From assembly GCA_013792005.1 (NCBI GenBank), contig VMSU01000035.1:1-38384 (forward strand): 38,384 nucleotides of DNA, given 5' to 3'. Under the pieces are notes generated by a model that was given only the letters and a program-made list of their open reading frames with translations, was not told where the DNA came from and ran no database searches. A program made the position numbers and the translations under genes. Shown here one piece after another: positions 1 through 38,384 of the stretch. Position 1 is the first letter of the stretch, and every line of letters begins with the position of its first letter. This stretch comes from Desulfobulbaceae bacterium (lineage in GTDB: Bacteria > Desulfobacterota > Desulfobulbia > Desulfobulbales > VMSU01).

Positions 1-64
1 AACCGATAACTGATTACCGTTAACCTGTGTAGTTACAAGGATGAATAGTTAAGGAAGAACAACC

Positions 65-2113
65 ATGATCGATTCGGATTACGGCACTCTGCATCAGCTG
101 TTTGATACCAATTTCTTGGAATACACCTCCTATGTGGTTAAGGAGCGTGCTATTCCCCATGTCGCCGATGGCTTGAAACCGGTGCAGCGCCGGATCATGC
201 AGACCTTGAAGAATATGGATGACGGTCGGTTTAATAAGGTCGCCAACGTTGTCGGCGAGGCCATGAAACTTCACCCCCACGGTGACGCTTCCATCTTTGC
301 CGCCCTGGTTAATCTGTCCAATAAGGGTTTTTTGATTGATCAGCAGGGTAATTTTGGCAATACCTTGACCGGCGATAGCGCCTCGGCTGCCCGGTACATC
401 GAGTGCCGTCTTTCCCCTCTGGCTCTGGAGGTCATGTTCAACAAGGACCTGACCGAATTTGCCGATTCTTATGATGGCCGGATGCAGGAGCCGGTGGTGC
501 TTCCCGCTAAGATTCCCCTGCTGCTGATGCAGGGCGCAGATGGTATAGCTGTCGGTATGGCTACCAAGATTATGCCTCACAACTTTGTCGAACTACTCAC
601 GGCCCAGAAGCAGATCTTGCGCGACGAACCCTTTGAAATTTTCCCCGATTTTCCTCAAGGTGGTTTGGTGGATGTTACCCACTATGATCGGGGTAACGGT
701 CGCTTGAAATGTCGGGCTCGGATTGAGGAGATCAACGACAAGACCATCGTCATTCGGGAGGTCCCCTATACTACCACGACCACCTCGTTGGTAGAGAGTA
801 TTGAAAAGGCCGTGCGGGCCGGAAAGCTCAAGATCGTCTCGATTAATGATTATACGGCCGAGACTGTGGAGGTCGAGATTAAACTTGCCCGCGGGATGTA
901 CGCCTCGGATACGATCAGCGCGCTCTATGCCTTTACCGATTGTGAGGTGCCGATTAGTCCTAATTTCACGGTGATCAAGGACAATCAGCCGATGGTCATG
1001 AATGTGGATGATGTCCTGCGCTACAACACCCAGAAGTTAGTGGTCGATCTGGAAAAGGAGTTGACCATTGAGCTTGATCGGTTGCGAGAGAAAATTCATG
1101 CCGCGCTCTTGGAACAGATCTTTATCGAAGAGCGGTTGTATAAGGAGATCGAAGAGTGCTCAAGTTACGAGCTGGTGGTGTCGACTGTCGATTCATCACT
1201 GAAGCCTTTTGCGGATCGTCTGCTTCGGGCAGTGACGAGAGAGGATATAGAGCGGTTGTTGGAGATCCGCATCAAACGAATTTCGCGGTATGATATCTCA
1301 AAAAAACAGCAGGAGATCAATGGCCTGAGGAAGGAAGCCACCCTGATAGAGCGTCACCTCAAGGATATGGTCAAATACACCATCGGTTATCTGGATGGAC
1401 TGTTGAAAAAGTATGGTGATAACTACCCGCGTCGGACCGAGATCACTACCTTTAGCGAGGTGGCGGCTCGGGCGGTTGCTCTGTCCAATCTGACCTGTGG
1501 CTATGATCCCAAAACCGGTTTTCTGGGGTATCAGGTCAAGGCCGAGCCGGAGCACTCCTTTGCCTGTTCCGAATACGATAAGTTTATTTTGATCTTTCGT
1601 GATGGCATGTATAAGGTCATTAACGGTGTGGACAAGCTTTTTGTTGGCTCAGATCTGGTTTATGTCGGTAAGGACGATGAGAAGCTCATCTTCAATGTTA
1701 TTTATCGTGATGGCACCGAGAATTTTTCATATATTAAGCGCTTCCCGATGCCCAAGTTCATTCTTGACAAGGAGTATCGGCTGTTCCCGGACGACCCGAA
1801 GTCAAGGATTCAGTATTTCGCTACTGGCGAGGGCTCTCGGGTCCGCGTGTATTTTGTGCCCACGGCCAGAGCCAAGGTGAATTCTTTTGAGGTGGTGTTT
1901 AATGACTATCTGGTTAAGGGGGTAAGCGCTAAGGGTAAGCGGGCCGGTAGTCGGGTTCTGCGTCGGATTGTGCCTCTGGTGGACAAGGAGGTGGAGAAAG
2001 AGAGCGTCCCCTTGTCTTTGCCTGGGATGGGAGAGGGCGCGAATCAGGATTCATCCGCTGCGGTGGCGGAGAAGGTGACACCCACTGATGATAAGCCGGA
2101 AGCGGATGAATAA
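65..2113 (+). CDS. parC: DNA topoisomerase IV subunit A (ParC/GyrA family)
   Basis: Type IIA topoisomerase A subunit; with ParE it decatenates and relaxes daughter chromosomes. The N-terminal breakage-reunion domain is clear: the segment RAIPHVADGLKPVQRRI, then HPHGD near residues 70-74, and the catalytic tyrosine at about residue 111 in AARYIECRL. The protein is 682 residues, shorter than E. coli ParC. Its C-terminal part from about residue 490 fits a reduced beta-pinwheel, and the tail is acidic. The start is supported by AAGGAAG about 7 bases upstream of ATG. A GyrA paralogue is possible, but the length and the lack of repeated GyrA boxes favour ParC. A partner parE would lie upstream, outside the window; bases 1-64 could hold its end but I cannot fix a frame. 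Confidence 0.9.
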   Translation: MIDSDYGTLHQLFDTNFLEYTSYVVKERAIPHVADGLKPVQRRIMQTLKNMDDGRFNKVANVVGEAMKLHPHGDASIFAALVNLSNKGFLIDQQGNFGNTLTGDSASAARYIECRLSPLALEVMFNKDLTEFADSYDGRMQEPVVLPAKIPLLLMQGADGIAVGMATKIMPHNFVELLTAQKQILRDEPFEIFPDFPQGGLVDVTHYDRGNGRLKCRARIEEINDKTIVIREVPYTTTTTSLVESIEKAVRAGKLKIVSINDYTAETVEVEIKLARGMYASDTISALYAFTDCEVPISPNFTVIKDNQPMVMNVDDVLRYNTQKLVVDLEKELTIELDRLREKIHAALLEQIFIEERLYKEIEECSSYELVVSTVDSSLKPFADRLLRAVTREDIERLLEIRIKRISRYDISKKQQEINGLRKEATLIERHLKDMVKYTIGYLDGLLKKYGDNYPRRTEITTFSEVAARAVALSNLTCGYDPKTGFLGYQVKAEPEHSFACSEYDKFILIFRDGMYKVINGVDKLFVGSDLVYVGKDDEKLIFNVIYRDGTENFSYIKRFPMPKFILDKEYRLFPDDPKSRIQYFATGEGSRVRVYFVPTARAKVNSFEVVFNDYLVKGVSAKGKRAGSRVLRRIVPLVDKEVEKESVPLSLPGMGEGANQDSSAAVAEKVTPTDDKPEADE

Positions 2114-2160
2114 AAGTAATCGTTCACCAGAAGCGTCGAACGTGCGGATTTCACCGGGCT

Positions 2161-2297
2161 GTAACCGTTTTCCGGGTGCCTCAGATGCGCGATTTATATT
2201 GACCCGCTTCGTCGGTCAATATAACGGTCTGCGAAGTGTGCTAGTTGCACATGAGCAGGCCGTTGACAAAGCAAATGGGGGCCCGGAAAACGGTTAC
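2161..2297. repeat. Nested inverted-repeat element downstream of parC
   Basis: The outer arms are perfect 16-base inverted repeats: GTAACCGTTTTCCGGG at 2161-2176 and its complement at 2282-2297. Between them lie an 11-bp hairpin (TTATATTGACC at 2194-2204 pairing with 2214-2224) and a smaller TGTGC/GCACA hairpin (2237-2241 with 2247-2251). The fold is clover-like: one closing stem and two inner hairpins. No convincing ORF or terminator T-run accompanies it. It could be a palindromic mobile element, a structured RNA or a processing signal in the parC 3' region. Confidence 0.6.
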
Positions 2298-2391
2298 GAA
2301 TAAGATGCAGTTGAAAAGTGCAGGGACGGGGTTGACCAGATGGGGTCGCGCCGTTTTTGTATTATAAATAACAGAAGATGAGGGGGCAAGA

Positions 2392-2589
2392 ATGGACGCA
2401 GAAAATATTATGGATGGGTTGGCTGGTGAGTTGGAATCGGCATTAAAGGGGATGGCTAAGGCCAAGAGTGTTGAGGACAAGTTGATGTACAGTAAAATCG
2501 TCAAGAACCTGAGCAAGTCGTTGGGCGTTTTTTTGGAGTTGGCCAGTGACATGATGGATTATGATGCCGATGAGGATTTTGACGCATAG
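2392..2589 (+). CDS. Small acidic helical protein, unknown function
   Basis: A 65-residue protein I do not recognise. It is preceded by a purine-rich GATGAGGGGGCAAG ribosome binding site just before ATG. The sequence is rich in Ala, Leu, Lys, Glu and Asp, looks fully helical, has no Cys, and ends in a strongly acidic tail (MMDYDADEDFDA). There is no signal peptide or membrane segment. It sits alone between the nested repeat and a hairpin at 2633-2672. A role as a small adaptor or anti-regulator is possible, but nothing in the sequence demonstrates it. Confidence 0.6.
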   Translation: MDAENIMDGLAGELESALKGMAKAKSVEDKLMYSKIVKNLSKSLGVFLELASDMMDYDADEDFDA

Positions 2590-2632
2590 TCGTTGTCTGG
2601 TTTCGCACGGCGGTCAGCGTCAAGGCAAGGAT

Positions 2633-2672
2633 GTCAGCCCCTTAGTCAAGCGTCTTTGCCGAAGGGGCTGAC
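2633..2672 (+). terminator. Hairpin after the 65-residue gene
   Basis: GTCAGCCCCTT (2633-2643) pairs perfectly with AAGGGGCTGAC (2662-2672) across an 18-base loop. It lies 44 bases after the stop of the small gene and before the nitroreductase RBS. No T-run follows directly, so it may be a Rho-assisted stop or an mRNA-stabilising hairpin rather than a classic terminator. Confidence 0.4.
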
Positions 2673-2714
2673 TGCTGATCGTTTGCCACTATCTTTTACG
2701 ATCAGGAGGGAGCC

Positions 2715-3317
2715 ATGGATACAATCACCAGTATTGAGACACGGCGAGCGGTCAAACATTTCGACTCTAGCCACCGCATGACAGAGGAGGAAGAGACCCG
2801 GATTTTGTCATTGGCTCTATTGTCCCCCACTGCCTTTAATATTCAGAACTGGCGATTCCTGGTGGTCAAGGACCCCACCCTGCGGCAGCAGATCAGGGAG
2901 GTGGCTTGGGGCCAGGCCCAAGTGACGGATGCCTCTCTTCTTATCATCCTCTGCGCCGATCTTAAGAGCTGGGAGAGGGAGCCGGCGCGTTATTGGCGCA
3001 ATGCCGTTCCCGCGGTCCAGGAGTTTATCCTCCCTGCTATCGACCAGTATTACCGGGGCAAGGATCAGGTGCAGCGGGATGAGGCTATGCGTTCCTGTGG
3101 GATGGCGGCGCAGACCTTGATGTTGACTGCCAAGGCCATGGGGTATGATTCCTGCCCTATGGATGGATTTGATTTTGATGCGGTGGGCCAGTTGGTCAAC
3201 CTGCCGGAAGATCATGCCATCGCCATGTTTGTGGCGATCGGCAAGGCCACTCAAGAGGCTTGGCCCCGGGGTGGTCAGTTGCCGCTGCGCGAAGTGGTAC
3301 GGGTTGATAAATTTTAA
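2715..3317 (+). CDS. Nitroreductase family protein (FMN-dependent)
   Basis: A 200-residue single-domain flavoprotein of the nitroreductase superfamily, which uses NAD(P)H and FMN to reduce nitro compounds, quinones or related substrates. Family marks: the N-terminal SIETRRAVKHFD (phosphate-binding arginines), SPTAFNIQNWRFLVV (FMN binding, usually SPS..N.QPW.F), and GMAAQTLMLTAKAMGYDSCPMDGFD in the central helix and loop region. A strong AGGAGGG precedes ATG. It appears to be monocistronic. The physiological substrate cannot be told from sequence. Confidence 0.88.
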   Translation: MDTITSIETRRAVKHFDSSHRMTEEEETRILSLALLSPTAFNIQNWRFLVVKDPTLRQQIREVAWGQAQVTDASLLIILCADLKSWEREPARYWRNAVPAVQEFILPAIDQYYRGKDQVQRDEAMRSCGMAAQTLMLTAKAMGYDSCPMDGFDFDAVGQLVNLPEDHAIAMFVAIGKATQEAWPRGGQLPLREVVRVDKF

Positions 3318-3470
3318 GGAGCGATCTTTGGTGAGTGTGCTTCAGACTCGTTACGATTGACATTCTTCGTGAACAGTAAGATCCATAATTATCACAAGGT
3401 TGTGGTCTGTTGGAATGAATTTCTTCTGTTTCTGCATTTTGAGGGAAGGGGGTGATACGAGAGAAGCATC

Positions 3471-5963
3471 ATGTTTAACCTCACACGCTATTACTCTACT
3501 GTCAGTTTGGTCTGTATCGTTATTGCAGCGACTCTTCTTGGCACTTTTTATCGTTATCAGTCCATTCAATCACTGACGATAGTGGCTGAGGCACGCAATA
3601 CCGATTTTACGCGTGTTTTTGGCAATGCCCTTTCACCTTATTTTTCACCCTTACTTAAGCATATCCCTCCTAATCAATCGGTCGATCCTGTTAGCTCAGA
3701 GATTATTGCCCTGCGTCGGGAGGTGGTGTCTCTTATGCGGGAGACATCTGCCGTTAAGGTCAAGATTTACAATATGGAAGGGCTGACTGTCTTTTCGACC
3801 GAGTCCAAACAAATCGGGGAGAGAAAGCATGATAATGCAGGTTTTCTCTCAGCGTCTCAAGGACTCCTGGCAAGCGAATTAACGCATCGCAATACCTTTA
3901 GCGCTTTTGATAAAATTATCGAGCAGCGTGATCTTCTCTCGAGTTACATCCCTTATATTTCTAAGCAAAGTAATCGGATCGAGGGAGTTTTTGAGGTTTA
4001 CACTGATATTACCCCATTCCTGGCGGAAGTAAGGCGTACTCATTGGCTTGTTATTGTCGTGGTGGTATGTGTTTTAGGTTTGCTCTATGGTTTACTCTTC
4101 CTCATTGTGCAGAGGGCGAGCCGGATCATTAAAGACCAGCAAGCTGAGTTGACCCATACACTTGCTCTCATTGAGGAAGATAATCAACTGCTCGATCAGC
4201 GGGTGAGTGAGCGAACGAGAGAGTTACAAGAGGTAAATCGTTCGATGGAAAGGGAGATTGCTGAGCGGGAGCGAGCAGAGGCGGGTTTGCGTCTTTCAGC
4301 CAAGGTTTTTGAAAATACCGTCGAAGGTGTGATTATTACAGACGCTGATACAAAAATTCTTGCGGTTAATCGGGCATTTATGCATGTTACCGGCTACTCT
4401 GAATCAGAGGTTAAGGGCCTCACTCCCAGGATACTCCAATCGGGTAGGCATGATGCCATGTTTTACACCGAGATGTGGCAATCGCTTTCACAGAGCGGGC
4501 AGTGGGTCGGGGAAATTTGGAACAAGCGCAAGAGTGGTGAGATTTATCCTGAACGACTTACCATCGGTGTAGTGAAAGACCCCGCTGGCGAGGTGGGCCA
4601 CTACGTGGGAGTGTTCAGTGATATTTCAGATATTAAACGATCCCAGGAGCGACTGGATTTTCTCGCTCACCACGACTTGCTTACCAGTCTGCCAAATCGG
4701 TTACTGTTTAATTATCGGCTGAACCACAGCATCGGTCTGGCACGTCGTCATGAACGACAATTGGCGGTTCTCTTTATTGATCTCGATCATTTCAAGAATG
4801 TCAACGATACATTGGGGCATGATCTTGGTGATGAACTGCTCAAGAAAGTTGCAGAGCACATTAGTGTCAATGTGCGTGAGTCTGATACGCTGGCGCGAAT
4901 TGGTGGTGATGAGTTTATTCTCTTGCTTGATGAAGTTGAAACCCCGCGCTATGCCGGTTCGATCGCAGAAAAGGTACTTAATCTGCTCAGTCAGGTTATT
5001 GCCATTTCCGGGTATGAAATTTTTGTTTCTGCAAGCATTGGGGTGAGCTTCTTTCCTGCGGACGGAGAGGATGTGGCTACCCTGGTAAAGAACGCCGATA
5101 CCGCAATGTACTATGCCAAGAATCAAGGGCGTAATACCTATCATTTTTATGCTCCTGAAATGAGTGAATACGCCCTTGAGCGTCTGCACATGGAGATGCT
5201 GTTACGCCGTTCTGTTGAGCGGGGCGAGTTGTCACTCCACTTTCAGCCGAAAGTTGATTTTTCTACCGGAAATTTAGTGGGCGCGGAAGCTCTGGTACGT
5301 TGGAACAGTCCAGAGCTGGGGATGGTGTCTCCAGTGCGTTTTATTCCCATTGCCGAAGATATAGGATTTGTTTCAATTCTTGGGGAGTGGGTGCTGCGTC
5401 AAGCGTGTCATCAGGTTAAGGCGTGGGAAGGGGATGGTTTCTTCCTGCCGAGCATTGCTGTTAACCTCTCAGCCAAACAACTCGAGCGTGGTGATATATC
5501 CTTACTCGTCACTCGAGTTCTCCAGGAAACAGAGCTCTCCTCCGAGCGATTGGAGTTGGAGCTGACTGAATCGGCTATTATGAGCAACGAACAGGCATTG
5601 GGGCATCTTGAAAAGTTGCGAGAACTTGGCGTGGAGTTGGCTGTGGATGATTTCGGCACTGGGTATTCGTCGTTGAGTTACCTGCGTCGTCTTCCAGTTC
5701 AGAAGCTCAAGATTGATCGGTCTTTCATTACCAAAGTTTCTGTTGAGCCGAGTCGGGCGGCGATTGTCAGGGCGGTGATTGCCTTAGCCAAAGCCTTGGG
5801 TTTGCGCACTATTGCCGAAGGTGTCGAGACGGATGAGGAAGCCCAGTTCTTACGGAGCGAGGGGTGTCATCAAGGCCAGGGGTATCTCTTCGGTCGTCCT
5901 CTTCCGTCGGATGAATTTCAGGCCCGGTGGGCGAAGAGTGACGCCGGAGGTGTACATGAGTAG
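3471..5963 (+). CDS. Membrane PAS-GGDEF-EAL cyclic-di-GMP enzyme
   Basis: An 830-residue sensor protein. Order of parts: a membrane segment near residues 11-28, a periplasmic sensor of about 160 residues, a second membrane segment at about 191-214 (HWLVIVVVVCVLGLLYGLL), a coiled coil at 215-270, a PAS domain at about 275-395, then GGDEF and EAL domains. The cyclase motif GGDEF is intact at 478-482, and an inhibitory I-site RESD lies five residues upstream. The phosphodiesterase is also intact: EAL at 606-608, ELTES, DDFGTGYSS, KIDRSFI, AEGVET. Both activities are therefore possible, and which dominates cannot be predicted. It should tune c-di-GMP, and hence biofilm or motility, in response to an external signal. 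GGGGTGATACGAG upstream gives a moderate RBS. Confidence 0.9.
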   Translation: MFNLTRYYSTVSLVCIVIAATLLGTFYRYQSIQSLTIVAEARNTDFTRVFGNALSPYFSPLLKHIPPNQSVDPVSSEIIALRREVVSLMRETSAVKVKIYNMEGLTVFSTESKQIGERKHDNAGFLSASQGLLASELTHRNTFSAFDKIIEQRDLLSSYIPYISKQSNRIEGVFEVYTDITPFLAEVRRTHWLVIVVVVCVLGLLYGLLFLIVQRASRIIKDQQAELTHTLALIEEDNQLLDQRVSERTRELQEVNRSMEREIAERERAEAGLRLSAKVFENTVEGVIITDADTKILAVNRAFMHVTGYSESEVKGLTPRILQSGRHDAMFYTEMWQSLSQSGQWVGEIWNKRKSGEIYPERLTIGVVKDPAGEVGHYVGVFSDISDIKRSQERLDFLAHHDLLTSLPNRLLFNYRLNHSIGLARRHERQLAVLFIDLDHFKNVNDTLGHDLGDELLKKVAEHISVNVRESDTLARIGGDEFILLLDEVETPRYAGSIAEKVLNLLSQVIAISGYEIFVSASIGVSFFPADGEDVATLVKNADTAMYYAKNQGRNTYHFYAPEMSEYALERLHMEMLLRRSVERGELSLHFQPKVDFSTGNLVGAEALVRWNSPELGMVSPVRFIPIAEDIGFVSILGEWVLRQACHQVKAWEGDGFFLPSIAVNLSAKQLERGDISLLVTRVLQETELSSERLELELTESAIMSNEQALGHLEKLRELGVELAVDDFGTGYSSLSYLRRLPVQKLKIDRSFITKVSVEPSRAAIVRAVIALAKALGLRTIAEGVETDEEAQFLRSEGCHQGQGYLFGRPLPSDEFQARWAKSDAGGVHE

Positions 5964-6106
5964 TGGGTTCTTATCATTGCCGGCTTTGAATTGATTCTGG
6001 TTAGGTCTGAGGCGTATCTTTCAAGTAGGTATTGAGAGGTGTTTAATCAGACAGGAGATTTTTGTGCTGTAGGGAAAGAGTTATTGTTTTTATAGGGAAA
6101 ATTATT

Positions 6107-7417
6107 ATGAGAAAACTTACTCGACGTGATTTGTTGCAGGCAGCGGCACTGTCATCGGTAGGATACCTTGCCGGTTGCGCTGTTAATCCTGTCTCTGGGC
6201 AGTCCCAGTTGATGCTACTCTCAGAAGGACAGGAGGTCGATATTGACCGGCAGAAAAGTCCGTATCAGTTTTCGGAGGATTACGGTGTTGTTCAGGATCA
6301 GAGGCTGAACAGTTATCTGAACGAGACTGGTCGCCGGATAGCCGCTCAGACTCATCGTCCCCGTATGCCTTATTCGTTCAGGGCGGTTAATGCTGTCTAT
6401 GTCAATGCCTATGCATTTCCCGGAGGCAGTATCGCTCTGACCCGGGGGATTCTGCTCAAACTTGATAATGAGGCGCAATTAGCCGCTCTTTTGGGCCACG
6501 AACTGGGACATGTCAGTGCCCGACATACAGCGCAGCAGATGTCGAAGGGTACTTTGATTCAGGCATTGAGCGGCGGGGTCGCCGCTGTGGCTGGGGGGGC
6601 ATACACCGGCCTCGGTGAGGTTGCCTCTCAATTGGGGTCTTTGGGGGCAGGGGCATTGCTCGCATCGTATAGCCGAGATAATGAACGAGAGGCCGACGCA
6701 CTGGGGCTTGAGTATATGGTTCGGGCTGGATATGGCCCGGAAGGTATTCTTGGCCTTATGGATATGTTGAATCGCGAATCGAAGCGTGATCCCTCAGCCC
6801 TTGAGTTGATGTTTTCAACTCACCCCATGAGCCGGGAGCGTTATGATGCCGCCAAGCGTGCTATTGATACCCGTTATCGTCAGGCCTTGAATCTGCCTCA
6901 GTTCCGGGAGCGGTACCTGGATAATACAGCCAAGCTTCGGGGGCAGAAGGTCGGTATCGAGGCCATAGAGCGGGGCGTGAGCGCCTTGGCTAAGAAGGAT
7001 TTGAAGGGCGCTGAGGGGCATTTAAACGAGGCCCTCCGTCTGTTGCCGGATGACTATGCCGCACTGGTTGTGATGGCCAAGATTCAACTGGTCGCCAAGA
7101 AAGATTCCCAGGCGGTGGTGTTTGCCGAGAGAGCCAAGAGGGGGTATCCGCAGGAAGCTCAAGGGTACTATGTAAGCGGTTTGGGCAACCTGCGGCAGAA
7201 GCATTTTGATGGGGCGTATAATGATTTCTCCCAGCACCAAAGGCTCCTTGCCGGAAATCCGAATACAACATTTTACTTGGGTTTATCTGCAGAGGGGATG
7301 GGTCGCCGTGATGAGGCAGTTCGTCACTATTCATCCTATCTTCAGACTGTCAAGCAGGGGGAACAGGCCCAGTACGCTTACCAGCGACTTACGGAATGGG
7401 GATATGTTAAAAAGTGA
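6107..7417 (+). CDS. M48 metalloprotease lipoprotein with TPRs (BepA/YfgC-like)
   Basis: A 436-residue periplasmic zinc protease, probably for outer-membrane protein quality control as in BepA. I chose ATG at 6107 over a TTG at 6062 because AGGGA precedes it and the product begins with an export signal. That signal combines a twin-arginine stretch (RKLTRRDLLQ) with a lipobox ending LAGC, so this is likely a Tat-exported lipoprotein. The zinc site is HELGH at 131-135, with the third ligand likely E193 in EREAD. The C-terminal third (about 290-436) contains TPR-like repeats, the usual substrate-binding part of the BepA group. The gene converges on the DmeF gene with only 45 bases between stops. 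Confidence 0.88.
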   Translation: MRKLTRRDLLQAAALSSVGYLAGCAVNPVSGQSQLMLLSEGQEVDIDRQKSPYQFSEDYGVVQDQRLNSYLNETGRRIAAQTHRPRMPYSFRAVNAVYVNAYAFPGGSIALTRGILLKLDNEAQLAALLGHELGHVSARHTAQQMSKGTLIQALSGGVAAVAGGAYTGLGEVASQLGSLGAGALLASYSRDNEREADALGLEYMVRAGYGPEGILGLMDMLNRESKRDPSALELMFSTHPMSRERYDAAKRAIDTRYRQALNLPQFRERYLDNTAKLRGQKVGIEAIERGVSALAKKDLKGAEGHLNEALRLLPDDYAALVVMAKIQLVAKKDSQAVVFAERAKRGYPQEAQGYYVSGLGNLRQKHFDGAYNDFSQHQRLLAGNPNTTFYLGLSAEGMGRRDEAVRHYSSYLQTVKQGEQAQYAYQRLTEWGYVKK

Positions 7418-7462
7418 CGATGACGCGTGTCTTCTAAGTTACCAGAGGGATTAGTGTCAGCA

Positions 7463-8404
7463 TTATGTTGTTGATCCTATGTCGTGGCAAGGTTCATTCC
7501 GGCAATGGTTGATCTCGATGGTGACATGCTCGAGTTCGGGAAAGCCGTCTAACAAGTTTCTGTAGTGATCCGGAGGCTTTGGGGCGTGGGTGACGATCGA
7601 GAGGATGGCGGCGAAATGGTGGGATCCGATCGGCCATACATGAAAATCGGTAATGCGGTTGTCATCGACAGCCTCAATGGTGGCGCGGATGGCTGTCAGG
7701 GTTTTTTGAGGAAGTCCTTGGTCGAGGAGAATGACGCTGGTATCCCGCAATAGACCGTTGGCCCAGTGTAGGATTACTATCGCGCCGACAATGCCCATGC
7801 ACGGGTCCATCCAGTTCCAGCCAAGCGCCTTGCCGGAAAGAAGAGCGACGATAGCAAGCACTGAGGTGAGAGCGTCGGCCATGACATGCATATAGGCGGC
7901 CTTCAGGTTGTGGTCATGGTGGGTGGTATGCTCGTGCTCATGGTGGTGATGATGACCCTGCAGCAGATGGGCGCTGAGCAGATTGACGATAAGTCCAACG
8001 AGTGCCACGCCGATGGCCTCATTGAAACGGATTGGCTCTGGGGTGAGTAGTCGCTGGATTGATTCGAACACCATCGCCAGAGCGACGATGGCAAGCACTA
8101 TCGCACTGGTGTATCCGCCGAGCACCCCTACCTTGCCTGTTCCAAAACTGAAGCTCGGGTTGTCCGCATGTTTGCGAGCGTAGTAAAAGGCAAAGGCGGT
8201 AATGCCGAGTGCTACCGCATGGGTTCCCATGTGCCAGCCATCCGCCAGGAGCGCCATCGAACCGAAGGTGATTCCAGCGCCGATCTCAATAACCATCATG
8301 ACGACGGTGAGCAGAATGACCTGTTTGGTGCGGCGCTCACCGAGTCCGTCATCGATTCTGAAGTCGTGGGAGTGTTTCCACTTACATAGATTGTAGATAT
8401 GCAT
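7463..8404 (-). CDS. dmeF: CDF-family divalent metal exporter, DmeF type
   Basis: A 313-residue cation diffusion facilitator that exchanges cytoplasmic Co(II)/Ni(II), or perhaps Zn(II), for protons. Six membrane segments are visible. The metal-site motifs are ADGWHMGTH in the second segment and HVMADALTS (HxxxD) in the fifth. A cytoplasmic loop carries a run of His (HHHHHEHEH, then HHDH), typical of metal-sensing loops. The cytosolic C-terminal domain follows (ILLDQGLP ... DFHVWPIGSHHFAAILSIV). The N-terminal HSHDFRIDDGLGERRT resembles the DmeF subgroup. A GC-rich hairpin and C-tract lie just upstream. It is the last gene of the minus-strand metal block but probably has its own promoter, because about 200 bases separate it from the cytochrome gene. 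Confidence 0.85.
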   Translation of the reverse strand: MHIYNLCKWKHSHDFRIDDGLGERRTKQVILLTVVMMVIEIGAGITFGSMALLADGWHMGTHAVALGITAFAFYYARKHADNPSFSFGTGKVGVLGGYTSAIVLAIVALAMVFESIQRLLTPEPIRFNEAIGVALVGLIVNLLSAHLLQGHHHHHEHEHTTHHDHNLKAAYMHVMADALTSVLAIVALLSGKALGWNWMDPCMGIVGAIVILHWANGLLRDTSVILLDQGLPQKTLTAIRATIEAVDDNRITDFHVWPIGSHHFAAILSIVTHAPKPPDHYRNLLDGFPELEHVTIEINHCRNEPCHDIGSTT

Positions 8405-8420
8405 TTTTCTGTACCTGGAG

Positions 8421-8456
8421 CCCCCCGCCCAGAGGGATAACTGTCCTCGGGGCGGG
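8421..8456 (-). promoter_or_regulatory. GC-rich hairpin/C-tract in front of the metal exporter
   Basis: CCCGCCC-A-GAGG (8424-8435) pairs with CCTC-G-GGGCGGG (8445-8456) around a 9-base loop. It lies 20-52 bases upstream of the exporter start. A run of six C (8421-8426) next to it recalls the G/C tracts recognised by RcnR/CsoR-type nickel-cobalt regulators, which control DmeF homologues elsewhere. It could equally be a terminator-like hairpin for transcripts coming from the cytochrome gene. Confidence 0.35.
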
Positions 8457-8606
8457 AGCTGAATGGGATGGTGTTGTCTTAAATGTGAAGTAAGTCGTTG
8501 TTGCGAAATAATCTAATCATTTGTGATAATCGAATCGGCATCACCGACAGGGAAACATAGAAGTTCTACTCCGTTAACAGGCCTTAGCATGGCCGGAAAG
8601 TCTCAA

Positions 8607-9470
8607 TTATTTTTTCATGCCAGGATATTTCTCTGTATCGGTAAGGGCTTTGTGAAGGTCATTCATCTCTTTTGTCGTGAGAGGAGTTCCGGCCATATTC
8701 GACCCTGGTTGGCCGAATTTAACTTTATGGGCAACTTCATATGTTTTCTGTCTGGCATATTCTCCGGCCGACAATCCACCAATGCTGATTTGGGTTCCAT
8801 TAGTGCCATGGCAGGAGGCGCATGATTTTTCATATATGCTGTCGCCGTTGATGGGATCTCCTCCCTTGCCGATTTCTACAAGTTTCACTTTGGCATCGGG
8901 ATAATTACCTTTGATTTCCATTGCATAGTAGTTGCGGTAGTCCTCGCCCTCTTCTTTGATGAATTTGACAAGATCCCATATTTCACGGTCATTAAATATC
9001 TTTCCATATTCAGGCATGGCATCTCCCAATTGACTATTTTTTTCTGGATCGTATTGAGCTAAGTCATAATCAAGCTGTCGAGATTGTGCTGGACTTTTGA
9101 TCTTATCAAATATCTCTTGAGGAGACAGGTTTTTTGCGGCATCAAGGAGGTTGACACTGGAGACATTCGGCCTTTTTCCAGCCGTGGCTTTTCTTCCACC
9201 ATAATACCCTTTGCTGCCAATTCTGTCCCAACCATGACACTGCTTGCAGCGAAAGAAGTCGGATTTGTCTTTGATGGCTGAAATATCGATAGTATGGGAG
9301 TTACTAAATTGTGGTGAAACTTCCCCCTGTGATAGAAAATTATCGTACAACAAACCTCCATTCTTGCCATCAGCTTTTTCGTACGCAGTGATGTCGGAAG
9401 CGGTTGCCTGTTGCCAGGTGATGAGTGAGAACAGGGTGACAGTGGTGGTAAGAATCTTTCGTAAGTTCAT
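8607..9470 (-). CDS. Periplasmic dihaem cytochrome c
   Basis: A 287-residue exported protein with a clear Sec signal (MNLRKILTTTVTLFSLITW, cleavage near QQATA-SD). It has two haem-c motifs: CKQCH in the N-terminal half and CASCH in the C-terminal half. The second half (GDSIYEKSCASCHGTNG ... NDLHKAL) looks like a class I cytochrome c domain. The first, around RCKQCHGWDRIGSKGYYGG, is a less typical domain. AGAGGA precedes ATG. It follows the LbtU-like porin by about 100 bases in the same direction, so it may share the iron operon. A role as a periplasmic Fe(III) reductase or electron shuttle for iron uptake is an inference from this position only. Confidence 0.82.
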   Translation of the reverse strand: MNLRKILTTTVTLFSLITWQQATASDITAYEKADGKNGGLLYDNFLSQGEVSPQFSNSHTIDISAIKDKSDFFRCKQCHGWDRIGSKGYYGGRKATAGKRPNVSSVNLLDAAKNLSPQEIFDKIKSPAQSRQLDYDLAQYDPEKNSQLGDAMPEYGKIFNDREIWDLVKFIKEEGEDYRNYYAMEIKGNYPDAKVKLVEIGKGGDPINGDSIYEKSCASCHGTNGTQISIGGLSAGEYARQKTYEVAHKVKFGQPGSNMAGTPLTTKEMNDLHKALTDTEKYPGMKK

Positions 9471-9572
9471 GGTTTTATCCTCTTTTGTTGAAGTAGTGGT
9501 AATTGGTTGGTTTAATTTTATTTGAATAGAGATTGAAATAACGCCCAGAATTATCCGCCCTGACGAGGGTAC

Positions 9573-10793
9573 TTAAAATTCTACAGCGACTTGTACAGTT
9601 CCTTGATTGTTGCTGCTATAATCACTGTATTTTTGGTACAGGTATTCGATGGTGAGGTTGGTCGACTGAAAGATGTTGTATAACAGGGCAGCTCCATACT
9701 CATCCTGGGCAAGTAGCGACCCAGCTTCTTTGCTTGCTCCGTAACGTAAGGCGAATTCTGTGCCTTCAAGTACTCGGGCCGCAGCCTCGATATTCCAGGC
9801 TCCGGGGCGCAGATTTTCGGGGGATGAGAAGTTGAAATCGTCGATTGCAAAATCCTTGGTTGCGCCCAGGTATTCGCCATCAAGAAATAATCGGTCGTTA
9901 TAGGACAGGCTGATAAATGTGCTCCAACCACCGACAGTGTCTGTGGTCGTCCCATGGATACTTTCATCTTCAAGGCTGTCACTGTTCGTAAGATGAGAGA
10001 GGTACGAACCACCACAACTTAAAGATAGTCGGTCTTCCTCGGTATTGGGTATGGATAGCGATAATGAGGCCACCGCGCTGTTGATCCGATCACCGGTATT
10101 ATTCTCTCGGATAGTTCCTTTGAAAACGCCGATGTTGAGATCCATGATTTCGCTGGCATATCCTGCAACGACTGCCGTGTCGTTGGTTTCTCCGAGGATC
10201 AGAGTTCCAGGGTCGGTGATAAAATGACTTTTAAAGCGGCCGAAGGGTAGATATTGACGGCCGATGTTGATATACAGTGAATTGTTGTTGTCTCCCTTCA
10301 GTGTGATGATGGCTTCGTCAATGTTGATGGTGTCGTTGTCGTTTGTTTCTTCGTATAGGAAGGTGAGATTCCCGCTAACGTATTGATTTACCTCGGCCTT
10401 GGCAATTAACTGGGCGGTGGCTAAGGAAAGATCACTACTACTTGTTGTTTCATTTACATCCTTTTCTCGTGAAGCGATCAACTCGGCTTCCACTAAGCCA
10501 CTTATTTGTATACTGCTGTTAAGGGCTATAGATTTCTCATTGGTTTCCGCCAAGCGTTCAACTCGATCGGCAAGACTTTGCACAGCATGGTGATGATTTT
10601 CATCGGTATTTGCCGATGTCTTTTCTTTAATTATTCTGGTGAAATCAGCTACCTCTTCCTGCTCAATAACTTCTTTTGTCTTTAATAAATCGAGCCTCAT
10701 CGTGGTCTCCGGAGATAGGGCTGCACTTGGGCGATGTGTTCCCAGGACTATGGAAGCGCTTAGTGCCAAAGCAATGGTCAATGCTTTTTTCAT
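9573..10793 (-). CDS. Outer-membrane porin, LbtU siderophore-porin-like
   Basis: The protein has about 406 residues when started at MKKALTIALALSAS (10793). A longer reading from 10928 lacks a signal peptide and overlaps the upstream small gene, so I reject it. After the signal comes a helical, probably coiled-coil stretch (about residues 25-100). A beta-barrel of alternating strands follows, with the porin-like INIGRQYLPFGRFKSHFITDPGT, ending in the aromatic C-terminal residue of outer-membrane barrels (TVQVAVEF). This layout fits LbtU-like siderophore porins, which act without TonB. Its position after feoAB supports iron transport. General phosphate- or maltoporin-like roles are less likely. 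Confidence 0.68.
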   Translation of the reverse strand: MKKALTIALALSASIVLGTHRPSAALSPETTMRLDLLKTKEVIEQEEVADFTRIIKEKTSANTDENHHHAVQSLADRVERLAETNEKSIALNSSIQISGLVEAELIASREKDVNETTSSSDLSLATAQLIAKAEVNQYVSGNLTFLYEETNDNDTINIDEAIITLKGDNNNSLYINIGRQYLPFGRFKSHFITDPGTLILGETNDTAVVAGYASEIMDLNIGVFKGTIRENNTGDRINSAVASLSLSIPNTEEDRLSLSCGGSYLSHLTNSDSLEDESIHGTTTDTVGGWSTFISLSYNDRLFLDGEYLGATKDFAIDDFNFSSPENLRPGAWNIEAAARVLEGTEFALRYGASKEAGSLLAQDEYGAALLYNIFQSTNLTIEYLYQKYSDYSSNNQGTVQVAVEF

Positions 10794-10821
10794 GTCAATA
10801 CCTATCGTGCGTTGTGAAGTG

Positions 10822-11007
10822 TTAGTTCTTCTTGCAGCGCCCACACCCTGAACAGCCGCTGGCTCCAGGAATTTCAGCGCGGCAGCGCGTGCAGAAAAGG
10901 GAATGGGGCCGGTCCTGGATGTATCCACAGGTAGGGCATTGGTTTAGTTCAAGTTGCGTAGGTTTTAATGCTGCGCCGTTAAATAGATTCAATAGTTTAG
11001 TGGTCAT
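10822..11007 (-). CDS. Small Cys-rich (zinc-ribbon-like) protein of the Feo operon
   Basis: A 61-residue protein with CPTCGY and CTRC forming a likely zinc ribbon, then a glycine-cysteine tail CSGCGRCKKN. It lies between feoB and the porin on the same strand, with 28 bases to the porin start and about 180 to feoB. The tail recalls the Cys-rich small proteins often found beside feoB, which are thought to assist Feo assembly or sense iron/redox state. Here that is an inference from position and composition. The RBS is weak (GCGAGTG). Confidence 0.62.
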   Translation of the reverse strand: MTTKLLNLFNGAALKPTQLELNQCPTCGYIQDRPHSLFCTRCRAEIPGASGCSGCGRCKKN

Positions 11008-11189
11008 GATTCACTCGCTAATTTAGTGTGTTGTTCAGCCAAAAATCGAAAACGAGCAGAGGAACTGAACAGTAATTCTTCAGTAGTGCCCTGATAAATC
11101 TTGTAGCTCGTCTATCTCTAGGTAAAAACATTGCTTGAAAGCGTAGTCCTCAAGTCGGGATAGCTGGCTGTGGCTAGTTGTATTTATGG

Positions 11190-13043
11190 TTAGATCAGGA
11201 TCTGCGAAAAGATTCCACCGACCAGGAAAGCAGTACACCAGGATCCGCCCCAAACCAGTAAGGCTTCTCGGGTGCCACGTTCCTTGAAAAGTATCATTAA
11301 TGAGGCGATGCAGGGCACAAATAGGGTGATGACAATTAGCGAAGTCACCGTTTGTATAGGGTTCATTGCAAGCCCAGTCAGTCCTGCTGCGCCAAAATCA
11401 CGTCTTACCAGCCCCATCACAAAGGCGGTGGCTGCTTCCTTGGGAATCTGCAGCCAGCCCTCGGTAATTGGGATCAGGAGTTTTTGCCAGAGATCAAGTC
11501 CGCCTGATACCTGGAGGATGGTAACTAAAAACGAACCTAGGAAAAACCAAGGCCAGGCTTCTTGCATGAAAAAGAAGGAGCGGGTAGCGGTTTTGCGGAA
11601 GATATTTTCAGCACGTGGCAATCTCATGGGCGGCAGATCAATAAGCAGTGCGGACGATTTTCCTGGTAGGAGATGGTTTAACAAAGAGCCGAGCATGGTT
11701 AAAACAGTGAATATGACCACTGCATAGAGTATAGCCATCTGACTGCCAACTGCGGCCAGCATGCCGGCGATCACCCCGATCTGGGCTGAACAGGGGATGG
11801 CAAAGTTAAGAATTACCGTGGCAATGGATTTTTCACGATTGGTCGTCAGAAGCCTGGTGGTTATGGTGCCGAGTTGTACGCAGCCAAAACCCAAAATGAT
11901 GGGGATAACTGCCCGACCATTAAGTCCAATTGAAGTCATGAGTCGGTCAACCAGTGTGGCCAGGCGAGGCAGGTAGCCGGAATCTTCCATGATGGAGAGA
12001 ACGGTGTAAAAGCCGAGCACCAATGGCAGCAGCAGGCCCAGCAGGTAAGTGACAGTCATAGTCAGTAATCCGAATTCTCCGATCAGGATTTGGCCCATGA
12101 TCGATTCCTGGTTTGCATATTGTGAAACCAGCGAACGTACCCAAGGTTCATAATGCCCCTGCATGATCATTTCTTCTGTGATGCCGACAATATCACCGGC
12201 CACCCATACTCCGATTACAGTGTACATGGCATAGAGAATAAGGCAGAGAATCGGAATGCCGGAAAGTGGGTTGACTGCGGCGCGTCCTAGCATGTCGCGG
12301 AAGCGGAAGTTGTCCTCTGTCGCCTGCAATACATGGTTGATCATGTCATTGACCCGCTTTCGACGTTCAAGGTACAGAGTGTCACGGTTTTGCCCAGGGA
12401 CAACGCCATGGCGTTCCGCGATAACTGTGTCTCCTTCAAGGATCATCAGGGCTTCTGCCTGTGAACCAACCTTGTTGAGCATGTCATGCAGTTGGTTTTT
12501 TAGATCAGTTTGCTGGTGACCTGGGTGAGCTGACAGGATGGTATCTGCAACTTGTTTCAGTCCATGATTGTTGACAGCAGATGTCGGTAGCACATCAATT
12601 CCGAGCAAATCATGCAGTAGGTCGATGTCGATTTTTAACCCTGCTCTTTCTATCTCATCATAGAAATTAAGCGCCACAACTACTGGCTTTCCCATGTCGA
12701 TGATTTGTTGGGTGAGAAAAAGATCCCGTTCCAAATGGGTCGCGTCGATAATGTTTACAATGATATCGGCTTCAAGGATGATGTCGCGGGCAGCCTTTTC
12801 TTCGTCATTAAATGAAGAAACTCCGTAGATTCCCGGTGTGTCCAAGATTTGATGCCCCTGCCATTCTCCTATTGCGACTTCTATGGTGGTGCCGGGGTAG
12901 TTGGAGACCTCAACGTATAACCCTGTTAAAAATCCGAAAAAAACAGATTTTCCCACGTTCGGATTGCCGGCCAGCACGATTTTCTTAATCTCTCGTGAAT
13001 GTGTTGGCGCAGTGTGTTGATGGTAACGTGTTGACTGGTCCAT
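11190..13043 (-). CDS. feoB: Ferrous iron transporter B
   Basis: A 617-residue Fe(II) permease with an N-terminal GTPase. G1 GNPNVGKS lies at about 26-33 and G3 is DTPGIYG; NFYDE is at the G4 position. A helical domain to about residue 230 follows, then a permease with two Gate regions. The usual Gate cysteine motifs are of the variant kind: LGFGCVQLGTITTRLL in the first and AIPCSAQIGVIAGML in the second. This variant seems to occur in other anaerobes. The protein is shorter than E. coli FeoB (773). GGAAGG precedes ATG, and feoA ends only 2 bases upstream, so translation is likely coupled. Confidence 0.94.
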   Translation of the reverse strand: MDQSTRYHQHTAPTHSREIKKIVLAGNPNVGKSVFFGFLTGLYVEVSNYPGTTIEVAIGEWQGHQILDTPGIYGVSSFNDEEKAARDIILEADIIVNIIDATHLERDLFLTQQIIDMGKPVVVALNFYDEIERAGLKIDIDLLHDLLGIDVLPTSAVNNHGLKQVADTILSAHPGHQQTDLKNQLHDMLNKVGSQAEALMILEGDTVIAERHGVVPGQNRDTLYLERRKRVNDMINHVLQATEDNFRFRDMLGRAAVNPLSGIPILCLILYAMYTVIGVWVAGDIVGITEEMIMQGHYEPWVRSLVSQYANQESIMGQILIGEFGLLTMTVTYLLGLLLPLVLGFYTVLSIMEDSGYLPRLATLVDRLMTSIGLNGRAVIPIILGFGCVQLGTITTRLLTTNREKSIATVILNFAIPCSAQIGVIAGMLAAVGSQMAILYAVVIFTVLTMLGSLLNHLLPGKSSALLIDLPPMRLPRAENIFRKTATRSFFFMQEAWPWFFLGSFLVTILQVSGGLDLWQKLLIPITEGWLQIPKEAATAFVMGLVRRDFGAAGLTGLAMNPIQTVTSLIVITLFVPCIASLMILFKERGTREALLVWGGSWCTAFLVGGIFSQILI

Positions 13044-13045
13044 GA

Positions 13046-13267
13046 TTATAACCTTCCAGAAACAAAAATAGTATTAGCCACTTCTCTGCCAATCGCGATT
13101 TCCTGTCGATTGTGCTTGAGCATGAGGGGACCGAATGGGATTATTTCCAGGCATTTGATCTCGCTCCCTTCACTGATTCCAAAGCGAATAAATTGAGTGC
13201 GGACATCTTCGTCCTCAATCCTGACAATGGCCACGGTTTGGCCCTTCTTAATGTTAACCAAGCACAT
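13046..13267 (-). CDS. feoA: Ferrous iron transport protein A
   Basis: A 73-residue SH3-like cytosolic partner of FeoB. Family features: the opening LVNIKKGQTVAIVRI, the central FGISEGSEIKCLEIIPFGPLML, and the closing IAIGREVANTIFV. A strong AAGGAG precedes ATG. It is the first gene of the feoAB unit, with a Fur-box-like palindrome 25-41 bases upstream. Confidence 0.92.
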   Translation of the reverse strand: MCLVNIKKGQTVAIVRIEDEDVRTQFIRFGISEGSEIKCLEIIPFGPLMLKHNRQEIAIGREVANTIFVSGRL

Positions 13268-13291
13268 AATAATCTCCTTTTGAAAAAGATA

Positions 13292-13308
13292 TTGAAATTC
13301 ATTTTCAA
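13292..13308 (-). promoter_or_regulatory. Fur-box-like operator of feoAB
   Basis: TTGAAA-TTCAT-TTTCAA is an inverted repeat 25-41 bases upstream of the feoA start. It closely matches the Fur core TGAAAATNATTTTCA. It lies between fur and feoA, where a feoA promoter would be, so Fe(II)-Fur repression of the Feo operon is the natural reading. Confidence 0.68.
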
Positions 13309-13338
13309 CTTGTAGATAAAAAAATAGAAGCTAATTAC

Positions 13339-13767
13339 TTATTTGCAATCTTGACAAATGCCATAGATATCAAGGGTGTGGTCGGTAACCATAAACCCAT
13401 GACGCTGGGCAATGCCGTTCTGAAGAGTTTCGATTTGGTCGTTCACGAATTCAACGATTTTCCCGCACTTGGTGCATATCAGGTGGTCATGATGTTCCTG
13501 CTGGTTGGTTGACTCAAAACGGGCATATCCATTTCCGAAGTTTTTGCTCGTTGCAAGGCCTGCTTCGGAGAGAAGTTTAAGTGTTCTGTAGACCGTGGTG
13601 AAACCTATGTCAGGGGATGTCTTTTGAACCTTGCGATACAATTCTTCTGAGCTAATATGCCCTTTGTGTTTCAGAAAAGCGTTTACAATCAATTGGCGTT
13701 GACCTGTTAAACGCAGATTCTGTTTCGAGAGAAACTCTTCGAATTGATGTAGTGGTTGCTTGATCAT
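13339..13767 (-). CDS. fur: Ferric uptake regulator, Fur family
   Basis: A 142-residue metal-dependent repressor. I place the start at MIKQPLHQFEEFL (13767) because a perfect AGGAGG precedes it. A longer in-frame reading from 13827 would run through an operator palindrome. The winged-helix DNA-binding half contains LRLTGQRQLIVNAFL and GFTTVYRTLKLLSEAGLA. The dimerisation half has the HHDHLICTKCGKIVEF metal-site stretch, and CXXC pairs at CTKC and CQDC for structural zinc. The gene is upstream of and co-directional with feoAB. Fur is preferred over Zur or PerR because of its iron-uptake neighbours. Confidence 0.9.
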   Translation of the reverse strand: MIKQPLHQFEEFLSKQNLRLTGQRQLIVNAFLKHKGHISSEELYRKVQKTSPDIGFTTVYRTLKLLSEAGLATSKNFGNGYARFESTNQQEHHDHLICTKCGKIVEFVNDQIETLQNGIAQRHGFMVTDHTLDIYGICQDCK

Positions 13768-13796
13768 GCCGCCTCCTGAGAAGACAATATAGCGAA

Positions 13797-13815
13797 ATTG
13801 AAAATCGTTTTCAAT
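13797..13815 (-). promoter_or_regulatory. Fur-box-like palindrome in front of fur
   Basis: ATTGAAAA-TCG-TTTTCAAT has perfect 8-base arms and sits 30-48 bases upstream of the chosen fur start. It resembles the element before feoA, which suggests fur autoregulation and supports the shorter fur start. Confidence 0.68.
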
Positions 13816-14029
13816 AGAAAAGTTCAATATGTTGTCGATTCATTAAATCAGTTTCAATAAGCGGAGTGGAGATGGGGAAGGGAAGGAAAAGCTGATGGGG
13901 GAACGGGGAGGTGGAGGGGGGGATAGAAAGCAAAAGAAGATTCCCCACCCTTTTTATTCTCCCCTCTCTTCTTGTGAGTAGGAAATTATCATACACGTGA
14001 CGGCTTTGCATTGGGTATTTGCTGATTTG

Positions 14030-14314
14030 TTATGATTCTAGCCACTTTTGTAGGGCGTTGACAATTTTAGTCGCCTGCTCAGGACTTGATATCTTGAATT
14101 TGCTCTTCGACTGATACACCCCATCCTTTTTTTGGTAGCGGCGGATAATGTAACGATCAGCGCTATATTCGTTAGTTTTCTTGTCAAGGTCCTGGTAGCG
14201 GAAGAGGATGGTGGTCCATGCCCCTTTAGACAGGATCTCCTTGTCCAGTTCCTTTACGACCAGTACCCCGTCTTCTTCATAGTTAACGGTTAAGTCTTCA
14301 ACATCTGATGCCAT
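14030..14314 (-). CDS. Conserved-looking small basic protein, unknown function
   Basis: A 94-residue cytosolic protein with a good AAGGAG before ATG. It seems to be a strand-rich N-terminal part (LTVNYEEDGVLVVKELDKEIL ... WTTILFRYQDL) followed by a C-terminal helix (SPEQATKIVNALQKWLES). The pattern beta strands, FKIS, one long helix loosely recalls the PC4/p15 single-stranded-DNA-binding fold. That is only a shape resemblance, with no diagnostic motif. It lies downstream of uup on the same strand, 71 bases apart, and could be cotranscribed. Confidence 0.62.
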   Translation of the reverse strand: MASDVEDLTVNYEEDGVLVVKELDKEILSKGAWTTILFRYQDLDKKTNEYSADRYIIRRYQKKDGVYQSKSKFKISSPEQATKIVNALQKWLES

Positions 14315-14385
14315 GGTGTCTCCTTGTATGTGGTGAGTTGTGAACTCGGTTTTAATCTGATGATGTGATGAACTTGCTCGTCTTT

Positions 14386-16191
14386 TTATTCCCCAGCCTG
14401 TTTGGCCTCCAGCTCTTCCCAGCGTTTGTAGAGTTGAGTTACCTTTTCTTGAGCTTCCTGCAGTTTTTGACAGCAGACGACGAGCTGTTCCTGATCCGAC
14501 TGAAGGTCCGGGTGACTCACGCGGTCCTGGAACTCTGCCAAAGCCTTTTCGGCCTGGGCAATGGTTTCTTCCATCTTGGCCAATTCCAGTTCCTCGCCTA
14601 GCGTCATTTTTTTCTTTTTGGCCGGGGTGGACGCCTTGGCTGATTTGCCCTTCGCTGGTTTGTCTACAGCAGTCTTACCCTGGAGGTCATCAAGCCACTG
14701 ACGAAAATCCGCATACTGACGACACTTCCCGTTGCCGTCAAAGCCCAGGACAAAATCTGCCAATCGGTCCAGCAGAAAACGGTCGTGGCTAACAAGGACG
14801 ATGGCGCCAGGGAATTCGGCTAAACCCTCTTCCAATACCTCAAGGGAAGGGATGTCAAGGTCGTTGGTCGGTTCGTCGAGCAGCAGGATGTCCGCCGGTT
14901 GCCGCATCAGATTGGCAATCAGAATCCGTGATTGTTCGCCGCCGGAGAGGCGGTTGACGGGCATGTCGAGTTGCTCTGGACGAAAGAGGAAGCGTTTTGC
15001 CCAGCCTACGACATGAACCGGCTGTCCTTTGAATAGTACGGTATCGCCGTCCGGGGCCAAAGCCCGACGGAGGGTTTGGTCTTGATTCAGGCCCTGTCGC
15101 TTCTGGTCAAAGAGCACGATCTTGATCCCGTCGGCCAGTTTGATTTCGCCCTGATCGGGGAGGGTGTTGCCGGCCAGGATATTGATCAGTGTACTTTTCC
15201 CTGAGCCGTTGTTGCCCAGGACCCCGACGCAGAGCTTGGGGGTCATCTGCAGGTCCAGGTTGGAGAATATCTGACGGCCGGCAAAGCTCTTGCCTAATTT
15301 ATCGGCGGTCAGCAACTTCTTGGTCTTGCGGTCTGTGGCTTCAAAGCCGATGTCGATGGCTCGTCCTTGGGCATTGCGGTGTTTAATGTCTTGGAAGGTG
15401 CCTTTCAGGCGTGCGGCATCGTCGATCCGGAATTTGGCCTTGGTGGTTCGGGCCTTGGGGCCGCGAGAGAGCCATTCGACCTCTCTTCGCAGTTTGTTGG
15501 CCAGCACCTCTTCCTGTTTGGCTTGGGAGGTGAGCAGTTCTTCCTTGCGGACCAGGAAATCCCTGAGCGAGCCCTCGACCCGGAGATAGCCGCCGGGGTA
15601 TTGCGGATTGAGTTCTACTATACAGTTGGTGACGGAGTCGAGGAAATAGCGGTCATGGCTAATCAGGACAAAGGCGAAGGCTGAGTTTTTGAGGAGGCCT
15701 TCCAGCCAGAGGATGCCATCCATGTCCAGGTGGTTGGTTGGCTCGTCCATCAACAGCAGATCAGGGTTTTGGATCAGAGCCCGACCAATAGCCAGTCGTT
15801 TCTGCCAGCCACCTGAGAGGGTGTCAGTGCGCTGGTCCGTGTCTGTAAAACCGCATTTCCCTGCCATGCGTTGGACTGCGGCATAGCGTGCAGTCTCGTC
15901 CATTTCGTGGCTGGTTATGGCTGAGAGCAGGCACTGGAGCACGGTCTGTTCCGGGGGGAATTTTTCAGCCTGGGCCAGATAGACCAAGTTGAGTTTTTTG
16001 CGGATAAAGAGTTTGCCTTCGTCCAGGGTTTCGAGGTCGGCGAAGATTTTGAGCAGGGTAGATTTGCCTGCCCCGTTGGGACCAATCAGGCCGAGGCGCT
16101 CGCCTTCAAAGATGCCGAAGCTGATCCCGGTAAAGAGACGCTGGACGCCAAAGGCCTTACTGATTGATTGACAACTGAGCAGATGTGACAT
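14386..16191 (-). CDS. uup: ABC-F ATPase, Uup type
   Basis: A 601-residue soluble tandem ATPase of the ABC-F family, proteins that act at the ribosome E site or on branched DNA. Two nucleotide-binding domains are seen. The first has Walker A GPNGAGKST, signature LSGGWQKRL and Walker B LLLMDEPTNHLD. The second has GNNGSGKST, LSGGEQSR and LLLDEPTNDLD. The linker carries EVEWLSRGPKARTTKAK, typical of Uup. A Lys-rich region and a C-terminal coiled coil (about 525-601) match the Uup DNA-binding tail. There are no membrane segments. The gene is divergent from the SPL gene, with 235 bases of shared upstream region. Confidence 0.9.
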   Translation of the reverse strand: MSHLLSCQSISKAFGVQRLFTGISFGIFEGERLGLIGPNGAGKSTLLKIFADLETLDEGKLFIRKKLNLVYLAQAEKFPPEQTVLQCLLSAITSHEMDETARYAAVQRMAGKCGFTDTDQRTDTLSGGWQKRLAIGRALIQNPDLLLMDEPTNHLDMDGILWLEGLLKNSAFAFVLISHDRYFLDSVTNCIVELNPQYPGGYLRVEGSLRDFLVRKEELLTSQAKQEEVLANKLRREVEWLSRGPKARTTKAKFRIDDAARLKGTFQDIKHRNAQGRAIDIGFEATDRKTKKLLTADKLGKSFAGRQIFSNLDLQMTPKLCVGVLGNNGSGKSTLINILAGNTLPDQGEIKLADGIKIVLFDQKRQGLNQDQTLRRALAPDGDTVLFKGQPVHVVGWAKRFLFRPEQLDMPVNRLSGGEQSRILIANLMRQPADILLLDEPTNDLDIPSLEVLEEGLAEFPGAIVLVSHDRFLLDRLADFVLGFDGNGKCRQYADFRQWLDDLQGKTAVDKPAKGKSAKASTPAKKKKMTLGEELELAKMEETIAQAEKALAEFQDRVSHPDLQSDQEQLVVCCQKLQEAQEKVTQLYKRWEELEAKQAGE

Positions 16192-16426
16192 AGAGAGAAC
16201 CTTGTGATAAAGTGATGTGCTTGGGCTAATGATGCGCTAATGGAGCTTGGTTTGCCGGGAAGCAGTTGCCGGTCTGCGGTTAAAGGAACCATAGGTGGGG
16301 CATGATGTCAGGGTGTGGTCACACTTCGTCAACTGTCAACCGCAAAGCGATAACCTGAGCAGTGCCAATCGATGAGTTAAGGTACTCCCCCTTTTAGTCT
16401 AAACAACCTCAAGACAATTACCTCTT

Positions 16427-17536
16427 ATGATTAATCCCGCCAGTCATATCAAGAATATTTTTGTTGAACGGGAGATTGTCGATTTGCCCTATACCCAGAA
16501 GATTCTTGGTCGGGTAGAAAGTTTACGATTGCCGGTGGCGATTGTTGACACACTTACGATTCCTGGACTGAACCCCAATCAATATCCCGAAAACCTGACA
16601 AAGGGCAAACAAAATTTGCTCCTTTGTCGAAATCGAGGTCACTTTTTCAAACCGTGCCCTGGCACTAAAGAGTATCGCTGTTGCGGGTATCAGGTGCTTA
16701 ATATCGGCATGAATTGCCCTATGGACTGCGTTTATTGCATCCTGCAGGCGTACCTGAATAATCCCTGGTTGAGTAGTTTTGTTAATGTCGAGGATTTGCT
16801 TGCTGAAATTGCGCGGACCTTTGCCGCTGAACCGGAACGGCGCTGGCGGATTGGCACTGGCGAGTTTACCGATAGCTTGGCGTTGGATGAGCTGACCGGC
16901 CTTAGCCGAGAACTCGTTCCTTTTATTGGCAGGCATCCAAATGCGGTGCTGGAGTTGAAGACCAAGAGTGCGGCCATTGCCAATCTCGAAGGGTTGTCCC
17001 ATCAGGGTCGGGTTATCGTCGCCTGGTCGTTGAACAGTCCCTCGATTATGCGGGGTGAGGAGTGGCGAACCGCCACTTTGGATGAACGGCTGCAGGCGGC
17101 TGCTCAGTGCGCACAATGGGGCTACCGCTTGGCCTTTCATTTCGATCCGATTATTGATCATCCTGGCTGGCGTGAAGGCTATACTGAAACTATTGACTGT
17201 CTGTTCCGATCCGTTCCTGCGGACAAGATCGCCTGGATCAGTCTGGGAGCCCTGCGGTTTCTGCCACCGTTGAAACAGATTTCCGCCCGCAGGTTCCCTA
17301 AATCGCGATTCATGTTTGAGGAGTTTGTTCCTGGCTTGGATGGCAAACAACGGTATTTTCGCGCTCGCCGGGTGGAGTTGTACCGGCATTTGTTTAAGGA
17401 ATTGAAGGGTAGGGTGTATTCTAAGACCTGTATCTATCTGTGTATGGAAAGTGATGAGATCTGGGAGGAGGTTTTTGGTTTTGTGCCGGATGATTTTGGT
17501 GGGCTGGCGGCTATGCTTGAGGGCTCGGTGTTGTAG
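16427..17536 (+). CDS. SPL-family radical SAM protein (spore photoproduct lyase-like)
   Basis: A 369-residue radical SAM enzyme. The [4Fe-4S] motif CPMDCVYC (Cys 97, 101 and 104) is intact and sits after the family segment FFKPCPGTKEYRCCGYQV. Later parts (GTGEFTDSLALDELT, ELKTKSAAI, VAWSLNSP, HFDPIIDHPGW) fit the SPL-like group. True SPL repairs thymine dimers in spores. Non-sporulating anaerobes also carry this wider group, whose substrate is unclear. No good RBS precedes ATG. The C-terminal ~115 residues are repeated as a decayed copy at 27085-27463, beyond the giant cytochrome gene. Confidence 0.82.
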   Translation: MINPASHIKNIFVEREIVDLPYTQKILGRVESLRLPVAIVDTLTIPGLNPNQYPENLTKGKQNLLLCRNRGHFFKPCPGTKEYRCCGYQVLNIGMNCPMDCVYCILQAYLNNPWLSSFVNVEDLLAEIARTFAAEPERRWRIGTGEFTDSLALDELTGLSRELVPFIGRHPNAVLELKTKSAAIANLEGLSHQGRVIVAWSLNSPSIMRGEEWRTATLDERLQAAAQCAQWGYRLAFHFDPIIDHPGWREGYTETIDCLFRSVPADKIAWISLGALRFLPPLKQISARRFPKSRFMFEEFVPGLDGKQRYFRARRVELYRHLFKELKGRVYSKTCIYLCMESDEIWEEVFGFVPDDFGGLAAMLEGSVL

Positions 17537-17963
17537 TTACTTGTCTGTTTCTGTTGTAACTACCGGAAATGTGATACGTTGTGGGGGTGCATGCACCAGT
17601 GATCATGAAGGGATGGATGAGCACTTCGGTGAAGCTCTCCCCTGAGGTCCATGGATTTATTTGTTAATGATTTAACTAATAAATTTAATTAATTGAAAGT
17701 GTTATTGAAATGAAAAAAATGAAATAAACTGTGTCGTCAGCAGGTTTTTCTTGATACCATATTGGTAACATATTGATGATTGTAGAAACGTAAGTATTGT
17801 AACCGATTCGGGGTTAATCGGTTAATAGGAAAAGGTGCAATATGAAGTGAAGTGGGTTGTTCCTGGTATTTCTAGGTCACTAATACGCTGAGGAAATATT
17901 TTCTTTTCCGAGTTCGTTGGATTTCGTTATCGAATATATTTCGTACGGGGAGGATTTGAGGCC
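17537..17963 (+). other. 427-base gap upstream of the giant cytochrome gene
   Basis: No convincing ORF. The stretch is AT-rich from 17650 on. It contains a 13-base palindrome TACCA-TAT-TGGTA (17755-17767) and a 9-bp hairpin TAACCGATT / AATCGGTTA (17800-17808 with 17816-17824, 7-base loop). These could be operators or part of a long 5' leader for the giant gene. I could not fix a promoter with confidence. Confidence 0.4.
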
Positions 17964-20900
17964 ATGAGAAAAATACACTTAATGATAGTTGCCATTGTGT
18001 TATTGTTTGGCGCTGTTGTCCAAGCCTCAGTCATTGACGCTCCACACAACGAGACAAGGAATATCCGATGTACCCATTGCCATAGTTACGCTTTGTGGTG
18101 GCAGTATTCGCCGAGTACTCAACTCAGTGCCCCTGAATATAAGTCTATTGTCAGTTCGGTCTGCATGTCTTGCCACGACGTCGGTGGCTCAGCTCCCGTA
18201 GTTCAAACCCATTCTGCGCAGGTCATGGGATCAATAGTTTATCATGCCGGCAATTGGGCTATTGGCTGCATCGACTGTCATGATCCGCACTATCAGGAGC
18301 AGCTCATCTGGGTGGGTACATCTCCCAGTCCGTATCTGATTACCGGGACAATCGACAGCGTCAGTGTTGACGTTCCTCAGGCCGGTCAGTCCACCATTAC
18401 CTATTCCGGCGCGACCAGTGATCCCGAATGGCCTGCCAATGGCGTCGGGGTTGACGATCTGGACTGGGGCAGAAAGAATCAATCCGGTCGGGGGTTGATT
18501 TTTGTCCATGATTCTTCCCTAGCCACCAACACCTTCTCTATCATCTCCGCAACCGATAGCCAAATCGTGGTTAGCGGAATTCTCGATCCTGTTAGCGTTG
18601 TTCCTTTCATTTTAGGAAATCCGGCAAGCAGCAACTCCTTCGGACTGATTTACGGCCAACTCATTAAAAGTCAGATAGTTACCCCGACCAGCGGGATCAA
18701 GGATGTTAAATTTTTCAGTCCACTTGGTGGATTTGTTAATCTGGAGACCCCTGCGTCCGGCGTTTGCCAGGTCTGTCATGTCGAGGCTGTCCATTTCCGC
18801 AATACGGGCGAGGTCAATGTCGGGGGTGTGGGTCTTGACCACACCGACCAAGCAGCTCTTAACTGCATTGCCTGCCATGCCCATACTAGTGGATTTGCTC
18901 ATGGTCTTGGTGGTTCAGGCACAGGCTGCGGCACGACTACCGAGTGTCATGGCGCCAAAGGATCGCACCCGTCTCATCTCGATCCGGCAGGATTAGTAAG
19001 AGCTACCTGTGCGGGATGCCATGACACCAGCCAGTTTCCGACCTTTGCCGATGGCCAGAAAACTATTCCTGCCACTTCGGTATGCACCCCCTGCCATGAT
19101 AACGGCAAGGGCGTGTTTGTTGCCCCTCCCGAGTGGGGGGCCGTCAGCCCGCCGCAATGCTCGGAGTGTCATGCCGTCTCTCCCTCATCCGGTTCCCATA
19201 GTAAGCATTTGGCAACCGTGGGGATTGAATGTGCGAATTGTCACAAAGGCGCGGTTCAAGGCCTCACTGGTCCGGACCAGCATCTGGATGGCAATATCGA
19301 TGTTTATATAATCAATCCTGGCGATCTCGGCTACCCGATTGATAAGGCTATAAACTCACCAGAAGCCACCTGCTCGGTTGCTGCCTGTCATGGGTCAGGG
19401 ACTCCGCAGTGGGGGGGCACGGTTACATGCTATATCTGTCACGTCGGAGACAGCGACGTTGATGATTATACTTACGGGAATGGTGTCCTTGCCTCAATTG
19501 ATGAGGCGCAATGGTTGGCTTCCGGTCATGGGTTGGCGACTGGAACTTACGAGGTCTCCGGCAATCCAGCTGCCAATTTGATCGCTGCGGCTGGCAGTGG
19601 CAACGTTTGTGCCTATTGCCATGACGCTACAATCAACCATGGGGAAGAGGTCAATCCTTTCCGGTTGGCCAATAGTAATCTCTTTGGCAACGGTGCGAAT
19701 GATGCCTGTCTGACCTGCCATGGTACATCCGGCATTGGTTATGATCCGGATGGCGGTGGACCTATGGCACTGAATACAGCCACCATAAAAATCGACAAGA
19801 ATCATCACGGTCAGTCGCACGGGGTTGGTAATGACGGAGGTTCTCTGTGCTGGGACTGCCATGATCCCCATGGCGATCGGGCAGGTACGACTGGTAATAT
19901 CTTCATGATCCAGGCTGCAGTAGTTAAAGACAAGGCTGATACCTACGGCAGGCCAACGGCCACTGTTGCTCCTATATTTACTGCCAACACGAGTGCCTCC
20001 GATTATGCCAGAACCACTTCACCTTTTACCGGTATCTGCCAGGTTTGCCATGCGAGCACTACGTATTATAAAAACGATAGCGGAGCTAATGGCCACTTTA
20101 CCGATAGCCCCTGTGTCAGCTGTCATCTGCATGGGACTGGGACTGTTGACCGATATGCCTTTAATCACGGCGGTGGTAGCGGCGATGTAGCGACTTGCCA
20201 GGGGTGTCATGGCCATGATGTCGGTTATGGTGGAGTAACCGGCGGTAAGGGTACCTTTGCCACTCACTCGACCCATACAGAAAATGATGCCGATGACCTC
20301 CGTGGGCCGAATATCGGCTGTAATAGCTGCCATAATACTTCAAGCATGCCTGATCTTGCAGATGGTGTGTCGTATAGCGCCTACAAAAGTGGAACTCCAA
20401 CTACGGTCTGCAATAGCTGCCATAGTCCGGGCGGCACCTATGACGGAGTCAATGATCCTGTAGTCGGCGCCAAGGAGAATTGGCAGAATGGGGTATACGA
20501 AGCTAATAGCTCATTGAAAGCTGGCAAGGAAAAATGGTGCGCTACTTGTCATGATGAGAATGCTTCGATTATCAGCGGCATAACCGCACCCAACGTTATT
20601 GGTGATGAGGGTGGGGCATATACTTACGGGACTGGTTGGGGCTATTATAAAACAGGTCACGGTTTATCCGCTGGCAACAATTTCCCGTCTAAGGGTGGGG
20701 TGGAAACCTTGGCAGGTCGTCCGGTAAAGTGCGATGCCTGCCACGATTATACGGCAGCCCATATCGATAGCGATGCCAGAACCTTCAATGATAACAACAG
20801 TTCTGCCACCGATCCGAGCGCCTATCGTCAAGGTTACAGGCTTAAATTGCTTGCGGTGGGTACCGGGTCCGGTGTTAGCGGGCGTGAGCCTCTGCTTGTT

Positions 20901-23900
20901 CCCTGGCCGGTGAATACAGCAAACACCGAGAACGCTTCAAGACTTTGCTTGAACTGTCATGCCTCCGGGCCATTCCTTAATGGCGCCGACATGAATACCA
21001 ATCTGATCACCGACGGGGTTAACCGTCACGAATATCACATGAATCAGAACAGTATTAAGTATTCCGCTGACTGGGACGGCACCAATAACAGCCGAATGAC
21101 CTGCGTGGTTTGTCATAATGTGCATGGCTCATCCAGGCTGGCCATGGTTAGAGACGGAAAACTTACTAACCGGGAACCTGGCCTTATGATTTGGTACAAC
21201 AACGACGCCATTGTTTCCTACAATTCATCCTACCCGAATCCGCCGGTCCCCGAGAATCTTCCGCTTTCGGCCAGTACCGGCACGTTGTGGCGAGGGTTGA
21301 CCTCGGTAAATCTTTGTGCTCATTGCCATGGCAGCAATAACACGACACCTGAATATCGGGTTCCGTTCCAAAATGTTAAGCAAATACCAGTGGTAAGCTT
21401 TACTGGAGAAACGGGTTATCTGTCTGACGGAGTGAGTCCTGATGCTGCCGGTGCTAACAGCATTTTCGTGTTTCGAGTCTCCTATGCTAATGCCAACAAT
21501 ATCGCACCGTCAGTAATACAGGTCTGGGTGGATGTAAACGATAACGGCGTGTATGACGCCGGTGAAAAATATGACATGACCGCTTTCGTGGGTATGGATA
21601 TTAATTTTGTTGACGGCAAGATATATACTAAGAGCTTGGTCTTGGCCAAAGCAGGAGATAATACTTTTAATTACAGATTTTATGCCAATGATGGAACCAG
21701 CGATGCCGTCGGTTCTGCTGTTGCTAACGGTATCGTAAGTGTATCCAATGTGAAGCCCGTTCTGACCTGGACCGAAGAGAGTTATTATGTTGCTGATGGC
21801 GTCAATCCCGATACCGGCGGTAATGGCAGCACTTTTACCTTCAGGATTAAGTATGTCGATACCGATAACGAGTGTCCCCCTGCCGCCAGTGATATCCAGG
21901 TATGGATTGATAGAAATGATGATGGTGACTATGGCGATGCCGAAGAAAAAATTGATATGTCCGCGGCCGATGCCAATGCCTGTTCGAGCGGTAGGGTCTA
22001 TTCGCTGAGTACTCCCCTGACCTATGCTGGCGACGGTGATCTCGCTTTCACCTTTCGCGCCTCGGATGGCACTGATCTGGCTTCTAGCACTGCCGGGCCG
22101 GTGAATAAAAGTGTGGTCACGGTGGTATCGGCGGTCAACAGTCCGCCATCGCTTGACTGGGTGAGCGGAAGTTGTTTCACGGGTAGCGTCAAGCCGGCAA
22201 CCGGGCTTGCCACCGGAAATTTTGAGTTCAGAACGACCTATACGGATCCAGATAACCAGGCGCCGAGTGTGATTCAGGTCTGGATCGATACTAATGACGA
22301 CGGCGATTACCTCGATAATGGCGAGAAGCAGAACATGACCCTGGTCGCAGGCGGAGACGGTAATTACGCCAACAGCGAGGTCTATACCTATACAACTGCC
22401 CTCGCTTATGCAGGCGACGGTGCCTTGAAATTCCGCTTTGCCGCTGCAGACAGTGCAACTCCTGCTTACAACGCTATTGGCACACCAACTACCACAGACA
22501 GCATCGTTACTGTGGTGAGCACCGCCAATGCCAAGGGTGTACGTTCCGGTGGTGGTGGAAATCCCTGGTATGCTGATATTCAGAGCGCCATCGGCACCAA
22601 TGACAATATTACCATTTTTGTCTATGAAGGGACCTACGGAACTGTGAATCTGACGAGCAGAAGCAATGTCACGGTTCGGGCTGTCTGCGGTGCCGATCTC
22701 ACAGTTATTACCGGTGCGGGCAATCTGGTGTTTTTTCAGAATTGTGGCGATAACACAGTTGACGGTTTCACGATTTTGGGCGGCACTAACGGTGTGGCGA
22801 CTAATAGCATCACCGGGACGACGCGAATTAAGAATAGTAAGATTGCCAGTGTTAGCGCCGGAATAAGCTTCGGGGCCACTGCTGGAAGTATTGTTGTAGA
22901 AAATTCGGAAATATACGGGAACACGACGGGCGTTTACATGACGTCGCGGACCGGACATCAGTTTATCAATACGATTATCCGCAACAACGGTAACGGGATC
23001 TTCTTGCAAAATAGCAGCGCCACTTTCACCGGTTGCCTCATTAAAGAGAGCACCAATCGCGGAATGCTTTGCAATGGCGCGACTTCGGTCTTTTCGCGGT
23101 CGCAGTTTATTGCTAATTCCGCGACCTTGGGTGGTGCCATTTATAGTGGCAATGCCACGTTTAACCTTACCATGGAGAACACGATTGTTGCCCAAAATCA
23201 TGCTACCGGTGACGACGGTTATGGCCGTGGCGGTGGGGCTTTTTATGCTACCGGCGGCACAGTGACCATCAGGAATTCCACTATCGCGGATAACTCCTCT
23301 GATGTCAGCCGGGGTGGCGTGGGCTTCTTTCAAAACACCAACGTGACCATGGAAGATACTATCCTGTGGAATAATACGGCAGCTATCGAGGGGCACATTA
23401 TCCACACCAACAGTGCTGGTTCTCTCACCATCACTGATACGGTGATGTCAAATAACGGAGACTCCGTCTACACCAATGCGCCGTATTTTACCGGCAGCAT
23501 TACACCAGTGATTATCGGTTATATCTCAGAGGGGGATCCCGGTTTCATCAGTATGGTAAGAGGGGACTATCATATCAAGTCGCCGTCTGTTGCCATGGAT
23601 ACCGGCAGCACCGACCTGACCATTGACATCGATGGTGATTTTAGGCCTCAAGGAGGCGGCGATGATATCGGTGCCGATGAGGTCTTGGCGCTGAACAGCG
23701 TTCCGACTCTCTCCTGGTCCAGCGAGTCTAACTATACGACTGATGGCGTCAATCCGGATAGCGGCCCTGGTGGCAGCACTTTTGTCTTTCGGGTGCAATA
23801 TATGGATGTCGATAACACCGCTCCATCGACTATTCAGGTTTGGGTAGATACTAACGACAATGGCGTCTATGATGCTAACGAGAAGTATGCCATGACCGTT

Positions 23901-26900
23901 TCCGGTGGAGACGACAATTTTGCCAACGGTGAGATCTATACCAAGTCCCTTGCCATCGGTTATATGGGTGACGGGTATATCCGTTATCGCTTTTATGCCT
24001 CCGATGGTCTGAGCGATGCCACCGGTTCTCCAACCACCCATAACATGGTCTATGTTGTGAATAGTCTGCCGATTCTGACTTGGACCGGTGAGGCCAATTA
24101 TGTGGATGATGGAGTTCATGCTGAAAGTTTTATTCACGGCGCGATTTATACGTTCCGTATTAGCTATGCAGACGGCGATAACACTGCCCCGAGTTCCATT
24201 CAGGTATGGGTAGACAAAGATGATAACGGAACATACACGGACAGCGCCGATCCGGCTCTGGACGAGAGGATCGATATGACCTTGGCCGCTGGCGGTGATG
24301 GCGTTTATACCAACGGCGAGATTTATGAGAAGGCCATAGTGCTTGCCAAGCCGGTCGATTCAACTTTGACGTATCGTTTTTATGCATCGGATGGCACGAG
24401 TGACGCGACTGGTGCAGGTCCAATCGATAATAGCTCTAACATCATCACCCTCATCAACGATGCCCCGGTCCTTTCCTGGCTCGGCGATGGAGGCAACTAT
24501 AACAGTGATGGCGTTAATCCCGACAGTGGACCTCACAATAGCAATTTTGTCTTTAAGGTTAAGTATACCGATGCCAATAACAATGCTCCTACCTCCGTTA
24601 TGTTGTGGGTGGATACGGACGACAGCGGTGGGTACGCTGGAGGTGAAACGTATGACATGACGATTGAGGGAGGTGACGGTGATTTCGCCAACAGCGAGAT
24701 CTATACTAAAACTCTGCCCCTTGCCTATGTGGGTGACGGTGTCCTTAATTATAAGTTTACGGCCTACGATGGTGCCGACCCTGCCAGCGGCACCCCGGTT
24801 GCCGCCGGTGCCACGGTTACTGTTACTGGGGCAGTGAACAACGCGCCGGTCCTTGCCTGGACCGGAGAGGCCGGGTATTCCGTTGATGGAGTGAGCCCGG
24901 ATACCGGCGGGGCGGGTACGAATTTTACCTTCCGAGTCAAGTACAGCGATGTCGAAGGCAGCGCACCCTCTGTAATTCAGGTCTGGGTGGACAAGAATAA
25001 TGATGCCGATTACGACGATGCCGGGGAAAAGGTAGATCTGACCCCGGTTGCTGGCGGCGATTACGTCACCGGAAAGCTCTACACCACCACGGTTGTCTTG
25101 CCCACTGCTGGCAATATTCCTTACCGGTTCTACTCTCTTGACGGAGCCGCCATGGCAGCTGTTGGCGCTCCGATTACTGCGAAGACGGTGACCGCGGCCA
25201 ATACGGTTACGGTGTGCGCCTCGGGGTGCACTTTTGCCTCGCTCCAGTCCGCCATCAATGCGGCGAGCAACGGTGATTTTATCTTGGTCAAGAACGGGAG
25301 CTATCTGGAGAAGGTCACCTTCGACGGCAGCAAGAATCTCACTGTCTCGTCAGAGAACGGCGCCGGCAGTACCTCCATTACTGGCAGCAATGGGGACGAG
25401 GCGGTGGTCTATTTTAATGCCGGGGCCAATTCGAGTTCAGTGCTCGACGGCTTTACCATTGACAACCGATCGACTGGGGCCAACGCGCGGGGTATCTATG
25501 TCAGCGGATCGACTCCGACCATTAAAAATAGTATCATCACAGGCAATTCGGCGGTTAACGCCAGCGTGCCTGACACGGTTAGCGGCGGGGCAGGTATCTA
25601 CGTCAGCAACGGGATACCGTTCATCGACAGCTGTGCTGTCCGCTCCAATGCTGCGACTAACCGTAATGGCGGCGCTATTTACATCACCGGCGCGGCAAGC
25701 GGCGCGACCATCACTGGCAGCACGATCGGCGGTTCCGGTGCGGCGAACTCCGCCAAGTTCGGCGCAGCTATCTACTACACGGGCTCCAGCGCCGGTGCCC
25801 TTGTCATCACTGACAGCACTATTAGTTATAATGCGAGCTCTGACAGCGGCGCCGGCCTTTTCCTCAACAGTATTACCAACGTTACGGTGATCACCGGTTC
25901 GAGCATCATCAACAATAGCACCACCGGCGGCTATGGTGGCGGTATCTACAGCGCCAGTGCGCCGGTGCGGATCAGCAATAGCCATGTGGGCAGTAATGTG
26001 ATCCCGACTACGCGGTATGGCGGCGGCATCTACATGAGCGGCGCCACGTCTTCACTGCTGATCGAAAACAACAGCACGGTGAATAGCAACACCAATGGCA
26101 AGTGGGGCGGTGGTATTTACTTGACCGGCTCTACTGTTGCCACGCCGTTTGCAATCAGTAATAGCACCGTGAATTCCAACACCTCTGTGGAGAACGGCGG
26201 CGGTATTGTCTTGGAAGCCATCTCCAATGCCTCGACCTTTACCAATGCAACTATCGATGGCAATACCACGGGCTCAAGCGGTAACGGCGCCGGCGTCTAT
26301 GCCAACCAGGCCCCAGTTGCCATCAGTGGTGGTTCGATAAGCGGGAATACCGGTGGGTCCAACAGGGGAGGGGGTGGTATCTATCTGGGGTCGGCAACTG
26401 CCAGTAACAACAGCATTACCGCTACGACCATAAATTCAAACAGCACCGGTTCATTAGGCGGCGGAGGAATCTATTTGGCGGGTGCCACAAGCACCTTGAC
26501 GCTCTCTAAGGTCAAGCTCCAGGGTAATTCCGCAACGGCGGGAGGTGGCGGGGGAATACGGATTATCGCTGCTGCGACTGCTACTATCTCCAATTGCCTG
26601 ATCACCGGCAACAGAATTGTAAATACCTACAACTACGGTGGCGGTATCCGCAACGAGGGTACCTTGAACCTCTATTTCAGTACGGTGGCGGACAACTATT
26701 CCCACCAGGGCGGAGGATTGGATTGTGCCGGTACGGAGCATCTCTACAACAGCATCATTTATGGTAATGCCGTAACAATGAACCAAATTGAAATACGGGG
26801 AGCAACAGATACCAACTATCTGACCGAAAGCAGCACAAACGTAGACTTTGTCTTGGAAAGCGGGGCCTCATCCTTAACTGCGACAACCGATGGCAACTAT

Positions 26901-27026
26901 CACCTTCAGGGCACATCAAACTGCATTAATACTGGGGATGCCACCAATGCGCCGAGCGATGATCTGGATGGTAACCTGCGGCCTGTAGAGTCCTTTGACA
27001 AGGGGGCGTACGAATACATTCCTTGA
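17964..27026 (+). CDS. Giant exported multihaem cytochrome c with repeat domains and beta-helices
   Basis: A single 3020-residue protein, probably extracellular or on the cell surface. A Sec signal (MRKIHLMIVAIVLLFGAVVQA) is followed by a haem region, residues 36-1122. It has 23 CxxCH motifs, one CxxxxCH (CSVAACH, 470-476) paired with CYICH as in Geobacter-type cytochromes, and one unusual C-x5-CH (322-329). Residues 1143-2404 hold seven copies of a ~110-residue domain with an EF-hand-like loop (DTNDNGVYDANE), split three plus four by a first beta-helix (about 1522-1909). A second, Gly/Asn/Ser-rich beta-helix with GGGIY repeats fills about 2412-3020. RBS: GAGG before ATG. Long-range electron transfer at the cell surface, with the repeats and helices as stalk or adhesive scaffold, is inferred. 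No frameshift is seen. Confidence 0.9.
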   Translation: MRKIHLMIVAIVLLFGAVVQASVIDAPHNETRNIRCTHCHSYALWWQYSPSTQLSAPEYKSIVSSVCMSCHDVGGSAPVVQTHSAQVMGSIVYHAGNWAIGCIDCHDPHYQEQLIWVGTSPSPYLITGTIDSVSVDVPQAGQSTITYSGATSDPEWPANGVGVDDLDWGRKNQSGRGLIFVHDSSLATNTFSIISATDSQIVVSGILDPVSVVPFILGNPASSNSFGLIYGQLIKSQIVTPTSGIKDVKFFSPLGGFVNLETPASGVCQVCHVEAVHFRNTGEVNVGGVGLDHTDQAALNCIACHAHTSGFAHGLGGSGTGCGTTTECHGAKGSHPSHLDPAGLVRATCAGCHDTSQFPTFADGQKTIPATSVCTPCHDNGKGVFVAPPEWGAVSPPQCSECHAVSPSSGSHSKHLATVGIECANCHKGAVQGLTGPDQHLDGNIDVYIINPGDLGYPIDKAINSPEATCSVAACHGSGTPQWGGTVTCYICHVGDSDVDDYTYGNGVLASIDEAQWLASGHGLATGTYEVSGNPAANLIAAAGSGNVCAYCHDATINHGEEVNPFRLANSNLFGNGANDACLTCHGTSGIGYDPDGGGPMALNTATIKIDKNHHGQSHGVGNDGGSLCWDCHDPHGDRAGTTGNIFMIQAAVVKDKADTYGRPTATVAPIFTANTSASDYARTTSPFTGICQVCHASTTYYKNDSGANGHFTDSPCVSCHLHGTGTVDRYAFNHGGGSGDVATCQGCHGHDVGYGGVTGGKGTFATHSTHTENDADDLRGPNIGCNSCHNTSSMPDLADGVSYSAYKSGTPTTVCNSCHSPGGTYDGVNDPVVGAKENWQNGVYEANSSLKAGKEKWCATCHDENASIISGITAPNVIGDEGGAYTYGTGWGYYKTGHGLSAGNNFPSKGGVETLAGRPVKCDACHDYTAAHIDSDARTFNDNNSSATDPSAYRQGYRLKLLAVGTGSGVSGREPLLVPWPVNTANTENASRLCLNCHASGPFLNGADMNTNLITDGVNRHEYHMNQNSIKYSADWDGTNNSRMTCVVCHNVHGSSRLAMVRDGKLTNREPGLMIWYNNDAIVSYNSSYPNPPVPENLPLSASTGTLWRGLTSVNLCAHCHGSNNTTPEYRVPFQNVKQIPVVSFTGETGYLSDGVSPDAAGANSIFVFRVSYANANNIAPSVIQVWVDVNDNGVYDAGEKYDMTAFVGMDINFVDGKIYTKSLVLAKAGDNTFNYRFYANDGTSDAVGSAVANGIVSVSNVKPVLTWTEESYYVADGVNPDTGGNGSTFTFRIKYVDTDNECPPAASDIQVWIDRNDDGDYGDAEEKIDMSAADANACSSGRVYSLSTPLTYAGDGDLAFTFRASDGTDLASSTAGPVNKSVVTVVSAVNSPPSLDWVSGSCFTGSVKPATGLATGNFEFRTTYTDPDNQAPSVIQVWIDTNDDGDYLDNGEKQNMTLVAGGDGNYANSEVYTYTTALAYAGDGALKFRFAAADSATPAYNAIGTPTTTDSIVTVVSTANAKGVRSGGGGNPWYADIQSAIGTNDNITIFVYEGTYGTVNLTSRSNVTVRAVCGADLTVITGAGNLVFFQNCGDNTVDGFTILGGTNGVATNSITGTTRIKNSKIASVSAGISFGATAGSIVVENSEIYGNTTGVYMTSRTGHQFINTIIRNNGNGIFLQNSSATFTGCLIKESTNRGMLCNGATSVFSRSQFIANSATLGGAIYSGNATFNLTMENTIVAQNHATGDDGYGRGGGAFYATGGTVTIRNSTIADNSSDVSRGGVGFFQNTNVTMEDTILWNNTAAIEGHIIHTNSAGSLTITDTVMSNNGDSVYTNAPYFTGSITPVIIGYISEGDPGFISMVRGDYHIKSPSVAMDTGSTDLTIDIDGDFRPQGGGDDIGADEVLALNSVPTLSWSSESNYTTDGVNPDSGPGGSTFVFRVQYMDVDNTAPSTIQVWVDTNDNGVYDANEKYAMTVSGGDDNFANGEIYTKSLAIGYMGDGYIRYRFYASDGLSDATGSPTTHNMVYVVNSLPILTWTGEANYVDDGVHAESFIHGAIYTFRISYADGDNTAPSSIQVWVDKDDNGTYTDSADPALDERIDMTLAAGGDGVYTNGEIYEKAIVLAKPVDSTLTYRFYASDGTSDATGAGPIDNSSNIITLINDAPVLSWLGDGGNYNSDGVNPDSGPHNSNFVFKVKYTDANNNAPTSVMLWVDTDDSGGYAGGETYDMTIEGGDGDFANSEIYTKTLPLAYVGDGVLNYKFTAYDGADPASGTPVAAGATVTVTGAVNNAPVLAWTGEAGYSVDGVSPDTGGAGTNFTFRVKYSDVEGSAPSVIQVWVDKNNDADYDDAGEKVDLTPVAGGDYVTGKLYTTTVVLPTAGNIPYRFYSLDGAAMAAVGAPITAKTVTAANTVTVCASGCTFASLQSAINAASNGDFILVKNGSYLEKVTFDGSKNLTVSSENGAGSTSITGSNGDEAVVYFNAGANSSSVLDGFTIDNRSTGANARGIYVSGSTPTIKNSIITGNSAVNASVPDTVSGGAGIYVSNGIPFIDSCAVRSNAATNRNGGAIYITGAASGATITGSTIGGSGAANSAKFGAAIYYTGSSAGALVITDSTISYNASSDSGAGLFLNSITNVTVITGSSIINNSTTGGYGGGIYSASAPVRISNSHVGSNVIPTTRYGGGIYMSGATSSLLIENNSTVNSNTNGKWGGGIYLTGSTVATPFAISNSTVNSNTSVENGGGIVLEAISNASTFTNATIDGNTTGSSGNGAGVYANQAPVAISGGSISGNTGGSNRGGGGIYLGSATASNNSITATTINSNSTGSLGGGGIYLAGATSTLTLSKVKLQGNSATAGGGGGIRIIAAATATISNCLITGNRIVNTYNYGGGIRNEGTLNLYFSTVADNYSHQGGGLDCAGTEHLYNSIIYGNAVTMNQIEIRGATDTNYLTESSTNVDFVLESGASSLTATTDGNYHLQGTSNCINTGDATNAPSDDLDGNLRPVESFDKGAYEYIP
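21390..25173 (+). repeat. Seven ~110-residue domain repeats with EF-hand-like loops
   Basis: Protein-level tandem repeats inside the giant gene, at about 21390-21719, 21756-22098, 22146-22488, 23703-24032, 24069-24422, 24465-24797 and 24846-25173. Shared skeleton: P-x-L-x-W, DGVxPDxG, F-F-R-V-x-Y, APSxIQVWVD, D-x-N-D-x-G-x-Y-D-x-x-E, D-M-T, GGD, Y-T-K, GDG, YRFYASDG. The acidic loop has Asp/Asn at positions 1, 3, 5 and 9 and Glu at 12, the classic calcium-loop spacing. Copies 2, 3 and 7 have drifted most. DNA identity between copies is modest, so these are old duplications. Confidence 0.85.
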
Positions 27027-27042
27027 TAGTGATGAACGGGAA

Positions 27043-27062
27043 GGCCATCTCGATGGATGGTC
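27043..27062 (+). terminator. Candidate terminator of the giant gene
   Basis: GGCCATC (27043-27049) pairs with GATGGTC (27056-27062, one G-T pair) over a 6-base loop. It is followed by the pyrimidine-rich CTCCTTTCTGTT and begins 17 bases after the stop codon. Confidence 0.45.
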
Positions 27063-27084
27063 CTCCTTTCTGTTGAGGTGTGTG

Positions 27085-27463
27085 GCATTGTCACGCTGGG
27101 TTTGTGAGGGGGTGCTAAGACTATTGATTGCTTGTATTCAAAGGGTTTAAGGGTAAGACACGCTTGTGTAAGTCTGTGGGTGAAGCGCGTTTCTTTCCAC
27201 CAATAGCGTCAATTGCCGTCTTCCGTTTTCATGAATCGTGACGCCTGGTTGAGTCGGTTTTTCCCCTGCTTGGAGGGAAAACAAAGCTATTTCGTATTTG
27301 TCGGGTAGGACTGTGCTGGCATTTACTTGGAGATAGGTGGGCAGAGGTCAGGGCCTGTGTCTGCCTCTGTATGGAGAGTGACGAGATCTGGCGGGAGGAC
27401 TTTGGTTTTGCCCCGGATGAGGTGGTCGGATTGGCGGTGATGTTGGAGTTGTCTGTCTTCTAA
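27085..27463 (+). pseudogene. Decayed 3' fragment of an SPL-family gene
   Basis: Translating 27182-27463 gives ARFFPP ... GGKTKLFRICRVGL ... VCLCMESDEIWREDFGF and a terminal LAVMLELSVF before TAA. These match, in order, the C-terminus of the intact SPL protein encoded at 16427-17536 (LRFLPP ... DGKQRYFRARRVEL ... IYLCMESDEIWEEVFGF ... LAAMLEGSVL). One in-frame TGA (27239-27241) interrupts it. Upstream, in another frame, TIDCLY and HAGFVRG match TIDCLF and HPGWREG, so a frameshift is also present. The 5' two-thirds, including the iron-sulfur motif, are absent. It is non-functional as SPL. Confidence 0.85.
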
Positions 27464-27602
27464 CCATTTGTAATAATAACTATTTGTCTTATTTTTCCAT
27501 CTTTTAGGACGTTTTTTCCGGCTTTGTGGTAGGAATTGAGTCGTCGGTGGCATGGTGCTGTTGCAACTATCTGGTTTTGTAAGATAACAAAATTGAGATA
27601 GT

Positions 27603-27618
27603 TGGCGTGATTAGTGCT
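27603..27618 (+). promoter_or_regulatory. Possible sigma-54 promoter of the PEP-CTERM gene
   Basis: TGGCGTG-ATTA-GTGCT has GG and GC with ten bases between, the spacing required by sigma-54, and three departures from the consensus TGGCACG-N4-TTGC[AT]. It lies 71 bases upstream of the PEP-CTERM start codon. PEP-CTERM genes are under sigma-54 and PrsK/PrsR control in several bacteria, which makes the match worth noting, but it is not decisive. Confidence 0.4.
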
Positions 27619-27688
27619 TCTTTTCTAATGGAAAACCAATGGAAATGAATCTAGTTGTGCCGATAAAAGCATATTCGAGGAGGTAAAA

Positions 27689-28327
27689 ATGAAAAAAATA
27701 TTAAAGACTGGGTTAATGACTCTTGCTTTTAGTTTAATTGGCTTTGTGGCCATAGCAAATGCGACTCTGATATTCAACCTCGGAGGGGCTGATTTTTCTG
27801 GTGGAGGAGGAGCCATCTTACCCAGAGATGCCTTAATAATGACGTTCGAACAACACGGTATTGGCACTGGCACCGTACGATTGACTATCGATGCAGGTGG
27901 AATGCCGACAGGAACCGGCAAGATATCAGATATTTGGTTCAATAGTGCTAAGGCATTTGGGGATTTGTCGTTTGCTTATGTGTCAGGAGTGGCAACAGAA
28001 GGCATTATTGCTGGAGATAATGTTTCCTTTGCCGGCATTTTTGATATTAATTTTAGGTATAATACATCAGGGTCATTAGGGGATCTATATCATGATCGTA
28101 CCTCTGTTTATGATATTAGCGGCACGAACTTGGTGGAGAGTGATTTTAATGATCAGTCTACAAAGGGTATTTATGCAGTAATGCATGTGAACATTACAGG
28201 AAATAACAATAGCGGGAAATATTCAACTTATCCACCTCCTGATCCTGTCCCCGAACCAACGACCATGCTCCTCTTGGGCACCGGTCTGGTCGGTCTTGCT
28301 GCCATCCGCCGCAAGAAGAGCGTCTAA
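27689..28327 (+). CDS. PEP-CTERM-anchored exported protein
   Basis: A 212-residue surface protein. A Sec signal peptide (MKKILKTGLMTLAFSLIGF ... ANA) leads into a strand-rich, Gly/Asp/Asn-rich body without Cys. The C-terminus is a textbook PEP-CTERM signal: VPEPTTMLLLGTGLVGLAA, then a basic IRRKKSV tail. Exosortase EpsH-type enzymes recognise and cleave this signal, typically in bacteria that make exopolysaccharide, so an exosortase should be encoded elsewhere. RBS: GAGGAGG before ATG. The function of the body is unknown. The gene is flanked by the SPL remnant upstream and a strong terminator downstream, so it is probably transcribed alone. Confidence 0.88.
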   Translation: MKKILKTGLMTLAFSLIGFVAIANATLIFNLGGADFSGGGGAILPRDALIMTFEQHGIGTGTVRLTIDAGGMPTGTGKISDIWFNSAKAFGDLSFAYVSGVATEGIIAGDNVSFAGIFDINFRYNTSGSLGDLYHDRTSVYDISGTNLVESDFNDQSTKGIYAVMHVNITGNNNSGKYSTYPPPDPVPEPTTMLLLGTGLVGLAAIRRKKSV

Positions 28328-28340
28328 TTCCAACTGTTAT

Positions 28341-28398
28341 ACACTGCTGCGGTCCGAGCAGTGTGCTCCACATGGGTGGGGTACACTGCTTTTTTTTT
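28341..28398 (+). terminator. Terminator with a competing hairpin after the PEP-CTERM gene
   Basis: ACACTGCT (28341-28348) and ACACTGCT (28383-28390) can each pair with the single AGCAGTGT at 28357-28364. The downstream pairing is followed at once by eight T (28391-28398), a Rho-independent terminator. The upstream pairing has an 8-base loop and would compete with it. The site is 14 bases after the PEP-CTERM stop and about 180 bases before leuB. Confidence 0.7.
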
Positions 28399-28423
28399 GT
28401 CTTTTTCGTCGTTGTTGTGTTCT

Positions 28424-28467
28424 TTGGCAAGACGGAGATCTTTCTCTTCCATAGCACGTCTTGCCAA
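28424..28467 (+). promoter_or_regulatory. 11-bp hairpin in the leuB upstream region
   Basis: TTGGCAAGACG (28424-28434) pairs perfectly with CGTCTTGCCAA (28457-28467) across a 22-base loop. It lies 26 bases past the terminator and 108 bases before leuB. It could be an operator or part of the leuB leader. No Leu-rich leader peptide was found. Confidence 0.4.
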
Positions 28468-28550
28468 CCCTCCAGTTGTCCGTTTACCTTTCTCCGGTTT
28501 TGTGGTAGTTTCGGCGACCAAAGTTCTTAGATTCTCTCAAGGTACTTTAA

Positions 28551-29651
<1,101 letters not shown>

Positions 29652-29673
29652 GGATTGTGTTTGCGACGCTATC

Positions 29674-31188
29674 ATGACTAACTCTTCGCCCATGTATCAA
29701 CGGCGGGATCCATCGCTTTCCTTTGTCCGGGATACGGTGCATGCGTTTATGGGTGAAGGGTGGAGGGACGTCGGGCAGCTTGATTTTACGTATGTCGACA
29801 GGCTCTGTGAGTGGGCGGTCAGTGCTGATTCACAGGTGGCCAAGGCGGCAACGGCGGCTATTTTTGGCGGTATTATCGAACAGTTCTGCGATGATTTTTC
29901 TGACGAGGGCGTGACAGCAGGAAATTTGGTGTTGTCCCGTATTCTCCAATGGCTCAGAGTAACACCGCAAGGGGCGGAACTGGACTGTCGGCTTAACGAT
30001 TTTGGTTTTGCCGATGGTGATGCCCTTCTTCAGCGTTATCTGAGGGTAAGTCAGCCAAGGCAGCTAGGTCCGGACCGCCTTGATACTCTCCGTAAGGTGT
30101 TTGTCCTTTCTCGGGTGACGGCAGGCGCTGATATTGCTATCACGAGTGTGATCGTTCATCGTCTGCGCAAGCGTCTTCCCCACACGGAATTGGTCCTGAT
30201 CGGGCCGGGCCATCTTGTCGAACTTTTTGCCTCTGTCGCTGATTGCCGATATCGGGATTTTGTCTATAAGAACGATGGCGGGCTTTTCGTAAAGATGACT
30301 TCCTGGCCCCGGCTTCTAGAGGTTGTGGCGGAGGAGTGCGAGGGCTTGAGTGCGCATGAGGTTCTTCTGTTTGATCCTGATACCCGGCTCAGTCAATTAG
30401 GACTTCTCCCGTTGCTTCCTGGTGATAATACCTGCTATTTTCCCTCCCGGTTCCACCCTAAACAGGAATTTGCTGGTTGTAATCTTTCTGTCCTTACCAA
30501 TGAATGGTTGAATCTTCTCCTCGATGAGAAAGAGCGATGGCAGCCATCAATTGTTTTTCCCAGCAACGGCGAGGACTACCACTCGTTTGTTCAGTCTCTG
30601 TATGGTCTTGGCTGCCGCTTGGTGGTGACAGTCAATTTCGGAGTGGGGAACGATCCCCGCAAAAGGGTTCATGATGAATTCGAGACCGGTCTAGTTTCGA
30701 AACTGCTTGGTATTCCGGGCACTGTCGTAATCCTTGATACCGGTCGGGGGGAGCAGAAGGAGCAGTGGGTAACCAGCCATTTTGACTCTGTGTTGGGGTT
30801 AGGTTTGCCTGCTGTCCGTCTTGCTGAGACCGAGTTGCAGGGGTATTGTCCTGCCTTTGGTCATGGCTTGATAGTATTTACCGGCGTGCTGGGTTCGTTG
30901 GGCAAGATGATTGATGCAGGGGATTGTTTTGTCGGCTATGATTCCTGTGGGCAACATTTGGCTGCCGCCACTAGGACACCTGCGGTGATTATTTTTTCAG
31001 GGGCGCCGTCACAGCGTTTCATCCAGCGGTGGTCCCCAGATGTTCCTGGCAGTATAACCATTCCGATCAGAGGCTCTGTCTCAACCAATGAAGCGACTGA
31101 GCTATTGATCCAAACTGTTATCCGGGCCGTCGCCGAAATCAGGGACGGGCGATTGCAGAAGGAGAATTATGACTTTGATAAAGAATAA
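29674..31188 (+). CDS. GT9-like (heptosyltransferase-fold) glycosyltransferase
   Basis: A 504-residue protein. A longer reading from 29554 would run through the leuB end, so I start at ATG 29674, although no clear RBS is seen there. The first ~125 residues are unrecognised. From RKVFVLSRVTAGADIAITSVIVHRLRKRLP onward the pattern is that of GT-B family 9: an opening Rossmann half, HTELVLIGPGH, and a C-terminal nucleotide-sugar site, DCFVGYDSCGQHLAAATRTP then VIIFSGAPSQRF. It overlaps hldA by 20 bases, and this pairing suggests work on LPS core heptose or a related surface sugar. The exact donor and acceptor are unknown. Confidence 0.72.
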   Translation: MTNSSPMYQRRDPSLSFVRDTVHAFMGEGWRDVGQLDFTYVDRLCEWAVSADSQVAKAATAAIFGGIIEQFCDDFSDEGVTAGNLVLSRILQWLRVTPQGAELDCRLNDFGFADGDALLQRYLRVSQPRQLGPDRLDTLRKVFVLSRVTAGADIAITSVIVHRLRKRLPHTELVLIGPGHLVELFASVADCRYRDFVYKNDGGLFVKMTSWPRLLEVVAEECEGLSAHEVLLFDPDTRLSQLGLLPLLPGDNTCYFPSRFHPKQEFAGCNLSVLTNEWLNLLLDEKERWQPSIVFPSNGEDYHSFVQSLYGLGCRLVVTVNFGVGNDPRKRVHDEFETGLVSKLLGIPGTVVILDTGRGEQKEQWVTSHFDSVLGLGLPAVRLAETELQGYCPAFGHGLIVFTGVLGSLGKMIDAGDCFVGYDSCGQHLAAATRTPAVIIFSGAPSQRFIQRWSPDVPGSITIPIRGSVSTNEATELLIQTVIRAVAEIRDGRLQKENYDFDKE

Positions 31189-32155
31189 GCGTCTTCGGGA
31201 TGCCCTTAATGCCTTTCATGATGCTCATATTCTGGTTATTGGCGATTTGATTGTCGATAATTTTATCTGGGGGACTGTTTCCCGTATTTCGCCAGAGGCT
31301 CCGGTGCCGGTAGTCAATGTTACTCACGACAATCTGCTTCTTGGCGGATCGGCCAATGTCCTGCATAACATCTACGGCTTGGGCGCTCAGGCCACTATCT
31401 GCGGGGTTGTCGGTCAAGATGCCATGGGTGATTGCCTTCTTGAGTTGATTACGAAGCTCCCTTCGTCAACAGCTGGGATTGTCCGGCTTGCCGATCGGCC
31501 GACTACGATTAAGACTAGGATTGTGGCCCACGGACAACAGGTGGTTCGATTTGATCGGGAAAGCACCGGGGTGGTTGATGGCGATGGTTTAGAGGCGATT
31601 AAAGAGTTTATTGATCGTAATTTAGGGAGCTTTCAGGCGGTTATCGTTTCCGATTATGCCAAGGGGATTATCGCCCCTGTCTTGATGGACCATCTCCGAG
31701 AGTGCCTGCGCAGTTATCCCGGCATTCCAATGATTGTTGATCCTAAACCTTGTCAGCCCGAGCGTTTTCATGGAGCGACTATTATTACCCCCAATCACCA
31801 TGAGGCCGAACAACTCTCCGGGATCAGGATTGTCGATGACACGACCCTGAGGGCTGCCGGAGAGGTATTACTCGAAAAATTTGACAGCCAGGCGGTTTTG
31901 ATCACTCGTGGCGAGGCCGGTATGGCCTTGTTTGAGAAGGGTAAACCGTTGATTACCATTCCTACTGTGGCCAAGGAAGTCTTTGATGTCACCGGCGCCG
32001 GTGATACCGTCATCGCTGCTCTGGCCCTGGGGCTTTCAACCGGACTCAGTTTCGCGGAGGCCGCCACTTTGGCTAATGTTGCCGCTGGTATCGTGGTCGG
32101 GAAGATCGGTACTGCGATTGTTACTCAGCAAGAATTGTTGAGGGCCATGAAATGA
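31169..32155 (+). CDS. hldA: D-glycero-beta-D-manno-heptose-7-phosphate kinase (RfaE domain I)
   Basis: A 328-residue PfkB-family kinase that makes heptose-1,7-bisphosphate for the LPS inner core. Motifs: VIGDLIVDNFIWG and SPEAPVPVV at the N-terminus, LLGGSANVLHN (sugar binding), DPKP, ITPNHHEAE, and the catalytic DVTGAGDTVIAAL. It lacks the nucleotidyltransferase domain of E. coli HldE, so a separate hldC/rfaE2 should exist elsewhere. AAGGAG lies inside the end of the upstream glycosyltransferase gene. Its stop overlaps the yicC start (ATGA). Confidence 0.92.
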   Translation: MTLIKNKRLRDALNAFHDAHILVIGDLIVDNFIWGTVSRISPEAPVPVVNVTHDNLLLGGSANVLHNIYGLGAQATICGVVGQDAMGDCLLELITKLPSSTAGIVRLADRPTTIKTRIVAHGQQVVRFDRESTGVVDGDGLEAIKEFIDRNLGSFQAVIVSDYAKGIIAPVLMDHLRECLRSYPGIPMIVDPKPCQPERFHGATIITPNHHEAEQLSGIRIVDDTTLRAAGEVLLEKFDSQAVLITRGEAGMALFEKGKPLITIPTVAKEVFDVTGAGDTVIAALALGLSTGLSFAEAATLANVAAGIVVGKIGTAIVTQQELLRAMK

Positions 32156-33033
32156 AACGACCGTACAGTATGACAGCCTTTGGCCGGGGAGAGTCCGGGG
32201 GAGAGCGGCGATGGACGGTCGAACTCCGCTCGGTGAATCATCGGTTTTGTGATGTCAGGGTCAAGATGCCCAGAGAGTATGCGATTCTCGAGGATAGAAT
32301 CAAAAAGGAAGTTGCTGCGGTCTTTTCCCGGGGGCACATTGAGGTCGTGGTTTCGCTCTTAGGGGGGCGGGGGCAAGGCGCTCAGGCCAGGGTGAATCTG
32401 GATCTTGCCGGTCAGTATATGGCGTGTCTTGAAGAGCTGCAACGATCTTTCAATTTGGAGGGTAAGCCCTCGCTGGCCATGTTGGCTTCTCTTCCTGACG
32501 TGATCACTGAAGACGAAGTCGATGAGAATCTGGATGAGGTCTGGGGCGAAATCCGTGAGGCTGTGGTTGCCGCTGTGTCCGCGTGTTTGCAGATGCGGGC
32601 CGACGAGGGCCAGAGTTTGAAGGAGGAACTCCTCACTCGGCTTGAGGGTTTTGAGGTAACGGTGAATCGTATCGGTGAGGCCATCCCCGGATTGGTGGGT
32701 AGGCGTGAGGGGCAATTAAAGGAGCGGTTGGCTCTCCTGTTGCAAGGAGTTGATTTAGATCCGATCCGTCTGGCTCAAGAGATCGCAATCATGGCCGACC
32801 GTTATGATGTTACCGAGGAACTGGTCCGGTTACGGAGTCATATTCAGCAATTTAAGGCGTTTATGGACTCGGATGAACCTGCGGGTCGGCGAATGGATTT
32901 TCTGATGCAGGAATTTTTACGGGAGATCAATACCATGGCCTCAAAGATTAACGATACCGAGATTACTCATAAAACGGTTGACCTGAAGAATGAGGTGGAG
33001 AAGATTCGCGAGCAGGTGCAGAATCTGGAGTAG
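32152..33033 (+). CDS. yicC: YicC-family endoribonuclease
   Basis: A 293-residue protein of the YicC/YloC family, some members of which are endoribonucleases that act on small RNA or mRNA. It has the family start SMTAFGRGE, followed by WTVELRSVNHRFCDVRVKMPRE. The signature end is also present: PAGRRMDFLMQEFLREINTMASKINDTEI then KNEVEKIREQVQNLE. Its start overlaps the hldA stop by 4 bases, so translation is coupled. The order yicC, remA, gmk is widespread in Firmicutes and Desulfobacterota. Confidence 0.92.
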   Translation: MKRPYSMTAFGRGESGGERRWTVELRSVNHRFCDVRVKMPREYAILEDRIKKEVAAVFSRGHIEVVVSLLGGRGQGAQARVNLDLAGQYMACLEELQRSFNLEGKPSLAMLASLPDVITEDEVDENLDEVWGEIREAVVAAVSACLQMRADEGQSLKEELLTRLEGFEVTVNRIGEAIPGLVGRREGQLKERLALLLQGVDLDPIRLAQEIAIMADRYDVTEELVRLRSHIQQFKAFMDSDEPAGRRMDFLMQEFLREINTMASKINDTEITHKTVDLKNEVEKIREQVQNLE

Positions 33034-33054
33034 GGGCGGGTTAGGGAGGGTGCT

Positions 33055-33327
33055 ATGGATAGACGTTTAATCAATATTGGTTTTGGGAATGCGGTGATGG
33101 CGGGACGGGTAATCGCGATTGTTAATCCTAAGTCCTCACCGATGAAGAAATTGAAAGATGAGGCCAAAAATGCTGGTAAACTGGTCGACGCAACCGAAGG
33201 CCGTCGGACCAGGGCGATTCTGGTAATGGACTCGAATCATGTGGTGTTGTCTTCGGTGCAGACCGAGACCTTGACCCAGCGTTTTCAACCCCTGGCCGAT
33301 CAGGGGTCGGATGAGGAGTTGCCATGA
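33055..33327 (+). CDS. remA: RemA/DUF370 family regulator
   Basis: A 90-residue protein of the DUF370 family. In Bacillus, RemA is a DNA-binding activator of biofilm matrix genes. The family core is visible: [28 protein letters not shown], then [38 protein letters not shown] lies before ATG. Its stop overlaps the gmk start (ATGA). Whether it controls extracellular matrix here is unknown, but the surface-related neighbours fit. Confidence 0.9.
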
Positions 33328-33941
33328 CCGCGGGGAACCTTTTTGTTGTTTCTGCGCCTTCCGGGGCCGGAAAGACCACTCTTCTCAAGCCGATCCTTAA
33401 GACCTTGCCGGCCTTGTCTTTTTCTGTGTCGCACACGACGCGTAAACCGCGGGCAGGTGAAGTCGATGGCAGGGATTATTTTTTTGTTGATGCCGCTGGC
33501 TTTACTGCTCTACGTGAGGAGGGCGATTTCCTAGAATGGGCGGAGGTTCATGGCAACTGTTACGGCACCAGTCGACGGGCTGTGGAGACGCAGCTTGCGC
33601 AAGGGCAGGATATTATTCTCGATATCGATGTTCAGGGAGCCCAGCAACTCCGTGCCAGTAAAGATCTGCTCGCCACCTTTATTTTTATCGCACCGCCATC
33701 ATTGGTAGAATTGGAGCGCCGTTTGATCGGTCGGCAGACTGAAGAGGCGAGTACTATTGCTCTGCGCTTACGGAATGCCAGCACGGAGCTTCAATCCGCA
33801 GATCAATACGATTATCTTATTGTTAATAATGACCTGGAGCAGGCACGGGCCATGTTGACTAGTATCATCCTTGAAAAACGGGCCTTTGCTCGCCGTGGGT
33901 ATGACGGCAGGATGCTTGATCTCTCTCTTCTGAAGGACTAA
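33324..33941 (+). CDS. gmk: Guanylate kinase
   Basis: A 205-residue enzyme that converts GMP and ATP to GDP and ADP. The P-loop [11 protein letters not shown] is near the N-terminus. GMP-binding residues lie in [20 protein letters not shown], and the later [11 protein letters not shown] is also typical. The C-terminal [13 protein letters not shown] matches the lid and core region. It is translationally coupled to remA, and rlmB starts 2 bases after its stop. The rpoZ gene that often follows gmk is not here. Confidence 0.95.
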
Positions 33942-33943
33942 TC

Positions 33944-34738
33944 ATGGCTTCTAATAACAAAAAGAAAGTAGGACCTGCCGGATCAGGGAGAACGGGGCAA
34001 CCAGAGCGGACCGATTTGATCTGGGGCATTCATCCGGTGATGGAGCTTCTGCAGAGCGCGCCGGACAGGATTATTGAGTTGCGCATTCTGAAGGCCACTC
34101 ATACTAAGGTCAAGGATCTGGTGGAGTTGGCTGATCGGCAGGGTGTCTCGTGGCATCTTGCCGAGTCTCCCTTTTCTGGCACTCCGGAGCAGGCGACAGT
34201 GCAGGGGGTGCAGGCCCGGACAAAACCGGTGGCAACTGTAAGTATGGCCGAGGTCATTGCCGCACGCCGGGAGGGGACGGGTCCGGCCCTGGTTCTGGCC
34301 TTGGATACCATTCAGGATCCCCATAATTTTGGGGCCATGATCCGATCCGCCTCCGCTGCCGGGGCGTTGGCGATTCTTTATACCAAGGATCGCTCGGCTC
34401 CACTCTCCGGAACGGTGGCGAAGGTCTCGGTAGGCGCCATAGCCCATCTTCCTCTGTGTCCGGTGACGAATATGGCAGCGGCCTTGCAGCAGCTTAAAGA
34501 TTCCGGCTTTTGGGTCTTTGGGGCTGACGGCAGTGCAGACAAGACGATTTATGAGGTTGATTTTAGTGGTCCAGTCTGTCTGGTGATCGGGGGGGAGCGA
34601 AGCGGTATCCGGCCTCTGGTTAAAAAACAGTGCGATTTTCTCGTTTCTATTCCTATGCGTAGCGATGTTGATTCGTTAAATGCCTCTGTGGCTGCTGCGG
34701 TCATCATGTTCGAGATCGTTCGTCAGCAAGGGTCATAA
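33944..34738 (+). CDS. rlmB: 23S rRNA (guanosine-2'-O-)-methyltransferase RlmB (TrmH family)
   Basis: A 264-residue SPOUT methyltransferase, expected to methylate G2251 of 23S rRNA. The N-terminal substrate-binding domain begins at DLIWGIHPVMELL. The three family motifs are DTIQDPHNFGAMIRSA, VIGGERSGIRPLVKKQCD and SIPMRSDVDSLNASVAAAV, which form the knotted SAM site. A short basic N-terminal extension (NNKKKVGPAGS) precedes them. It is the last gene of the leuB-to-rlmB run. A TrmH-family paralogue with another target cannot be excluded. Confidence 0.9.
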   Translation: MASNNKKKVGPAGSGRTGQPERTDLIWGIHPVMELLQSAPDRIIELRILKATHTKVKDLVELADRQGVSWHLAESPFSGTPEQATVQGVQARTKPVATVSMAEVIAARREGTGPALVLALDTIQDPHNFGAMIRSASAAGALAILYTKDRSAPLSGTVAKVSVGAIAHLPLCPVTNMAAALQQLKDSGFWVFGADGSADKTIYEVDFSGPVCLVIGGERSGIRPLVKKQCDFLVSIPMRSDVDSLNASVAAAVIMFEIVRQQGS

Positions 34739-35254
34739 AACCCTGAATCCCCCCTCATTAACAACCTTTTTCCGATTTTTTGGATATTTTGGTTCTGTTT
34801 CTTGTGTGCCTGCTGGCCTCTGTCGTGACGATGGCAGGGAATGACAGGCTTTTTTCCCTTCCTGATTTTCCCCTGATTTCTTGATATTTTCTTTCCTTCT
34901 TTACTTCTTGTGAATCATTTCTATTATTGAACCTCCTACGCGGTGGTATGCGGTGGCGCTGTTTGTGGAGTGATTTTTGCACCCTGACGAGTTGGCAATG
35001 CAGGGAAGGTGGATTTTTTCATGCTGTTTTTCTCTTTGCTGTTTTCATCGATTCCAGCTTGTCCTGATGCACATCAAAAAACTGTTTATCGATTGCGCAT
35101 GACCTGCCGATAAATATACTAGGGACTATGATTAAGTTGAATCTGAAACTGGGGCCGCCGAACTATCACAGTCGGTTAGCCATCAGGACAGATGTCCCCC
35201 TGGTATAAGAAAGCGCATATCAGGTTTGTTCACTTGACTCGGGAGGGCTGAAAA
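34739..35254 (+). other. 516-base gap with a candidate promoter and structured leader
   Basis: The first 380 bases are pyrimidine-rich without a convincing gene. Near the end, TTGCGC (35093-35098) and TATACT (35115-35120), 16 bases apart, look like a sigma-70 promoter. The ~130-base leader that would follow can fold: CCGA/TCGG (35158-35161 with 35172-35175), GGAC/GTCC (35186-35189 with 35194-35197), and an enclosing GGGG/CCCC (35151-35154 with 35197-35200, partly competing). I could not match it to a known riboswitch. Confidence 0.4.
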
Positions 35255-35458
35255 ATGACTGTATGGGAATTTTCAATCCAGGGAAATGTTGTCAAGATCG
35301 GGAACAAAGAGCGCCGGAAGCTCACTTTACACGGGTGTAATGAGCCTTTTAAGGATCGTTACTGGTGTCCGAAGATGCGATGGTTTCAAAAGGAGAGCTG
35401 TCCGTTTGCCAATAAACGTGAGTGCGAAAATTTTGTCGCTATGTGTGGTTCTGTGTGA
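35255..35458 (+). CDS. Small Cys-rich protein, unknown function
   Basis: A 67-residue protein I do not recognise. GGGAGG precedes ATG, which supports translation. It contains five Cys (GCN, WCP, SCPF, ECEN, MCG) among aromatic and basic residues, suggesting a metal site or disulfides. There is no signal peptide. A reading in a second frame overlaps it (35286-35489) but has a poorer RBS and composition, so I prefer this one. It follows a candidate promoter and structured leader. Confidence 0.5.
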   Translation: MTVWEFSIQGNVVKIGNKERRKLTLHGCNEPFKDRYWCPKMRWFQKESCPFANKRECENFVAMCGSV

Positions 35459-35588
35459 ACCAGAAGAGGGCTGTCCAATAGGTCAATGACAAAAAACCGC
35501 AAACGTCATTAGTCAGCAGTGGTGATTCTGATCGTGGAAATGATACGGAATTACTCCCTGGCCACATCATTTGTGATGAGGTGAATGT

Positions 35589-36005
35589 ATGGATACCATA
35601 GATGTTGTAAGATTGTTGAGTGAGTTGGAAGGTGAGCATTGTGGTTTGAACCACGGTCCGAAGACCAAGCCGGAAGATTATCAAGCCTGTGATTATCTTG
35701 TCATCCCCTTTGGTGATGCCAGAGCGGAAATAATTATCCCGGACCGAGATTTAGTGCTCCCCGTCTGTCAGGAGTGCGCCCTTGCCTTGGTAGGCGAAGA
35801 GTGGACCTTGCTCTATTGCTTTGAGTGCAATGCGAGTCGCTGGGTCAATAGACGTATAGCCAGGAACCATTATCGGCACCACGTCCTTTGGTTGAGGGGC
35901 TGTCCCGATTGCACCAACAAGTTTGGAGGTCTCTACTTTACTGATGCTGAAAATGCTGCCGTTGATGTCGCGTTAGTTGCCCATCTCAGTCGGCAAGCGG
36001 CATGA
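35589..36005 (+). CDS. Protein with three CxxC pairs, unknown function
   Basis: A 138-residue cytosolic protein. Three CxxC pairs, CQEC, CFEC and CPDC, probably bind zinc in a ribbon-like fold. Between them lies a basic His/Arg stretch (RWVNRRIARNHYRHH) that could contact nucleic acid. The N-terminal 50 residues carry further Cys (EHCGLNHG, QACDYLV). GAGGTG precedes ATG. It follows the small Cys-rich gene by 130 bases in the same direction. No family name is offered. Confidence 0.6.
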   Translation: MDTIDVVRLLSELEGEHCGLNHGPKTKPEDYQACDYLVIPFGDARAEIIIPDRDLVLPVCQECALALVGEEWTLLYCFECNASRWVNRRIARNHYRHHVLWLRGCPDCTNKFGGLYFTDAENAAVDVALVAHLSRQAA

Positions 36006-36370
36006 GTTAAGACTTTTTATTCCATGTCGTAGATAATGAGACAGTGGCCAATCGCCAATGTCTCATTGCTGGTTTTGTTCTGCTTGACGGGCCGCTTCCA
36101 CACACCATCTCCTCCCTTTAATTGTGTACTCCCTCCATGGAGCTAGACCGCCGTATTGTCTTGCTGGTCTAGGTATCCCGCTGTTCTGTCCTGCATTCAT
36201 CGAAATCATAATTGTTTAGTGACGGGGATCTGATCATCTTTTGCAAAGATGCTTTTTCTGCTGTATAGATAACCAGTCTTTGACCTCTGCATCGAGAGCT
36301 TGGTTATAGGGCACGGCGCCTGTGTTGGAGTTGATGGTAATTTAAAATTTCCTTGAAGGAGAGACTCAGA
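36006..36370 (+). other. 365-base gap with three hairpins
   Basis: No gene seen. Three hairpins stand out. At 36035-36067, AATGAGACA-g-TGGC pairs with GCCA-a-TGTCTCATT and is followed by a T-rich stretch, the likely terminator of the preceding gene. At 36143-36172, CTAGACC pairs with GGTCTAG. At 36235-36251, CATCTTT pairs with AAAGATG and is followed by CTTTTT, a short Rho-independent type. Two stops in a row suggest an unseen short transcript between them or strict insulation of the receptor gene. Confidence 0.5.
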
Positions 36371-38384
36371 GTGAAACAGAGTGTATTGGTAATCTTTGCT
36401 GCCGTGCTGGTGGTGCTGACAGGGGGGCTTCTTCACGCTGAGGCTGCTGGCGATGAGTCGTCAGAGATGTATGACTATCTTTTGAACCTTTCGATGGATG
36501 ATCTTTCCCAGATCCCCATCCAGTCGGCAGGACTTTTTGCCATGCCGTGGGATCAGGCTCCCGGTTTGAACTATGTGGTTACCAAGGAGCAACTGGATCG
36601 TTACAATGTTCGCTCTCTTGCTGAATACCTTAATCGAATGGCCCCAGCCTTCTCTACCATAATCCATGGCACCCAGGGAACGACGGTCGGGGTCCGGGGA
36701 ATTCAGATCGACAACTCGGGCAAGACTTTGCTGCTGCGGGATAACCTCAAGATGAATAATCGCTTCTTTGTCGGTATTAATGGTTCGGAACTGTCAAGCC
36801 CGTTGCTTGGCGATATTGATCGGGTCGAGGTCGCCTCTGGTCCGGGGGCGCTGCAGCATGGATCGGGGGCCATCAACGGCTATCTTAATATGGTCAGCGC
36901 CACCGGGGAGAGTAAGGAAGGGGTCAGGATGCATACCTCATACGGCAGCGGGGACTCTCGGTTAGCCGAGGGCAGTTATGGACAGGTGGTCAGCCCCAAG
37001 GCCAACATTTTTTTCTATGCCGGCTATGACAAGAGCAATGGCGTTCGCCCCAATTACACCGTTCCCAAAGAGGAGTGGTCAACGTTAACTGGGGTGACCG
37101 GTGTGCCGTCAGATACTTTTCTCGATAACGTTAGGGTAGGCCGCACCGACGATGATTATAAGTTTTCGTTCCGGGGGCAATTAGGCAGGAAGGAAGATGG
37201 GTTTCAGCTTGATCTTAAAATTCTTCGTAGTCATAGCTCTAATGTCGACCCGGTGCTGGGGGAGTACTTGAGCCCAGGTGCCATGTGGGCGGATGAGGTG
37301 GCTCTTGCCGCGACTGCTCAAGGTGGACGATACTCTCCGTTCTACGAACAACAGGCAGATAATTTCCTGGTGTCCCCGCAGTTGCTGTTTCAGATCAATG
37401 ATCAGAATGAGGTGAAACTGACCCCTTACTATCAAACGATCAAGACCACTTCGGTGTTTAGCGATTTCCTTCGCGATGAGGCAGAGAGACTGGGGATTCC
37501 TTTGAACTCAAATCTGGGGGATCCCAGTAAGTGTCCGGCAAATAACTGTGGGTCTGAATATACATACGGTGATGAGATTCATCTTGGGACAACCTTGATC
37601 CATACCTACACCGGGGCTAGGAATCAGACCATCGCCTGGGGCGCCGAGGTGTCATCGCTGGAATTTAAAGTCTTCCCCTGGCGGTGGAATTCGATAGGTC
37701 TCTTTGTCGAAGATCAGTTAGTAATTGGCGATTTCACTGTATTGCCCGGTCTGCGCTATGACCGTACCTTCTTTGCTGACACGATTGATACAATACCTCC
37801 CTTTAATGATGGGCCTTATTCTGGACCTGAAGATGTCGATGCCCTGACAAAACGTTTGGCCCTGTCTTACAAGGTTACCCCCCAGCAGACTGCTAAACTG
37901 TCATATCAGGAGGGGTTTCGTTTTGCCGATGCTTGGCCTCAACAGTGGGGCGCGCACATAAGTTCTTCTTATATCGATAATCTACAGGTTGAGGCAGAAG
38001 ATTCAGTTAGCTACGAAGCCGATTATTCGTTACTGGGCCTTTGGAATAGGACTCTCGATGTCTCCATCGCGATGTATTATAATCAATATGACAAGCTCCA
38101 TGGACATAACCCCGATATCGGTGAGTTTGGGGCCTTTACCAATAGCGCAGAAAAACTCACCTCAGTGGGTGGTGATTTGACGCTGGAATACCATCCGGTA
38201 GTGACCTGGGAGTTAGGCGCTTCGTACAGCTTTGCTCGGCCCATTGATTCTTACGAGCGCGATATTCGGGTCGCCAATGCCGATGATACCTGGACACGCT
38301 ACCCCGTGCACATGGTCAAGTTTCATGTGGGGCATCAGTTTACAAAGGATTTGTTTGTTGGCTTCATGGGGGCTGTCGAGTCCC
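36371..38384 (+). CDS. TonB-dependent outer-membrane receptor (3' end cut by window)
   Basis: An open frame runs from GTG at 36371 to the window end with no stop (about 671 residues seen). GAAGGAGAG lies 7 bases before GTG. A signal peptide (KQSVLVIFAAVLVVLTGGL, then LHAEA) is followed by a short N-terminal stretch and a plug domain: NVRSLAEYLNRMAPAFSTI, VGVRGIQIDNSGKTLLLRD, DIDRVEVASGPGALQHGSGAINGYLNMVS. Barrel strands follow. These receptors import iron chelates, cobalamin or other scarce ligands using TonB energy. No substrate can be named. No Fur box was found just upstream. Confidence 0.88.
   Translation, partial: MKQSVLVIFAAVLVVLTGGLLHAEAAGDESSEMYDYLLNLSMDDLSQIPIQSAGLFAMPWDQAPGLNYVVTKEQLDRYNVRSLAEYLNRMAPAFSTIIHGTQGTTVGVRGIQIDNSGKTLLLRDNLKMNNRFFVGINGSELSSPLLGDIDRVEVASGPGALQHGSGAINGYLNMVSATGESKEGVRMHTSYGSGDSRLAEGSYGQVVSPKANIFFYAGYDKSNGVRPNYTVPKEEWSTLTGVTGVPSDTFLDNVRVGRTDDDYKFSFRGQLGRKEDGFQLDLKILRSHSSNVDPVLGEYLSPGAMWADEVALAATAQGGRYSPFYEQQADNFLVSPQLLFQINDQNEVKLTPYYQTIKTTSVFSDFLRDEAERLGIPLNSNLGDPSKCPANNCGSEYTYGDEIHLGTTLIHTYTGARNQTIAWGAEVSSLEFKVFPWRWNSIGLFVEDQLVIGDFTVLPGLRYDRTFFADTIDTIPPFNDGPYSGPEDVDALTKRLALSYKVTPQQTAKLSYQEGFRFADAWPQQWGAHISSSYIDNLQVEAEDSVSYEADYSLLGLWNRTLDVSIAMYYNQYDKLHGHNPDIGEFGAFTNSAEKLTSVGGDLTLEYHPVVTWELGASYSFARPIDSYERDIRVANADDTWTRYPVHMVKFHVGHQFTKDLFVGFMGAVES

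Follow-up and report, generated by a model that had tools for sequence, protein, structure and literature searches.

A predicted multihaem c-type cytochrome with an adhesin-like tail of Ig-like repeats and beta-helices recurs in uncultured bacteria

We analysed a 38,384-nucleotide stretch of DNA from a Desulfobulbaceae bacterium (contig VMSU01000035.1), referred to below as the window, which carries one very large forward-strand reading frame (Table 1). The frame runs from its ATG to the TGA at 27026 with zero internal stops and encodes 3,020 residues. A sequence-only reading had described it as a single unbroken frame fusing an exported cytochrome to repeats and beta-helices, and the results bore this out, as haem and beta-helix families were found in one chain. 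The gene is flanked by a spore-photoproduct-lyase-like radical SAM gene and a PEP-CTERM gene; the latter (27689-28327, +) lies 660 bases downstream, encodes 212 residues that include a PEP-CTERM sorting motif and has a strong terminator-like hairpin behind it (28356-28391). The genes yicC, remA-like and guanylate kinase stand in this order at 32152-33941 (+); matrix regulators of the RemA type are known above all from biofilms of Bacillus. No operon for extracellular electron transfer was found around the window copy, and no dedicated secretion gene adjoins it. Within the window no RNA families or tRNA were detected, and promoter and terminator scans gave counts at chance level. The source genome contains two dsrA genes, so the organism is probably a sulfate reducer or a sulfur oxidiser, and an MtrB_PioB search of this genome returned no MtrB/PioB porin.

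Table 1. Positions of the features of the 3,020-residue protein and its gene in the window
Feature	Residues	Position	Strand	Evidence
Ribosome-binding-like GGGGAGG, 5' of the ATG at 17964		17947..17953	+	sequence
Whole ORF, 3,020 aa	1-3020	17964..27026	+	homologues cover full frame
Sec-type signal peptide, no lipobox	1-21	17964..18026	+	sequence, MRKIHLMIVAIVLLFGAVVQA followed by S
N-terminal haem module	22-330	18027..18953	+	36-51% identity to own-genome paralogues
Extra haem stretch	305-690	18876..20033	+	motif counts in relatives
Conserved family haem core	740-1122	20181..21329	+	60% mean column identity; 60-63% pairwise
Repeat 1, Ig-like, acidic loop	1135-1252	21366..21719	+	repeat HMM; model
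Repeat 2	1258-1377	21735..22094	+	repeat HMM; model
Repeat 3	1388-1508	22125..22487	+	repeat HMM; model
Right-handed beta-helix 1	~1516-1905	22509..23678	+	Pfam Beta_helix; AlphaFold2; Foldseek AlgE4/AlgE6
Repeat 4, matches Pfam GEVED	1907-2023	23682..24032	+	repeat HMM; Pfam
Repeat 5	2029-2152	24048..24419	+	repeat HMM
Repeat 6	2161-2278	24444..24797	+	repeat HMM
Repeat 7	2288-2403	24825..25172	+	repeat HMM
Right-handed beta-helix 2	~2405-3020	25176..27023	+	Pfam Beta_helix stretches; 54% tail identity in a relative
Choice-of-anchor Q (choice_anch_Q)	2979-3018	26898..27017	+	domain match

The haem region occupies the N-terminal part of the chain. Residues 36-1122 contain 23 CxxCH motifs, one C-x4-CH (residue 470) and one C-x5-CH (residue 322), giving 25 "CH" sites behind a signal peptide, in agreement with the exported region of about 25 haems proposed earlier. 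A further 34 His in residues 1-1125 are possible distal ligands. An exported protein with at least three CxxCH motifs qualifies as a multihaem c-type cytochrome, with haem attachment predicted from these motifs, and Pfam matched Cytochrome_C7 (4e-19) and an MtrC/F-like domain (9e-20). The N-terminal haem module includes a Cys-free insert at residues 106-267. Complete fused relatives carry 10-21 CxxCH motifs, mostly 10-13. A stretch of ~400 residues (~305-690) that has few relatives lies between the paralogue-like N-terminal module and the family core, and its additional motifs account for the 25 sites where 10-13 are usual. With the CQVCH segment at residue 268 recurring at 692, the stretch has the appearance of an inserted or duplicated module in the window copy.

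The tail follows the order of three repeats, a helix, four repeats and a helix. The repeat HMM counted exactly seven copies of ~118 residues, each with E<1e-37, matching the seven copies of a ~110-residue domain noted previously. GEVED (PF20009) matched the protein with E=4.6e-11 and 43.8 bits against a gathering score of 24.4, its best stretch (1957-2010) being only part of one repeat. The acidic loop (W-V-D-x-N/D-D-x-G-x-Y ... G-E) hardly varied among 82 copies of the repeat: the positions D, N/D and D/N always held an acidic or amide residue (100%), and the E was conserved in 96%. This conservation fits a predicted calcium site, which is plausible. Pfam Beta_helix matched the protein in five stretches (E=1.6e-21); both of the right-handed beta-helix blocks described from the sequence were thus confirmed, and the first was also modelled.

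Structure prediction by segment succeeded for one part of the protein and failed for another. AlphaFold2, run on residues 1133-1905 with 33 relatives, modelled repeats 1-3 and helix 1 with a mean pLDDT of 89.8. The haem region gave a mean pLDDT of 42.9 and no usable fold, so its haem stacking is assumed, and the fold search was not based on it. A Foldseek search of the tail model against the PDB returned partial matches to a multi-modular xanthanase, to SiiE, a giant adhesin that binds calcium, to PrgB Ig domains and to the beta-helices of the alginate epimerases AlgE4/AlgE6; the beta-helix also matched a GH87 glucanase. These matches are fold-level, with 8-16% identity and low TM-scores over the whole model. 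The proteins matched by Foldseek are of extracellular and polysaccharide-linked types. By sequence, the only match in the PDB was a xanthanase module, to a repeat, and no cytochrome matched at E<0.01 (core profile) or 1e-3 (whole single sequence). The chain ends in GAYEYIP right behind choice_anch_Q, with no C-terminal sorting signal of the PEP-CTERM or LPXTG type.

We searched for the same domain order in other genomes in two ways. In 96 genomes related to the source genome, reading of the hit regions revealed more than 12 single frames with 11-13 CxxCH motifs, repeats and helices. We also scanned 84,980 species genomes with the haem-core/repeat junction, using two peptide patterns wholly within the haem core, so that the tail did not bias matches at that step; confirmation used the whole query. 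The results showed that 45 of 67 core-bearing frames join core, repeats and helix, and 32 of these 45 are complete (1,266-3,357 aa); besides them there were 7 tail-only and 20 core-only frames, some cut by contig ends. In homologues, alignments of 2,400-2,700 residues at 32-44% identity run through the junctions, and the haem-core/repeat junction itself is 60% conserved. A hidden stop or frameshift between the haem region and the repeats is ruled out by these homologues, and the 45 fused frames rule out that the two halves are, as a rule, separate genes; either finding would have undone the sequence-only reading. Three other genomes of the same genus gave zero haem-region matches at 1e-100.

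The titles of the fused frames name at least eight phyla (Thermodesulfobacteriota, Nitrospirota, Myxococcota, Pseudomonadota, Acidobacteriota, Actinomycetota, Zixibacteria and Spirochaetota); nearly all come from metagenome bins, in which single assignments may be wrong. Phyla are mixed on the haem-core tree, and with titles of this kind transfer is suggested only. Some relatives carry POMP-type repeats. An exported NHL beta-propeller protein is encoded within 13 of 41 fused loci, mostly next door, and often bears PKD or BACON domains (L050, L051, L052, L055, L058, L060, L067, L071, L073, L096, L097, L099 and others); no NHL gene adjoins the window copy. NHL proteins also adjoin an OmcE homologue in Geoalkalibacter (PMC12016550). 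In one locus (L115:7973-13411, +), a single 1,812-aa frame covers both a fused cytochrome and an NHL lipoprotein. We rejected it as a gene fusion: an inner second signal-peptide-like stretch points to two genes whose separating stop was probably lost.

The N-terminal haem module is common to about 12 proteins of the source genome, whose tails differ: Calx-beta, thrombospondin-3 and Lcl_C on contig C190, Calx-beta on C22, and cadherin-like/Ig domains on C133. The C190 protein (L016; 23000-32614, +) has 3,204 aa, a 24-CxxCH head, about 12 Calx-beta domains, thrombospondin-3 repeats and Lcl_C. The C22 protein (L013/L014 pair; 8645-22045, +) has 4,466 aa, 110 CxxCH motifs and a Calx-beta tail, and its neighbour in the pair (22623-28823, +) has at least 2,067 aa and 66 CxxCH motifs. 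On the minus strand of C173 (loci L018 and L019; 25409..3), a frame with a signal peptide runs off the contig end after at least 8,469 aa and 252 CxxCH motifs. Its paralogue on C176 (L139:2-17089, +) fills an entire 17-kb contig as one frame open at both ends, with at least 5,696 aa and 173 CxxCH motifs. The repeated units in these two proteins are 53-80% identical to the probe unit. As the longest exact repeat within C173 is 35 nt and the longest identical stretch between C173 and C176 is 94 nt, at the C176 end, an artefact of collapsed repeats is unlikely. A single-chain wire of more than 250 haems would reach up to ~0.2 micrometre if stacked at OmcS spacing. The largest published counts that we found were 113 motifs in Methanoperedens Mn-2 (PMC7327174) and 86 in Desulfuromonas acetexigens (PMC12133095; PMC9012536 also gives 86). 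The window protein resembles these in being very large and putatively linked to extracellular electron transfer; it has 25 sites, and its paralogues exceed both maxima. Counts of 252 and 173 against 113 and 86 raise the question of how far one chain can conduct. We offer only as a tentative idea, more doubtful than the reading given next, that the window protein belongs to an undescribed, phylum-crossing class of bacterial cytochrome-adhesins, with a conserved haem core locked to an anchor of Ig-like repeats and beta-helices, and that this lineage makes monomeric "cables" and tethers, not polymeric nanowires.

We favour, with a probability of roughly 60%, a multihaem c-type cytochrome that is secreted to the outer surface and brings its own adhesin-like tail, by which it would be tethered as an electron relay. 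The protein would cross the outer membrane to the exterior, where its haems may stack as a chain and accept electrons from carriers in the outer membrane or the periplasm. Calcium would stiffen the Ig-like repeats into a stalk, and the beta-helices may bind polysaccharide, a partner cell or the surface of a mineral, thereby holding the conductive head where electrons must arrive. The electron-transfer role is one that we infer. That the cytochrome belongs to a surface protein, as had been proposed, is supported by the signal peptide, the adhesin/CAZyme-like tail and the domain order conserved in many genomes. The same evidence speaks for the surface part of the earlier term "surface-anchored"; no membrane anchor was found in the window protein, nor anything anchor-like C-terminal of choice_anch_Q, and the anchoring is presumed. 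The paralogues that join the same N-terminal haem module to other adhesin-type tails were counted in favour of the tethered relay, as were the Foldseek matches, the conserved acidic loop and the NHL proteins encoded in 13 of 41 fused loci. Counted against it were the lack of a membrane anchor, a sorting signal, an adjoining secretion gene and an NHL neighbour in the window copy, the failure to find a porin of the MtrB/PioB type in the genome, and the unmodelled haem region.

The matches of the tail also fit a haem-bearing, polysaccharide-active enzyme, in which the helices would cut or epimerise a matrix polysaccharide, the repeats would bind it and the haems would exchange electrons. Here the beta-helix matches to AlgE4/AlgE6 epimerase A-modules and the GH87 glucanase, together with repeats that match a xanthanase module both by sequence and by structure, count in its favour. 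The structural similarity is only fold-level, many beta-helices merely bind or are structural, and 10-25 haems are far above the need of such chemistry; we consider an enzyme improbable.

A similarly low probability applies to a nanowire subunit, whose haem region would polymerise like OmcS or OmcE with the tail as a cap or spacer. An extracellular multihaem protein, with some relatives near NHL beta-propeller genes as for the OmcE homologue elsewhere (PMC12016550), would suit this role. In the sequence searches described above no solved cytochrome matched significantly, the nanowire cytochromes OmcS, OmcE and OmcZ included; a tight filament would hardly have room for a tail of ~1,900 residues on every subunit, and the paralogues of the source genome enlarge by more haems in one chain instead.

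It is equally hard to favour a protein that is mainly an adhesin or a surface-layer or matrix component, with haems that store charge, hold iron or add bulk and form no conduit. Although the tail makes up ~63% of the chain and tails vary among paralogues, conservation is highest in the haem core (60% compared with ~40% for the tail). Finally, the source genome is a draft in 252 contigs that probably stems from metagenome binning, but an assembly or sequencing artefact fusing two genes is exceedingly improbable, as the same join occurs in dozens of independent records with identity running unbroken across it.

If the tethered relay is correct, many uncultured anaerobes in several phyla possess a ready-made module for attaching an electron-conducting head to a mineral, a partner cell or a matrix, and the positioning of outer-surface cytochromes becomes directly testable with one gene. 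Since the fusion turns up in dozens of uncultured bacteria under titles from many phyla, fixing an electron wire to an exterior surface in this way may be common. The conserved core (60% identity; peptides WGYYKTGH and GKEKWCATCHDE) is usable as a marker for finding such organisms.

We compared the protein with known systems. Surface proteins of the choice-of-anchor Q and polymorphic-outer-membrane-protein-like families share the beta-helix and the choice_anch_Q C-terminus; these families are not defined by haem domains, and in the window protein no sorting signal follows. Parts of the haem region resemble the outer-surface decahaem cytochromes MtrC and MtrF in matching the Pfam MtrC/F-like domain II/IV, but the match is partial: the full architecture was not found, the genome search gave no MtrB-type porin, no solved cytochrome matched the haem core by sequence, and the window protein exceeds MtrC and MtrF more than twofold in haem number and adds a huge tail. 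OetF of syntrophic sulfate reducers is a fibronectin-bearing multihaem cytochrome (PMC10553843), and Ga0056053_03448 of Geoalkalibacter ferrihydriticus has 24 haems in 1,208 aa with N-terminal fibronectin domains (PMC12016550). Like the window protein, these two fuse a cytochrome to adhesion-type domains with a proposed contact to matrix or partner, whereas their added domains are fibronectin type III only, with no beta-helices reported. ANME MHC type C would work in a similar way: as described in the available text of Chadwick et al. 2022 (PMC9012536), this giant multihaem cytochrome bears a pectin-lyase-like (right-handed beta-helix) domain in the same chain, with a suggested role in partner-cell recognition. 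By that description it differs in being archaeal and in having the lyase-like domain N-terminal, the reverse of the haem-first order of the window protein, and a seven-copy Ig-like repeat array is not part of it. With MHC-C and the fibronectin-bearing cytochromes as precedents, the kind of protein is already known, and the earlier view of the fusion as unusual was overstated. Our search of the literature outside subscription for multihaem proteins combined with a beta-helix or with pectin lyase yielded no account of a bacterial family of this type; the joining of haem core, Ig-like repeats and beta-helices thus appears to define a previously undescribed bacterial family within the literature searched.
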